From: Anaerolineales bacterium
GTDB taxonomy: Bacteria > Chloroflexota > Anaerolineae > Anaerolineales > Villigracilaceae
Assembly: GCA_030018695.1 (NCBI GenBank)
Contig: JASEHI010000010.1
Location: forward strand, 1-50,672
Length of the DNA stretch: 50,672 bases
Direction: 5' to 3'
The notes under the pieces were generated by a model. That model saw nothing but the letters and a program-made list of their open reading frames with translations, had not been told where the DNA came from and ran no database searches. A program made the position numbers and the translations under genes. This document shows, piece after piece, positions 1 to 50,672 of this stretch; positions within the stretch are counted from its first letter, which is position 1; every line of letters begins with the position of its first letter.

Positions 1-133
1 CAAGGTAATCCGCCAGAACAGGCCAGGCGACCCCAAGCGCCAGGAATAGCAGGCCGAGAAGAATGACTGCTTTCCAGATGAATTGGGATGGTTTCCAGGG
101 TTTCTTTTTCACAGGGGTGTCCCCCTCTTGCAT
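1..133 (-). CDS. N-terminus of a membrane-anchored protein (partial)
   Basis: The minus strand has an open frame from an ATG at 133 running off the window edge, 44 codons seen. It begins with a short charged segment (MQEGDTPVKKKPWKPSQ) followed by a hydrophobic stretch at about residues 22-40, as in a signal anchor with the positive charges on the cytoplasmic side. The rest of the protein lies outside the window, so neither family nor function can be named. There is no clear Shine-Dalgarno immediately upstream. The assignment as a real gene rests on the lysine-rich/hydrophobic start pattern. Confidence 0.5.
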   Translation of the reverse strand, partial: MQEGDTPVKKKPWKPSQFIWKAVILLGLLFLALGVAWPVLADYL

Positions 134-238
134 GTTTTGTTTCTATGAGTATACAGGAAAACAATGGTCTAGACTATATGACAAAGGTCACGTTTCCGTA
201 ACATACACGGTTGGTGACTTCAGAGAGTGTCTGAAAAG

Positions 239-585
239 TCATGAGGCAGCCAATCTACGGAGCATCAAACGGATCATGGCGATGTAGACGAAAGCCTCAC
301 TTGTTTCCGGCAAACGTTCATAATCTCTTGCCAGGCGACGCTGGCGAACCAACCATCCAAAGTGCGTTCCACAACCCAGCGTTTCGGTAGGATCTGAAAT
401 CCAATCTGACCTTCTTGCTTTTCGACGATTTCCAACTTCCAACCAAAGACTTCTTCCACCCAGGCAATCAGAGTTCCGCGATAACCTCCGTCAGCCCAGA
501 TGAGTTCCAGTCGTTTGACAAGTTCTTCGTGTTCTGCCAATCCTGCCAACAGGCGGGAATCCAGATTGAACTGGTTGAAGTTCAC
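239..585 (-). pseudogene. IS5-family transposase remnant (frameshifted)
   Basis: This is the C-terminal half of a DDE transposase of the IS5 type, split over two frames. In the frame of 274-585 one sees ADGGYRG and then ILPKRWVVERT, the usual lead-in to the catalytic glutamate. In the frame of 239-442 the protein continues as FGWLVRQRRLARDYERLPE and ends with IRLMLRRLAAS. Reading across needs a one-base frameshift near 355-362. The N-terminal half is missing. The sequence GAGTGTCTGAAAAGTC at about 225-240 resembles an IS5-type terminal inverted repeat and probably marks the right end. No matching left end is recognisable. The element is therefore dead. Confidence 0.8.
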
Positions 586-738
586 AATGGTTCCTGTTCT
601 TCAGAAGTCAAGCGGGTTTCAGGGGGGATCGAGCGGAGGCTCAAGCGGTACTGCAACAGCGACTGCTGAAATGATTGATGAATAGGACAATAAGATACTC
701 GATAGCGGGGGGACTGTCAAGGGGCGGTTGGAAATTAT

Positions 739-800
739 TTGTCAGACAATTGACATCCTCCCCCTTTTTTGCTAAACTATGGATAAAGTTGTCAGACAAC
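739..800 (+). promoter_or_regulatory. Promoter with two identical 11-bp operator palindromes
   Basis: A -35 box TTGACA at 750-755 and a -10 box TAAACT at 773-778 are separated by exactly 17 bp. Two copies of TTGTCAGACAA flank it: one at 739-749 abutting the -35, the other at 789-799, just past the expected start site. The second extends to GTTGTCAGACAAC. The site fits the general GntR-family pattern GT-N3-AC. The GntR/UTRA regulator at 6014-6733 is the obvious candidate ligand. The sites are visible in the sequence; the regulator assignment is inferred. Confidence 0.75.
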
Positions 801-812
801 CTTCTTTGGTTT

Positions 813-886
813 GATAGTCACATAGTCTGATGGTCAAATAGTCAGACTGCTCGACTATCAGACTATCAGACTATCAGACTATAAGA
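813..886 (+). repeat. GACTATCA tandem array with inverted arms
   Basis: The right arm carries near-perfect repeats of GACTATCA (about 854-886). The left arm carries the complementary motif in degenerate form (ATAGTCACATAGTCTGATGG...). The whole can therefore fold into a long imperfect hairpin. It lies between the promoter and the start codon at 889, in the 5' untranslated region, and leaves no recognisable Shine-Dalgarno. Confidence 0.85.
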
Positions 887-888
887 CC

Positions 889-2274
<1,386 letters not shown>

Positions 2275-2388
2275 AATGTCCGAAGCAGGTATCAGTCGCT
2301 TTGTTCGCTGGCAATCCTGCTGCCGCTGTTTCAAATCGGCGCGGTGGTTGCGCTGTGGAAGGATCGAAAGTGATTTAAAGGTTTTCAA

Positions 2389-2646
2389 ATGGATGAGAAA
2401 CGCCCTTTGACCAAAGAAGAGATTGCAGAAATCGTGCGCGGACTTGGCCCGGTTGATTGGGTGCAGGTCAAGTTGCTGGCCGCGCTGCCGCCTGAAAAAA
2501 GGATTATTCCTGCTTTACAGGCGCAAGAGTTTTCCATGGCGGGCTTGCGCGGTACGTTCTTGAAGCGGTTTCCTGGCCAGACGCTTTCCGAAATCAATAT
2601 GAAAGTCCTGGCGTATCTGACGCCAGTTCGGATGGAAGCAAAGTGA
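2389..2646 (+). CDS. Small partner protein of a nucleotidyltransferase pair
   Basis: An 85-residue, probably helical cytoplasmic protein with no family I recognise. Its stop codon overlaps the GTG start of the following nucleotidyltransferase (GTGA), which implies translational coupling and a shared function. The same layout, a small ORF overlapping a DxD nucleotidyltransferase, recurs at 3268-4169, 8404-9205 and 36342-37273. In toxin-antitoxin systems with nucleotidyltransferase toxins the small first gene is often the antitoxin. That role is inferred from arrangement only. Confidence 0.6.
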   Translation: MDEKRPLTKEEIAEIVRGLGPVDWVQVKLLAALPPEKRIIPALQAQEFSMAGLRGTFLKRFPGQTLSEINMKVLAYLTPVRMEAK

Positions 2647-3260
2647 CCGCATTCTCATTTTACGTTCGTGTTGTCAATGCCCTGGATGAAATCGGCGCGC
2701 CCTATATGATTGTGGGCGCTTTTGGCGGCTATCCCTTTGGAATCAGCCGGGTGACGTATGACATTGACATACTTGTGGATTTACATGAGCAAGATTTTGA
2801 TGCCTTGTCGCAAGCATTTCCTCTTCCGCGTTATTATGCCGACCCGGAAATGATGCGAAATTCTGTTGCGATGGGAATCATGTTCAACATCATTGATACG
2901 GGCGAAGGCGTAAAAGCCGATTTGGTGCCGCTGAAACGAGAGCCTGAATATCGAATCGCATTTGAACGCCGCATCCGGCGAAAATTCACGGTTGGCTCAG
3001 GTGAAACCTTCGAAGCCTGGGTTGCCCAACCGACCGACATTATCATCGGCAAATTGAAAGCATGGGAAGAAGGCAGGTCGAACAAGCATCCCAATGATAT
3101 TCACGCCATGCTGGTCTTTTTTCTCAGTGGCTACAGTGACTACCTTATTGATTTGGATACCATTTCAGCCGAGGCAACCCGCCTTGGGCCGGAAACACTC
3201 GAATTGTGGAATCAACTCGTTGCCCGCGCGCAGGCCGAAGTCCGGGCGCGTGACGCATAA
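2643..3260 (+). CDS. Nucleotidyltransferase-fold protein (MNT/AbiEii-like)
   Basis: A 205-residue protein with a polymerase-beta-like nucleotidyltransferase core. The motif PYMIVGAFGGYPFG (about residues 19-32) corresponds to the usual GG/S loop, followed by the catalytic pair in YDIDILVDL (D40 and D42). Further on, PTDIIIGKLKAWEEG resembles the C-terminal lysine/aspartate helix motif of toxin-type nucleotidyltransferases. It starts with GTG inside the stop of the upstream small ORF. Such proteins commonly modify tRNA or a protein partner as toxins. Whether this one is a toxin is not shown. It sits as an accessory insertion in the purine catabolism region. Confidence 0.7.
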   Translation: MTAFSFYVRVVNALDEIGAPYMIVGAFGGYPFGISRVTYDIDILVDLHEQDFDALSQAFPLPRYYADPEMMRNSVAMGIMFNIIDTGEGVKADLVPLKREPEYRIAFERRIRRKFTVGSGETFEAWVAQPTDIIIGKLKAWEEGRSNKHPNDIHAMLVFFLSGYSDYLIDLDTISAEATRLGPETLELWNQLVARAQAEVRARDA

Positions 3261-3267
3261 CCCTATT

Positions 3268-3573
3268 ATGGACACCCACCTTCCCGCATCCGCCTACAAA
3301 TACTTCTGGGATATCAACCCGGCCGAGCTGGATGTCACCGCGCATCCGCGCTACGTCATCGAGCGGCTGCTGGAATACGGCGATTTCCCTGAGCTGCGCT
3401 GGCTGTTTGCCCATTTCAGCCGCGAGGAGATCATCGAAACGCTCAAACATTCGCGCAGGTTTTCGCGGCGGCGGGCAGTGTTTTGGGCGAATTTCCTAGA
3501 CGTGTCTCGACAGGATGTGCCATGTTTGAAGAGGTCTTACCAGGAACAACGCGGCGCTATCTGGCCCTATTAG
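3268..3573 (+). CDS. AbiEii-partner small protein (DUF6922-like)
   Basis: A 101-residue protein with a conserved-looking core (HPRYVIERLLEYGDFPELRW, then RFSRRRAVFWANFLDV). A clear relative is encoded at 36989-37273 (ALLVIERILAYGNRVEVRW ... RYHLWCVVLDL), also directly before an AbiEii-type nucleotidyltransferase. I recall such proteins as DUF6922 but cannot verify that here. The ATG at 3268 is chosen because similarity to the second copy begins just after it. The 3' end overlaps the next gene by about 52 bp in another frame. It is probably the antitoxin or specificity partner; its C-terminal tail (KRSYQEQRGAIWPY) may just be overlap-derived. Confidence 0.7.
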   Translation: MDTHLPASAYKYFWDINPAELDVTAHPRYVIERLLEYGDFPELRWLFAHFSREEIIETLKHSRRFSRRRAVFWANFLDVSRQDVPCLKRSYQEQRGAIWPY

Positions 3574-4169
3574 CCGAAAAAGGCCTCAGCACGCCTTTCT
3601 ATTTGGGAGGCGGCACAGCCGTGGCCTTGCATTTGGGACATCGCCTCTCGATTGATCTGGATTTCTATTGTCCCGAGCACTTCGAGGTGGCCGTTCTTGA
3701 CGCTCGTTTGCAAGAACTGGGAGTCTATCGCCGTGAACGCCTGTCGGAAGACACTCTCCTGGGCGCATTGGAGGATCTGCGCATCAGTTTCTTTTGGTAT
3801 CGCTATCAACTCATGGAGCAACCGCTCATCGCCTTGGGTACGCGCATCCTCCGGCTGCCAGACCTGGCTGCGATGAAAATCGAAGCAATCGCCCAGCGGA
3901 ACACCAAACGTGATTTCATTGACCTGTATTTTATGGCGCGCGAGGCTGGCATCGCTCCTCAAAAAGCCATCGAGTACCATCGCGCTAAATTTTCAGGCCT
4001 TGATATCAATCAAACTCATCTGATTCTTTCACTCGGTTACTTCGAAGAGGCCGATGACGATATCATGCCGCCGATGCTGAAACCTGCATCGTGGAAAGAA
4101 ATCAAGCGCTACTTCACCCGTGAGAGCCAGGCGCTGGCAAAAAGCAATTTTTTGACCTTTGACCTTTGA
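3522..4169 (+). CDS. Nucleotidyl transferase AbiEii/AbiGii toxin family protein
   Basis: A 215-residue protein with the family hallmarks: FYLGGGTAVALHLGHRLS followed by IDLDFY (catalytic DxD), then LPDLAAMKIEAIAQRNTKRD with FIDLYFM, the typical K...RxxxKDxxDLY motif. These proteins are nucleotidyltransferase-fold toxins known from abortive-infection and type IV-like toxin-antitoxin systems. The ATG at 3522 lies inside the partner gene, so the two are translationally coupled. The last residues (NFLTFDL) are encoded by a TTTGACC tandem repeat that has replaced or extended the natural end. An identically arranged locus lies at 36342-37273 on the other strand. Confidence 0.85.
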   Translation: MFEEVLPGTTRRYLALLAEKGLSTPFYLGGGTAVALHLGHRLSIDLDFYCPEHFEVAVLDARLQELGVYRRERLSEDTLLGALEDLRISFFWYRYQLMEQPLIALGTRILRLPDLAAMKIEAIAQRNTKRDFIDLYFMAREAGIAPQKAIEYHRAKFSGLDINQTHLILSLGYFEEADDDIMPPMLKPASWKEIKRYFTRESQALAKSNFLTFDL

Positions 4170-4188
4170 CCTTCGGCCTTTGACCCTC
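4150..4188 (+). repeat. TTTGACC tandem array
   Basis: Four to five imperfect copies of TTTGACC(T) overlap the 3' end of the AbiEii-like gene and fill the gap before adenine deaminase. One of the site-specific simple arrays found across this window. Confidence 0.85.
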
Positions 4189-4200
4189 CCCGGAGATACC

Positions 4201-6000
4201 ATGCCCTCCTCCCTCACCAAAGCCCTCATTGATGTTGCCATGGGTCGCGTCCCCGCCGACCTGGTCATCCGCAACGGACAGTGGGTCTGCGTCCAGTCGG
4301 GCGAAATCGTGCCGGATACCGACATTGCCATCAAAGATGGTCACATCGCCTACGTCGGCCCGGATGCCTCGCACACCATTCGTAAAGATACGATTGTCGT
4401 GGACGCGGGCGACAGGTACCTCGTCCCCGGCCTGCTGGATGGGCACATGCACGTCGAATCGGGCATGTTGACCGTCACCGAGTTCGTCCGCGCCGTCATC
4501 CCGCACGGGACGACCGGCATGTTCGTTGACCCGCACGAGATTGCCAATGTCTTCGGGTTGAAAGGCGTCAAGTTGATGGTGGACGAGGCGGCCAAACAGC
4601 CGATCCACGTTTGGGTGCAGATGCCCTCCTGCGTCCCGTCCGCGCCCGGATTTGAGTCATCCGGCGCGGAGATCAGCCCCGCAGAGATCGCTGAGGCGAT
4701 GAGCTGGCCCGGCATCATTGGCCTGGGTGAGATGATGAATTACCCCGGCGTGACGCGCGGCGACGAGAAAATGCTGGCCGAAATGGAGACCACGCGCCGC
4801 GCCGGCAAGGTCATCGGCGGACATTACCCCTCGCCCGACCTGGGACTGCCGTTTCATGGCTACGCAGCGGGCAGCGCGGAAGATGACCATGAAGGCACAA
4901 CACTGGAGGATGCCATCGCCCGCGTGCGTCAGGGGATGAAGGCCATGCTGCGTTATGGCTCGGCCTGGCAGGACGTGGCCGCCCAGGTCGCCGCGCTGAC
5001 AAAGATGGGTCTCGATTCGCGCCGCTTCATCCTCTGCACCGATGACTCGCACGCCGCCACATTGGTACAGGATGGTCACATGGACAGGGTGGTTCGCCAT
5101 GCCATCTCCCAGGGCTTACCGCCAATGACCGCCATTCAAATGGCGACCATCAATACTGCCGAACATTTTGGCTTAAGCCGCGATATCGGCCTGATTGCGC
5201 CCGGCCGCTGGGCGGACATTTTACTGGTGGACGACTTGAACGATTTTCGCGCCGAACTGGTCATTGCGAGAGGCCAGGTGGTGGCAGAGAAGGGCAGGCT
5301 GCGCATCGAGCTGCCCAAAGCGACATTTCCCGGTTGGGTCGTCCAGTCCGTCCACCTGAAGCAGCCGTTGACGGCAGACGATTTCAAAGTGCGCGTAGAC
5401 GGGAGTTCAGCCAAGGCCTCGAAAGTAAACGTCAACGTCATCGGCGTAATCGAGAACCAGGCGCCGACCAGGCATTTGCAGATGATCCGTCCGGTTAATG
5501 AGGCTCAAGTCCACGTGAACACGGCAGTTGATCTGGCAAAAATTGCCCTCGTCGAACGTCATCGCGGCAACGGCGGCCTGCAAGTTGGGCTGGTGCAGGG
5601 ATTTGGCTTCACTCAGCCGTGCGCCGTAGCCTCCACTGTCGCGCATGACAGCCACAATATGATCGTGGTCGGTACAGACGAGGCGGATATGGCCCTGGCG
5701 GTCAACAAGCTGGCCGAGGTTGGCGGCGGACAGGTGGTGGTGAAGCAGGGCCAGGTCATCGGCCTGGTCGAGTTGAACATCGCCGGACTGATGTCCACTG
5801 AGCGTGCAGAAAAGGTGGCTAAGAAAGCGATTTCAATACTGGATGGCTTCCGTGCCTGCGGTTGTAAGCTCAACAATCCCAACATGACCCTGAGCCTGCT
5901 GGCGCTGGTCGTTATTCCAGAGTTGCGCATCTCGGATAAGGGTCTGGTGGACGTGACCCGCTTCGAATTCCTGCCAGTGGTGCAGGGCCCGGCAGCCTAG
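4201..6000 (+). CDS. ade: Adenine deaminase
   Basis: A 599-residue adenine deaminase of the amidohydrolase superfamily, converting adenine to hypoxanthine and ammonia in the cytoplasm. The metal-binding H82-M-H84 sits in LLDGHMHVESG, followed by VDPHEIANVFG, GGHYPSP and CTDDSHA, all typical of bacterial Ade. The C-terminal part with HNMIVVGTDEADMALAVN and LNNPNMTLSLLALVVIPELR matches the usual C-terminal domain. The ATG at 4201 is chosen because GGAG lies 6-7 bases upstream and the family N-terminus (IDVAMGRVPADLVIRNG) begins there; an upstream in-frame start at 4159 is only repeat sequence. It feeds hypoxanthine into the purine degradation cluster. Confidence 0.95.
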   Translation: MPSSLTKALIDVAMGRVPADLVIRNGQWVCVQSGEIVPDTDIAIKDGHIAYVGPDASHTIRKDTIVVDAGDRYLVPGLLDGHMHVESGMLTVTEFVRAVIPHGTTGMFVDPHEIANVFGLKGVKLMVDEAAKQPIHVWVQMPSCVPSAPGFESSGAEISPAEIAEAMSWPGIIGLGEMMNYPGVTRGDEKMLAEMETTRRAGKVIGGHYPSPDLGLPFHGYAAGSAEDDHEGTTLEDAIARVRQGMKAMLRYGSAWQDVAAQVAALTKMGLDSRRFILCTDDSHAATLVQDGHMDRVVRHAISQGLPPMTAIQMATINTAEHFGLSRDIGLIAPGRWADILLVDDLNDFRAELVIARGQVVAEKGRLRIELPKATFPGWVVQSVHLKQPLTADDFKVRVDGSSAKASKVNVNVIGVIENQAPTRHLQMIRPVNEAQVHVNTAVDLAKIALVERHRGNGGLQVGLVQGFGFTQPCAVASTVAHDSHNMIVVGTDEADMALAVNKLAEVGGGQVVVKQGQVIGLVELNIAGLMSTERAEKVAKKAISILDGFRACGCKLNNPNMTLSLLALVVIPELRISDKGLVDVTRFEFLPVVQGPAA

Positions 6001-6013
6001 AAAGTCAGGGTAA

Positions 6014-6733
6014 ATGACACACCATCCTTTTCGCCGCTTGCAGTCTGACTTGGCTGGGTTGATCGCCTCCTTGCCGCCTGAGAGCAAATTGCCGACCGAG
6101 CCTCTACTGGCTCAACGCATGGGAGTCTCACGGGCAACTTTACGGGAGGCCATGCGCTCGTTCGAAGGGCAGGGGTTGATCCGCCGTCGTCAGGGCGTCG
6201 GGACGTTTGTCGTCGGCCAGGTGCCGGTCATCAATAGCGGCCTCGAGGTTCTGGAGAGCATCGAGACGTCAGCCCGGCGCATAGGATTAGCCGTCTCGGT
6301 GAAAGAATTGCAGGTGAAGAGAATTTCCGCGAGCGAAGATCATGCTCAAGCTTTGGGCGTGCCGCTCGGCACGGCCCTGACGAGTGTTTCGCGCGTGATT
6401 TACACCGACACACGTCCGATTGCCTGTCTGGAGGATGTTCTGCCTGAAGACGTTCTTTCCGCCGCTGAATTGGATGACAAATTCACCGGTTCGGTGCTGG
6501 ACCTCTTGCTGCGCCGCGGTTCTCCAAGTCTGGCCCAGTCCCGGACGGATATCAAGGCAGTCGGCGCTTCCTCGGAGGTGGCGCGTGCGCTGCAAATCCA
6601 GCGCGATGACGTCCTTATCCACTTCGTCGCCCTTTTATATTCGACCTCGGGTCGCGTGGTGGATTATTCGATCAGTTATTTCCTGCCCGGTTATTTCCGC
6701 TTCCATGTGGTGCGGCGGGTGGGTAACACGTAA
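6014..6733 (+). CDS. GntR-family regulator with UTRA domain
   Basis: A 239-residue transcriptional regulator. Residues about 8-68 form the winged helix-turn-helix (LPTEPLLAQRMGVSRATLRE, then GLIRRRQGVGTFV). Residues about 85-235 form a UTRA ligand-binding domain of the HutC subfamily (LGTALTSVSRVIYTDTRPIA ... DYSISYFLPGYFRFHVVRR). It lies 13 bases after adenine deaminase and is probably cotranscribed. It is the natural candidate to bind the two TTGTCAGACAA palindromes at 739-799 and to sense a purine breakdown intermediate. Both target and ligand are inferred. Confidence 0.9.
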   Translation: MTHHPFRRLQSDLAGLIASLPPESKLPTEPLLAQRMGVSRATLREAMRSFEGQGLIRRRQGVGTFVVGQVPVINSGLEVLESIETSARRIGLAVSVKELQVKRISASEDHAQALGVPLGTALTSVSRVIYTDTRPIACLEDVLPEDVLSAAELDDKFTGSVLDLLLRRGSPSLAQSRTDIKAVGASSEVARALQIQRDDVLIHFVALLYSTSGRVVDYSISYFLPGYFRFHVVRRVGNT

Positions 6734-6780
6734 AACGTAAAGCGAAAAACGTAATTACGCATCACGTTTTACGTTTTACG
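6729..6780 (+). repeat. CGTAAAACGTAAA / TTTACGTTTTACG inverted array
   Basis: The left arm repeats the CGTAAAA unit and the right arm carries its complement, ending TTTTACGTTTTACG. The element lies between the GntR gene (overlapping its stop) and the next carbamoyltransferase. It could form a hairpin but lacks a terminator-like U tract. Confidence 0.85.
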
Positions 6781-6813
6781 AATCTCGATTCTCTAATCCT
6801 GGAGGTTTTTAAA

Positions 6814-7770
6814 ATGCGTAGTTTTGCTGGTCGGGACATCCTGTCCCTCAAGGAATTTGAACGACAAGAATTTTTCCACGTCTTCGACGTGGCGGCGGAA
6901 CTGGAACCAATTGCAGTAAGCCGTCGTAACGATGATATGCTCGCAGAGAAGACCTTGGTGACGGCCTTCTATCAGCCGTCCACCCGCACGCGTTTGGCGC
7001 ACGAAGCCGCCATGCACCGCCTGGGCGGTCACGTGACCGGTTTCGCGGATGCCAAAATGACGCGCGCGGGAGACTTCTATCAGGAATCCATCAAGGATAC
7101 GGTCAAGATGCTGGAATTCTACGGCGATGTGATCGTCATGCGCCACTTCCAGCAGGGCGCGCCGCACGAGGCGGCCAAGTGGGCTTCTGTGCCGATCATC
7201 AACGGCGGCGACGGCTGGGGCGAGCACCCCACCCAGATCCTGACCGACCTTTATACAGTGCTAAAGGAAAAGGGCACCATTGACGGCCTGACCTGGCTGG
7301 CAGTCGGTGATATGCGCATGCGCACGATGCACTCGCTCGGCTATGCCCTCAGCCAGTTCGACTGCCCAATTACCTTCGTCTCCCCGCCGGATATGTCGCT
7401 GACTGAGGAATTCAAGGCTGAACTCAAGCAATTCAGCGTGGACTTCAAGGAAGCCGAGCACGTCGAGCAGGCGATTGCTGATGCAGATGTCATTTTGGTC
7501 GAGCCGGTTGTCCAACCCGATTACACCAAGTCGCGTGACGAGCGCGCCGGTAAAGACGTGGGTCTTACCCCCGAAAACTACAAGATCACGCGTGAACTGC
7601 TAGAGAAGAAGGCCAAATCGGACGCCATCCTGCTGCACTCGCTGCCGCGCATGGACGAGGTGCCGACCGATGTGGACATCACCCGCTGGTCGCGCTATTG
7701 GCAGGAGGCTTTCAATGGTGTTGTGATGCGCATGGCGCTGCTGGCGCTGGTGTTGGGAGCGATGGAATAA
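6814..7770 (+). CDS. Aspartate/ornithine carbamoyltransferase family enzyme
   Basis: A 318-residue carbamoyltransferase. The carbamoyl-phosphate motif STRTR is at 56-60, GEHPTQ ends at 141, and HSLPRMDEVPTD begins at H275, closest to the HPLPR-DEI motif of aspartate carbamoyltransferases. A good Shine-Dalgarno (GGAGG) precedes the ATG. No pyrimidine biosynthesis genes are nearby. Instead it sits with adenine deaminase, a YgeW-type carbamoyltransferase and carbamate kinase. Its in vivo role may therefore be catabolic, or transfer to a non-aspartate substrate, rather than UMP synthesis. Family assignment is firm; the substrate is open, and PyrB remains possible. Confidence 0.85.
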   Translation: MRSFAGRDILSLKEFERQEFFHVFDVAAELEPIAVSRRNDDMLAEKTLVTAFYQPSTRTRLAHEAAMHRLGGHVTGFADAKMTRAGDFYQESIKDTVKMLEFYGDVIVMRHFQQGAPHEAAKWASVPIINGGDGWGEHPTQILTDLYTVLKEKGTIDGLTWLAVGDMRMRTMHSLGYALSQFDCPITFVSPPDMSLTEEFKAELKQFSVDFKEAEHVEQAIADADVILVEPVVQPDYTKSRDERAGKDVGLTPENYKITRELLEKKAKSDAILLHSLPRMDEVPTDVDITRWSRYWQEAFNGVVMRMALLALVLGAME

Positions 7771-7847
7771 GAGTCTGATAGTCTGGAGTCTGATAGTCTC
7801 ATAGTCTATGAGACTATCAGATTGATGACTATGAGACTATCAGACTA
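7771..7847 (+). repeat. AGTCTGAT / GACTATCA inverted tandem array
   Basis: A left arm of AGTCTGATAGTCT units and a right arm of AGACTATCAGA units form a long imperfect palindrome right after the carbamoyltransferase stop codon and just upstream of the first S23-family gene copy. The unit is the same as in the arrays at 813-886, 8349-8401 and 24135-24165. Confidence 0.9.
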
Positions 7848-7876
7848 GCGGCTACAAAACTTGAAAGGAAGAAGGA

Positions 7877-8374
7877 ATGACGAAGGTCAGGCGGTTCGAG
7901 GATTTGATTTGCTGACAGAAAGCGCGCAAACTGGCGAATATCATCCATAGCCTGACTCGGTATCCCGAATTTTCTCGGGATTTCAGGTTGCGCGACCAAA
8001 TCCTTGATGCGGCTGGATCGGTGATGCACAATATCGCCGAAGGCAGCGATGCGGGCACGGACCCTGAGTTCGTTCGCTTCTTGAAGATGGCGAGACGTTC
8101 TGCCAGTGAAATACAGTCCGAGTTATATCTGGCTCTGGATCGTAAGTACATCACAGAAGCCGAACTGAAACAGGCTTATAATCAGGCCGATGAAGTCAAG
8201 CGATTGATCAATGGCCTGATCGCCTATCTGCGCAAGAACGGGAAAAATGCCGAACGCCGCATCAGCGAGTCCCAAGCCGACTACATCCTCGATAATCACC
8301 ACGACGTCGAACTTCCCGCCGATTTTCTTTCCACTGGCGATGCCACTAACTACTATCAGACTGACGACTATTAG
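7877..8374 (+). pseudogene. S23/IVP four-helix-bundle protein, nonsense-interrupted (copy 1)
   Basis: From the ATG at 7877 the frame reads MTKVRRFEDLIC, then a TGA at 7913-7915, then QKARKLANIIHSLTR and on through RDFRLRDQILDAAGSVMHN, IAEGSDAGTDPEFVRFLKMA and RRSASEIQSELYLALD without interruption. Copy 2 at 9342-9707 has a tryptophan codon (TGG) at exactly this position (EDLESWKKAR), so a single TGG-to-TGA change broke the gene. The C-terminus runs on into repeat-derived residues (NYYQTDDY). The family is the four-helix bundle protein first seen in 23S rRNA intervening sequences. Re-initiation downstream cannot be excluded. Confidence 0.85.
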
Positions 8375-8401
8375 ACTGGCGACTATCAGACTGGCGACTA
8401 C
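8349..8401 (+). repeat. GACTATCAGACTG tandem array
   Basis: Several imperfect copies of CGACTATCAGACTGG overlap the end of S23 copy 1 and run up to the next start codon. Same unit family as 7771-7847, so the S23 copy is bracketed by related arrays. Confidence 0.9.
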
Positions 8402-8403
8402 CT

Positions 8404-8664
8404 ATGCCTGAAATGACGATCAAGGAATGGGCTGCGGCGTGCCGCGCGGATAACGAGGCCGAGCGCGAAATGCTAAAGCAGGAATTACCTCGGATCCCAA
8501 AAGGATCGGGCGCATTGCGGTATTTTCGCTTGTGTGAATTCCTAAGCCGGCTTTCACCGGATGCCGGTCAGGTATTTGCAGATGAACGGCGCAGACATTA
8601 CCTTGATCTGGAAGAGCGAATGAGAAAGGCTGCCAAACGGCTGGGCTATGATTTTCCAAATTAG
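8404..8664 (+). CDS. Small partner protein of a nucleotidyltransferase pair
   Basis: An 86-residue charged, probably helical protein (EWAAACRADNEAEREMLKQE near the start, RMRKAAKRLGYDF at the end). I recognise no family. Its 3' end overlaps the following nucleotidyltransferase gene by 17 bp, like the other small-ORF/nucleotidyltransferase pairs in this window. The start codon directly follows a GACTATCA array, so no ordinary ribosome-binding site is visible. A regulatory or antitoxin role is inferred from arrangement only. Confidence 0.6.
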   Translation: MPEMTIKEWAAACRADNEAEREMLKQELPRIPKGSGALRYFRLCEFLSRLSPDAGQVFADERRRHYLDLEERMRKAAKRLGYDFPN

Positions 8665-9205
8665 CGTGCTCAAAAAAATCATTGCTTTCTTGGATGAGAA
8701 CGATATCTCATTTGCCGTCATCGGCGGGATCGCCAATGCGGAAAGAGGACGCCCGCGGGCTACAGAAGACGCCGACTTAAAAGTGCTGATCAAGGATAAA
8801 ACGATCTCGGAATTCCGCGCTCTTGCGGAATCCCGTTTCGTACCGCATCGCAGACCATGGTTGGGCAAAGCTGAGAGCGCATTGATTGTCTCTGTGGAAG
8901 TGGAACCGGAAATGGTAGTGGATATGTTGGTGGCGGTATTCCCTTACGAAGAATTTGCAATCCAACGCGCTGAAATAATCGAAATTGACGGCGTTCCTTT
9001 ACCGATTTGTACTGCCGAGGATTTGATCATCCACAAGGCGATCTCAAACCGCAGCCAGGATTGGATAGACATTGAAGGTGTTTTGATCCGTCAGCGCGGT
9101 AAACTGGATGTGAAATACATCCGGCATTGGCTTTCTCAATTTGCCGAAGCCCTCGAAAACCCCGAAATTATGACGCGCTTCAACCAACTGTACGAAACCA
9201 TTTAG
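8648..9205 (+). CDS. Nucleotidyltransferase-fold protein
   Basis: A 185-residue protein with the nucleotidyltransferase signature FAVIGGIANAERGRPRATED followed by ADLKV (catalytic D-x-D/E region at about residues 40-46). A later ICTAEDLIIHKAIS segment matches the conserved ...TAEDLIxxKxxa... helix, then a DWIDIEGVL aspartate motif. It overlaps the 86-residue partner ORF. It belongs to the broad group of small toxin-type or regulatory nucleotidyltransferases. It sits between two S23-family genes, so it may have travelled with them, or the arrays may simply prefer this accessory gap. Confidence 0.75.
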   Translation: MIFQISVLKKIIAFLDENDISFAVIGGIANAERGRPRATEDADLKVLIKDKTISEFRALAESRFVPHRRPWLGKAESALIVSVEVEPEMVVDMLVAVFPYEEFAIQRAEIIEIDGVPLPICTAEDLIIHKAISNRSQDWIDIEGVLIRQRGKLDVKYIRHWLSQFAEALENPEIMTRFNQLYETI

Positions 9206-9263
9206 TCTGCTTGTCTGCTTGTCTGCTTGTCTGCTTGTCTGCTTGTCTGCTTGTCTGCTAGTC
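9204..9263 (+). repeat. TCTGCTTG perfect tandem array
   Basis: Six exact copies of TCTGCTTG from 9206, then TCTGCTAG. The stop codon of the nucleotidyltransferase lies at its left edge. The reverse complement of the unit (CAAGCAGA) resembles the ACAAGAAG units at 9710-9746 on the other side of S23 copy 2, so the two arrays form a degenerate inverted pair around it. Confidence 0.95.
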
Positions 9264-9280
9264 CTACCTTTCATGGTTGA

Positions 9281-9349
9281 CCAAGAGACCAGAAGACCAG
9301 AAGACCAGAAGACTAGAAGACCAAAAGGACCATATGACTATATGACTAC
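9281..9349 (+). repeat. AGACCAGA tandem array
   Basis: Repeats of AGACCAGA/AGACTAGA grade into two copies of ATATGACT just before and into the start codon of S23 copy 2 at 9342. The unit changes twice within about 150 bp (TCTGCTTG, AGACCAGA, ATATGACT). Confidence 0.9.
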
Positions 9350-9707
9350 GATAAAAAACTTCGAAGACCTTGAGTCCTGGAAAAAAGCCCGCGAGCTGGC
9401 CGGAATTATCTATGCGTTGACGCGCAAAGAGAAATTCTCGCGTGACTTTGGCTTGCGCGATCAGATTCAACGCGCCGCTGGCTCTGTGATGCACAACATC
9501 GCAGAAGGGTTTGAAGCCGGTTATGACCCTGAGTTTGTCCGTTTTCTCAAAATGGCGCGCCGGTCTGCCGGAGAAGTCCAATCTGAGTTATATCTCGCTT
9601 TGGATGCAGGCTATATTACCTCGGATGAACTTAAGAAAGCATATGACATTGCCGTAGATGCTAAAAAACTCATCAACGGCTTAATCACCTACCTCAGCAA
9701 ACACTAG
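9342..9707 (+). CDS. S23/IVP four-helix-bundle protein (copy 2)
   Basis: A 121-residue intact member of the four-helix-bundle family known from 23S rRNA intervening sequences. It has the typical features FEDLESWKKARELAG, SRDFGLRDQIQRAAGSVMHN, IAEG and FVRFLKMARRSAGEVQSEL. The ATG at 9342 is chosen because homology starts at once; the upstream open frame is only simple repeat. It lies inside the carbamoyltransferase gene run, not in an rRNA gene and without a reverse transcriptase. It is closely similar to the broken copy 1 and distantly to copy 3. Relatives serve as RNA-binding accessory proteins in some diversity-generating retroelements; the standalone role is unknown. Confidence 0.9.
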   Translation: MTTIKNFEDLESWKKARELAGIIYALTRKEKFSRDFGLRDQIQRAAGSVMHNIAEGFEAGYDPEFVRFLKMARRSAGEVQSELYLALDAGYITSDELKKAYDIAVDAKKLINGLITYLSKH

Positions 9708-9709
9708 CC

Positions 9710-9746
9710 GACAAGAAGACAAGAAGACAAGAAGACAAGGAGACTA
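9710..9746 (+). repeat. ACAAGAAG tandem array
   Basis: About four copies of ACAAGAAG directly after S23 copy 2 and ending five bases before the next start codon. It ends ...ACAAGGAG, so the array itself supplies a Shine-Dalgarno-like GGAG for the YgeW-type gene at 9752. Confidence 0.9.
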
Positions 9747-9751
9747 ATCCT

Positions 9752-10732
9752 ATGCAAACTGATTTACGCAACCGAGATTTGATCGGCGACCTGGACTTTA
9801 CGAAAGAAGAAGTCGAAACCGTCCTCGACGTGGCCTTTGATCTCAAGCGCAAGCGCGCCCTGAACGAACCGCATCCCTACCTGCGCGACAAGGTGCTGGC
9901 GATGCTGTTCTTCTTCTCGTCCACGCGGACGCGCGGCTCGTTCGAGGCCGGCATGGCCCAACTTGGCGGTCACGCGGCGTTCATCGAGAGCAAGACCACC
10001 CAGATCGCCCACGGCGACACGCCTAAGGAAATCGGCGAGATCTTCGGGCGTTACTTCGACGGCATCGCCATCCGTCACGTGGACTGGGGCATCGGCAATG
10101 GCTACTTGAACGCCGTCGCCAAAGCCTCGCGCGTCCCGGTGCTGAACATGCAGTGCGACATCTACCACCCCTTCCAGTGCCTGGCCGACCTGATGACCAT
10201 CGTCGAGAAGAAAGGCCGCGACTTGCGCCGCAAGAAGATGGTCGTCTCGTGGGCCTACGCGGCCTCGTACCAGAAGCCGATGTCGGTGCCGCAGTCGCTC
10301 ATCCTGCAAATGCCGCGCTTCGGCATGGATGTTGTCCTGGCGCACCCGCCGGAGTTCAAACTGATGCCCGACATCATGGAACAGGCCAAAGAGCAGGCGC
10401 GCAAATTCGGCGCGGGCTTCGAGGTGGTGGATGACATGGAAGCTGCCTTCAAGGATGCGGATATCATCTACGCCAAATCCTGGGGCGCCATGGTGCACAC
10501 CCCGGACCCGGAAGAGGGCGCCAAGATCATCAAGAAGTATTCCCACTGGATCACCGACGAGAAGAAGATGGCCCTCGCCAAACCGGATGCCATCTACATG
10601 CACCCGCTGCCTGCCGACCGCAGCATCGAAGTGACCGACGGCGTGATGGACGGGTCGCAGTCGGTGGTCTACGATGAGGCCGAGAACCGCATGCACGCGC
10701 AGAAGGCCGTGATGGCGTTGACGATGCGTTAG
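9752..10732 (+). CDS. ygeW: YgeW-type knotted carbamoyltransferase
   Basis: A 326-residue carbamoyltransferase with STRTR at 57-61, HPFQ at 139-142 and HPLPAD from H284. Several segments match what I know of E. coli YgeW and its relatives: QIAHGDTPKEI, NMQCDIYHPFQ, SWAYAASYQKPMSVPQ, FGMDVVLAHPPEF and ADIIYAKSWGAM. YgeW-type enzymes are knotted transcarbamylases encoded in purine/urate degradation clusters together with a carbamate kinase, which is exactly the setting here. The expected step is phosphorolysis of a carbamoylated (ureido) intermediate to carbamoyl phosphate. The precise substrate is not established. The GGAG in the upstream ACAAGAAG array probably serves as its ribosome-binding site. 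Confidence 0.85.
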   Translation: MQTDLRNRDLIGDLDFTKEEVETVLDVAFDLKRKRALNEPHPYLRDKVLAMLFFFSSTRTRGSFEAGMAQLGGHAAFIESKTTQIAHGDTPKEIGEIFGRYFDGIAIRHVDWGIGNGYLNAVAKASRVPVLNMQCDIYHPFQCLADLMTIVEKKGRDLRRKKMVVSWAYAASYQKPMSVPQSLILQMPRFGMDVVLAHPPEFKLMPDIMEQAKEQARKFGAGFEVVDDMEAAFKDADIIYAKSWGAMVHTPDPEEGAKIIKKYSHWITDEKKMALAKPDAIYMHPLPADRSIEVTDGVMDGSQSVVYDEAENRMHAQKAVMALTMR

Positions 10733-10777
10733 TAAATTAGTAAATTAGGGATTAGTAAATTAGGGATTAGTAAAATC
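10728..10777 (+). repeat. TTAGTAAA(TTAGGGA) tandem array
   Basis: Five TTAGTAAA-type units beginning at the ygeW stop codon. The complement (CTAATTTACTAATCTAC) occurs at 11271-11309 on the other side of S23 copy 3, so the two arrays form an inverted pair around that gene. Confidence 0.9.
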
Positions 10778-10790
10778 ATGGAGGCAGACG

Positions 10791-11270
10791 GTGACTGAAA
10801 AAGAGCAACGAGGCTTTGAGGACTTGGATTGCTACAAACTGGCGCTTCAGGTGTTCAAAGAGGCTTACCGCGTCGCCAAGAGTCTGCCTCCCGAAGAAAA
10901 GTACAATCTGGCTCAACAGATGCGTCGTGCTGCGACGAGTATTGTTCTTAATATCGCTGAAGGATATGGCAGGTATCACTACTTGGACAGCCTGCGATTC
11001 TATTACTATGCGCGTGGTTCCTTGAGCGAAACCTTGAGCGCATTTATCCTGTGCGACGAAGCGCACTATGCGCAGGGCGAGTTGCCCGGCCAACGTGACC
11101 TGTGTTACAACGCTTTGAGAACGCTCAACGGCTACATTCGCTATGTTCGTGTTCAGCAACAAGGCAGTCAGGAATACGGCAATCGCGCCATTCACGAGGA
11201 ACATGCTCTATATGACACTTCTTTTACTGAAGGTAGTGAATCTGCTGATATAGTTCCCCCAGTTCCATGA
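10791..11270 (+). CDS. S23/IVP four-helix-bundle protein (copy 3)
   Basis: A 159-residue divergent member of the four-helix-bundle family: GFEDLDCYKLALQVFKEAY, then EEKYNLAQQMRRAATSIVLN and IAEGYGRYHYLDSLRFY. It starts with GTG after GGAGG. The C-terminus is about 30 residues longer than usual and acidic. It is bracketed by inverted TTAGTAAA/ACTAATCT arrays. It separates ygeW from carbamate kinase, which are normally neighbours, suggesting insertion. Confidence 0.85.
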   Translation: MTEKEQRGFEDLDCYKLALQVFKEAYRVAKSLPPEEKYNLAQQMRRAATSIVLNIAEGYGRYHYLDSLRFYYYARGSLSETLSAFILCDEAHYAQGELPGQRDLCYNALRTLNGYIRYVRVQQQGSQEYGNRAIHEEHALYDTSFTEGSESADIVPPVP

Positions 11271-11309
11271 CCCACTAATTTACTAATCTACTGTTCTACT
11301 AATCTACAG
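11271..11309 (+). repeat. ACTAATCTACT array
   Basis: Imperfect ACTAATCTACT/ACTAATTTACT units immediately after S23 copy 3 and ending CTACAGGAG, which supplies the Shine-Dalgarno for arcC at 11319. Inverted partner of the array at 10728-10777. Confidence 0.9.
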
Positions 11310-11318
11310 GAGTCATTC

Positions 11319-12284
11319 ATGTCCGAAAAAACTCGCAAACTTGCAGTTGTAGCAATTGGTGGAAACTCACTAATCAAGGACGAAAAACACAAGACCGTCG
11401 AAGACCAGTACCAGGCCGCCAAAGAGACCACCTTCCACATCGCGGATATGATCGAGGCTGGCTGGGATGTGGCTATCGGTCACGGCAACGGGCCGCAGGT
11501 CGGATTTATCCTGCGCCGCTCGGAAATCGCCGCCAAAGTGGAAGGCATGCACGAGGTGCCGTTGGATGTCTGCGGAGCGGATAGCCAGGGCGCCATCGGC
11601 TACGCCCTCCAGCAGACGCTGCAAAACGAACTCCACCGGCGCGGCATCAAAAAGCCGGTGGCAACCGTGGTCACGCAGGTGCTGGTTGACAAAAATGATG
11701 CGGCCTTCGAGAACCCGTCCAAGCCGATTGGCAGTTTCATGGACGAGACCGAGGCCATGCGCCGCAAGAACGACATGGCCTGGGACGTGATCGAAGACGC
11801 CGGGCGCGGCTGGCGGCGCGTGGTCGCTTCCCCGCTGCCGAAGGAAGTGGTCGAACTGGAAGCGGTCAAGGCGCTGCTCGACGCCGGTATGACCGTCATC
11901 ACCGTGGGCGGCGGCGGCATCCCGGTCATTGACGTGAGCGACCACGAGTACAAGGGCGTGGCGGCAGTCATTGATAAAGACTTCGCCTCCAGCCTGCTGG
12001 CGCAGGAGATCGGCGCGGAATTGTTCATCATTTCGACCGCCGTCGAGAAAGTTGCCATCAATTTCGGCAAGCCGAACCAGCAGTGGCTGGATAAGATGAC
12101 CCTGGCCGAGGCCAGGCAGTATCTTGCCGAAGGCGCACATTTCGCCAAAGGCTCGATGGCGCCCAAGATCCAGGCCATCATCTGGTTCCTGGAAACTAAT
12201 CCCGGCGCCAAAGCGCTCATTACCAACCCGGAGAATATCGGGCGCGCCCTCAAAGGCGAAACCGGTACCTGGATCGTGCCGTGA
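11319..12284 (+). CDS. arcC: Carbamate kinase
   Basis: A 321-residue amino-acid-kinase-fold carbamate kinase, which makes ATP and carbamate from carbamoyl phosphate and ADP. Visible motifs are AIGGNSL near the N-terminus, GHGNGPQVG at about 50-58, VGGGGIPV in the middle, and FAKGSMAPKIQA with GKP before it. Length is standard. It closes the energy-conserving end of the pathway: carbamoyl phosphate from the YgeW-type enzyme is converted to ATP. The gene has a good Shine-Dalgarno (AGGAG) formed at the end of a repeat array and is followed by a strong hairpin. Confidence 0.95.
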   Translation: MSEKTRKLAVVAIGGNSLIKDEKHKTVEDQYQAAKETTFHIADMIEAGWDVAIGHGNGPQVGFILRRSEIAAKVEGMHEVPLDVCGADSQGAIGYALQQTLQNELHRRGIKKPVATVVTQVLVDKNDAAFENPSKPIGSFMDETEAMRRKNDMAWDVIEDAGRGWRRVVASPLPKEVVELEAVKALLDAGMTVITVGGGGIPVIDVSDHEYKGVAAVIDKDFASSLLAQEIGAELFIISTAVEKVAINFGKPNQQWLDKMTLAEARQYLAEGAHFAKGSMAPKIQAIIWFLETNPGAKALITNPENIGRALKGETGTWIVP

Positions 12285-12292
12285 GTGACAAC

Positions 12293-12347
12293 GTCCCGCA
12301 GGCTGAATTCGAGCCGATTCTGGCTATCAGAGGACAGCCTGCGGGAC
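12293..12347 (+). terminator. Long-loop hairpin after arcC
   Basis: A perfect 13-bp stem GTCCCGCAGGCTG (12293-12305) / CAGCCTGCGGGAC (12335-12347) with a 29-base loop, followed by ATTTTATC. It probably terminates the catabolic transcript before the transporter operon. Confidence 0.65.
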
Positions 12348-12461
12348 ATTTTATCGGACGGCAAAGTGACATTTTGATTATCTTTGCCACACAGCATGAC
12401 GAAAAAGTTGTGATAAAATCTTTTTATCATTTCCCGCCGAAAGCGGAAGAGTCGATTTAGG

Positions 12462-12472
12462 AAAGGAGGTGA
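12462..12472 (+). promoter_or_regulatory. Orphan perfect anti-SD match (AAAGGAGGTGA)
   Basis: An 11-base perfect match to the usual 16S rRNA anti-Shine-Dalgarno, with no start codon at normal spacing. The transporter gene has its own AGGAGGAG 70 bases further on. It may be a ribosome standby or leader-peptide site (a 24-codon ORF MCFVFCQ... starts at 12491), or a relic. Confidence 0.4.
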
Positions 12473-12553
12473 GGCGTAGACAGGTTCTCGGATGTGCTTC
12501 GTGTTTTGCCAATTCAACCCTTTCACCCATTTCTCTTTTAGGAGGAGAATCCC

Positions 12554-13819
12554 ATGCGTAACATAGTTTTTCGCTTTATCTTGCTGGCTTTGGCTGCCAT
12601 CCTGTTGGTAACAGCCTGCGCCCCAAAGCCCACTGTCACACAACCCCCCGTCGCTCCACCCGCGGCGGGACAACCCCCTGTCGCGCCACCCGCGGCGGAA
12701 GAGGCCAAACTCAAGGCCTGCTACATCTACGTCGGCCCGATTGGCGACATCGGCTGGACCAATGCCCATGATGTTGGCCGCCGCTACGTGGACGATAAGT
12801 ACGAATGGCTGGAAACCGCCTACGCCGAGTCGGTGCCCGAAGCGGACTCTGACCGCTTCATTGACCGTTTCGTCGTGGAAGAAAAATGCAACGTGGTCTT
12901 TACCACTTCCTTCGGCTTCATGGATGCCACGCTGGCCGCAGCCCAGAAGTACCCGGATAACTACTTCTTCCACGTTTCCGGCTACAAGCGCGCCCCCAAC
13001 ATGGGCACCCTGATGGCCGATTTCTATCAACTCTACTATCTGAACGGCTTGATGGCCGGCGCGTTGACCAAGACCGGCAAGATTGGCTACGTGGCTGCAG
13101 TCCCGATACCTGAAGTGGTGCGCCACATCAATGCCTTCACCCTTGGCGTTCGCGCAGCCAATCCGGATGCCACCGTCGAGGTGCGCTGGATCTTCGCCTG
13201 GTACGATCCGGCCAAGGCCCGCGAATCGGCTGAAGCCCTGATCGCCACCGGCGTGGATGTGCTGGCCTTCACCGAAGATACGGCAACCGTGGTCCAGGTG
13301 GGCGAGGAATACACCGCCAAGGGCCAGCCGGTTTACACCTTCGGCCACTACAGCCCGATGGCGCAGTTCGGTCCGAACTCGCTGATCAGCGGCCAGCTGG
13401 TCAACTGGGGTTTGATCTACGAGGACATTCTCACCAAGATTTACCTGGGCATTTACACCACCGAGAATCTCGAGAATGTGGACTACTGGGGCCTGTTGAG
13501 CGGCGGCTGGCAGTTGGGCGCGCCGAGCAGCGTGGAACTGGGCGGCGAATTTGGCGTGCCGTTCAATCCTGCATTCGCGGATGCCCTCAAGGCCGCCAAG
13601 ATCACCGACCCGCTGCTGGGCGAGATCAGCATCTATGACCTGGTCTCCAAGCGCATCGAGCAGATGAAGGACCCGGCCGTGCTGTTCGAGCCATTCAGCG
13701 GCCCGATCAACGACCAGAGCGGCGCCCTGAAGGTGCAGGCTGGACAGCGTCTGTCTTACTTCGAACTAAACACTATTGACTGGTTCGTCGAAGGCGTGAT
13801 TGGCAGCGCCAAGCCTTAA
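12554..13819 (+). CDS. BMP-family nucleoside ABC transporter lipoprotein
   Basis: A 421-residue substrate-binding protein of the basic-membrane-protein (PnrA/YufN) family. The signal peptide ends in lipobox LVTAC with C22 as the lipidation site. Next is a linker in which QPPVAPPAA occurs twice, then the BMP fold (ACYIYVGPIGDIGWTNAHD, FFHVSGYKRAPNMGT, YDPAKARESAEALIATGVDV). Family members bind purine nucleosides or bases outside the cell and deliver them to the adjacent permeases. AGGAGGAG precedes the ATG at 12554. The purine context supports a nucleoside ligand. Confidence 0.92.
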   Translation: MRNIVFRFILLALAAILLVTACAPKPTVTQPPVAPPAAGQPPVAPPAAEEAKLKACYIYVGPIGDIGWTNAHDVGRRYVDDKYEWLETAYAESVPEADSDRFIDRFVVEEKCNVVFTTSFGFMDATLAAAQKYPDNYFFHVSGYKRAPNMGTLMADFYQLYYLNGLMAGALTKTGKIGYVAAVPIPEVVRHINAFTLGVRAANPDATVEVRWIFAWYDPAKARESAEALIATGVDVLAFTEDTATVVQVGEEYTAKGQPVYTFGHYSPMAQFGPNSLISGQLVNWGLIYEDILTKIYLGIYTTENLENVDYWGLLSGGWQLGAPSSVELGGEFGVPFNPAFADALKAAKITDPLLGEISIYDLVSKRIEQMKDPAVLFEPFSGPINDQSGALKVQAGQRLSYFELNTIDWFVEGVIGSAKP

Positions 13820-13839
13820 ACCTGATTCCATGTTCAAAT

Positions 13840-13868
13840 GGGCGGGGGGCACAGTGTGTCCCCCGCCC
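13840..13868 (+). terminator. GC-rich hairpin between binding protein and ATPase
   Basis: GGGCGGGGGGCAC and GTCCCCCGCCC form a very stable stem with a short loop, but only a weak U tract follows. It probably acts as a partial terminator or mRNA stabiliser, giving more binding protein than ATPase and permeases, as is common in ABC importers. Confidence 0.6.
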
Positions 13869-13940
13869 GATTATTGAACTTTTATATCTGCGGCAGCGCA
13901 ATTGCCACCCAACGAAGATCATTGATTATGGAGGCAGGAT

Positions 13941-15554
13941 ATGCCAGATGACCAGTCAGCCATTATGGTAGCTGCTCCGCAAGACACAGTAGAAACAGCT
14001 ACCATTATCATGCGCGGGATTATCAAACGCTTCCCCGGTGTGGTTGCAAATGACGGGGCTAATCTGGAAGTCCGCAAGGGGGAGATCCATGCCTTGCTCG
14101 GAGAAAACGGGGCGGGTAAAACCACCCTGATGAATGTTCTGTACGGCATCTATCACCCGGATGAAGGTGAGATCTGGGTGGACGGCCAGCGCGCGGCCAT
14201 TCATTCACCTCAGGATGCCATCCGGCTGGGAATCGGCATGATTCACCAGCAATTCCGGCTGGTGCAAACCCACAGCGTGACCGAAAACGTCATCCTGGGT
14301 TTGAAGGAGAGTTTTTTCTTTCCCGAACGAGCGGCGCGAAAACGCATTCTCGAACTGACCGAAAAATACGGGATGAAAGTGGATCCCGATGCACGCATCT
14401 GGCAACTCTCGGCTGGCGAACAGCAGCGCGTGGAAATACTCAAGGCGCTCTATCGCGGCGCGAAAATTCTCATCCTGGATGAGCCGACCTCCATGCTCAC
14501 ACCCGGTGAAACCAAAGACCTGCTGAACACCTTGCGGCGGATGACCGCCGAGGGACACACAGTTGTCTTTATCACCCACAAACTGGAAGAAGTCATAGAG
14601 GCCAGCGACCGCGTGACCGTGCTACGCCAGGGCAAAGTCATCGCCACGCTGGAAACGGCCGCGACCGGGGAAAGCAAACTGGCCCAGTTGATGGTTGGGC
14701 GTGAGGTGCTTTTCCACCTGGATAAAAAACAGGTTGATACCGGGCCGGTGGTTCTCGAGATTGATAAACTGTCCGCCCTGAACGACAAAGGCATGACTGC
14801 CGTTGTTGATCTTTCATTGGAGGTTCACGCCGGAGAAATTCTCGGCATTGCCGGCGTGGCCGGCAACGGCCAGCGCGAACTGGTCGAGGCCATCACCGGA
14901 TTGCGGGACGCGACCGGCGGGCGCATTGCCGTCAACGGCCAGGATATTACCCACGTCCCGCCGCGCGCCCGTATCGAGCGCGGCGTCTGTTGCGTCCCCG
15001 GCGAACGCTGGACGGCGCTCATCCCCGGCATGAGCATTGCCGATAACCTGATCCTGAAAAATTACCTGCAGCCTCCCATCGGGCGCGGGTTGTTCCTTGA
15101 CCGCGCGGCCATTGCCGCGTATGCCGACGGCCTTATTAAAGATTATGCCATCATGACCCCAGACCGGCGCACGCCGATTAAAATGCTTTCCGGCGGGAAT
15201 ATTCAACGGGCTTTACTGGCGCGGGAGATTGCCTGCCAGCCCGCGCTGCTCATCGCCGCGCATCCCACCAGCGGCCTGGACGTGGGCGCCACCGAGACCA
15301 TCTGGCAATTGCTGCTGGCCGAGCGCGAGCGCGGCACAGCCGTGCTGCTCATTTCGGAAGACCTGGAGGAAACCCTTTCGCTCAGCGACCGCGTGGCGGT
15401 TATCTTCGAGGGGCAAATCATGGGCCTGTTCCCGGCCAAAGACGCCAATCTGGAACAGATCAGCCTGATGATGGCCGGCGCCCTGCGCCTGCCCGTGCGC
15501 AGCACCCTTCGACAGGCTCAGGGCAGCGCCTACTTGGCAGGAGAACCCGCATGA
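13941..15554 (+). CDS. Nucleoside ABC transporter ATPase (YufO-like, two ABC domains)
   Basis: A 537-residue duplicated ABC ATPase. The first domain has Walker A GENGAGKT at 54-61, signature LSAGEQQRVE and Walker B ILILDEPTS. The second has GIAGVAGNGQREL in place of a canonical Walker A, signature LSGGNIQRALLARE and a degenerate LLIAAHPTSGLD Walker B. This matches sugar/nucleoside importers whose second site is less active. GGAGG precedes the ATG. The last residues (STLRQAQGSAYLAGEPA) contain a dispersed CCCTTCGACAGGCTCAGGG repeat read in frame, so the C-terminus is repeat-extended. It overlaps the next gene by 4 bp. Confidence 0.93.
   Translation: MPDDQSAIMVAAPQDTVETATIIMRGIIKRFPGVVANDGANLEVRKGEIHALLGENGAGKTTLMNVLYGIYHPDEGEIWVDGQRAAIHSPQDAIRLGIGMIHQQFRLVQTHSVTENVILGLKESFFFPERAARKRILELTEKYGMKVDPDARIWQLSAGEQQRVEILKALYRGAKILILDEPTSMLTPGETKDLLNTLRRMTAEGHTVVFITHKLEEVIEASDRVTVLRQGKVIATLETAATGESKLAQLMVGREVLFHLDKKQVDTGPVVLEIDKLSALNDKGMTAVVDLSLEVHAGEILGIAGVAGNGQRELVEAITGLRDATGGRIAVNGQDITHVPPRARIERGVCCVPGERWTALIPGMSIADNLILKNYLQPPIGRGLFLDRAAIAAYADGLIKDYAIMTPDRRTPIKMLSGGNIQRALLAREIACQPALLIAAHPTSGLDVGATETIWQLLLAERERGTAVLLISEDLEETLSLSDRVAVIFEGQIMGLFPAKDANLEQISLMMAGALRLPVRSTLRQAQGSAYLAGEPA
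15505..15523 (+). repeat. CCCTTCGACAGGCTCAGGG dispersed palindromic repeat
   Basis: An imperfect inverted repeat (CCCT...AGGG) in frame at the end of the ATPase gene. Other copies: 27004-27022 (intergenic) and 44962-44980 (inverted, inside the AddB-like gene). Confidence 0.85.
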
Positions 15555-16624
15555 AAATCCCCCGCCTCCGCTTCGAACGACGCCTGTCCTCTCCGCAGTG
15601 GCTGCAGGTGGCGGCGCTGGTCGTCTCGCTGCTGCTTGCCATGCTGACCATTGCCGTCATCTTCTATGCGCTCGGCGTAAATCCCCTGATTGCTTTTCAA
15701 CGCATCTTTCGCGGCGGGTTCGGCAGTGTTTATGGCCTTAAAGAAACGGTGACCAAATCCATCCCGCTCATGCTGGCCGGGGTTGGGCTGACGCTGGCCT
15801 TCAAAGGGCGCATGTACAACATTGGCGCGGAAGGGCAGTTGTTCATGGGTGCGATTGTCGCCTCCGGTTTGGCGCTCGAATTCTCAGAGTGGCCAGCTTA
15901 CATCCTGCTGCCGGTCATGTTCCTCGGCGGCTTTCTCGGCGGCGCGCTATGGGCTGCTATTCCTGCCATTCTCAAAGCGCGCTTCCGCGTGGACGAGGTG
16001 CTGACCAGCCTGATGTTGGTTTACGTTGCCAGCGATGCCGTCAAATACCTGGTTTACGGCCCCTGGCGAGGCACGGATACGCGCGGGTTTCCGATTACAG
16101 ATGAATTTTCTGCGGCCGCGCAGTTGCCGCGTCTTATTGATTCGCGCATTCACTACCCGACCCTGATCCTGGCCCTCCTGCTGGCGGTGCTGATCTACCT
16201 GCTGGTCGCGCGCACCAAATTGGGTTACGAAATCCGCGTCACAGGCGAGAACCCGGATGCGGCGCGCTATGCCGGAATGAATTACCAGAAAATCGCCCTG
16301 CTGGTCATGTTGATTAGCGGCGGCCTGGCCGGCCTGGCCGGAGTGGGGGAGGTGGCCGGTATTCACTTTCGTATGCGTCCGCCGGAGGGCATTTCGCCCG
16401 GTTACGGCTTTACTGCAATTATCGTCGCCTGGCTGGCGCGTCTTAATCCACTGGCGGCCATCCTGACCGCCTTCCTGCTCGGCGGACTGCTGGTGGGCGG
16501 CGATGCCATCCAGATTGCCCTTAACCTGCCGGCGGCGACCGTCCATGTCTTCAACGGCGTCATCCTGCTCTTCGTCATCGCAGGTGAACTGTTCACCCGT
16601 TATCGGATTCGACTGGAGTTTTGA
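15551..16624 (+). CDS. Nucleoside ABC transporter permease (YufP-like)
   Basis: A 357-residue integral membrane permease of the BPD_transp_2 type. About eight to ten hydrophobic segments are visible, starting with a helix at about 20-42. Typical features are LAGVGLTLAFKGRMYNIGAE followed by GQLFMGA, and TGENPDAARYAGM in the cytoplasmic coupling loop. It overlaps the ATPase gene by ATGA and the second permease starts two bases after its stop, so the transporter is one operon. It forms the membrane heterodimer with the next protein for uptake of nucleosides or related purine compounds. Confidence 0.92.
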   Translation: MKIPRLRFERRLSSPQWLQVAALVVSLLLAMLTIAVIFYALGVNPLIAFQRIFRGGFGSVYGLKETVTKSIPLMLAGVGLTLAFKGRMYNIGAEGQLFMGAIVASGLALEFSEWPAYILLPVMFLGGFLGGALWAAIPAILKARFRVDEVLTSLMLVYVASDAVKYLVYGPWRGTDTRGFPITDEFSAAAQLPRLIDSRIHYPTLILALLLAVLIYLLVARTKLGYEIRVTGENPDAARYAGMNYQKIALLVMLISGGLAGLAGVGEVAGIHFRMRPPEGISPGYGFTAIIVAWLARLNPLAAILTAFLLGGLLVGGDAIQIALNLPAATVHVFNGVILLFVIAGELFTRYRIRLEF

Positions 16625-16625
16625 T

Positions 16626-17549
16626 ATGTTGGAATTCATCCTTTCGGTTTTGCGCGCCGCCATCCCGGCGGGAACGCCGCTGCTCTACGGCACGCTGGGT
16701 GAAGTCTATGCCGAACGTTCCGGCGTGCTCAACCTGGGCGTGGAAGGCATGATGATCATGGGCGCCGTGTCCGGCTTTGCCGTCGCGCAGACCACCGGCA
16801 ACGTCTGGCTGGGCATTCTAGCGGCGGCGCTGGTCGGCGGCCTGCTGGCCCTGATTCACGCCTTTGCCAGCGTCAGCCTGCGCGTCAACCAGGTGGTCTC
16901 CGGCCTGGCGCTGACCATGCTGGGGCTGGGCGTCAGCAGCATGATGGGTAAAAAATTTGTCGGCCAGCCGCTTGCCGCCCGTTTGCAGCCCATTAATATC
17001 CCCGTCCTGAGCGATTTGCCGCTCCTCGGTGAACTGCTTTTCCGTTTCGATGTGCTGGTCTATCTGGGCATCCTGCTGGTGCCGATATTATGGTTCGTGC
17101 TTTACAAAACCCGCCTGGGCGTGACGTTGCGCTCGGTCGGCGAAAACCCATCCGCAGCCGATAGCCTGGGCGTCAACGTAGTCCGCGTGCGTTACATGGC
17201 CGTTGTGTTTGGCGGCATGTTGGCCGGTGTGGGCGGCGCGTACCTTTCGATTTCCTACGCCCCAGCCTGGATCGAAGGCATGACCGCCGGCGCGGGCTGG
17301 ATCGTCATCGCCTTGACCATCTTCGCCATCTGGGATCCGCGCCGCGCCCTGCTTGGCGCTTACCTGTTCGGCGGCGTGCGCGTGCTTCAGTTTCGCCTCC
17401 AGCCGCTGGGCATCTCGCCAAATCTGCTTAACATGCTGCCATTCCTGCTCACCATTCTGGTGCTGTGGGTGAGCTCCGGCCAGGCAGCGAAGCGGCGCAT
17501 CGGCGCGCCGGCCGCCTTGATGACGGCCTACGCGCGCGAAGAAAGGTAA
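16626..17549 (+). CDS. Nucleoside ABC transporter permease (YufQ-like)
   Basis: A 307-residue second permease of the same family. It has the hallmark YGTLGEVYAERSGVLNLGVE and GMMIMGA near the N-terminus, RVNQVVSGLALTMLGLG, and coupling loop VGENPSAADSLGVNV. The ATG at 16626 is used because family similarity starts at LRAAIPAGTPLLYG; the open frame further upstream is the shadow of the first permease. Hydrophobic segments account for most of the protein. It pairs with the YufP-like permease. Confidence 0.92.
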   Translation: MLEFILSVLRAAIPAGTPLLYGTLGEVYAERSGVLNLGVEGMMIMGAVSGFAVAQTTGNVWLGILAAALVGGLLALIHAFASVSLRVNQVVSGLALTMLGLGVSSMMGKKFVGQPLAARLQPINIPVLSDLPLLGELLFRFDVLVYLGILLVPILWFVLYKTRLGVTLRSVGENPSAADSLGVNVVRVRYMAVVFGGMLAGVGGAYLSISYAPAWIEGMTAGAGWIVIALTIFAIWDPRRALLGAYLFGGVRVLQFRLQPLGISPNLLNMLPFLLTILVLWVSSGQAAKRRIGAPAALMTAYAREER

Positions 17550-17559
17550 AGACTTGCGA

Positions 17560-18477
17560 ATGAAAAACTCAGTAATCGAAGTAAAAGACTTCCGCAAAAC
17601 CTACGGCGATTACGTTGCCGTGGACGGTATCAGTTTCGACGTAAAGCAAGGCGAAATATTTGGCTTACTCGGCCCCAATGGCGCTGGAAAGACCAGCACG
17701 CTGGAATGCCTGGAAGGCCTGCGCGCTCCGAACGGTGGCTCGTTGCGGGTGGCAGACATAGACCCAGCCAGCGAGTCCCGGAAACTACGAGACCTGATCG
17801 GCGCACAACTGCAATCGGCGGGGCTGCCCGAAAGCATCACGCCAGACGAAGCGATGAAATTCTTCTGCGCCTATCACAACGTGGCGCCCCGCTTCGATTT
17901 GCTGGAACGGCTGGGCCTGGCCGAGAAACGGAATTCACAGTTCTACGAACTCTCTACCGGACAGCAACGTCGCCTGGCGTTGGCTTTGGCGGTAGCGCAC
18001 AACCCCCAGGTGCTCTTTCTGGACGAACCCACCGCCGGACTGGATGTGGCGACCCGCGTCGAGTTGCATGGCATGATGCGAGAACTGCAAGCCGGCGGCA
18101 CCACCATCGTCCTTGCGACGCATGACATGGCCGAAGCGGAACAGATGTCAGATCGGGTGGCTATCCTGTTGCAAGGTAAGATCGTCAATATCGGCACTCC
18201 ATTGGAGATAACGGCTACCGGCGCGGGCCTGACCAAGATTTCCGTACGGACACAAGCATCCAGTTTATCTGTCTCTGGCATCACCTTCCCGGCTGTGAGC
18301 CAGCATACGTCAAAAGACGAGTACAGCATCTACTTCAGCTCCGATATCGGTACTACGGTGTCAGCCATTATTGCCCATATCGAGGCCCAGGGGGATACGT
18401 TGATCGACTTGCGCGTGGAGCGGCCATCCCTGGAAGATCGTTTCCTTGAAATCACCAACGCTGGAGTTGCCCAATGA
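17560..18477 (+). CDS. ABC-2 type exporter ATPase (CcmA/DrrA-like)
   Basis: A 305-residue single-domain ABC ATPase with Walker A GPNGAGKT at 38-45, signature LSTGQQRRLALALA, Walker B VLFLDEPTAGLD, and a C-terminal regulatory domain (VERPSLEDRFLEIT) typical of DrrA-like exporters. Start is either ATG 17560 or an upstream TTG at 17554. The TTG is better spaced from GAAAGG; the ATG is used here by convention. It overlaps the permease gene by 4 bp. Substrate is unknown; drugs, lipids and polysaccharides are all possible. Confidence 0.9.
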   Translation: MKNSVIEVKDFRKTYGDYVAVDGISFDVKQGEIFGLLGPNGAGKTSTLECLEGLRAPNGGSLRVADIDPASESRKLRDLIGAQLQSAGLPESITPDEAMKFFCAYHNVAPRFDLLERLGLAEKRNSQFYELSTGQQRRLALALAVAHNPQVLFLDEPTAGLDVATRVELHGMMRELQAGGTTIVLATHDMAEAEQMSDRVAILLQGKIVNIGTPLEITATGAGLTKISVRTQASSLSVSGITFPAVSQHTSKDEYSIYFSSDIGTTVSAIIAHIEAQGDTLIDLRVERPSLEDRFLEITNAGVAQ

Positions 18478-19286
18478 ACGCTTTTATCCACCACTTCACT
18501 TTTGAATTTCGGACGGGCATCCGCAACAAACAATTGCTGTTAATGAACTATCTATTCCCCTTGGGTTTTTACCTGATGATGGGATTTGTCATGGCCGAGA
18601 TCAACCCGCCCTTCCGCGAGGACATCATCCCGGCCATGATCGTGTTTGGCATTTTGGCGGCCACCTTGTTGGGGATCCCAGATCCGCTGGTCAACGCCCG
18701 CGAAAACGGTGTCTTCCGCAGTTACAAGATCAACGGCGTTCCATCCATCTCGATTCTGGTCATTCCGGCTCTGACAACCATTCTGCACCTGGTGATCATG
18801 GCAGTGCTTATCACAGCCACGGCGCCTTTGTTGTTCGATGCTCCCTTGCCGGTCAACTGGCTCAACTACGCCCTGATCTTTGTCGCGCTGTCATTTGCTT
18901 GCGCCGGGTTGAGCGTGCTGATCGGAGTGGTCTCCCCCAGTTCGCGCATGACAGTGCTGTGGTCACAACTTATATTCGTCCCGTCCATGTTGTTGGGTGG
19001 CCTGATGCTTCCTTACAGCATGCTACCTGACGTTGCCCAAAAGTTCGCGCAGCTACTCCCTGCCACTCAGGCGATGAACGCCTTCAATGGATTGGCGATG
19101 GGGAAAGTGGCCGCTTTTTTCCCTTGGGGTTCTGTTATCATCTTGTTTATCAGCGGCGTTTTGGCGTTTGGACTGGCCGTCTATCTATTTAGTTGGGACA
19201 GCCGCAACACGACGCGGCGTGGGCATCCCTTGCTGGCATTGCTGGTTTTATTGCCGTCTGTTGTTGGAATATTCTTGCTACCATAA
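18474..19286 (+). CDS. ABC-2 type exporter permease
   Basis: A 270-residue membrane protein with about six hydrophobic segments of the ABC-2 permease family: FRTGIRNKQLLLMNYLFPLG at the start, then MLLGGLMLPYSMLPDVAQKF and LLPATQAMNAFNGLAMGK, the typical region before the fifth helix. The ATG overlaps the ATPase stop (ATGA), indicating coupled translation and a two-gene exporter. No further partner is present. Confidence 0.9.
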   Translation: MNAFIHHFTFEFRTGIRNKQLLLMNYLFPLGFYLMMGFVMAEINPPFREDIIPAMIVFGILAATLLGIPDPLVNARENGVFRSYKINGVPSISILVIPALTTILHLVIMAVLITATAPLLFDAPLPVNWLNYALIFVALSFACAGLSVLIGVVSPSSRMTVLWSQLIFVPSMLLGGLMLPYSMLPDVAQKFAQLLPATQAMNAFNGLAMGKVAAFFPWGSVIILFISGVLAFGLAVYLFSWDSRNTTRRGHPLLALLVLLPSVVGIFLLP

Positions 19287-19311
19287 TCAACAGAAAAAAA
19301 CTGCTAACGTA

Positions 19312-19410
19312 ATGGTTGCGCAACCAGGAGCAAGATGTTTCCTCGCGGTGGGTATTCGTGTTGACCGTCTGCAGGTGGATCAGGAGCAGATCGCGAAGGC
19401 GCTCGAATAA
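19312..19410 (+). CDS. Possible small ORF or gene remnant (32 aa)
   Basis: An ATG-started 32-codon frame between the exporter and threonine synthase, ending RVDRLQVDQEQIAKALE. It may be the leftover C-terminus of a lost gene. No ribosome-binding site supports it and the surrounding 19287-19463 spacer shows nothing else. Confidence 0.2.
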   Translation: MVAQPGARCFLAVGIRVDRLQVDQEQIAKALE

Positions 19411-19463
19411 ACGAATTAGAGGAAGAGGAGGGTGATAAAATAAAGGGTGTGGAGTCTGTTGAT

Positions 19464-20732
19464 ATGGACAAATTCATTGGCTATCGCTGTTCTCTCTGCA
19501 ACGCGGAATACCTCCCCGGCCAGGTGACCTATACCTGCCCCAAAGACGGAGGCAATCTGGACGTGGTGCTGGATACCAACGCCCTGCGCCAGAAATACCA
19601 GCCGGAAGACATTGCTTCCCGCCGCGACGAATCGCTCTGGCGTTACCTGCCGCTGCTGCCGGTCGCGGACCCGGGTGGCGAGGCGACTCCGCTGCGCGCC
19701 GCGGGCTGGACGCCGGTCTATGCCCTGCCGCGCCTGGCCGAGAAACTTGGCCTGCGCCATCTCTGGCTGAAAGATGAATCCCGCAACCCAACCGCATCCT
19801 TCAAAGACCGCGCCAGCGCAGTGGTTGTGGCGCGGGCGCGCCAGATCAAAGCCGAGGTCGTCGTGACAGCCTCCACCGGCAACGCCGGCGCGGCGCTGGC
19901 CGGCATGGCCGCCGCGATTGGTCAAAAGGCGGTTATCTTCGCACCCAAGACTGCTCCCCCGGCCAAAGTTGCCCAATTGCTGGTTTACGGCGCGCAGGTG
20001 CTGCTCGTGGATGGCACTTACGACGATGCTTTCGATCTATCCATCCAGGCCGCCAATGAATTTGGCTGGTACTGCCGCAACACCGGCTACAATCCCTTCA
20101 CCGCCGAGGGGAAGAAAACGGCTGCGTTCGAGATCTGGGAATGGTGGAGGGGAGAGAGTAGAGAGTCGAGAGTAGAGAATAGTCCGGCTAATCTCTATTC
20201 TCCACTCTCTATTCTCGTTTCTGTGGGCGATGGCAACATCATCTCCGGCATCCATAAGGGTTTCAAAGATTTACTGGCTGTGGGCTGGATCGAGAAAATG
20301 CCGCGCATCATCGGCGTGCAGGCCGAGGGTTCCGCGGCGATAGCCAATGCATTCCAGGCTGGCACGGAAACGATCATTCCCATCTCAGCCAAAACGCTGG
20401 CCGACAGCATTTCGGTGGATTTGCCACGCGATGGCGTGCGCGCCGTGCGCGCCGCTCGTGAAACCGGCGGAACGTACATCACCGTCAGCGATCAAGACAT
20501 CCTGGCCGCCATCGCTGAGTTGGGCAAGGCCGGCATCTTCGCTGAACCAGCCGGGGCCGCCTCTTACGCCGGGTTGGTCAAGGCTGTTGCGCAGGCTGTG
20601 GTCGGGTCAACGGACCCGATCCTGGTGATCAATACCGGCAGTGGGCTGAAGGATGTCCGTGCCGCGATGCAGGCGGTGAAGGAAGCCCCGATCATCGAAC
20701 CGACTTTGGAAGCGGTAAAAAAGGCAATATGA
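19464..20732 (+). CDS. thrC: Threonine synthase with in-frame repeat insertion
   Basis: A 422-residue PLP-dependent threonine synthase, converting O-phosphohomoserine to threonine. It has an N-terminal Cys motif (C9, C12, C25) as in the longer class, the PLP lysine K114 in NPTASFKDRAS, STGNAGAALAGMAAA as the phosphate-binding loop, and NTGSGLKD near the end. At about residues 229-251 a stretch (RGESRESRVENSPANLYS...) encoded by a palindromic GAGAGTAGA array lies exactly where the family runs straight into VSVGDGNIISG. The start at 19464 has GGAG nine bases upstream; a GTG at 19449 is the alternative. Residues after the insertion remain in frame, so the protein is probably functional. Confidence 0.92.
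   Translation: MDKFIGYRCSLCNAEYLPGQVTYTCPKDGGNLDVVLDTNALRQKYQPEDIASRRDESLWRYLPLLPVADPGGEATPLRAAGWTPVYALPRLAEKLGLRHLWLKDESRNPTASFKDRASAVVVARARQIKAEVVVTASTGNAGAALAGMAAAIGQKAVIFAPKTAPPAKVAQLLVYGAQVLLVDGTYDDAFDLSIQAANEFGWYCRNTGYNPFTAEGKKTAAFEIWEWWRGESRESRVENSPANLYSPLSILVSVGDGNIISGIHKGFKDLLAVGWIEKMPRIIGVQAEGSAAIANAFQAGTETIIPISAKTLADSISVDLPRDGVRAVRAARETGGTYITVSDQDILAAIAELGKAGIFAEPAGAASYAGLVKAVAQAVVGSTDPILVINTGSGLKDVRAAMQAVKEAPIIEPTLEAVKKAI
20150..20217 (+). repeat. thrC: GAGAGTAGA / TCTATTCTC palindromic array inside thrC
   Basis: The left arm is built from GAGAGTAGAGAGTCGAGAG-type units, the right arm from CTCTATTCTCCACTCTC. About 65 bp lie in frame in the threonine synthase gene. Nearly the same unit occurs in the intergenic array at 30829-30883. 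Confidence 0.9.
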
Positions 20733-21877
20733 AACGCGAATGGAGTTTATCCACACGTTACTTTGTGCTTACGTTTGTCCTGGTCATCTTGATTTTATTC
20801 TTCTGGGGCATTCGTGAGATACTCGGCCCATTGGTGGTTGCCGGGTTGGTGGCTTATATCCTTAACCCGGCGATAGACTTTCTGAAACGCCGTGTTCGCA
20901 TGGGACATAAACTGGCAGTCAACCTGGTCTATTTCATTGGTTTGGGCATTTTGTTTGCTGCCCCGGCGCTGATTGTGCCGTTATTTATCAACGAACTAAA
21001 ATTGTTGACCCAGGATTTGCTCGATATGCTCGATCAATTGCAGGGCATTTTATCCGAGCCGGTCATGATCGGCGCTTTCAGCGTTGACCTCGGATCCATT
21101 CTTCCCAAGCCGGATGAGTCGCTGGCTCTCTATATCAGCAAGCTCCCAGAGAATGCTTTACACATCCTTGAGAGTACTTCGCGGAACGCGGCCTGGTTCC
21201 TGGTCGTCGTTGTCACCATCTATTATCTACTCATGGACTGGGATCGTGTCCGCGAATGGATGATCAGAATCGCGCCCCCTGCTTACCGGCTGGATGTGCG
21301 CCGAGTCTACATTGAGGTCAAGCGAGTCTGGGCGGCCTACCTGCGTGGGCAACTGGTTTTGATGTTTATCGTCGGTGTAGTTTTCACTATTATTTGGGCG
21401 GCGATCGGACTGCCCGGCGCGATCATCCTGGGTATGCTGACTGGCTTGTTCAGCCTGGTGCCTGAGATCGGCCCATTGGCAGCCACCCTGCTTGCGTTGG
21501 CTGTTGCCCTGCTCGAAGGCTCAACCTACCTGCCTCTATCCAACTTCTGGTTTGGGGTTCTCGTCGTCGGTATTTACGTAGTATTGATCAACTTCAAGAA
21601 TATCTGGCTGCGCCCGCGCGTGATGGGACGCAGTGTGAACCTGAACGAAGGCCTGGTGTTTGTTGCCATTATCGCCGCGGTCATCTTTAGCGGCGTTTTG
21701 GGTGCTTTGATCATTGTGCCGATGATCGCCTCGGCTATCGTCATTGGGCGCTATCTACGGGCGCGCATTTTGGGACTTCCGCCGTTCCCGAGGCACGATA
21801 CGCCGCTGGTACGAGAATTGGAATCAATGCAGACAGGCAAGAAGGTTCGCCCGAAGCGAAAAGCTGCACGGAAATAG
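20729..21877 (+). CDS. AI-2E family transporter
   Basis: A 382-residue membrane protein of the AI-2E/PerM family. An N-terminal hydrophobic hairpin (about 10-50) is followed by GPLVVAGLVAYILNPAIDFL, a periplasmic or cytoplasmic middle part, then VKRVWAAYLRGQLVLMFIVG and GLFSLVPEIGPLAA, the family's most conserved stretch. The tail is lysine-rich (GKKVRPKRKAARK). It overlaps thrC by ATGA. Members export autoinducer-like or other small molecules, or act as Na+/H+ antiporters; substrate here is unknown. Confidence 0.9.
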   Translation: MKREWSLSTRYFVLTFVLVILILFFWGIREILGPLVVAGLVAYILNPAIDFLKRRVRMGHKLAVNLVYFIGLGILFAAPALIVPLFINELKLLTQDLLDMLDQLQGILSEPVMIGAFSVDLGSILPKPDESLALYISKLPENALHILESTSRNAAWFLVVVVTIYYLLMDWDRVREWMIRIAPPAYRLDVRRVYIEVKRVWAAYLRGQLVLMFIVGVVFTIIWAAIGLPGAIILGMLTGLFSLVPEIGPLAATLLALAVALLEGSTYLPLSNFWFGVLVVGIYVVLINFKNIWLRPRVMGRSVNLNEGLVFVAIIAAVIFSGVLGALIIVPMIASAIVIGRYLRARILGLPPFPRHDTPLVRELESMQTGKKVRPKRKAARK

Positions 21878-21884
21878 GTGGAGT

Positions 21885-22814
21885 ATGTCCATCACCTTCT
21901 CTATCGTCGCCCCCGTTTTCAACGAACAGGATAACATCCCCGAACTCTACCGCCGCGTCCGCGAGACGATGGACTCGACCGGTGAACCCTGGGAGTTGAT
22001 CCTGGTGGACGACGGCTGCATGGATGGCTCGACCGACCGCATCCGCGAGTTGGCCGCGCAAGACGCGCGCGTTCGCCCGATCATCTTCGCGCGCAACTTT
22101 GGTCACCAGATCGCCGTCACGGCCGGGCTGGATTATGCCCGCGGGCAGGCGGTCGTCATCATAGATGCCGACCTGCAGGATCCGCCCGAAGTCACGACTG
22201 ATCTGATCGCCCGATGGCGCGAGGGGTATGAAGTCGTTTACGCCGTGCGCGCCGAGCGGGAGGGTGAGACCTGGTTCAAAAAAGTCACCGCCTCGCTCTT
22301 CTATCGGGTGATCTATCGCATCACCGATGTAAAGATCCCGCTGGATACCGGCGACTTCCGCCTGCTCGACCGCAAGGTTGTGGACGTGATGAAGGGGATG
22401 CGTGAGCGGCACCGCTTCCTGCGCGGTATGGCCGCCTGGGTTGGTTTTCGTCAAATTGGCGTGGAGTACAAGCGTGGGGTGCGTTATTCCGGCGTGACCA
22501 AGTACCCCTTCAAGAAGATGTTCCGGCTGGCGCTCAACGCCATCACCGGCTTCTCATACTTTCCGCTGCAAGTGGCAACGTATTTGGGTTTCATCTCTGC
22601 CAGTGTCAGCATCCTGGCGATACCCATAGTGGTCGCGTTGAGGATGACCGGCTCACAGGCATTTTTCGGCCAGGCTTCGACGCTGATAGCCGTCCTTTTT
22701 CTCGGCGGCGTGCAACTGATTTCACTCGGCATCCTGGGGGAATATATCGGCCGCCTGTACGACGAGGCCAAGGGCAGGCCGCTGTATATTGTCCGCGAGG
22801 CACCGGAAGATTAA
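21885..22814 (+). CDS. Family 2 glycosyltransferase (DPM1/ArnC-like)
   Basis: A 309-residue GT2 enzyme. Residues 1-230 form the GT-A domain with SIVAPVFNEQDNIPELYRR, VDDGCMDGST, the metal-binding DADLQDPPE and DTGDFRLLDRK. Two C-terminal hydrophobic segments (about 237-262 and 272-295) anchor it in the membrane, and GEYIGRLYDEAKGRPLYIV is the typical end of the polyprenyl-phosphate glycosyltransferase group. The ATG at 21885 follows GGTGGAG. It probably transfers a sugar to a polyprenyl phosphate for cell-surface glycans. Confidence 0.92.
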   Translation: MSITFSIVAPVFNEQDNIPELYRRVRETMDSTGEPWELILVDDGCMDGSTDRIRELAAQDARVRPIIFARNFGHQIAVTAGLDYARGQAVVIIDADLQDPPEVTTDLIARWREGYEVVYAVRAEREGETWFKKVTASLFYRVIYRITDVKIPLDTGDFRLLDRKVVDVMKGMRERHRFLRGMAAWVGFRQIGVEYKRGVRYSGVTKYPFKKMFRLALNAITGFSYFPLQVATYLGFISASVSILAIPIVVALRMTGSQAFFGQASTLIAVLFLGGVQLISLGILGEYIGRLYDEAKGRPLYIVREAPED

Positions 22815-22829
22815 GAGGCGGAGCCACCC

Positions 22830-25541
22830 ATGTACGAATCCCATCTTTCCCGCCACGCACGTGACCGTTACGGTCTTGAAAGCCTGACATTCCAGAGTCT
22901 TCAGCAGACACGTGGAATAGCTGCGCAGATGAAGGTTTCGGCTGCCGACCTGTATGCACTCGGTCTGATTGATGAAGTCCTGCGCTTACTGCTCCGCCAA
23001 TATGAAATGCAGCATCCGGGCCTGATGGGTCGAGCGCTTGACTTGTTGGATAAGGGCCTCGATCCGCAATCAGTTCGCAAGACGCAGGTTAGATTTATTG
23101 ATGATTTTCCTCCAGCCCTTGTTTATCGCGCTGAAATGACCAGCGACGAGTATCTTGCGTCGGAATCCGGGGGTATCCCACGCCGGCAGACCTCCCTGGA
23201 AGAGCTATTGCTCCTCCACCTGCACAATGCGAACGCGGCGGCCATGTCCTTGAGTGAGTTGTTTGACGACGCCAGCCTGCAAGAGATGACCGTCTATCCA
23301 GCCATCATTGAAAAACTGCACACTTTTTTCAGCCACCAACCCAGCGCCGGCGCGGGTGGGGAGAATTTGATCCAACTCCTGCGCGCCCCGGCGCTGGCCT
23401 CACCGCATTCGTTGAGCGGCCAACTGGAGTACATATTGAATCGTTGGGGCGCGCTGCTGGGCGAGGGCTTCGTCAGCCGCCTGCTGCGCGGGCTGGATTT
23501 CGTCAAAGAAGAGATCCGTCGCAGCGGAACAGGCGGGTTCGCCGGCGATGCGCCGCTGCTGTCTTTTGGGCATGGCGAGCACGAGTACGAACGTTTCAGC
23601 CCGGATAAGGACTGGATGCCGCGCCTGGTGCTGATCGCCAAGAATAGCTGCGTCTGGCTCGACCAGTTGTCGAAAAAATACCAGCGTTGGATCAAAACGC
23701 TCGACCAAATCCCTGATGAAGAACTCGATACTTTGCGCCAGCGCGGCATCACCGGGCTGTGGTTGATCGGCTTGTGGGAGCGCAGCCGCGCTTCGCAACG
23801 CATCAAGCAGATGATGGGCAACGCGGACGCGGTCGCCTCGGCCTATTCGCTGATGGATTACCAGATTGCCGCTGATCTGGGTGGCTGGGAGGCGCTCGGC
23901 AACTTGCGCTGGCGGGCGTGGCAGCGCGGCATCCGCCTCTCGGCCGATATGGTGCCGAATCACATGGGGATTGACTCCGGGTGGGTCGTCGAACACCCCG
24001 ACTGGTTCCTCTCGCTGCCCTACCCGCCCTACCCAAACTATTCCTTCAACGGCCCCGATCTCTTCAGTGTCCCGCGCGCCGGCATCTTCCTCGAAGACCA
24101 CTACTACGACAAAACCGATGCCGCAGTCGTCTTTCGACTATCAGACTATCAGACTCATCAGACTCGCTATATCTACCACGGTAATGATGGCACCTCCATG
24201 CCCTGGAACGACACGGCGCAATTGGATTATTCCAAAGCCGAAGTGCGCGAGGCCGTCATCCAGGCCATTTTACAAGTGGCGCGCAACTTTCCGATCATCC
24301 GCTTCGACGCGGCGATGACCCTGGCCAGGAAGCACATCCAGCGCTTGTGGTTCCCCGAGCCGGGCGCGGGGGGCGCGATTCCGTCACGGGCTGAGCACGG
24401 CATGACCCGGTCCGAGTTCGAGGCGGCGATCCCCAATGAGTTCTGGCGCGAGGTTGTGGACCGCGTCGCGGCCGAGGTCCCGGATACGCTGCTGCTGGCC
24501 GAGGCCTTCTGGATGATGGAAGGCTACTTCGTGCGTACACTGGGCATGCACCGCGTCTACAACTCGGCCTTCATGCACATGCTGCGGGATGAGGACAACG
24601 CCAAGTACCGCCAGGTGATGAAGAACACGCTCGAGTTCGACCCGCAAGTGCTCAAGCGCTACGTCAACTTCATGAACAACCCCGACGAAAAAACTGCCAG
24701 CGAGCAGTTTGGCACAACGGACAAGTACTTCGGCGTCTGCACGTTGCTGGTCACCCTGCCCGGCCTGCCGATGTTCGGCCACGGACAAATCGAGGGCTTT
24801 CGCGAAAAATACGGCATGGAGTACCGCCGCGCCTACTGGGACGAAAGCGTGGACGAGGGACTGGTGCGCGGCCACGAGGGGCGCATCTTCCCTCTGACCC
24901 ACCGCCGTCACATTTTCGCCGAGGTGGAGAAATTCCTGCTCTACGATTTCTTCACCCCAGATGGAAATGTGAACGAGGATGTGTTTGCGTATTCGAACGG
25001 ATTCGTCAGCGGATATGAAGCGGATAAACCCCCAGACTACGGGGGCAAGCGGATAGAGCGCGGATTGGTAATTTACCACAACAAATATGCCCATACTTCC
25101 GGCTGGGTAAAGACTTCCGCGGCTTTCATGGATAAAAACTCCGGGAAACTCATCCAAAAAACGCTCGGCGAGGGCCTTGGCCTGCCCGCCGGACTATCCG
25201 ACTATGTGACATTCCGTGACTATGGCACGAATTTGGAATACATCCGCTCGTGTAATGAATTGGTGGAAAAAGGGTTGTACGTGGAATTGGGTGGCTATCA
25301 ATGCCATGTTTTCATGGATTGGCGGTTTGTCTCCGGCGACCAGTGGGCGCAAGTTTGTACGGTGCTAAGCGGCGCGGGCGCGCCATCGTTGCAGGCGAAG
25401 TTCGATGAGTTGTTCGCGCCGAGGGTGGAAGTGAAAGAAGTTGCCGGGAAACAAGTAAAACGGAAACGAGTAAAAAGTAAACAAGTAAGTAAGGAGACAA
25501 GTAAAAAGGTAATCAGTGGGAAGAAAAAAAACCGGAGGTGA
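22830..25541 (+). CDS. GH13-like alpha-amylase family protein with N-terminal extension
   Basis: A 903-residue protein. Residues 1-about 290 form a helical domain I do not recognise (HARDRYGLESLTFQSLQQTR...). From about 300 follows a (beta/alpha)8 alpha-amylase fold: GITGLWLIGLWERS, DMVPNHMG (region I, about 373), IIRFDAAMTLA (region II, aspartate about 493), LLLAEAFWMMEG (region III, glutamate about 557) and FMNNPDEKT (region IV, about 616, not the canonical NHD). The catalytic Asp and Glu are therefore present. About residues 436-446 (SDYQTHQT) come from an in-frame GACTATCA array. The C-terminus is a lysine-rich low-complexity tail from another array. No signal peptide is visible, suggesting a cytoplasmic glucan enzyme. 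Confidence 0.8.
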   Translation: MYESHLSRHARDRYGLESLTFQSLQQTRGIAAQMKVSAADLYALGLIDEVLRLLLRQYEMQHPGLMGRALDLLDKGLDPQSVRKTQVRFIDDFPPALVYRAEMTSDEYLASESGGIPRRQTSLEELLLLHLHNANAAAMSLSELFDDASLQEMTVYPAIIEKLHTFFSHQPSAGAGGENLIQLLRAPALASPHSLSGQLEYILNRWGALLGEGFVSRLLRGLDFVKEEIRRSGTGGFAGDAPLLSFGHGEHEYERFSPDKDWMPRLVLIAKNSCVWLDQLSKKYQRWIKTLDQIPDEELDTLRQRGITGLWLIGLWERSRASQRIKQMMGNADAVASAYSLMDYQIAADLGGWEALGNLRWRAWQRGIRLSADMVPNHMGIDSGWVVEHPDWFLSLPYPPYPNYSFNGPDLFSVPRAGIFLEDHYYDKTDAAVVFRLSDYQTHQTRYIYHGNDGTSMPWNDTAQLDYSKAEVREAVIQAILQVARNFPIIRFDAAMTLARKHIQRLWFPEPGAGGAIPSRAEHGMTRSEFEAAIPNEFWREVVDRVAAEVPDTLLLAEAFWMMEGYFVRTLGMHRVYNSAFMHMLRDEDNAKYRQVMKNTLEFDPQVLKRYVNFMNNPDEKTASEQFGTTDKYFGVCTLLVTLPGLPMFGHGQIEGFREKYGMEYRRAYWDESVDEGLVRGHEGRIFPLTHRRHIFAEVEKFLLYDFFTPDGNVNEDVFAYSNGFVSGYEADKPPDYGGKRIERGLVIYHNKYAHTSGWVKTSAAFMDKNSGKLIQKTLGEGLGLPAGLSDYVTFRDYGTNLEYIRSCNELVEKGLYVELGGYQCHVFMDWRFVSGDQWAQVCTVLSGAGAPSLQAKFDELFAPRVEVKEVAGKQVKRKRVKSKQVSKETSKKVISGKKKNRR
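24135..24165 (+). repeat. GACTATCA array inside the GH13 gene
   Basis: CGACTATCAGACTATCAGACTC... in frame within the catalytic barrel region of the GH13-like gene. The same unit forms the arrays at 813-886 and 7771-8401, more than 15 kb away. Confidence 0.9.
25430..25520 (+). repeat. ACAAGTAAA-type purine-rich array at a gene end
   Basis: Direct, imperfect units (GAAACAAGTAAAACG, AAACGAGTAAAAAG, TAAACAAGTAAG) encode the lysine-rich C-terminus (KQVKRKRVKSKQVSKETSKK) of the GH13-like protein. Confidence 0.8.
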
Positions 25542-25615
25542 TGGGCTGAAATAGGATGGGCTTGTTGTATAATATTCGAGAGGTAAAGATCCATCATGCG
25601 GAAGGAGGAACCAAT

Positions 25616-25867
25616 ATGCTTGTAAGTGTTCAGGGCGTATATAGACATGGCAAGATTGAATTAATGGAACAACCCGCTATGATGCGTGATGAGACTCGCG
25701 TAGTTGTCACATTTCTTGAATCCGGGTTGATTGATTTACGGACGCGTGGGATCAATGAAAAGCAAGCCGCAGAATTGCGCGCGCAACTGGCGACATTCAC
25801 GGAAGATTGGGACAGCCCCGAAATGAGCATCTATGACAACTACGATGCAGCCAAAGCCAAATCATAA
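25616..25867 (+). CDS. Antitoxin-like protein of a MazF/PemK pair
   Basis: An 83-residue protein starting MLVSVQGVYRHGKIELMEQP, a short beta-rich N-terminus resembling DUF104/AbrB-like antitoxins, followed by a helical, acidic C-terminus (EDWDSPEMSIYDNYDAA) suited to wrapping a toxin. GGAGG lies seven bases before the ATG. A TATAAT box at 25568-25573 lies upstream with a poor -35. The 3' end overlaps the PemK-like toxin gene by 35 bp. The antitoxin role follows from arrangement and domain look. Confidence 0.75.
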   Translation: MLVSVQGVYRHGKIELMEQPAMMRDETRVVVTFLESGLIDLRTRGINEKQAAELRAQLATFTEDWDSPEMSIYDNYDAAKAKS

Positions 25868-26210
25868 ACGCGGCGCGGTAATTTTGGTGCTCTTTCCGCA
25901 TTCGGATTTACGTTTTGCCAAAACACGTCCCGCTTTGATTGTCCAAGCGGATGCCCTTCAGACAGGATTGAATCAAGTCATCGTGGCAATGATTACGAGC
26001 AAATCTTTCCGCGCCAATCATCCCAGCCGAGTTCTCATCCGTCTATCCACGCCAGAAGGACAGCACTCTGGTTTACTCACAGACTCGGTAGTGATGACAG
26101 ATAATCTTGCTACGCTTGCAGAAGCCGCGATCGAGCGCGGCATCGGAACGATGCCGATGGCAGATGTGGACAAGGCTCTACGGCACACGTTAGGTCTGCA
26201 TGTCCGGTAA
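25833..26210 (+). CDS. MazF/PemK-family toxin
   Basis: A 125-residue MazF/PemK-like endoribonuclease. The N-terminal strand KRGAVILVLFPHSDLRFAKT leads to RPALIVQ, the conserved region of the fold, then VIVAMITSK and GLLTDSVVMTDNLATL near the C-terminus. The usual GDI(V/I)... start is modified to GAVILVLFP. These toxins cleave mRNA at short motifs. Start is ATG 25833, inside the antitoxin gene; ATG 25845 is an alternative. Confidence 0.85.
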   Translation: MTTTMQPKPNHKRGAVILVLFPHSDLRFAKTRPALIVQADALQTGLNQVIVAMITSKSFRANHPSRVLIRLSTPEGQHSGLLTDSVVMTDNLATLAEAAIERGIGTMPMADVDKALRHTLGLHVR

Positions 26211-26431
26211 GTGCAGACCGAACGCCTTGCGCCAAGCTCAAAACAGGCCTTGCGGCCTTGCGGCTTTCTGGCGCGGGCGGCAAGTTGGGGAAAGAGAAGG
26301 CGGTTACATTTCGGAGCGTGCCGTTGCGGGGGGCTTGAGCGTTCTCTGCCATGCCCTTCCAATCCAAGCATCGCCAGTCAGTCGCAAGGACGGCGTAGCG
26401 GGTTGCACACCCTACAAAACATGGTGCATCT

Positions 26432-26737
26432 ATGATTGAGCAAATACGTGCTAAAATTCAAGCAGGACAATTTGAGTTGTCAAAACACGCTGTTGACCAA
26501 AGCATCCTTCGCCAAATCAGCGTACAGGAATTGCGAGAGGCGATTGCGAATGGTGCGATTATCGAAAACTATCCAGAGGATAAGTATGGTCCGAGTTGTT
26601 TAGTGCTGGGTTTTACGCGGACGGGCAGACCATTGCACATTCAGAGCAGTTATCCTTCTCGCCCGTTGGTCAAAATCGTCACCCTGTATGAAGCAGACCC
26701 AGCCGAATGGATTGATTTCAGAATAAGGAGAACGTGA
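26432..26737 (+). CDS. DUF4258 protein (RelE/MqsR-like toxin candidate)
   Basis: A 101-residue protein with the DUF4258 pattern: FELSKHAVDQSILRQISVQE followed by LREAI, then a beta sheet with GFTRTGRPLHIQS and KIVTLYEADPAEW. DUF4258 proteins share the RelE-like fold and are often encoded directly before a YgiT-type antitoxin, as here (two bases separate the genes). It probably acts as an mRNA interferase-type toxin. A 220-bp spacer upstream (26211-26431) holds no gene I can support. Confidence 0.8.
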   Translation: MIEQIRAKIQAGQFELSKHAVDQSILRQISVQELREAIANGAIIENYPEDKYGPSCLVLGFTRTGRPLHIQSSYPSRPLVKIVTLYEADPAEWIDFRIRRT

Positions 26738-26738
26738 G

Positions 26739-26963
26739 ATGAACACATATCAATGGAAAGAAAAATTGGTGGAACGAAAAGTCAGATACACGCTCGATAT
26801 GAACGGTCAACTTGTTGTAGTTGAGAATGTTCCCGCACGAGTGAATGTAGAAACAGGCGAGCAGTTATTCTCACCCGACACAGTGGAGCGCCTACAAAAG
26901 ATGATCTGGGAACAAAGTAAACCCAAGCGTATGATTCAAGTCCCTGTGTACGAGTACGCCTAA
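26739..26963 (+). CDS. YgiT/MqsA-type antitoxin lacking its zinc cysteines
   Basis: A 74-residue protein whose core (VRYTLDMNGQLVVVENVPAR, V.VETGEQLFSPDTVERLQK) matches the YgiT-type zinc-finger domain found in MqsA-like antitoxins. In the family, the N-terminus has CxxCG and the second site reads VCxxCGE. Here the second site reads VNVETGE and there is no cysteine in the whole protein, so zinc binding is lost. It pairs with the DUF4258 gene just upstream. There is no helix-turn-helix domain, so it may not autoregulate. Confidence 0.75.
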   Translation: MNTYQWKEKLVERKVRYTLDMNGQLVVVENVPARVNVETGEQLFSPDTVERLQKMIWEQSKPKRMIQVPVYEYA

Positions 26964-27003
26964 ACCGAACATGCACGAGCGTATAACACACGCACACCGG
27001 CCA

Positions 27004-27022
27004 CCCTTCGACAAACTCAGGG
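27004..27022 (+). repeat. CCCTTCGACAAACTCAGGG dispersed palindromic repeat
   Basis: Intergenic copy of the element at 15505-15523, with two substitutions. A small hairpin region (GCCATTCTTTGC...GCGAAGGATGG) follows. Confidence 0.8.
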
Positions 27023-27097
27023 CAGTCGCCATTCTTTGCTTTCCGCGAAGGATGGTGTTATTTTGTTCGGAAGCGTGTACAATAAAGTCTAAAGCAT

Positions 27098-27577
27098 ATG
27101 TCTCCCGTTAACAATCTCACCCGCCTGCTCGATTCACATAAAATCCCCTACACGGCTTTCGAGCTTCCCAACGAAAAGCTCGGCGCGACGGAAACGGCGC
27201 GCTTGTTGGGCGTTCCAGCCGGGACTGTCTACAAGACCATCGTGGTGACGCGCCAGAAACCCGGCAAACCGATCCTGGCTGTCATCCCTGGCCCGCACCG
27301 CCTTGACTTGAAGCTTCTGGCGATTGCCTTGAACGAGAAAAAGTTGACCCTGCCCAGCGAGCGCGAGGCCGAGAAATTGACCTCTCTGCAAGCCGGCGGC
27401 ATCTCGCCGCTGGCGTTGCTCAACAAGGGCTTTCAGGTGGTGATTGACGTTTCGGCGCAGAATCAGGCCGAAGTCCACGTGAGCGGCGGGCAGCGCGGGT
27501 TGAACATCCGCCTGCCGATCGCGTCCCTAGCTGGGCTGACGCGGGCGCGCTTCGCCGCGATCAGCCTCCCGGAATAA
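27098..27577 (+). CDS. ybaK: Cys-tRNA(Pro)/Cys-tRNA(Cys) deacylase YbaK
   Basis: A 159-residue YbaK/EbsC-type trans-editing enzyme, which hydrolyses mischarged Cys-tRNA(Pro). The conserved start LDSHKIPYTAFELP, VYKTIVVTRQKPGKP with the active-site lysine, AVIPGPHRLDLKLLA and the GGISPLALLNKGFQV segment (the family's GGxSPxG-type loop) are all present. Length is standard. It stands alone between a repeat-bearing spacer and a GlnQ-type gene. Confidence 0.92.
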   Translation: MSPVNNLTRLLDSHKIPYTAFELPNEKLGATETARLLGVPAGTVYKTIVVTRQKPGKPILAVIPGPHRLDLKLLAIALNEKKLTLPSEREAEKLTSLQAGGISPLALLNKGFQVVIDVSAQNQAEVHVSGGQRGLNIRLPIASLAGLTRARFAAISLPE

Positions 27578-27609
27578 GATTTTCTTTTCTCAAAGCGCCA
27601 ATTTTGTCC

Positions 27610-27615
27610 TATAAT
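27610..27615 (+). promoter_or_regulatory. Probable -10 box for the glnQ-like gene
   Basis: A perfect TATAAT 29 bases before the ATG at 27644; no good -35 at 16-18 bp spacing, so only the -10 is claimed. Confidence 0.4.
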
Positions 27616-27643
27616 ATACCAAAATACCAATCCGGGAGAGATC

Positions 27644-28402
27644 ATGTCTGAACAAACTGCCAGCTCCGAGCCAATCATCGTCTGCCGCGATGTGCAGAAA
27701 TGGTACGGACACTTTCAAGCCCTGAAGGGGATCAGCATGGATGTAGAGAAGGGGGAAGTGATCGTCATCTTCGGCCCGTCCGGGTCGGGGAAGTCCACAT
27801 TCATACGTGCGCTAAACCGCCTGGAGGAACATCAAAAAGGCAAGATCATTATTGACGGCATCGAGCTGACCAATGACATGCGCAACATCGAGAAGATCCG
27901 CATGGAGACCGGCATGGTCTTCCAGCAGTTCAACCTGTTCCCTCACCTGACCGCGATGCAAAACATCACCCTGGCTCCCGTCCAGGTGCGCAAGTGGTCG
28001 AAGCAGAAAGCCGAAGAAGTAGCGATGCAACTGCTCGAGCGAGTGGGCATCCCGGAGCAGGCGCAGAAGTACCCCGGTCATCTTTCAGGCGGTCAGCAGC
28101 AACGGGTGGCGATTGCCCGCGCCCTGGCCATGCAGCCCAAGATCATGCTCTTCGATGAGCCAACCTCGGCCCTCGACCCGGAGATGATCAAGGAAGTGCT
28201 GGATGTGATGATCGAACTGGCGCAATCGGGGATGACCATGCTGGTGGTGACGCACGAAATGGGCTTTGCGCGTGCGGTCGCCGACCGGATGTACTTCTTC
28301 GATGAAGGCTTGATCGTCGAGAGCGGCTCGCCGGATGAGATCTTCCATCATCCGCGAGAAGATCGCACCAAACTCTTCCTCTCACAGATATTGACGCATT
28401 AA
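27644..28402 (+). CDS. glnQ: Polar amino acid ABC transporter ATPase (GlnQ-like)
   Basis: A 252-residue single ABC ATPase of the polar amino acid uptake group. Walker [10 protein letters not shown] is at about 45-53, followed by [16 protein letters not shown] typical of GlnQ/ArtP. It has Q-loop [14 protein letters not shown], signature [15 protein letters not shown], Walker [15 protein letters not shown] and [12 protein letters not shown]. No permease or binding-protein gene is adjacent in the window, so it is an orphan ATPase that must pair with components encoded elsewhere. GGGAGAG precedes the ATG. Confidence 0.92.
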
Positions 28403-28406
28403 GAAC

Positions 28407-28439
28407 AAACCTCCGAGGACTCGCAGACCCCGGAGGTTT
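28407..28439 (+). terminator. Intrinsic terminator between convergent genes
   Basis: AAACCTCCG (28407-28415) pairs with CGGAGGTTT (28431-28439), followed by ATTTC. Because the stem ends in A/T on both sides it can serve the glnQ-like gene and the convergent lipoprotein gene. Confidence 0.75.
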
Positions 28440-28442
28440 ATT

Positions 28443-29273
28443 TCACGAGTCAAACTCCCCGATCTGTTCCCCATTTACCCAGACCGTATAATGCCCGCTC
28501 GCGAAACTGCCAAGCGGGACAGTGGAGTTGAGCGGCGCGAGCACCTGAATACAGATCTGATTGGGATCAGTCACCGAGTACACATCAATGAATATGCGAT
28601 TCTTGGCGTCTGGCGCGCTGACCGCCACGCGCAGGGCGTGGCAAGGCGTGGGCAGACTGCCCTGCAAGAGAAGCGCAATCTGCACCGGGTAACTCTCCAT
28701 GATGAGGATGTCTGTCTCGTCGAGGTAGACCTCGCTGCGCACCAGCACAGCATCGCTGGGCTGGGGTTCGTAGGGCAAGTCGAACGAACTGCTCTCTGGC
28801 AGAGTCACCTCTCCCAATTTCTCACCATTAATCCTGAGGGAGTACGTGCCTGCGGGAAGAGTCTCCAGCGCAATGCCGTCGCTGACCGGGCCAGGGGCGA
28901 TCTTAATGCATGCCTGATTCGGGTCAACCAGCGTGTAGAACTCAAGGTCAATTCGGTTATTGGAATCCGGCCCGCTGATTGCCACGCGGAGGTGGTGGCA
29001 CGCCGTCGGAAGAGTGTACGTGAAGAACACTGTAATCCGCACCGGCAGGCTGCTTGTGGTGGCGATCTGGGCGTTGCTCACCTGTATGGCGTCGCGCTGC
29101 AAAGCCTTATCTCCTGGTTGAGGCGCGTAAGGATTTTGGTCTCTGACGGGCGGCATGGGTTGGTCTGCGGGCGGGCTGATGATGACCGTATCCGGCGGCA
29201 GTTGGGTGATGGGGAGCGGCGAGCAGGCAGGCAGGCTCAGAATAAACAGGGCAGCAAGCATCGTCCGTAGCAT
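28443..29273 (-). CDS. Secreted lipoprotein with duplicated domain
   Basis: A 276-residue lipoprotein of unknown function. The ATG at 29273 is chosen for its AAGGAGG ribosome-binding site and because the signal peptide then reads MLRTMLAALFILSLPACS with lipobox LPAC. After a proline-rich linker come two homologous repeats of about 85 residues, each with LPV(R/Q)I..., P(T)xCHxLRVA(I/V)S, xNRIxxxxY, DPNQxCI and G(H/T)YxxxxNGExxGE. Two conserved cysteines per repeat probably form a disulfide, consistent with an extracellular beta-sandwich. Confidence 0.8.
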   Translation of the reverse strand: MLRTMLAALFILSLPACSPLPITQLPPDTVIISPPADQPMPPVRDQNPYAPQPGDKALQRDAIQVSNAQIATTSSLPVRITVFFTYTLPTACHHLRVAISGPDSNNRIDLEFYTLVDPNQACIKIAPGPVSDGIALETLPAGTYSLRINGEKLGEVTLPESSSFDLPYEPQPSDAVLVRSEVYLDETDILIMESYPVQIALLLQGSLPTPCHALRVAVSAPDAKNRIFIDVYSVTDPNQICIQVLAPLNSTVPLGSFASGHYTVWVNGEQIGEFDS

Positions 29274-29361
29274 GGCAAACCTCCTTAGAAGCGATTTGTC
29301 TCTCAGACGACAACCCCGCGTCATTTGTTCCCTTTCACGCGCCATGCCATCCGCAATCCTC

Positions 29362-30813
29362 TTACCCCTTTACCACCACCACCGGCCGCAACCGCGCCAC
29401 CTTGCGCGCAATCCCGGCCGCCGTGACCGTCTCGACCACTTCATCCACGTCTTTGTAAGCCCGGGGGGCTTCTTCGGCCAGGCCGGACATCGAACCCGCG
29501 CGCACCTTGATCCCACCCTGTTCCAATTCGCGGCGCAGAGCCTCGCCGCGGATTTCGTGTTTGGCTTTCGAGCGCGACATCACCCGTCCCGCGCCGTGGC
29601 AGGAGGAGCCGAACGAGCGCTGCATGGACATTTCCGTACCCGCTAAAACCCACGAGGCGGTGCCCATACTGCCGGGGACAAGCACCGGCTGGCCGGTGGA
29701 TTGATATTCGGGCGGCAGGCCGGGAGATCCGGGACCGAAAGCCCGCGTCGCGCCTTTGCGATGGACACAGACTTTCATGCGTTGACCATCTATCTCGTGC
29801 GTCTCAACATTACCCATATTGTGGGCAATGTCGTAAACCTGGCGCAGTTCCCAGCCTTTCAGCCTGCCGGCAAAGATCTCCTCGAAGGCGCGCCGGGCGG
29901 AATGGGCGAGTAGCTGCCGGTTGGCGAAGGCGAAATTGGCCGCCGCGCGCATCGCGCCCAGGTAGGCCTGTCCCTCGGGCGAATCCATCGGCGCGCAGAC
30001 CAGTTCGCGGTCGGGCAGGACGATCCCGTAACGCCGGACTGCCGCCTGAAGCTCCTGCACGTAATCGGTGCAAACCTGATGCCCCAGCCCGCGCGAGCCG
30101 CAGTGGATTTGCAGCGCCAGGCAGCCGGGGCGTAATCCCATCACCGTCGCGGCCTGTTCAGCGAAGATTTCGTCCACTACATCTACTTCGATGAAATGGT
30201 TACCCGCGCCGAGCGAACCGAGCTGGCTCTGGCCGCGCTTCTTCGCCCGTTCGCTGACTTTGGCTGGATTGGCGCCCTCGAGGCAGCCGCCCTCCTCGGT
30301 CCGGGAAAGATCCGCCTCCGTTGCGTAGCCATTTCTCAAAGCCCAGCGTGAGCCTTCGCGCAGCACGCGTTCCAGTTCGGGGATGTTGACGCGCAGCACC
30401 CCTTCCTGCCCAACGCCGCTGGGGCAGTATTTGTTCAGCAGCGTGGCGAGCGTGTCCAGATGGGGGATGGCGGCCTCGTACTCGATATCCGAGGCCAGCA
30501 GGCGGATCCCACAGTTGATATCATAGCCCACGCCCCCAGGAGAAACCACGCCTTGGGGAAAAGATGTCGCTACCACAGCGCCGATCGGAAAGCCGTAGCC
30601 CTGGTGCATGTCGGGCATGACGACCACCTTGCCGACCAACCCGGGCAGGGTGGCGGCATTGACCGCCTGTTCCAGCGATTTGTCGTCCATGACCTGCTCG
30701 AGCAGCCTTTGTGTGGCAAAGATATGCACCGGCACGCGCATATCTTGACGAAAAGATTGCGGGATTTCCCATTCGTGGTCGGAAATCTTGGTTAAATTCT
30801 GGATGCCAATCAT
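29362..30813 (-). CDS. rtcB: RNA-splicing ligase RtcB
   Basis: A 483-residue RtcB, the GTP- and Mn2+-dependent ligase joining RNA 2',3'-cyclic phosphate (or 3'-phosphate) and 5'-OH ends. All signature segments are visible: [31 protein letters not shown] (metal cysteine), [37 protein letters not shown] and SSCHGAGR with the guanylylated histidine, ending RPVVVVKG. Length is typical for the bacterial form. Archease is encoded just upstream on the same strand, so the pair forms an RNA repair/ligation unit. Confidence 0.97.
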
Positions 30814-30828
30814 TTTTCCTCCGGGGAA

Positions 30829-30883
30829 GGAGAACAGAGAGTAGAGAGCAGTACTGTTCTCTAATCTCCGCTCTCTACTCTTT
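30829..30883 (-). repeat. GAGAGTAGA palindromic array between archease and rtcB
   Basis: GAGAACAGAGAGTAGAGAG and CTCTAATCTCCGCTCTCTAC form a long imperfect palindrome. Unit closely similar to the in-frame array inside thrC (20150-20217). Confidence 0.9.
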
Positions 30884-31292
30884 ACACATCAAACACAATC
30901 TCCACCTCGCAGCCTCGCGCCGTCGGCCGTATTTGCAGGTTGTGGTACGTCACTGCCTTGATCGCCTTTATGAGCGATTCCAGCGGAGCGCCATCCATTT
31001 CCACTTTCAACGCTTGAACGTTTGAACGTTTGAACGTTTGAACGTTAAAATGGTCGAAGGCCAGGTTTTCCTGTTCGGCGTAATAGAGCAGTTCCGACAA
31101 AAACGTGACCAGCAGGCTTTCCGCATCCGCGCCTTCGGTTTCGAATGTGCGGGACGTGCGCTGACTTGCTGCCAGCCGCGCGCCCGAGAGCGCGTTCATG
31201 CCCCGCGCCGCTTCCACGAACAGCCCTTCCAGGTCGTCAGCCCAAACGCGCAAGGCGCAATCAGCCGTGTGGGCTATTTCCTCGAAACCCAT
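30882..31292 (-). CDS. Archease, RtcB activator
   Basis: A 136-residue archease, the cofactor that helps RtcB reach multiple turnover by promoting its guanylylation. Conserved features include [20 protein letters not shown] (HTAD with the metal-binding Asp), [43 protein letters not shown] and a C-terminal VEIVFDV. Between AFDHF and KVEMDG the protein reads [13 protein letters not shown], encoded by an AACGTTTG tandem array, where archeases have a variable loop. The gene precedes rtcB on the same strand, separated by another array. Confidence 0.93.
31014..31046 (-). repeat. AACGTTTG tandem array inside the archease gene
   Basis: Four copies of TTGAACG(T), self-complementary at AACGTT, in frame within archease. 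A related AACGTT-rich array lies inside recJ at 32292-32338. Confidence 0.95.
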
Positions 31293-31308
31293 CTTGATTT
31301 CCCGTCAC

Positions 31309-31743
31309 TCACTGCTTCTCCCTGAACCTGACCGGCTCAAAGAGTTGGGGGGCTGCGACGTAAATGCCGCGTCCGCTCACAGCAATCGTCTCATCTTGGA
31401 GACGAATTTCACCGCTGGCAAAAACCTTGCGGCCTTCCTGTCCAGCGAGATGAGCTTCCACCTTGAACTGCTGTCCCAAAGGCAGCGGGCGGCGGTAGTT
31501 GATCTCCAGGTTGACCGCTGCGACTCTATGTCCGGCCAGCCAGACGACTGCGCCCATCGCCTCGTCGAGGATAGCCGCTGAAGCGCCGCCGTGGGCGTGA
31601 CCGGGCAGCCCTTGCTGGGCCTCAGTCAGGCTGAATTCAGAGAGGATCGTTCCATTCTCGTCCACATACCAGGCGAGACCAATGCTATGCGGATTATCCG
31701 ATCCGCAAACGAAACAGGAGCCGTGTTCGGGTAATTTTCTCAT
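31309..31743 (-). CDS. PaaI-family hotdog thioesterase
   Basis: A 144-residue hotdog-fold protein of the PaaI/acyl-CoA thioesterase group: CFVCGSDNPHSIGLAW (the CxxCG N-terminus often seen in these proteins), LPGHAHGGASAAILDEAMGA with the HGG(A) and catalytic acid, and LEINYRRPLPLGQ. The substrate is some acyl-CoA. Its start overlaps the recJ stop by 4 bp, so the two are cotranscribed, and archease/rtcB follow. Confidence 0.9.
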   Translation of the reverse strand: MRKLPEHGSCFVCGSDNPHSIGLAWYVDENGTILSEFSLTEAQQGLPGHAHGGASAAILDEAMGAVVWLAGHRVAAVNLEINYRRPLPLGQQFKVEAHLAGQEGRKVFASGEIRLQDETIAVSGRGIYVAAPQLFEPVRFREKQ

Positions 31744-34148
31744 CTAAGTTCCTCGACTGTATTGTAATCGATCAGGAGGGTATCCTTATCAGCGCGAGTG
31801 AAAAAGGTGCGAAAGGCGCGGGTCTCAGCCAGGAGAGACTGGATGGCCAGGCTCAATTCTTGTCCCCGCTCGGCCTTCGACAGGTCTTGATTGGCGGCCT
31901 GGTTTCCAATTGACAGTTGCAAATCATCCCCGTCTGCTTCGAAAACGATATTCCCATTCGCAGCCAGCCACTCCAACCCCAGGCGGACGGTGATCTCAGG
32001 TTGGGCGCAGGCAGCCGCCAGTTCGGAGAGGCGCGTCCGCCCGCTTTTTTTGAGGATGGCAAACTTCGCCAGCCCGGCCAGGCGTCGGAGAAAGGCTTCG
32101 GGTGTGTCATCGGTCGGGGAAACGGCGAACAGGTAGACGGTGCGGGGTTTGACGCGCTCGATTGCCGCGCTTAGCAAGTCGCGGCCGGGAGGCGTCGTCC
32201 AGATTGCCAACACGTCTGCGCGTTCCAATTCCAGACGGTCGCGCCCATTGACTTCTTTTTTGTCCGCACCTTCTGCCCAGATTACCGTTTTCACGTTGGA
32301 ACGTTCTAACGTTTCAACCTGTAAACGTGCCAACGTTTCGAGCGGTTTCTCTACGCCGCGATAATCAATCACTTCAATCGCTGGTTTCGTAACCTCAACC
32401 GGTTTTTCTTCGATAAGTCGAAGGTCAACGAACTCCAAGGTGACCTGGCGCGCGCCGCGCCAGTCGCTGGCGCGTAGGGTATAGGCCAGGTCGAACCTTC
32501 CGCCTGCCCGGCTGATGAGATCGGGCAGCTCTTCGCCGCCTCCATTCCACCACAGGACGGTCTGGGCATTTCCGTGTTCATCTTCGACAGTGAGCTTCAG
32601 GTGCTCTTTGTTTCTTCCGATCTCGGCGGCGCTCTTGAGCCTTAGATTGTGTGTCGCCAGGATGAGCTTTTCGTTGCCGGGGCCAAAAGGGGCCAACTGC
32701 TCGATGGACTCTGACAAGGCGAGGTCGAGAGCCGGCAAGTCGAGCCAGCCATCAATTTCAAGCCTCGGTTCGATTGCCTCCCCGCCGGTCATGCCGGCGA
32801 CAGTTTTCGAGATCGCCTTGCGGAAGGCCGGCAATTTTTCGGCCTCCAGCGCGAGACCGGCAGCCATCGGGTGACCACCGTAGTTGAGCAGCATCTCGCG
32901 CTGCGCTGCAATGGCGTCGGTAATGTTGATTCCTTCAATCGAGCGGGCGGAACCTCGCGCCGGCTCATTCGCTGGCGCCGAGAAGAGGATCACGGGGCGA
33001 TGGTAACGGTCCACGAGGTGACTGGCAGCGATGCCGATCACACCGCCCGGCCAGGTTGGATGCGAGAGAACGATGATCGGCTGGGCGAGCAGCGCCGGGT
33101 CGGCGCGTAATTGCGCTTCCGCGGCCAGTGTGACCTGGCGAGTCAGCAGTTGGCGTTGGGCGTTCAACCCTTCCAATTGGGTCGCCAGCAGACGGGCGCG
33201 AGCCGGGTCACGGGTGGTGAACAGTTCGACGGCCGGGTTGGCGTCGCCGAGGCGTCCCAAGGCGTTGAGACGCGGCGCGAGCGTGAATCCGATGTGTTCT
33301 TCGCTGATATTGGCTGGAGTCAGTTCTGCAATTTCCATCATAACTTTGAGGCCCAAACGCTGGGTGGAACGTAAAACATGCAGGCCTTTTTGGACGAGAT
33401 AACGAGCGTCAGCGCGCAAAATGGCCAGGTCGGCCACCAAGCCCATCGCCGATAAATCAAGTAATGAGTGACGAGTATCGAGTAATAAGTGAGAGTCTCC
33501 CATGCCAGACTCTCCGCTCTCTAATAACGCTTCCGCCAGTTTATACGCCACACCTGCCCCAGACAGGCTGGCAAGGGGATGTTCCACAGGTAAAAATTTT
33601 GGATTGACAATCGCAGCCGCTTGCGGCATGGTCGCCGGCAGTTCGTGGTGATCGCTGATGATCACATCCACGCCGCGTGAACGAGCATAATCCACGGCCT
33701 GATGCGCGGTGATACCCGTATCGCAGGTCAGGATGAGCTTCGCGCCAAGCTCGATAATTTCAGCCAGGCGGGGAATGTTGACGCCATGCGACTCTTTTGC
33801 CCGCACGGGAATATGATAGGTCACGTCCGCGCCGAGGGCCTGCAGCGTGGAGACGAGAATGGTCGTCGCCGTCTGGCCGTCCACGTCGAAGTCGCCCCAG
33901 ACACAGATCGGTTCGCGGGCGCGGATGGCAGCCTGGATGCGGTCAAGGGCGACGGGAAGGCCGGGGAGTTGGGTGGCAGGCGTCGGATTGTAATGCTCCG
34001 GGGAGAGAAAGGCGCGGGCGGCCTCGGCGGAGGTGAGTCCGCGTCGAATCAAAGCCTGGCTGACAAGCGGGTGCAGGTCGGGCAGGGGGGCAGGTGACAA
34101 CGAATGCCCTACGGGGGTGCGGGGAGGAGTCGGTTCAATCCAGCGCAT
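31740..34148 (-). CDS. recJ: Single-stranded-DNA-specific exonuclease RecJ
   Basis: An 802-residue RecJ, a 5'-3' ssDNA exonuclease in recombination and mismatch repair. DHH-phosphoesterase motifs are GDFDVDGQTAT (about 85-95), LTCDTGITA, IISDHHELP and LSGAGVAYKLAE. The DHHA1 part has PGGVIGIAASHL and GGHPMAAGLALE, then an OB domain (APFGPGNEKLILA). It is longer than usual at the C-terminus. Two in-frame arrays are visible: about residues 208-230 (GESGMGDSHLLLDTRHSLL) between motifs IV and V, and about 604-619 (LETLARLQVETLERSNVKT). The start overlaps the upstream nuclease stop by one base. Confidence 0.95.
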   Translation of the reverse strand: MRWIEPTPPRTPVGHSLSPAPLPDLHPLVSQALIRRGLTSAEAARAFLSPEHYNPTPATQLPGLPVALDRIQAAIRAREPICVWGDFDVDGQTATTILVSTLQALGADVTYHIPVRAKESHGVNIPRLAEIIELGAKLILTCDTGITAHQAVDYARSRGVDVIISDHHELPATMPQAAAIVNPKFLPVEHPLASLSGAGVAYKLAEALLESGESGMGDSHLLLDTRHSLLDLSAMGLVADLAILRADARYLVQKGLHVLRSTQRLGLKVMMEIAELTPANISEEHIGFTLAPRLNALGRLGDANPAVELFTTRDPARARLLATQLEGLNAQRQLLTRQVTLAAEAQLRADPALLAQPIIVLSHPTWPGGVIGIAASHLVDRYHRPVILFSAPANEPARGSARSIEGINITDAIAAQREMLLNYGGHPMAAGLALEAEKLPAFRKAISKTVAGMTGGEAIEPRLEIDGWLDLPALDLALSESIEQLAPFGPGNEKLILATHNLRLKSAAEIGRNKEHLKLTVEDEHGNAQTVLWWNGGGEELPDLISRAGGRFDLAYTLRASDWRGARQVTLEFVDLRLIEEKPVEVTKPAIEVIDYRGVEKPLETLARLQVETLERSNVKTVIWAEGADKKEVNGRDRLELERADVLAIWTTPPGRDLLSAAIERVKPRTVYLFAVSPTDDTPEAFLRRLAGLAKFAILKKSGRTRLSELAAACAQPEITVRLGLEWLAANGNIVFEADGDDLQLSIGNQAANQDLSKAERGQELSLAIQSLLAETRAFRTFFTRADKDTLLIDYNTVEELR
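32292..32338 (-). repeat. recJ: AACGTT-rich array inside recJ
   Basis: CACGTTGGAACGTTCTAACG followed by TTTCAACCTGTAAACGTGCC and AACGTT; partly self-complementary. Encodes the ARLQVETLERSNVKT stretch in frame. Confidence 0.8.
33460..33527 (-). repeat. recJ: GAGTAATAAGTGA / ACTCTCCGCTCTC array inside recJ
   Basis: Imperfect units (AGTAATGAGTGACGAGTATC, GAGTAATAAGTGAGAGTC) and a partial inverted arm (AGACTCTCCGCTCTCTAAT). It encodes GESGMGDSHLLLDTRHSLL in frame between two conserved RecJ motifs. Confidence 0.8.
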
Positions 34149-34981
34149 TAAAATTCAATCTCTTGGATTTGCTCGAGGTTTACATCGAGAGTCATCAGGT
34201 CGGTTTCTGCCATCCCATCCATCGTTCCTGCTTCTACGCCGCGATTGCAATATGAGCGATAGGGACAGCAGGCGCACTTCTTCTCGTCGCCGGTGAGGGG
34301 AAAATCGCGCTGCGCGAGGATCTCGGCGACCAGCCTGGTCAGCGTATCCCAGTCACGTTTATATTGGGCGGCGGTATAAGGGAAACGGGACGGTTCTTGC
34401 GGGTAGTTCGCATACCAGTAAATCATTTCGACTTGCTCCGGCTGGAAGGCTTGTCCGCTGTTCAAATGTGCTCCAGCCCGGACGAGCAAAGCACGGTAGA
34501 CACGGGTTTGCAGGCGGGCGGCCATCCATTCGTCTTTGGGCCGTTTTTGGTATGTCTTCCAGTCAAAGATAACCGCTTTTTCACCGGGCGTGGCGGCGAT
34601 CAGGTCATACTTCGCCATCAGGCGATGCCCACCAAGCGGTGAGAAGAGGGTCATTTCAGGGTACAGGCTTCCGAAGTCTTCAAGGCCGCGAAAGTCTACG
34701 AAATTCTGCCACCACTGGCTCAGGTTGGGCGAATTTGCCATCCGCCCCAATTTTTCCACAGGCAGACCGACCAGGCGTTGCTGGACCAGCCGGTGAAAGA
34801 ACAAGCCTTCCTGTTGGTGACGTTCATTTTCGAGAGCCGGCTCAGTCTCGACCGCCGGCCAGGCCAGTTCCTCGATGTAGCGCAGTTGGAAGCGGCGCGG
34901 GCAGTCGGCGTAGTCCTGCAAGGAGGATTGGGAGAAGGTGAAGGGAGTGGGGATTGTTGATTTGTGATTGGCGATTGGCAT
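34148..34981 (-). CDS. PD-(D/E)XK nuclease with Cys cluster (Cas4/AddB-C-terminal-like)
   Basis: A 277-residue RecB-family nuclease. It has FSQSSLQDYADCPRRFQLRY (first cysteine and the usual SxLxxYxxCPxxF motif), an Asp in LMAKYDLIAA, the EXK-type VIFDWKTYQK and QTRVYRALL (motif QxxxY), and a C-terminal CACCPYRSYC. The four cysteines match those holding a [4Fe-4S] cluster in AddB and Cas4. The ATG at 34981 is used; an upstream in-frame ATG at 35014 overlaps the PIN gene. It sits directly before recJ. It could be the nuclease partner of the helicases at 41339-46390. Confidence 0.88.
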   Translation of the reverse strand: MPIANHKSTIPTPFTFSQSSLQDYADCPRRFQLRYIEELAWPAVETEPALENERHQQEGLFFHRLVQQRLVGLPVEKLGRMANSPNLSQWWQNFVDFRGLEDFGSLYPEMTLFSPLGGHRLMAKYDLIAATPGEKAVIFDWKTYQKRPKDEWMAARLQTRVYRALLVRAGAHLNSGQAFQPEQVEMIYWYANYPQEPSRFPYTAAQYKRDWDTLTRLVAEILAQRDFPLTGDEKKCACCPYRSYCNRGVEAGTMDGMAETDLMTLDVNLEQIQEIEF

Positions 34982-34992
34982 GACAGCACCCG

Positions 34993-35433
34993 TTAGAGTC
35001 GCTCTCTCACCCATACCAGAGCGTCGCCAGGTGTGCCGATGCGTAGACCTGATCGTTCTGCGACCTTTGGGTCGTCAATAAAGTGTTTACGATTATGGGT
35101 GGCGAGAAAATCCACTTTGGCTTTCATTGCAGCGAGCAGAAGAGGAACATCGTTTGGATCACTAATCAAAAAAAGATTTGCTCCCACTTCTTCACCTGAT
35201 GGGTTGCCGACAATTCTCAGCTTCGCCGTTTTCATCAGGCTACTTAAATCGTTCAAGATACTCGGGGATTTTTTCGCTATTGAGCGTTCCGATTCAACAA
35301 TTACCATTTCACTTATTGTCAGCAAAATATCTTCACTTTCCCCAAGTTGGAGTAAAACATGCGCCGCGCCAGTTTCTGAAATTGCACCTGCAATCAAAGC
35401 ACTGCTATCGAGAAAGATGTTCAGTTTTGCCAT
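34993..35433 (-). CDS. PIN-domain toxin
   Basis: A 146-residue PIN-fold ribonuclease: LNIFLDSSALIAGAISETGA with the first Asp, a central acidic helix (VIVESERSIAKKS), and the C-terminal DPNDVPLLLAAMKAKVDFLA with the metal-binding D-x-D region, then TH(N)RKHF. The AbrB-type gene 17 bases upstream on the same strand is its likely antitoxin. Such toxins cleave tRNA or rRNA. Confidence 0.88.
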   Translation of the reverse strand: MAKLNIFLDSSALIAGAISETGAAHVLLQLGESEDILLTISEMVIVESERSIAKKSPSILNDLSSLMKTAKLRIVGNPSGEEVGANLFLISDPNDVPLLLAAMKAKVDFLATHNRKHFIDDPKVAERSGLRIGTPGDALVWVRERL

Positions 35434-35450
35434 GAAAATTACCCCGCAGA

Positions 35451-35723
35451 TTATTTCTTCACGTAGTGTTCTTGATAATAAATTTTGCGCTCTTCATCCA
35501 ATGCTTGCAACAAATCGTCCAGCGTAATATTTTCTTCCTCAAGTCTTTTGGCAATGCGATTGGATAATTTATTTACTTGGGACACCATTGGTTTGAGCAA
35601 AATTGTTCCTTCACCCAAATCAATGATTGTCAGAACTTCCCCTTCCTCCAGTTTGTACTTCTTGCGTAAACTGGCGGGGAGCGTGAACGTCCCTTTACTG
35701 CGCATCTGGATATTGGTAACCAT
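35451..35723 (-). CDS. AbrB/SpoVT-type antitoxin
   Basis: A 90-residue protein with an N-terminal swapped-hairpin AbrB domain (VTNIQMRSKGTFTLPASLRK, KYKLEEGEVLTIIDLGEGTI) and a helical C-terminus (EEENITLDDLLQALDEER) suited to binding the PIN toxin. GGAGG precedes the ATG. Two direct GGAATTTC repeats just upstream may be its own operator. Confidence 0.88.
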   Translation of the reverse strand: MVTNIQMRSKGTFTLPASLRKKYKLEEGEVLTIIDLGEGTILLKPMVSQVNKLSNRIAKRLEEENITLDDLLQALDEERKIYYQEHYVKK

Positions 35724-35741
35724 ATCACACCTCCGAGTGGC

Positions 35742-35770
35742 GGAATTTCGGAATTTCTGCCATAATTATA
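35742..35770 (-). promoter_or_regulatory. Candidate promoter and operator of the AbrB/PIN pair
   Basis: On the minus strand a TATAAT box (35765-35770) lies upstream of two head-to-tail 8-bp repeats (GGAATTTC on the plus strand, at 35742-35749 and 35750-35757). They lie between the -10 and the start codon, where an autoregulating antitoxin would bind. Confidence 0.5.
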
Positions 35771-35799
35771 TCACTTTGCCGCGCAGGCGGATTCATTAT

Positions 35800-35838
35800 A
35801 AAAAATACCCGCCAGGTTGGATTTGGCGGGTATTTTTT
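35800..35838 (-). terminator. Bidirectional intrinsic terminator
   Basis: A 15-bp perfect stem (AAAAAATACCCGCCA with its complement) with a 9-base loop, giving a T run on either strand. It lies just downstream of the minus-strand gene at 35857. Confidence 0.9.
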
Positions 35839-35856
35839 AGGCTAATGGGAGGTTAT

Positions 35857-36315
35857 CTAAGGCACGGCGACTGTGAAATCGAACCTCTCGGAGACGACGT
35901 AACCGTTGGCGTAGCGCACCCCCACGACCACAGCCAGCGGATCTACACCGTCGGGCATTTCAGCGGTGGAACTCTTGGCGGTAAAGGTCACTTCGAGCGT
36001 GGCTGTCGTACCGCGAGTGGCATGGTCACCGCCCCTGGCAACAACTCCCTTGCCGGGGAATTGCAGGTCGGGCAGTGCTATCGCGAAAATGAATGGCTGG
36101 TCACTGTCTACCTCAACGACCACAGTGTAAGATTCCCCGACCTGCATTTCACTTGGCAGACCGCTTACCAGGGTAATGGTCGGCGCGGGGACGGTTGCTG
36201 CTGAAAGCGAGGCAGCTAATACGATTGAAAGGGCGATCAAAATAAACCGCGAAGCACGCGACCCCCAACCCGCAGGGTGCTTCGCGAAGAACGGGGGCGA
36301 GAGCGCGCGAAGCAT
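35857..36315 (-). CDS. Small secreted protein of unknown function
   Basis: A 152-residue protein. After about 22 residues the sequence ASRFILIALSIVLAASLSAA is a signal peptide (possible cleavage after SAATVPA), then a beta-rich domain with LVSGLPSEMQVGESYTVVVE and VVVGVRYANGYVVSERFDFT, suggesting an Ig-like extracellular fold. The first 22 residues (LRALSPPFFAKHPAGWG) are encoded by a GCTTCGCGAAG-type dispersed repeat, so the natural start may be later (a TTG within the hydrophobic stretch) or the start was replaced. No family recognised. Confidence 0.6.
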   Translation of the reverse strand: MLRALSPPFFAKHPAGWGSRASRFILIALSIVLAASLSAATVPAPTITLVSGLPSEMQVGESYTVVVEVDSDQPFIFAIALPDLQFPGKGVVARGGDHATRGTTATLEVTFTAKSSTAEMPDGVDPLAVVVGVRYANGYVVSERFDFTVAVP

Positions 36316-36341
36316 TAGTGAGAATTGCCTTTGCGTTTTAC

Positions 36342-37001
36342 TTACTTTCTAAACCACTTCTTTCCCAGTGACTTTCCTTGTTCAATAAAAAAAAATTTTA
36401 CCTCATCCCATGCCACATCAATTAGCAATTCGGGTTGAATATCACGTTCGGCGTTATCAAATAACATGAAACTCTCAACAGCCATTAGCGCAAAATCGCG
36501 TGATGTGGGATACTTTCTTTCGCCCGCTATCAACAAGTCTTCGATTGAAATTTGTTGAGCAATGACATATAGATCATAAAAATCTTTGCGACTACCGCGC
36601 CCGATGACTGCATCCAGCTTCATCAAACCAATATCCGGCAAGGACGCGACATTCACATTCTCTAATTTCAAAAACGGCACAAGCAGTTTATATCCATAAC
36701 TAAAAAACCCCACATGGACATCATCCAACAGAAGCACAAGATTCCCGTCCGCATTTTCAATGACCTGTCCATTGCGTTTTTCCACAGCGCGGATGATTTG
36801 TTGGCGCGTTCTTTCGTGGACTTCGTCGGTTTCTGAAAAGAAATCCAAATCCGCCGACTTTCGGTGTCCCAATTGCAATGCGAGAGCAGTCCCGCCTGCA
36901 AGATAAAAAGGTGACATAAACACCTGTTGACCAACCCATTTCAGCAGGTCACGCATCTCGGTTGTGACAGTTTCCCAATGCGGTGAAGTTAATGCGACCA
37001 T
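36342..37001 (-). CDS. Nucleotidyl transferase AbiEii/AbiGii toxin family protein
   Basis: A 219-residue protein with FYLAGGTALALQLGHRKSAD followed by LDFF (catalytic DxD), VASLPDIGLMKLDAVIGRGS and RKDFYDLYVIA, the same motifs as the protein at 3522-4169. It overlaps its upstream partner (36989-37273) by 13 bp. The AT content is higher than in the neighbouring housekeeping genes. A toxin in an AbiE-like or related system is the usual expectation; here the partner is not the AbiEi-type regulator. Confidence 0.85.
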   Translation of the reverse strand: MVALTSPHWETVTTEMRDLLKWVGQQVFMSPFYLAGGTALALQLGHRKSADLDFFSETDEVHERTRQQIIRAVEKRNGQVIENADGNLVLLLDDVHVGFFSYGYKLLVPFLKLENVNVASLPDIGLMKLDAVIGRGSRKDFYDLYVIAQQISIEDLLIAGERKYPTSRDFALMAVESFMLFDNAERDIQPELLIDVAWDEVKFFFIEQGKSLGKKWFRK

Positions 37002-37273
37002 ACACTTTTCTTCTGGGCCATTTCAGGCGTGAGATCTAAAACTACGCACCACAGGTGATAGCGTCTTTTGGGCAGGAGTCTCGAACCATTTTCACTGACC
37101 CACTTCTGCAGTTGACTTATCCCATAAAAATCAAACAACCAGCGGACTTCAACGCGGTTGCCATAAGCGAGAATTCTCTCAATGACCAGCAACGCGTGCT
37201 CACGCGGGTCTAGTCTTGAAAAAATATATTCCTGAAAAAATGGCTTTGCCGAAATCGGGATGGCGCTTTGCAT
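36989..37273 (-). CDS. AbiEii-partner small protein (DUF6922-like)
   Basis: A 94-residue protein homologous in layout and core motif to 3268-3573 (here FSRLDPREHALLVIERILAY and GNRVEVRWLFDFYG). The ATG at 37273 follows a TATAAT box with six bases between, so the transcript is probably leaderless. A longer in-frame start at 37342 lacks support. Its conserved pairing with an AbiEii-type nucleotidyltransferase at two loci suggests an antitoxin or activator role, not shown directly. Confidence 0.7.
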   Translation of the reverse strand: MQSAIPISAKPFFQEYIFSRLDPREHALLVIERILAYGNRVEVRWLFDFYGISQLQKWVSENGSRLLPKRRYHLWCVVLDLTPEMAQKKSVWSH

Positions 37274-37378
37274 ATTTCGATTATACTCGCAGATTTTCTT
37301 GCTGCTCCGTTTTCGCGCCAAAGGTCCCCGCTTGTCCCCCATCCTCTCGCACCTGTGACCGAGCTAACGCAACTCGGG

Positions 37379-37407
37379 TTGCAGTGCGCAACCACTTATG
37401 CTATACT
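37379..37407 (+). promoter_or_regulatory. Promoter of the FitA/VapC-like pair
   Basis: -35 TTGCAG (37379-37384), 17-bp spacer, extended -10 TGCTATACT with TATACT at 37402-37407, followed by AAAGGAG and the ATG at 37430. Confidence 0.75.
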
Positions 37408-37429
37408 GCCATAAATGAAAGGAGTAACT

Positions 37430-37672
37430 ATGCCTACTTTACATGTTCGTAGTGTTCCCGAAGATTTATATGTCCAAATTCAGCGGCTTGCAGAGACAAA
37501 GAGCCGCTCCTTAAGCGCGCAAGTTGTGACCATGTTGACTCAAGCCCTGGAAGACGAGAAACGTCGCAAAGTTCAAGTCAAAGCCTTGGCTTCGATTCAC
37601 CGCCGACGTTTTACCGCCCCTAAAAAAACGCCTTCGAGTTTAACGTTACTACGCGAGGACCGTAACCGATGA
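37430..37672 (+). CDS. FitA-like ribbon-helix-helix antitoxin
   Basis: An 80-residue protein with an N-terminal ribbon-helix-helix motif (MPTLHVRSVPEDLYVQIQRL, then SLSAQVVTMLTQALE), the FitA/Arc-type DNA-binding fold, and a basic C-terminal tail to hold a toxin. GGAG lies six bases before the ATG at 37430. The gene overlaps the next by 4 bp (ATGA). It forms a VapBC/FitAB-type pair whose toxin is internally deleted. Confidence 0.85.
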   Translation: MPTLHVRSVPEDLYVQIQRLAETKSRSLSAQVVTMLTQALEDEKRRKVQVKALASIHRRRFTAPKKTPSSLTLLREDRNR

Positions 37673-37899
37673 GTGACCTGCAGTTGCGCTATGTGGTGGA
37701 TGCAAGCGTTGGCATCAAGTTGTTTGTGGATGAAGAATTCTCCGAGGAAAAGAAACTCACCGCTTATGACGCTTGTTATGCCATTCTAGCCCAAAAAATA
37801 GAAATTCCACTCATCACAGCCGATGAGCCCTTAGCGCGTGCAGTTGAAACGGCTATTTTTATTGGAGACCTGGGGATAACTCCATTTGTAGAAGAGTAG
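37669..37899 (+). pseudogene. VapC/PIN toxin with internal deletion
   Basis: The N-terminal strand YVVDASVGIKLFVDEEFSEE (catalytic first Asp) is followed at once by LTAYDACYAILAQKIEIPLI and TADEPLARAV, the C-terminal PIN motifs. In normal PIN toxins of this group about 50-60 residues, including a conserved acidic helix, separate these. At 76 residues the protein is little more than half length. The deletion is in frame. The pair is probably an inactivated toxin with a surviving antitoxin. Confidence 0.8.
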
Positions 37900-37905
37900 A
37901 GAAAC

Positions 37906-37944
37906 AAAAACGGTCTCGTTGACATCACGTCCGAGACCGTTTTT
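37906..37944 (+). terminator. Intrinsic terminator after the VapBC-like pair
   Basis: AAAAACGGTCTCG (37906-37918) pairs with CGAGACCGTTTTT (37932-37944) over a 13-base loop. T run on both strands. Confidence 0.9.
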
Positions 37945-38285
37945 CGTTTGTAGAAAATCCTCATCGTCAGTCCCTCCCCAAATCCGCAATGTGACCTTGG
38001 ACTCACTCACTACCTTCTCCCCGGATTTGGGGCACTTTGCAGTGTGCTTCGCGAAGGGTGTCCGCGAAGTCCCCGTAGGGGGAAGGACGGGTGGGGCGGG
38101 GCAAGCAGACTCGCCGATCAGCCCGAATCAACTTCCATGTTCTGATCTGGCGGATTTACGTGTGCCCGTTAGGGTATCCCCGCTCACCCAACCCAAGTGC
38201 ACCCTCGCGCCGCTCCCAAATCACTATAAAATTTGTTACTCCGATTCTGTGGACTTAAACTCTACATAAATGCTATCGTTGAGTT
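37945..38285. other. Gene-free spacer with dispersed repeat debris
   Basis: No supported gene. A stretch near 38040-38100 (GTGCTTCGCGAAGGGTGTCC, GCGAAGTCCCCGTAGGGGGA) carries the same GCTTCGCGAAG dispersed repeat seen at 36260-36310 and 45384. The last 60 bases turn AT-rich and hold the promoter region of the regulator at 38286 (GGACTTAAACTC, then TATCGT six bases before the ATG). Confidence 0.6.
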
Positions 38286-38546
38286 ATGGAAAATGAAGCC
38301 AAGGCTCAAGTATTAATTGCTTTTGGAAAAGCAGTAAAAGACCGTCGAATTGAGTTGGGCTTATCGCAAGAATCTTTTGCAGAAAAGGCTCGACTCCATC
38401 GAACTTATGTTGGCAGTCTTGAAAGGGGGAAAAGAAATGTTGCTCTATTAAACCTAATCCAAATCGCGCAAGCCCTAGATCTTACCCCCGAACAATTTTT
38501 GGCGAGAGTTGCAAAAAATATCCCTAAAGGATTCCCAAAATTTTAA
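38286..38546 (+). CDS. XRE-family regulator, probable R-M controller (C protein)
   Basis: An 86-residue single-domain helix-turn-helix protein: AFGKAVKDRRIELGLSQESF, AEKARLHRTYVGSLERGKRN, then IAQALDLTPEQFLARV. Size and position directly before a putative restriction endonuclease gene match C proteins, which delay endonuclease expression. A -10-like TATCGT lies six bases before the ATG with no Shine-Dalgarno, suggesting a leaderless transcript as known for several C genes. A GACTtaaACTC sequence upstream may be a C-box. Codon use is AT-rich, unlike the flanks. Confidence 0.8.
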   Translation: MENEAKAQVLIAFGKAVKDRRIELGLSQESFAEKARLHRTYVGSLERGKRNVALLNLIQIAQALDLTPEQFLARVAKNIPKGFPKF

Positions 38547-38555
38547 GGAGATGTT

Positions 38556-39410
38556 ATGAGATTCGATTTGCTTCAAGCGGCAGTTAATGAGATGAAATCC
38601 GAATTGGAGTCTGCTATTAAGACAGCAACATACAATGACAACCGTTATTCTAATGGACAAGAAGCAAAAGAAGCTTTGATACGAAGTCAGAAACTGATAC
38701 TCAAAATTCACGAGGTGGTTAAGGTAAGTCTGCTGGACAAATTATCAAGATACAGAACCGATTTTTCCATTTTTCCGCCCATAGGTGCGCGAAGTCCTGA
38801 AATGACCGTGTATGGTCTTTTGAAAGGGAAAAGACAAGATGTTGTTGTGATGTTTGATGATATTCCCGATAACGGCGTTCACATATCTGAAGGACCTCTT
38901 ACTGGCTCTTATGATCCTGTTGGGCATGATAAAGCAGAGAAATCAATTGTCGTTGGTGTTCGAAGTCAATTAAGCAGCATTGCAAAAAACTTTGACACTC
39001 TCATGGAAAGGTCTTTTGCTGAAACTCTAAATTTACGGCTCAGATTGCCCGATTTAGTAATGGGCGATGTTTATCTAATCCCAGTTGTCGAATATGATGA
39101 TGTACTGATGAAAAGAAATCAAGTCGGCTGGAAAAGAGACACCATAGCAATTGACAAGTTTATCAGCACGTTCTTGGCGATAAGCGGTCGTTCATCAAAG
39201 AAATCGGATCCAGAAATTTACAAATACGAACGTGTTGCATTGGTTGTTGTTGACTTCCGTCAAGATCCCCCAAAGATATTTTTGACGACAGATGAATTAA
39301 AACAAGGCGGTTTTGTCTCTCGTGATTTTTCTAAACGATACGAGCCTTTATCACCTCTAAACTTTGTCCAAGACATTATTGCGATTTACAACCAACGACA
39401 CTCCGCGTAA
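38556..39410 (+). CDS. Putative type II restriction endonuclease
   Basis: A 284-residue protein of no family I can name. It lies nine bases after the C-like regulator and convergent with an N6-adenine methyltransferase gene, overlapping its end by 35 bp, so the restriction role follows from context. Possible core elements are the strand-rich segment RLPDLVMGDVYLIPVVEYDD and YERVALVVVDFRQDPPKIFL, where acidic residues end hydrophobic strands; no certain PD-(D/E)XK motif could be fixed. GGAG precedes the ATG. AT-rich codon use marks it as acquired. Confidence 0.6.
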   Translation: MRFDLLQAAVNEMKSELESAIKTATYNDNRYSNGQEAKEALIRSQKLILKIHEVVKVSLLDKLSRYRTDFSIFPPIGARSPEMTVYGLLKGKRQDVVVMFDDIPDNGVHISEGPLTGSYDPVGHDKAEKSIVVGVRSQLSSIAKNFDTLMERSFAETLNLRLRLPDLVMGDVYLIPVVEYDDVLMKRNQVGWKRDTIAIDKFISTFLAISGRSSKKSDPEIYKYERVALVVVDFRQDPPKIFLTTDELKQGGFVSRDFSKRYEPLSPLNFVQDIIAIYNQRHSA

Positions 39411-41322
39411 ATTGCCCGTTGCCAATTATTTCTATTATCTCATCCATGTCAATTCCGTAAATCAAGGCTAAGTAGCGGTCTACTTCGTCTTGATTTTTTT
39501 TCAAAATTTCATCCATCATATCGGAAGTTAAGTTCGGAATTCCAAATCTTTCGATAAAGTTCTTTTGATAGCACTGATAGTCTCCTTCGATTTGAAAACT
39601 GGTCAGTTTTGCATAATAGTACATAATTTTACTGTTTAAGATTCCCCCTAAAACTTCAATGGGTAAAGATGGCTCAAACAAAGTCGCTTGTTTTGCCGAA
39701 ACTGCATAGCCATTGCAAAATAATTGGTCTGTATTATCCATGAAAAATTGGGGAAACTTGCTAAATGTTTTAGTCAAGAGTTTAGGGGCAGGGGCTTCCA
39801 TGCCCTGTGTTCTGGCCCAAGCATACCAATTTTCATAACTTTTCTTCCCTTTATCCCGCGTTTCAAGAATTTGGCGCGATTCTAGTAGATAAGCATAAGC
39901 GTTTGGAAAGTCTCTTTGAAGTTCTAGTTCAGGAATAAGTTTATAGGCATTATTTTTTTTATAATATGGAAAGATAATTCTACGATTGTTTTTCAGTAAA
40001 TCGCCTTCTTTTTTTAATTCAGATATCTTTACGGCGGGTCGGGTTATCTCAGTTTCAATTTGATATTCATTGCTTTTCGGAGAAGAAACGTAACAGCCAT
40101 TATCTCTTTGCCTTACAAAAAAGACAGAGTCCTTAAGTGTTGCAAACCCAACTTTGATGTTCGCAACTTCCTTAAGTGTTTTGCCTATATTTTCAATCTT
40201 CTTGAGATTTTCAAGATGATAGTCTTTGCCCAATCTCCATTTGATGGGTTTTAGGCGTGATACTTGAATTTTGGCAAAATCTAGATTGTCCAAAGATTTG
40301 AAATTAAGATCTGCACTTTGAGAGATAGTTCCGAAATCAAATTCAGGCGTTTTTTGTTTAACCAAAATAATCAAACAGGTGTACGCGCTTGCATTATCGA
40401 AAACTTTATGGTGGCTAAAATCTATTATTCGCTGAATACATTCTTGATTTTGCAAATATTCCCTGATGTTTTTTCCTGCCAAAGACGTGAATAGGTTGTT
40501 TTGAGTAATCACGCCGAGATAACCATTTGGCGAAAGTAATTCAAAGCCTTTAATCAGGAATAATACTGACAGGCTGAAATTTCCACTTGCCAGCCCGTTG
40601 TATTTATCCAGAAGTGTTTGTCTGTAATCGTCTTCTAGATTTTGGAACTTTACATAAGGCGGGTTGGTAACGATAACATCAAAGCCTTCGGGAGCACGAG
40701 ATAAGAATAGTATCTTTTTCTTATCACTGACCAATGTGTCAATCTCAATTAGCGAATCTTCAAGATTAGGTATTTGCTTACCCTTTGACGCCAAATATAA
40801 TTCGATAAGACATTTGGCTTGCTCTAATGCTTGTTTATCAATATCAATTCCAATGATTGATTCGGCGAAAGCCTTTTCACCCGAGATTCCATAATCCGCT
40901 TCGAGTATTTCTGCAATCCGCAACAAGAAACCGCCGCTTCCACAAGAAGGGTCGCATATCACAGGTAATTTGTTGCGGTCTTTCCACGCAAACTTCAAAG
41001 AGTGTTTAGTTAAATAATCAATAATATATTCTGGCGTATAAACTGTGCCGTAAGATTTTCTATGATTAATATCCAATCCTAATTCAAAGGATTTTTCAAT
41101 ATCCTTCAATGTCGGTTTAGGTAGCCACGCGCCAAAGTAGTTTACCAAGTAGGATATATCTTTTGAGTTTCCACCACTTAAAAATTTTTGCGTGGTTGAA
41201 TTTCCCTTAAGGGTTTTCAAAGATACGCCAGAGCTATTAGCCCAATGCTGTAAAATGGCAGCCCTGATGTTTTCCATTCCATAATCGCCGATAAGTTTGG
41301 GAAGATTAGCAGATAGTGTCAT
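39376..41322 (-). CDS. N6-adenine DNA methyltransferase with TaqI-like specificity domain
   Basis: A 648-residue gamma-type adenine methyltransferase. SAM motif I is ICDPSCGSGGFLL (about residue 122), motif IV is IVTNPPYVKF (about 220). Between them FAESIIGIDIDKQALEQAKC is motif II. The second half (from about 380) carries the TaqI-like target-recognition domain with a typical ending ...ERFGIPNL. A TATAAT box six bases before the ATG implies a leaderless message. It protects DNA from the convergent putative endonuclease. A type IIG function without the separate endonuclease is less likely, as no nuclease motif is seen N-terminally. Confidence 0.9.
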   Translation of the reverse strand: MTLSANLPKLIGDYGMENIRAAILQHWANSSGVSLKTLKGNSTTQKFLSGGNSKDISYLVNYFGAWLPKPTLKDIEKSFELGLDINHRKSYGTVYTPEYIIDYLTKHSLKFAWKDRNKLPVICDPSCGSGGFLLRIAEILEADYGISGEKAFAESIIGIDIDKQALEQAKCLIELYLASKGKQIPNLEDSLIEIDTLVSDKKKILFLSRAPEGFDVIVTNPPYVKFQNLEDDYRQTLLDKYNGLASGNFSLSVLFLIKGFELLSPNGYLGVITQNNLFTSLAGKNIREYLQNQECIQRIIDFSHHKVFDNASAYTCLIILVKQKTPEFDFGTISQSADLNFKSLDNLDFAKIQVSRLKPIKWRLGKDYHLENLKKIENIGKTLKEVANIKVGFATLKDSVFFVRQRDNGCYVSSPKSNEYQIETEITRPAVKISELKKEGDLLKNNRRIIFPYYKKNNAYKLIPELELQRDFPNAYAYLLESRQILETRDKGKKSYENWYAWARTQGMEAPAPKLLTKTFSKFPQFFMDNTDQLFCNGYAVSAKQATLFEPSLPIEVLGGILNSKIMYYYAKLTSFQIEGDYQCYQKNFIERFGIPNLTSDMMDEILKKNQDEVDRYLALIYGIDMDEIIEIIGNGQFTRSVVGCKSQ

Positions 41323-41328
41323 ACTGTT

Positions 41329-41334
41329 ATTATA
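41329..41334 (-). promoter_or_regulatory. -10 box of a probably leaderless methyltransferase mRNA
   Basis: TATAAT on the minus strand ends six bases before the A of the ATG, so transcription would start at or next to the start codon. The context GGGTATAATAACAGTATG resembles that of the 37273 gene (GAGTATAATCGAAATATG). Confidence 0.65.
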
Positions 41335-41338
41335 CCCG

Positions 41339-44017
41339 TCATTTTTCCCACCACCCCATCAACTCACTCATCGCCAGGGACGGCGTCGCGTCTCCTTGCC
41401 TCCCCGAATTCCAGGTCACGATCAAATCCTTCTTCGCGCGCGTAATTCCCACGTACAACAAGCGCAGACGTTCCTTCACGTAATCCAAACGCGACTGCGC
41501 CGTCGCTGCGCCTTCTTCGTACCATTCATACTCACTCTTCGACTCTAGCGCGCTCAACTGCGCCAGCGCCTCCGCTTCAAGATTCAGCCTCTTGTTTGGG
41601 TACTCTGGTGGTCGAGTAGAGCGAGCGCTCTTCTCGCTCGTATCGAGACCATCACTCCGCACGAACCACTTCTCCGAAATATAACGGTCATACGGTTGCA
41701 GCGACGGGAAGTCGTAATTGTTCACGCTCATCAAATACACCCTGTCCCACTCCAGCCCCTTCGCCTTGTGCATCGTCGTCACCACCACCGCCCCGCGGTG
41801 CCGCTCAGGGTCAAAGCCCGAATCGTCCGACGAAAAGCCGATGAAGCGCCGCTCGTTCCTGGCGATCAGCGCCAGTTCCGAACTCAACTCAGGCAGGCGC
41901 CAATCCGCGTGACCGTTGGCGGCCTGTCTCAGCACCAGCGCCAGTTTATGCGCCAGCGCCAGATCCGACGCTTTACTAAACACATCCTGTGCCAGCGTCA
42001 ACACCAACTGGTCAATTGGAAGCGTGACCGCGTTCAACCATCTCTGGACGTAGACGCGGAACTCGCTCAATTCCTGGATGACATGCTCCGCCTCTGACTC
42101 ACCCAAGCCTGCCAGCCAGTCATCGGCTTGACTCGGCGCGACAAAGTTTTCCACATTAACCATCTTGCGCAATAAGGTTGATGTCGTTGCGAGGAGCGCA
42201 CTTCGCGACATGGCAACCCCCTCCTCGTCCGAGGTCATTGCGAGGGACGTTCTTTGTCCCGAAGCAATCCCCTTATCGTCAGGAGACTGCTTCGTTCCTC
42301 GCAGTGACATGTCTTCGTCAGGAGACTGCTTCGTCCCTCGCAGTGACATGTCTTCGTCAGGAGACTGCTTCGTCCCTCGCAGTGACATGACTTCGTCAGG
42401 AGACTGCTTCGTCCCTCGTAGTGACGTGTCTTCGTCAGGAGACTGCTTCGTTCCTCGCAGTGACATGTCTTCGTCAGGAGATTGCTTCGTCGGGTCTCGA
42501 TACGCTTCGCTACTCGACCCGCCTCGCAATGACATGCCCTCGCGCCAATCTCTTCTCCAAACCCGATACGCCTTCGACAACTTACTTGCCGATTGCGGGT
42601 CTGCCAGATATGAGAGCAGATAATTCAACGACCCCGCCGCGGCGCGCGTGTTGGACGTGGACGATATCAACTCGATCGTCTCGATGCCGCGTTTCTTGAG
42701 CGCGTCAATCACTTCGATGCCGCGATTATTGCGCGGGACAAGGATCGCGATGGTTGGCTTTTGCTCGTCGGGCAAGTCCGCGACCGAATCCACATATCCC
42801 TTTACCGATTTGACCACCGCTTCCAATTCTTCTTCGGGCGTGTACTTTTTGCTGATCAGGCGAATCGCCTCAGGATTATCAGGCGGGTTAACCGGTTCGT
42901 AGCCCTCAGGCACAGGCTCGATGTGCGGAAGCGAGAGCGATGTGCGCGCTTCGGGGATGGGATGCGAGCTCATCACCCAGTCAATCAGGTGATTGGCAAG
43001 GGAAATGATGGACTGTTGCGAACGTCCCGACTCGGGCATGTCTTGGCTCGGGTTCTCAGCTATGAACTGACGTAATAGTTCGGGGTCTGCGGTTGTGAAG
43101 GTTTCAAATATCGCTTGATTAGGGTCACCGACGCGTACCCAATTACCTCCGTTGGAATCTGGTGGTCGAGTAGCCCCGTGTTCGTCGGGGCGTATCGAGA
43201 CCACACCGCCGCTCAACAAGCCAAGTATTCTCTGTTGTGACAGACTCGAATCCTGCGCCTCATCCTCCAAAATGAACGGATAGCGAAAACGCAGACGCTC
43301 CAGATATTCATCGTCGCTTTCGAGCAGCGTCAACGCCAGACGGATCAAATCGTCGAAGTCCACCGCGCCGCGATAGGCGAGGGCGCGCTGATAGTCCGCG
43401 TAGATGCTCCAGCCGAGTTCGGCAAGAGGTAACGGCGCAAGGGATGAATCGAGTTTGGCGCGCAGGCTTTCGGGAGTCAGGAGGCGGTCTTTCGAGGAGC
43501 GGATAAACGCCATGGCGAGCGAGTCCAACAGCTCGGGTAATTGCTGGCGGCGCACCCAGTCCCGCTTTGAATCGTCGAGGGCGGGGTCGAGGTAGTCATC
43601 CAGCCGCTCCGCGTGAGACGCCAGCCACGCATTAACCGCCTCGCGGCGGATGAAGCCCGCCTCACGCTCGTCAATGATGCTGAAGCGCTCCTCGAGACCG
43701 ACGCGGGCCGGCTTCTCGCGGACGATGTCATGCGCCAGCCCGTGCAGGGTGCGGACGCGATATTTGTAGAGCGCCTGAATGGGACGTTCCGCGAAAAACC
43801 TTTTGATGCGTGCTTCGAAATTGTCCACCGCCGAATTGACCAGCGTGACGATGAGCACTTCCTGCCCGTCCTGCAGTCCGTCGTTATGAATGATCTGCGC
43901 CGCAAGCGCGGAGAGAATGTGCGTCTTCCCCGCGCCGGGCACCGCGGCAATGCCGAGCCGCCCGCCTGTGTAGCGGAGGATGGCTTGTTGGGAGGGTCTG
44001 GGTGAAAAGTCCATCAT
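41339..44017 (-). CDS. UvrD/PcrA-family DNA helicase with repeat insertions
   Basis: An 892-residue superfamily 1A helicase. Motif I is VPGAGKTHIL (26-35), Ia follows (IVTLVNSAVDNFEARI), motif II is ILEDEAQDSS, then motif III VGDPNQAIF. C-terminally there is VVVTTMHKAKGLEWDRVYL (motif V) and LLYVGITRAKKDLIV (motif VI). Between motifs IV and V lies a repeat-encoded block of about 120 residues with six units of MSLRGTKQSPDED. Two further in-frame palindromes add RPDEHGATRPP after GGVVSI and SEKSARSTRPP further on. All conserved motifs stay in frame. It may work with the AddB-like protein encoded upstream on the same strand. Confidence 0.9.
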   Translation of the reverse strand: MMDFSPRPSQQAILRYTGGRLGIAAVPGAGKTHILSALAAQIIHNDGLQDGQEVLIVTLVNSAVDNFEARIKRFFAERPIQALYKYRVRTLHGLAHDIVREKPARVGLEERFSIIDEREAGFIRREAVNAWLASHAERLDDYLDPALDDSKRDWVRRQQLPELLDSLAMAFIRSSKDRLLTPESLRAKLDSSLAPLPLAELGWSIYADYQRALAYRGAVDFDDLIRLALTLLESDDEYLERLRFRYPFILEDEAQDSSLSQQRILGLLSGGVVSIRPDEHGATRPPDSNGGNWVRVGDPNQAIFETFTTADPELLRQFIAENPSQDMPESGRSQQSIISLANHLIDWVMSSHPIPEARTSLSLPHIEPVPEGYEPVNPPDNPEAIRLISKKYTPEEELEAVVKSVKGYVDSVADLPDEQKPTIAILVPRNNRGIEVIDALKKRGIETIELISSTSNTRAAAGSLNYLLSYLADPQSASKLSKAYRVWRRDWREGMSLRGGSSSEAYRDPTKQSPDEDMSLRGTKQSPDEDTSLRGTKQSPDEVMSLRGTKQSPDEDMSLRGTKQSPDEDMSLRGTKQSPDDKGIASGQRTSLAMTSDEEGVAMSRSALLATTSTLLRKMVNVENFVAPSQADDWLAGLGESEAEHVIQELSEFRVYVQRWLNAVTLPIDQLVLTLAQDVFSKASDLALAHKLALVLRQAANGHADWRLPELSSELALIARNERRFIGFSSDDSGFDPERHRGAVVVTTMHKAKGLEWDRVYLMSVNNYDFPSLQPYDRYISEKWFVRSDGLDTSEKSARSTRPPEYPNKRLNLEAEALAQLSALESKSEYEWYEEGAATAQSRLDYVKERLRLLYVGITRAKKDLIVTWNSGRQGDATPSLAMSELMGWWEK
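41607..41650 (-). repeat. GGTGGTCGAGTA...TATCGAGACC palindromic element
   Basis: Inverted ends GGTNGTCGAGTA / TATCGAGACC around a GAGCGAGCGCTCTTCTCGCTC core. Read in frame in the helicase gene as GLDTSEKSARSTRPP. Related copies at 42492-42520 and 43161-43204. Confidence 0.85.
42180..42535 (-). repeat. 39-bp tandem repeat block (MSLRGTKQSPDED) in the helicase gene
   Basis: Six units of a 39-bp repeat (core GTCAGGAGACTGCTTCGT + CCTCGCAGTGACATG) plus two flanking degenerate copies of the same dispersed element (GTCGTTGCGAGGAGCG..., GTCATTGCGAGGGACG...). The outermost unit is split by a 30-bp palindrome at 42492-42520 (GGGTCTCGATACG...CTACTCGACCC), which adds exactly ten codons. The whole block is in frame. 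Confidence 0.95.
43161..43204 (-). repeat. GGTGGTCGAGTA...TATCGAGACCAC palindromic element
   Basis: Same inverted ends as 41607-41650 around a CCCCGTGTTCGTCGGGG core. It encodes VVSIRPDEHGATRPPD in frame before helicase motif III. Confidence 0.85.
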
Positions 44018-44027
44018 AGTTTTTTGT

Positions 44028-44090
44028 ACCGCGAAGCACGCGAAGAACGCTAAGATTCTTTTGTTTTTCCTTCGCGGTCTTAGCGGTTAA
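44028..44090. repeat. ACCGCGAAG...CTTCGCGGT hairpin repeat between helicase genes
   Basis: ACCGCGAAGCACGCGAAGAA and CCTTCGCGGTCTTAGCGG form inverted arms built from CGCGAAG-like units with an AT-rich centre. It fills the gap between the two helicase genes and overlaps the 3' end of the AddB-like gene. Confidence 0.8.
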
Positions 44091-46390
44091 TTTCTTTCTC
44101 CGTCCGAAGCCAATACCTTCTGAAACGCCTTCAACAACCCGCCGCGTTGTTCGAAGCCCGTCTCGCCCAATTCTGCCAATCCAAGATACACGCGTTCGCG
44201 GCAACGGCGCAACAATCCCGATACCAGCCGCGCCATGCCTTCCTGCGCAGCGCGGACTTCATCCGCGTCGCTCCAGACCTGGTCCCTGGTCCAACTTCGA
44301 GAGAGCACGTAGGGATGAGTCAGCGGCTGAAACAGGCGTTCGTGCCATCCGCTGGAGCCCACATCCAGCCAAAACTGCACCGTCACCGGGCGGTTCATCA
44401 TCAGGAAGGTGTGCGCCGGGGCGATCAGCACGGCATTCGTTGTCACCGCTTCAGTGCGCCAGGCTTCGAGATACTGCGCGGCGATGACGCCATCCTGCAG
44501 CATGACAATGTATTCTTTGCCCAGGCCTGCCAGACCTCCGAAGTCTTCCGTGGCCGGTTCGAGGGCGATGCGGAATTTTTTGACCGATTCGATCAGGCTG
44601 GCCGCGACGCGCGCCGCGTCAAGATTGCGGTGGAAGCCAAAGCCTGGCTGCGAAAGCACCTCGCCGAACAGTTTGCGCAAAAAATGGTCGAGTGGGCGAA
44701 GCATTCGTTGTCGTTGTGTCTCTTCTTGAGCGAGGCATTCGTTGCCGTCTCGCACCCCGTTCGGGCCGAGAGACCCGGCCCGCCGGGGCGAAACGGCCGG
44801 CGTGCCGCCGGTGTTCGCGGCATCAGCGAAGCGATCCTGTGGACGAACGGTGTCACGGTAAGACTCCAACCAATCTCGAATGATCGAATAGCGATTCCCG
44901 AAGGTATAGGTGATGCGCTCCTGCACGTCGGGTTTGATCTGGTCGAAGGTCGAAAGCGATGCCCTGAGTGTGTCGAAGGGTCGAAGGTCTTTCTGGCGGT
45001 AGACAATTTCAGCCAGCAGTTGCGCCCGAACCAAATCAGCATTCAGGGTAAGCATGAAGGCGTAGGCGATGTCGAAGCGCGTCGGGCGGACGTTCCAGCC
45101 CGGATGCGCCAGCGCGGCCAGGGTCAGCAGGGCCTGGGTGGCAGGCTCATCCCGCAGCGAGCGCGACGGGCGGTGGGAACGGACCGGGACGCGGCGCGCT
45201 TCCAGGCGATTGATCAGCGAGAAACGCAGCGCGTCGGAGAGATAGGGCGCCAGCACAACGATCTCGGAGGGGGGAAGCTGGTCTTCGGAAATCAGGCGGG
45301 CGATCTCATCTGAGACCCAGTCGAGCATTTGGGGATAGAAGCGCGAGGCGCTGGGGAAGGCTAATGCCCTCACCCCCGGCCCCTTCGCGAAGCACCCCTG
45401 TGGGGCTCCCGAAAAAAGGGAGTGGGGAAGGGCAGGTGCAATCACACTTTCCAGCGCCCCGGCCAGATATTCTATCTCCTCTGAAACGACGAACGACTTG
45501 TCCAACACCGCCGGCGCTGCGCACAACTCGCGCAGCGCCCAGCCGGACTCCGGGTCCGCGCCCAGGAAACGCCGGTAGCCGCCGCCTTCGTCGTAAATCA
45601 GCAGGGCAGAGTCAAAGCTGGGCAGCCAATCCGCGATCAGGTCGTGAGCGCGCGGCGTATCTTCTTCGAGGTTGTCGAAGATCAAGTGGCGATAGGTACG
45701 GGTCAGGAAATCGCGCACAACCACGTCAGGCCACAGGACGTTCCAGAACACGTCCAGTTGCAGTGAGAAATCGAGCAAATTATGGGCGAGACAGTAATCC
45801 CGGAAGCGGTTGGCGCAATCCTGGGCATCCGCGTAGACGCGACGCTGGGCCGGGTCGCCGTACCAGGCGGCGTCCAGCCGTTCGCCGATCTGGGTGTGGG
45901 GGAAGCCGACGGCGGCGGATTTGTTCAGGTTGTCAATGATCTGGCTGTAGAGGCGGTTGCGGTCAATGGTGACTGATTCAAAATAGCCCTCATCCAGCCG
46001 CGGGCGGACGAGATGCGCCATGTAATACTGCGTCGTCTCGAGGGTCAGGAAGACCGGCGGTTGGTCGGGATGGGCGAAACCGGCCGCCTCGGCAGCCAGC
46101 GGCCAGAACAGGTCCACCATGCGCCGCGCCAGCCCGCCGACCGTCAGCACGCTGACCTGTCCGCCGGCGGCCAGGCTGGGTTGGCGTAACGCCTCCACGT
46201 AGGGCGCGGCCAGCGTCCGTTGCGGGGCGAGCACGAGCAGCGCGTTCGCAGAGATGCCCTGTCCGAGCAGGTGTAACATGCGTTCCACGCCGACGGTCGT
46301 TTTGCCGCAGCCGGCCGGGCCGGAGAGGAAAAGTTTGGCGTCAGGGGGGGCGTCAATGATGGCGAGTTGTTCTTGAGTCAGATCAACCAT
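44087..46390 (-). CDS. AddB/UvrD-like helicase-fold protein with repeat insertions
   Basis: A 767-residue P-loop protein: Walker A SGPAGCGKTT (23-32), then ALLVLAPQRTLAAPYVEALR (motif Ia-like) and HLIFDNLEEDTPRAHDLI, a degenerate Walker B. Helicase motifs V and VI are not clear, so it resembles AddB, the partner of AddA-type helicases, but lacks the nuclease domain. A separate PD-(D/E)XK nuclease is encoded at 34148-34981. Several in-frame repeat-derived stretches are present: PHSLFSGAPQGCFAKGPGV, RPFDTLRASLSTF and NTGGTPAVSPRRAGSLGPNG. It probably works with the PcrA-like protein, 69 bp downstream. Confidence 0.8.
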   Translation of the reverse strand: MVDLTQEQLAIIDAPPDAKLFLSGPAGCGKTTVGVERMLHLLGQGISANALLVLAPQRTLAAPYVEALRQPSLAAGGQVSVLTVGGLARRMVDLFWPLAAEAAGFAHPDQPPVFLTLETTQYYMAHLVRPRLDEGYFESVTIDRNRLYSQIIDNLNKSAAVGFPHTQIGERLDAAWYGDPAQRRVYADAQDCANRFRDYCLAHNLLDFSLQLDVFWNVLWPDVVVRDFLTRTYRHLIFDNLEEDTPRAHDLIADWLPSFDSALLIYDEGGGYRRFLGADPESGWALRELCAAPAVLDKSFVVSEEIEYLAGALESVIAPALPHSLFSGAPQGCFAKGPGVRALAFPSASRFYPQMLDWVSDEIARLISEDQLPPSEIVVLAPYLSDALRFSLINRLEARRVPVRSHRPSRSLRDEPATQALLTLAALAHPGWNVRPTRFDIAYAFMLTLNADLVRAQLLAEIVYRQKDLRPFDTLRASLSTFDQIKPDVQERITYTFGNRYSIIRDWLESYRDTVRPQDRFADAANTGGTPAVSPRRAGSLGPNGVRDGNECLAQEETQRQRMLRPLDHFLRKLFGEVLSQPGFGFHRNLDAARVAASLIESVKKFRIALEPATEDFGGLAGLGKEYIVMLQDGVIAAQYLEAWRTEAVTTNAVLIAPAHTFLMMNRPVTVQFWLDVGSSGWHERLFQPLTHPYVLSRSWTRDQVWSDADEVRAAQEGMARLVSGLLRRCRERVYLGLAELGETGFEQRGGLLKAFQKVLASDGERN
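44751..44820 (-). repeat. GC-rich dispersed repeat (GGTPAVSPRRAGSLGPNGVR)
   Basis: A GC-rich stretch with internal inverted pieces (CGCCGGGGCG, GCCGGCGTGCCGCCGG) read in frame in the AddB-like gene. It looks inserted because the surrounding protein is ordinary helical sequence. Confidence 0.6.
44962..44980 (-). repeat. CCCTTCGACACACTCAGGG repeat inside the AddB-like gene
   Basis: Inverted-orientation copy of the element at 15505-15523 and 27004-27022, read in frame as PFDTLRAS. Confidence 0.85.
45367..45440 (-). repeat. GCTTCGCGAAG-type repeat inside the AddB-like gene
   Basis: CCCCTTCGCGAAGCACCCCT followed by a short GGGGCTCCC / AAAAAAGGGAG stretch, read in frame as HSLFSGAPQGCFAKGPGV. Related debris lies at 36260-36310 and 38040-38100. 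Confidence 0.75.
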
Positions 46391-46460
46391 AGCTCTAGGT
46401 TAGCGGAAGGCGGGTGGTTTGTCAATGGGGAATTGCATCAAAATTGCTATCGGACATAAA

Positions 46461-46492
46461 ATTAGCGGCGCATGACATGATGCGTCGCTAAT
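46461..46492 (-). terminator. Intrinsic terminator of the minus-strand gene at 46516
   Basis: A 13-bp stem ATTAGCGGCGCAT / ATGCGTCGCTAAT with one G-U pair and a 6-base loop, followed on the minus strand by TTTTATG. Confidence 0.8.
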
Positions 46493-46515
46493 TCTTGGTG
46501 TGCGCTGAAGTTTTT

Positions 46516-47985
46516 CTATCCCGCTGGCGTCGGCAATTCCACGGGCAGCATCTCCTCGCTGAAGGTGGGTGTGCCAAATGAGCTGCCGCTGTAGCCAATG
46601 CCGCACACGCCGATGTTATTTTGGATGACACAGGACGACATGTCGCCGTTGGCCAGCAGGTTGATCAGCATGGGTAGATCTTCGGGGATGTCGGTGAGCA
46701 GGATGAGGGTATTATGCCCCGTTGGGGTATTACCATTCACGCCGGGTTTAAAGAGCATCAAGCCGATGCCGGTGCGGCCGACCTGACCGAAACCAGGAAC
46801 AGTGACCGAGTCCGGATCGTCCAACCTCAATTTGAACGCCTCGATAAAGCGATCCAGGTCTTCAGACGGGGTGAGCAAGCCGATGACAATCGTATCACTG
46901 CCTGTCACCGTTTTGGGCGCGATGGAAAGAGAAGTGTCCGACATTCGAAGGGCCTTCTGCAGATAGGCAAGCGGGGCGAGCAAGTCGGCGGTCAGTTGCA
47001 AATCGCCAACGACCAGCAGATGGGCCTGGCGGCCGAAAAGATAGGGGAAGTCGGCCAAAGCGTGCGTGCGCGTCCCGCCGAGAGCGAAATCGGCTATACG
47101 CCCGAGGAGCAGGTTGTTATCCGCGACCACGTTATAGGGTGGCAGCAGAAAGGTGAAATCGCCGAAGGCCAGAACGTTTCCGCCAGCATTCAGGGCGGCC
47201 GCGGCCAGGCCTTCGCCCGGGACCGTCGCGGCGTTCTCACTCGAATCGGTCAGTGATGAGAGCGTGTTTTTATCGCCGCTGATGAGCGGCTGGCCGCTTT
47301 GGGCGCTGACCGAGTGGACGCCATAGAAAGCAACCTGGCTCAACCCCTGCGTCAGGACGTTAGCGCTGAACCTGGCGAAGAGAACATTGCGGAAGTTGCC
47401 TTCATTGTTCACCAGATTGTAGAGATAGTCGTTTTCAAAAGCGATATCGAACGGCGCCAAGAGCGAATTGGCCGCGCTGACGTCCGATAACATGACCGGG
47501 TTTCCGCTGGACGGGGAGTAATTTATTATTCCATGCGTCGGGTCAGTAAAGACAATCAGGCGACCGCCGCGCTGGATAAATTGCCCTACCAGGGTTACCT
47601 CCTCGGCAGCGAAGTTAAAGAAGGGCGAGATGACGATATAAGCACTGGCATATTTGAGCCGTGTAGCCAGGTATGGGTAGCCATTGTCAAATTCGACCCG
47701 CGCCCCGCGCCCGGTCAGGAACGAGACGAGAGCCTGGATCTCACTCGGATCAAATTGATTGCCATGGCTGTAATCCACTACGACGACCTGGCCCGAAGGC
47801 GCGGCGGCTGTTTCTGGTACGGGGGTGGAGATGGGCGGCTGGGGCAGGCTTGCAGCGGCATAATCGGGCGCTTGAATTTCCGGGCGGCTGGGAATGCCCT
47901 GATAAAACGACAATCCCCGCGCCAGGGCTGGCAGGACGAGAAGTGCAAGGGCGATCCAGATTTGGTAACGTTTAAGTGTGTTCAT
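46516..47985 (-). CDS. Membrane-anchored GldG/DUF4350-like extracellular protein
   Basis: A 489-residue protein with an N-terminal signal anchor (YQIWIALALLVLPALARGLS), a proline-rich linker, then a glutamine-amidotransferase-like Rossmann domain of the DUF4350/GldG type: VVVDYSHGNQFDPSEIQALV, ARVEFDNG, YIVISPFFNFAAEEVTLV and FIQRGGRLIVFTDPTHG. Such domains occur in proteins associated with ABC-type membrane complexes. The catalytic cysteine is not evident. A second half contains another alpha/beta domain. It is encoded just downstream of an SppA-type peptidase on the same strand (11-base gap), so the two probably share a cell-envelope role. Function unknown. Confidence 0.75.
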   Translation of the reverse strand: MNTLKRYQIWIALALLVLPALARGLSFYQGIPSRPEIQAPDYAAASLPQPPISTPVPETAAAPSGQVVVVDYSHGNQFDPSEIQALVSFLTGRGARVEFDNGYPYLATRLKYASAYIVISPFFNFAAEEVTLVGQFIQRGGRLIVFTDPTHGIINYSPSSGNPVMLSDVSAANSLLAPFDIAFENDYLYNLVNNEGNFRNVLFARFSANVLTQGLSQVAFYGVHSVSAQSGQPLISGDKNTLSSLTDSSENAATVPGEGLAAAALNAGGNVLAFGDFTFLLPPYNVVADNNLLLGRIADFALGGTRTHALADFPYLFGRQAHLLVVGDLQLTADLLAPLAYLQKALRMSDTSLSIAPKTVTGSDTIVIGLLTPSEDLDRFIEAFKLRLDDPDSVTVPGFGQVGRTGIGLMLFKPGVNGNTPTGHNTLILLTDIPEDLPMLINLLANGDMSSCVIQNNIGVCGIGYSGSSFGTPTFSEEMLPVELPTPAG

Positions 47986-47996
47986 CGCCGCATCCT

Positions 47997-48851
47997 TTAT
48001 TTACCCACCGGTAGCGGTGGAACGTAGAGCAAGTAGATGCCCGCTTCTTTTGGGTAGGGCATGCTGATGCCCTCCGGGGACTGGAAGAAGAACGGGGAGT
48101 ACGCGGGTTGGATGCCGGCCAGCTCGCGCAAATCGGCAGTTTGATAATTAGCGACACGAGCCAGGCTGGCTGCTTTTTCGACTGCCTCGGATTCCGAGCC
48201 GAGCGCGTCAATCAGACCCATGCGCAAGGCCTCGCTCCCGGGCCAGATCTGACCGCGCAGGATGACCTCTGGCCCAACCTGCAGCCGGTCACCGCGCCCG
48301 AGGCGGACAGCTTGATAGAAGCTCTGCTTGATCATCTCCAGCTCGCGCATAAGAGTATCCCGAGGCGAACCCCATAACTTATACGGGCCTGTAGAGGCGA
48401 TATCTTCGAAGATAAACGGGGCCGGTGGAAGATAGCCGATGACGCCCACATTACCGACTTCAGAAGTCGGCCGGGCGAAGATGTAATCGCTGCCAACTGA
48501 GAGATAATAGGCCCCGCTGGCCGCCATGCTCCCCACGGAAGTGACCACCGGCTTGGTCGCCCGCAGGCGCAGCAGTTCCAGGTAGACGGCCTCGGTATCC
48601 GCCACTGTGCCGCCCGGACTGTCAATTGCCAACACGACAGCCCGGATTTCCGGGTGCTCACGCGCGTAGTTGATCTGTGTGATCATATCCCGGGCGCTGA
48701 AGGAGTAGATGGCGCCGTTCAGGTAGATCACGCCGATAACCGGCCGGGGAAGCGCCGCGGCGCTCAACACGCCGAGAATGAGGGGGAGCACGAGCCACAA
48801 AAGGATGTGACGGACTTGCTCCCAGGTGGTTTCCTGGTTTCCAAGTTTCAT
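47997..48851 (-). CDS. sppA: Signal peptide peptidase SppA (S49 family)
   Basis: A 284-residue membrane-anchored S49 serine protease. Residues 15-34 form the membrane anchor (HILLWLVLPLILGVLSAAAL). The fold motifs are AIDSPGGTVADTE, the nucleophile S108 in TSVGSMAASGAYYLS and the general-base K158 in GPYKLWGSPRD, 50 residues later as in the short bacterial SppA. The ATG at 48851 is chosen for its GGAGAG site and the anchor right after; a longer open frame upstream lacks any family match. It digests leftover signal peptides or other membrane peptides. Confidence 0.92.
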   Translation of the reverse strand: MKLGNQETTWEQVRHILLWLVLPLILGVLSAAALPRPVIGVIYLNGAIYSFSARDMITQINYAREHPEIRAVVLAIDSPGGTVADTEAVYLELLRLRATKPVVTSVGSMAASGAYYLSVGSDYIFARPTSEVGNVGVIGYLPPAPFIFEDIASTGPYKLWGSPRDTLMRELEMIKQSFYQAVRLGRGDRLQVGPEVILRGQIWPGSEALRMGLIDALGSESEAVEKAASLARVANYQTADLRELAGIQPAYSPFFFQSPEGISMPYPKEAGIYLLYVPPLPVGK

Positions 48852-48893
48852 ACTACTCTCCTTCCTGTCAGATAACTGGAATACGTTGCGCCC

Positions 48894-48922
48894 AGCATAC
48901 TGGAATAGGATATATTTGTCAA
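48894..48922 (-). promoter_or_regulatory. Promoter of the sppA operon
   Basis: On the minus strand TTGACA (48917-48922), a 17-bp spacer and TATGCT (48894-48899). It is divergent from the rplU promoter only about 30 bp away. Confidence 0.8.
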
Positions 48923-48953
48923 TCGCCATTTTATTTTTCGTGTTCTCCAGCCG

Positions 48954-48982
48954 TTGACATCCCCATACCCTGCATGTATAAT
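48954..48982 (+). promoter_or_regulatory. Consensus promoter of the rplU-rpmA-rpmE operon
   Basis: Perfect TTGACA (48954-48959), 17-bp spacer, perfect TATAAT (48977-48982). The best sigma-70-type promoter in the window, as expected for ribosomal protein genes. Confidence 0.92.
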
Positions 48983-48989
48983 ATCGTCC

Positions 48990-49113
48990 GCCTCTGCCCC
49001 GGCAGCAGTTTGCTGGGGTGGTCGCTTGAATCCCGGCTTCCCCGCAATCCGGCGCAGGGATCGAAACCCAAGCCCGCGGGAGATGCGGCGAAGCGAAGAC
49101 CAGGAGAATAAAA
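48990..49113 (+). other. Structured 5' leader of the rplU operon
   Basis: About 120 bases between the promoter and rplU contain several possible stems (for example CCCCGGCAGCAGTTTGCTGGGG and GCGGGAGATGCGGCG-rich parts). L21 genes in other bacteria have leaders bound by their own product. Whether this is such an autoregulatory leader is inference from position and predicted pairing. Confidence 0.4.
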
Positions 49114-49725
49114 ATGAAGTATGCCATTGTTGAAAGCGGCGGCAAACAATACAAAGCCGTCGAAGGCGAGTCCATCCAACTGGATCGCCTGCCCCTCCAA
49201 GTCGGCGAGGAGATCCAGATGGATCAGGTGCTCCTGCTGGTGGATGAGGATAATGTCACCGTTGGGACTCCCACCGTCAAAGAGATGAATGTCTTTGCGA
49301 AAGTCGTTGAACACTTAAAGGGTCCGAAGGTGGTTATCTTCAAGTACAGCCCGAAGAAACGCATTCGGGTGAAAACCGGCCACCGGCAGAATTACACCCG
49401 TCTACAAGTCGAGCAAATTGGAGCTGTCAAAACTGCCGCAGTTGCCAAGGCTGAAATGATTGTTGAATTTGAGCCGCCGGAAGTAACAGAGGTGCCAATG
49501 AAGCCAGCCAAAGCGCCTGCGAAGGAAAAAGCCGCCAAAGCCCCCAAGGCTACCAAAGTAGAGAAGGCTCCTGAGAAGGCCAAGGCAACCAAAGCTGCCA
49601 AGACCTCCAAAGCCCCCGCGGAGACGAAGGCGAGCAAAACTTCCAAGACCCCCAAGGCTACAGCAGCGAAAAAGACGACAAAAACCACAACAGCTTCTAA
49701 AACCAAGAAGGCTGAAAAGAAGTAA
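49114..49725 (+). CDS. rplU: 50S ribosomal protein L21 with lysine/alanine-rich tail
   Basis: A 203-residue L21. Residues 1-about 104 are the standard protein (MKYAIVESGGKQYKAVEGES, then VFKYSPKKRIRVKTGHRQNY, the rRNA-binding end). After GAVKT comes a tail of about 90 residues made almost only of Lys, Ala, Thr, Pro and Ser (KAPAKEKAAKAPKATK and so on), likely disordered and strongly basic, not present in most L21. AGGAG precedes the ATG. First gene of a three-gene ribosomal operon. Confidence 0.97.
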   Translation: MKYAIVESGGKQYKAVEGESIQLDRLPLQVGEEIQMDQVLLLVDEDNVTVGTPTVKEMNVFAKVVEHLKGPKVVIFKYSPKKRIRVKTGHRQNYTRLQVEQIGAVKTAAVAKAEMIVEFEPPEVTEVPMKPAKAPAKEKAAKAPKATKVEKAPEKAKATKAAKTSKAPAETKASKTSKTPKATAAKKTTKTTTASKTKKAEKK

Positions 49726-49767
49726 TGGTAGCCGACTGCGCTACCATAAAGGTAAAGTGAGGAAATC

Positions 49768-50028
49768 ATGGCTCATAAAAAAGGTGGCGGCTCCAGCCGC
49801 AACGGTCGTGACAGCAATGCCCAGCGCCTGGGCGTAAAGAAATATGCCGGCGAATCTGTTCTTTCCGGCAACATCATCGTGCGCCAGCGCGGTACACGCC
49901 TCAAGCCGGGTCTCAACGTGGATGTCGGCAAGGATGACACCCTGTTCGCCACGATTGACGGCGTGATCTTCATTGACATTATCCACGGACGCAAGCGTGT
50001 CAATGTGAAGCCGGTCGAAACCAAGTAA
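49768..50028 (+). CDS. rpmA: 50S ribosomal protein L27
   Basis: An 86-residue L27, standard length: [40 protein letters not shown], then [20 protein letters not shown]. The N-terminus is the form that needs only Met removal to expose AHKK, with no cleavable extension. The rplU-rpmA order is the usual one. A weak GAGG site precedes the ATG. Confidence 0.98.
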
Positions 50029-50047
50029 CCAGCGAAAGGAAACGAGA

Positions 50048-50527
50048 ATGAGAGAAGGTATCCATCCGACTTTTTACCCGGATGCCAAAGTAAGCTGCGC
50101 CTCCTGCGCAGCCACATGGACGACCGGTTCAACCAAAAAAGAGCTCCGCGTTGAGATCTGCTCGAATTGCCACCCCTTCTTCAGCGGCGAGGCGCAACGT
50201 ATCGTTGACATCGAAGGGCAAGTGGATCGCTTTTATAAGAAACTACAGGTGCGCCAGGCATACGTCGAAGAACAAGAAACACGCCAACATGCGCGCGTTT
50301 CACCCAAACGCACCATTGCTGAGTTGGAGATAGGCACGCGTGCCACCGAGGCGCTGGCCAAGGCGGGCATCACCCAGGTCGGGCAGTTCATGGACAAACT
50401 GGCTGAAGGAGAGAATGTCGCCCTGGCGATTGATGGTTTCGGACGCAAATCCTTGATTGACCTTAAAAAGAAACTGCGCGCCCTCGGTTACAAACTCAAC
50501 GAGGGGACCGAAACTTCTGCTGCGTAG
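50048..50527 (+). CDS. rpmE: Ribosomal protein L31 fused to an RNA polymerase alpha-CTD-like domain
   Basis: A 159-residue protein. Residues 1-about 70 are zinc-type L31: [20 protein letters not shown] with C17 and C20, then [11 protein letters not shown] with C38 and C41, and VDRFYKKL. After a charged linker (about 70-87), residues 88-151 read [36 protein letters not shown], and [20 protein letters not shown]. This is the helix-hairpin-helix pattern of the C-terminal domain of the RNA polymerase alpha subunit (LxLSxRxxNxLxxAGIxTV ... NFGxKSLxEIxxxLxxxGL). Normal L31 ends at about 66-85 residues. The frame is unbroken, so it is a genuine fusion or family-specific extension, not a neighbouring gene. 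Confidence 0.9.
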
Positions 50528-50559
50528 GACTTGCTTCACGGCGAATATCAGGTAAACTT

Positions 50560-50588
50560 AACAGGCAGATGCCCAGCGTCTGCCTGTT
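50560..50588 (+). terminator. Intrinsic terminator of the ribosomal operon
   Basis: AACAGGCAGA (50560-50569) pairs with TCTGCCTGTT (50579-50588), 9-base loop, followed by TGATTTTTG. The last 84 bases of the window show no supported gene. Confidence 0.92.
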
Positions 50589-50672
50589 TGATTTTTGCCA
50601 TGCTTTATAAATGATTGGGGTGTGTTTCAAATGAGTTGAAGTAAGAACGTCCCGAAGGTTTTGATGAGAAAA

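Follow-up and report, generated by a model that had tools for sequence, protein, structure and literature searches.

Three genes of the S23 family lie in close succession in a 50,672-nucleotide stretch of an Anaerolineales genome (the window), each between simple arrays within a run of protein-coding genes, which raises the question of whether gene and arrays form a single unit and whether such a unit moves. The first-pass annotation had proposed a cassette consisting of an array, an S23 gene, and a second array, which may be mobile.

All three genes match Pfam family 23S_rRNA_IVP (PF05635) and the profile TIGR02436, not the Avd profile NF033474. Around the three genes, TRF detected seven arrays (Table 1), which have units of 7–8 bp and flank them on both sides, in agreement with the first-pass annotation. 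Its description of the flanking units as related or complementary is correct but incomplete: at each locus, the left and right arrays are inverted copies of each other, and each S23 gene therefore lies in the loop of a stem. Its placement of each S23 gene in a gap of one operon-like run requires correction, as a DUF2204 gene and a small ORF lie between copies 1 and 2, so that the first gap contains more than S23. In three relatives (L157, L158, and L160), the DUF2204 gene is located between the first carbamoyltransferase gene and ygeW, and no S23 gene was found there on that strand. Between the arms of elements 1–3, no family other than S23 was identified, and the elements thus encode no DNA-cutting transposase, a feature of insertion sequences. 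No Rfam family, including rRNA, was detected in the window at the gathering score, and the neighbours of the elements are protein genes. This genome contains five RVT_1 hits, none of which is on the window contig (C11), as well as two Avd genes (NF033474), which reside on the same contigs as reverse transcriptase hits at a distance of ∼0.2–0.3 kb; the earlier statement that no reverse transcriptase, avd, or rRNA gene is nearby thus holds.

Table 1. Elements, intervening genes, and gene-less arrays in the window
Feature	Position	Strand	Remarks
Gene-less palindromic array	807..889	.	Unit in common with element 1; stem 19.5; match to copy 1 flank 18.5
Gene-less palindromic array	6723..6779	.	Stem 15; best match 10; unit matches none of the compared S23 flanks of own genome
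Element 1, left array	7771..7847	+	AGTCTGAT unit; partly palindromic, forward then reverse units (TRF, sequence)
Element 1 stem, left arm	7772..7798	+	Score 17, best ungapped complement
S23 copy 1 (PF05635)	7877..8374	+	In-frame TGA at 7913-7915 (Pfam, sequence)
Element 1 stem, right arm	8366..8392	-	Overlaps S23 end; array 8352-8400 (TRF)
Small ORF between elements 1 and 2	8404..8664	+	No Pfam match (sequence)
Gene between elements 1 and 2, nucleotidyltransferase-like (DUF2204)	8648..9205	+	
Element 2 stem, left arm	9203..9243	+	Score 28.5; in GTCTGCTT array 9205-9263 (TRF)
Element 2, inner reverse array	9279..9332	-	AGACCAGA (TRF)
S23 copy 2, intact	9342..9707	+	ATG 9342 (from sequence); profile E 6.3e-32 over 9345-9707
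Element 2 stem, right arm	9706..9746	-	GACAAGAA array 9710-9744 (TRF)
Element 3 stem, left arm	10731..10748	+	Score 15.5; TTAGTAAA array 10729-10774; begins in ygeW stop codon
S23 copy 3, intact	10791..11270	+	Profile search
Element 3 stem, right arm	11275..11292	-	ACTAATCT array 11274-11307 (TRF)
Gene-less AGAGAGTAG palindrome	20154..20216	.	In frame inside PALP (threonine-synthase-like) gene; stem 19
One-sided GACTATCA array	24136..24164	.	In amylase-like ORF; element 1 unit; no stem (score 5)
Gene-less AGAG-class palindromic array	30830..30882	.	Stem 12; match to L046 18

The association between S23 genes and complementary flanks, defined by a stem score of at least 12, extends far beyond the window. 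In eight genomes, 46 of 65 S23 genes have such flanks, compared with proportions of 0.011 among 534 other called genes and 0.021 among 388 mismatched flank pairs; in the gap-matched comparison, the counts are 23/30 and 1/126, respectively. The 65 loci represent 65 of the 84 hits in genomes G000, G001, G002, G003, G005, G007, G009, and G011 (up to 22 hits per genome, in G007) and include L047, the downstream flank of which is unreliable because of a contig end. Gene calls were greedy ORFs and include spurious ones, also among the controls; one such call replaced arcC in the window. Equal array density near S23 genes and other genes, which would have made the association coincidental, was not observed: arrays within 150 bp on both sides accompany 0.385 of the 65 S23 genes vs. 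0.013 of the 534 others (13/30 vs. 3/126 when gap-matched). Conversely, 42 of 62 long-range inverted repeats (loop of 250–1500 bp) enclose an S23 gene in a 916-kb data set, in which 60 of the 81 stretches had been picked as S23-bearing. Among named S23 loci from many phyla (the best 80 of at least 563 confirmed, a set that favours one S23 subgroup), 46/80 have complementary flanks, i.e. 18/30 in Chloroflexota and 28/50 in others according to phylum labels assigned from the sequence records, vs. 6.3% of 636 mismatched pairs, the only control for this set; L220 and L224, which look like near-duplicates, were both counted. The 19 of 65 S23 genes (two of them true Avd genes) and the 34 of these best 80 named loci that fall below the stem score count against the element reading. 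The arrays' own register surpassed a one-unit shift in 65 of 66 cases, a result not counted as evidence because the best register had been picked beforehand.

S23 lineage and array unit go together at unrelated sites and across phyla. Among S23 pairs from the eight genomes that are at least 70% identical and share no neighbours, the arms match in 8 of 14, vs. 53 of 1872 pairs below 60% identity; the corresponding values for the named loci (best 80 of at least 563) are 9/11 and 208/2679. Any six-frame stretch within ∼2–2.5 kb was accepted as a shared neighbour in this test (E 1e-3). With a looser neighbour test, by which diverged neighbours are missed, the arms match in 12/19 pairs of the family set and 11/16 pairs of the named set (best 80 of at least 563), and the pattern holds when transitively shared neighbours are added (7/12 and, among the same best 80, 9/10). 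These relationships are correlations, and the pairs are not independent, forming approximately five clusters in the family set and approximately four in the named set (again the best 80 of at least 563). Some of the high-identity loci among the best 80 of at least 563 named ones are located in related operons. At one site, S23 genes below 60% identity share arms in 0 of 7 pairs. The arm motifs, which were derived from arms passing the stem score, have the core ‘GT’ at approximately one per unit on the left arm. That the arms go with the S23 lineage argues against fresh generation of the flanks at each site, although the first-pass annotation's suggestion that the cassette may generate its flanks is not thereby refuted. 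Homogenization of array units within a genome was also considered and, for S23 arms, rejected, as arms of mismatched S23 genes pair at 12 or more in 2.2% of 682 same-genome and 3.2% of 3478 other-genome combinations. No near-identical copies were seen at two sites, the highest S23 identity without shared neighbours being 82% for the eight genomes and 80% for the named loci (best 80 of at least 563), and no recent jump was thus caught. The S23 genes are under purifying selection (pN 0.09–0.18 vs. pS 0.65–0.83 in 10 pairs).

The first-pass annotation had suggested looking for empty sites in relatives, and such sites were found at orthologous positions. The gap between pheS and pheT was represented by 102 loci (pheS was not matched in 11 of the 120 genomes), of which L126, L291, and L296 were lost at contig ends; the 99 resolved loci comprise 29 empty gaps of 2–25 bp, 24 with S23, 13 with another stem, and 33 others. 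Between ygeW and arcC, S23 is present in 6 of 30 cases, and the gap is 17 bp or shorter in 17. The empty sites are short gaps at a stop codon or ribosome-binding site, and, as judged by eye at the loci displayed, S23 elements adjoin stop codons and are oriented along the direction of transcription. Of the 24 S23 genes between pheS and pheT, 11 are below the stem score, including that of this genome (7.5, with sides of different classes), which likewise counts against the element reading. Three arm classes (one assigned by eye) and empty sites coexist within one genus at this position, and the arm class tracks the S23 subclade, not the host genus. Clade supports are 86/99 for TTAGG and 86/84 for AGAG, a clade that also contains L089, located at a different site; the TTCG loci form no resolved clade. 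By a rough motif count, both sides belong to one class in 19/24 loci; the sides are discordant in L124 (this genome) and L281, and one side is unclassed in L308, L314, and L317. Comparisons at the same site, in which pairing within a locus exceeded cross pairing in 44/62 cases, had suggested that the two arms of a fixed locus are rewritten jointly in situ. Because the arm class follows the S23 subclade, replacement by a different element is the simpler explanation, and in situ rewriting was rejected.

Arrays without a gene at 813, 6729, 20150, and 30829 had been proposed in the first-pass annotation as possible empty sites or scars. All four contain a stem, and the reading fits three of them, the units of which match S23 flanks of the same genome with scores of 18.5, 21, and 18, but not that at 6729 (10); 19 of 400 random 80-mers from 12500-50500, arrays included, reach 14. 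The best flank match of the 807-889 array is to another genome (23 vs. 18.5 in its own genome). The array at 20150 resides within a coding gene, not in an intergenic region, and its unit recurs on the left side of L046, the S23 gene located between pheS and pheT in the same genome (match 21). In the amylase-like ORF (24136), no insertion is evident, as a segment of comparable length occurs in relatives. A census of 916 kb identified at least 11 arrayed intergenic hairpins, a low count because it excluded the copy at 20154 (inside an ORF) and missed that at 30830 (stem 12, threshold 15). These 11 show no polarity (5 vs. 3 of 9 in codirectional gaps), and five of them match an S23 flank of their own genome at 18 or higher. 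Comparisons between gene-less hairpins and S23 flanks yielded 32 matches out of 552 within the same genome vs. 36 out of 2308 between genomes.

The empty orthologous sites, the link between S23 lineage and unit, and the gene-less arrays with the same units support the cassette proposed in the first-pass annotation and its possible mobility. Judging from these sequence comparisons, we consider it likely that an S23 gene and its two inverted arrays constitute one mobile element of the rRNA intervening-sequence (IVS) type residing in intergenic gaps of protein operons, although the element holds no catalytic gene, which counts against this reading. Operon-wide exchange may account for part of the spread.

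Several other origins of this arrangement were weighed. Replication slippage and quasi-palindrome copying might produce octamer arrays in the intergenic gaps of these genomes, with S23 genes merely tolerating them. Gene-less palindromes do exist, and other genes have arrays nearby as well (on one side or both in 0.125 of 534; 23/126 when gap-matched), but complementary flanks were found at only 1 of the 126 gap-matched other genes, and the array unit tracks the S23 lineage across sites and phyla; this explanation is already strongly disfavoured and appears highly improbable. Vertical inheritance combined with horizontal transfer of whole operons, the element itself being immobile, would agree with the frequent clustering of same-site S23 genes in the tree and with the neighbour shared by 54 of 70 named pairs of at least 70% identity (best 80 of at least 563 loci). 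This is nevertheless quite unlikely, given that high-identity pairs without shared neighbours still match in their arms (the 8/14 and, for the best 80 of at least 563 named loci, 9/11 cited above) and that a single genus displays three arm classes, one assigned by eye, and empty sites between pheS and pheT.

Two further explanations involve other enzymes. The hairpins could be moved in trans, with S23 as a passenger, by known enzymes encoded elsewhere in the genome, namely a Y1/RAYT transposase or reverse transcriptase. Y1_Tnp was detected in 40 of 41 relatives, and S23 copy number shows a weak rank correlation with Y1 (0.37, p 0.016) and reverse transcriptase (0.33, p 0.034), uncorrected for completeness and kinship. 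A pure passenger, however, should neither track one array unit nor fill so many of the long-range stems (42/62), and G007, with its 22 S23 hits, has no RVT_1 hit, on which grounds reverse transcriptase was rejected as an obligatory partner; we regard this explanation as unlikely. In the present genome, the single Y1_Tnp hit (contig C117) is not linked to the elements. Alternatively, the arms may only form an mRNA stem that is cut by RNase III, as in rRNA IVSs, to free the S23 message, with selection for RNA pairing keeping the arms matched. Precedent is provided by rRNA IVSs with an S23 ORF, which carry inverted-repeat ends and undergo RNase III cleavage (PMC4990558). In 50/61 cases, S23 has the same orientation as both neighbours, possibly an underestimate because at least one of the neighbours was misread during ORF calling (arcC, in the window), and the arms have a fixed strand polarity, with G exceeding C on the left arm (40 vs. 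4 and 37 vs. 6), which could nevertheless have other causes. Stem mismatches of the G.U and A.C types number 52 and 52 in the eight genomes, 32 and 58, an excess of A.C, in the named set (best 80 of at least 563), and 72 and 80 with gaps allowed; this lack of a G.U excess provides no support for selection on an RNA stem, and a purely RNA-level role is possible but doubtful.

The element considered likely here resembles the 23S rRNA IVSs of Leptospira, Coxiella, and others in that an S23-family ORF lies in the transcribed sense in the loop of a stem of terminal inverted repeats, and in its sporadic distribution, which is thought to reflect horizontal spread. It differs from them in its location between protein genes, not within an rRNA gene, in its abundance of up to 22 S23 hits per genome, and in that both arms are arrays with lineage-specific units. 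Avd of diversity-generating retroelements belongs to a related four-helix-bundle family, from which the window copies are distinguished by their match to TIGR02436 and the absence of RVT_1 on C11. REP/BIME sequences, small palindromes in intergenic regions, are associated with a protein lineage of their own, RAYT, and are similar to our elements in both respects, but S23 is not a Y1 transposase, and our elements have a gene inside the stem and tandem-array ends. Rickettsia palindromic elements lie in frame within protein genes, like the palindrome at 20154-20216, which differs by its tandem 7–8-mer units in common with S23 elements. In Coxiella, tandem heptamers (GACAGAT) lie directly 5′ of the S23p ORF, and this ORF was deemed expendable (PMC4990558), in contrast to the purifying selection on the S23 genes described here. 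TAACTGA arrays are intergenic 7-mer direct repeats with a patchy distribution across phyla, but consist of one fixed heptamer in direct orientation; the text of that report mentions neither four helix nor 23S rRNA (PMC4679880). No report of inverted arrays around S23 genes outside rRNA was found in the literature searched, which lay mostly outside subscription journals.

As for how such an element might move, S23, whose four-helix bundle is related to a homopentamer of solved structure, may recognize the arrays of its own lineage and could bring the element ends together or bind the stem-loop, in the manner of a transposase that fits its own end repeats. The cutting and joining steps would then be performed in trans by another enzyme or result from recombination between arrays that have a unit in common, and insertion beside stop codons, codirectional with transcription, would spare the operons. 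More tentatively, these elements may represent a minimal class of mobile element widespread in bacteria, in which the non-enzymatic S23 is the only protein and reads a lineage-specific 7–8-bp array, in which GT occurs approximately once per left-arm unit, as a code that determines the destination and mode of movement of the stem-loop. Under this reading, rRNA IVSs would be a special case, having inserted into rRNA, and gene-less palindromic arrays, some of them in coding genes, would be the non-autonomous offspring. Over 25 years after the discovery of S23/IVS elements, their function and origin were still described as unclear (PMC4990558). The correspondence of S23 lineage and array unit points to a testable role for the protein and provides many natural protein-target pairs, and it would account for one type of simple array and palindrome found in bacterial genomes.

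The three S23 (PF05635) genes of the window were confirmed with both Pfam and NCBIfam, and short arrays were detected by TRF on both sides of each, as claimed in the first-pass annotation. Its further statement that no reverse transcriptase or rRNA gene lies nearby also held: no rRNA gene was found in the window and no RT match on its contig (C11; the draft genome totals 2.86 Mb). The flanking units had been described as related or complementary. They are related, but are actually inverted copies, a point that had been missed: AGTCTGATAGTC versus GACTATCAGACT in element 1 (each element being an S23 gene with its two arrays), the GTCTGCTT array versus the GACAAGAA array in element 2 (41 bp, score 28.5), and AGTAAATTAGTAAATTAG versus CTAATTTACTAATCTACT in element 3. 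Each S23 gene of the window therefore sits in the loop of a stem.

Features of the window (positions in nt)
Feature	Position	Annotation (Pfam and NCBIfam)	Remark
S23 copy 1	7877-8374	23S_rRNA_IVP / four-helix-bundle	in-frame TGA
S23 copy 2	9342-9707	23S_rRNA_IVP / four-helix-bundle	
S23 copy 3	10791-11270	23S_rRNA_IVP / four-helix-bundle	
Gene-less array	807-889		matches element 1
Gene-less array	20154-20216		matches pheS/pheT S23 gene of own genome; in frame, variable loop of PALP (threonine-synthase-like) gene
Gene-less array	30830-30882		matches pheS/pheT S23 gene of own genome
39-bp tandem repeat, 5.5 copies	42276-42491		within a long ORF

A family set was assembled from 65 of the 84 S23 matches in eight genomes, each taken with 4 kb of sequence on either side as far as the contig reached, and 20 control stretches were added. 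The upstream flank was compared with the reverse complement of the downstream flank within 150 bp, a score of at least 12 being taken as a match. Complementary flanks were found at 46 of the 65 S23 genes versus 0.011 of 534 other called genes; mismatched pairs of S23 flanks matched in 0.021 of 388 cases. With both gaps restricted to 30-250 bp in both groups, the counts were 23/30 and 1/126, respectively. A scan of 916 kb, in which 60 of 81 stretches had been picked for their S23 content, yielded 62 inverted repeats with loops of 250-1500 bp: 42 around S23, 9 at most 1.5 kb from S23 without enclosing it, and 11 elsewhere.

The pattern extends beyond this family. In the best 80 of 563 confirmed S23 loci from a scan of named genomes (the named set), with titles from Chloroflexota, cyanobacteria, Bacteroidota, Planctomycetes, Desulfobacterota, Patescibacteria, and others, complementary flanks occurred at 18/30 Chloroflexota and 28/50 other loci, and in 6.3% of 636 mismatched pairs. 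The G-rich arm of the inverted repeat is the left one (G>C in 40 versus 4 and in 37 versus 6), with GT about once per 7-8-nt unit. An exception to the rule is the S23 locus of Salinivenus iranica (L214), whose two flanking arrays are very strong (65 and 60.5) and are not paired as inverted copies.

Sites with and without S23 were then compared. At pheS/pheT (102 loci examined, 99 genomes resolved), the gap measures 2-25 bp in 29 genomes, holds S23 in 24, holds another stem in 13, and in the remaining 33 is longer; a stem score of 12 was reached by 13 of the 24 S23 genes, the other 11 lying below it. The 13 other stems are mostly different repeats, many of a 9-mer type, and two (L146 and L149) have a AGAGAATT unit that by eye is near that of the AGAG class of S23 elements. 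An S23-less palindromic 9-mer family (ACCGCGAAG...GCTAAG and its complement) occupies this gap in L131, L136, L140-L142, and L144. Among 30 ygeW/arcC loci, S23 is present in 6, the gap is at most 17 bp in 17, a gene-less palindromic array is present in two (L165 and L183), and other gaps of 65-103 bp are found in five. By eye, the unit at L165 is GTAxACAG, which brackets the ygeW/arcC S23 gene in other genera, suggesting either loss of S23 or a pre-insertion state. A congener's gap equivalent to the element 2 site has neither S23 nor array. Such empty sites in relatives had been proposed as a check in the first-pass annotation.

Of 11 hairpins that have arrays but no gene, five match a flank of an S23 gene in their own genome with a score of at least 18; over all comparisons at 12 or more, matches numbered 32/552 within and 36/2308 between genomes. 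The earlier suggestion that the window's arrays near 813, 20150, and 30829 could be empty sites or scars gains from the unit each shares with an S23 flank of its genome. In 14 PALP loci viewed by eye, in-frame palindromic 7-8-mer arrays were seen in the variable loop in the window, a congener (G001, L336), and a more distant genome (G029, L344); the units are of the AGAG type in two of these and GGAATAC in the other. PheT of the window's genome (L046, reading frame 4484-7270) contains repetitive sequence in frame, KDESGKIKDEGGGMKDEGG, resembling a translated array.

The arm unit follows the S23 lineage. Left arms of one locus were compared with right arms of another, which makes the comparison blind to neighbour-gene homology; the pairs are not independent of one another. 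In the first analysis of family pairs, arms at different sites matched in 12/19 pairs at ≥70% S23 identity, 10/40 at 60-70%, and 63/1987 at <60% or without a BLAST match, and at the same site in 15/18, 3/9, and 0/7 (<60%), respectively; named pairs (best 80 of 563) sharing no neighbour gave 11/16 at ≥70% and 130/2110 at <55%. Under a stricter neighbour test, the values at ≥70%, 60-70%, and <60% were 8/14, 7/33, and 53/1872 (family) and 9/11, 42/201, and 208/2679 (best 80 of 563). Element 1 and L102, from another genus and another site, share 72% S23 identity, and their arms match (score 14). Cross-phylum pairs in the named set (best 80 of 563) link L240 (Planctomycetaceae) with L231 and L236 (Desulfobacterota) and with L255 (Calditrichaeota), and L227 (Zixibacteria), whose S23 gene is followed by what we take by eye to be GroEL, with L223, L231, L236, and L225. 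At pheS/pheT, arm classes track S23 subclades (moderate support), not host genera; in genus g9, elements of the TTCG and TTAGG classes occur alongside one of the AGAG class (L317, by eye) and empty sites.

Among known systems, the rRNA IVS shares its anatomy with these elements, including tandem heptamers upstream of the Coxiella S23p ORF (extracts of PMC4990558); however, its defining location is inside rRNA, and the elements here, lying elsewhere, are therefore classed as an IVS variant, not as IVS. In extracts of two further sources, 23S_rRNA_IVP ORFs are also placed within CPR rRNA insertions (PMC11270868), and 18 such genes are noted in cas loci (PMC3936711). The literature searched yielded no description of S23 genes outside rRNA that have inverted arrays around them. 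In the window's genome, the S23 gene of L011 (contig C37) is followed by a palindromic stretch and, beyond it, by what we take by eye to be cas1; the two flanks of this gene (scored as L051) reach 7, below the stem threshold. In the same genome, two Avd genes (NF033474) lie near reverse-transcriptase matches at L053 (C192 near 52823-54011) and L054 (C151 near 13309-14465), probably two diversity-generating retroelements; their stem scores (8.5 and 9) are below the threshold.

Judged from substitution patterns, S23 is a working protein under selection: ten related pairs have pN of 0.09-0.18 versus pS of 0.65-0.83, the synonymous sites being saturated or nearly so. A solved relative is 2gsc (E 6.5e-13), whose family member is reported to be a homopentamer of four-helix bundles (PMC4990558, in extract). 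RNA pairing as the force that keeps the arms matched is unsupported, since G.U mismatches do not exceed A.C (52 versus 52 in the eight genomes; 32 versus 58 in the best 80 of 563). Because, in addition, no catalytic gene was found within the S23 element, RVT_1 had no match in the genome richest in S23 matches, and Y1 transposases are too common among relatives to discriminate, we favour a model in which S23 would recognise the arrays, or the palindromic DNA that they form, and strand cutting or recombination would be supplied in trans. The proposal that array, S23 gene, and array form a cassette that may be mobile is supported by the empty sites and by the arm unit following the S23 lineage; such co-occurrence across sites is what a mobile unit carrying its own ends would give.
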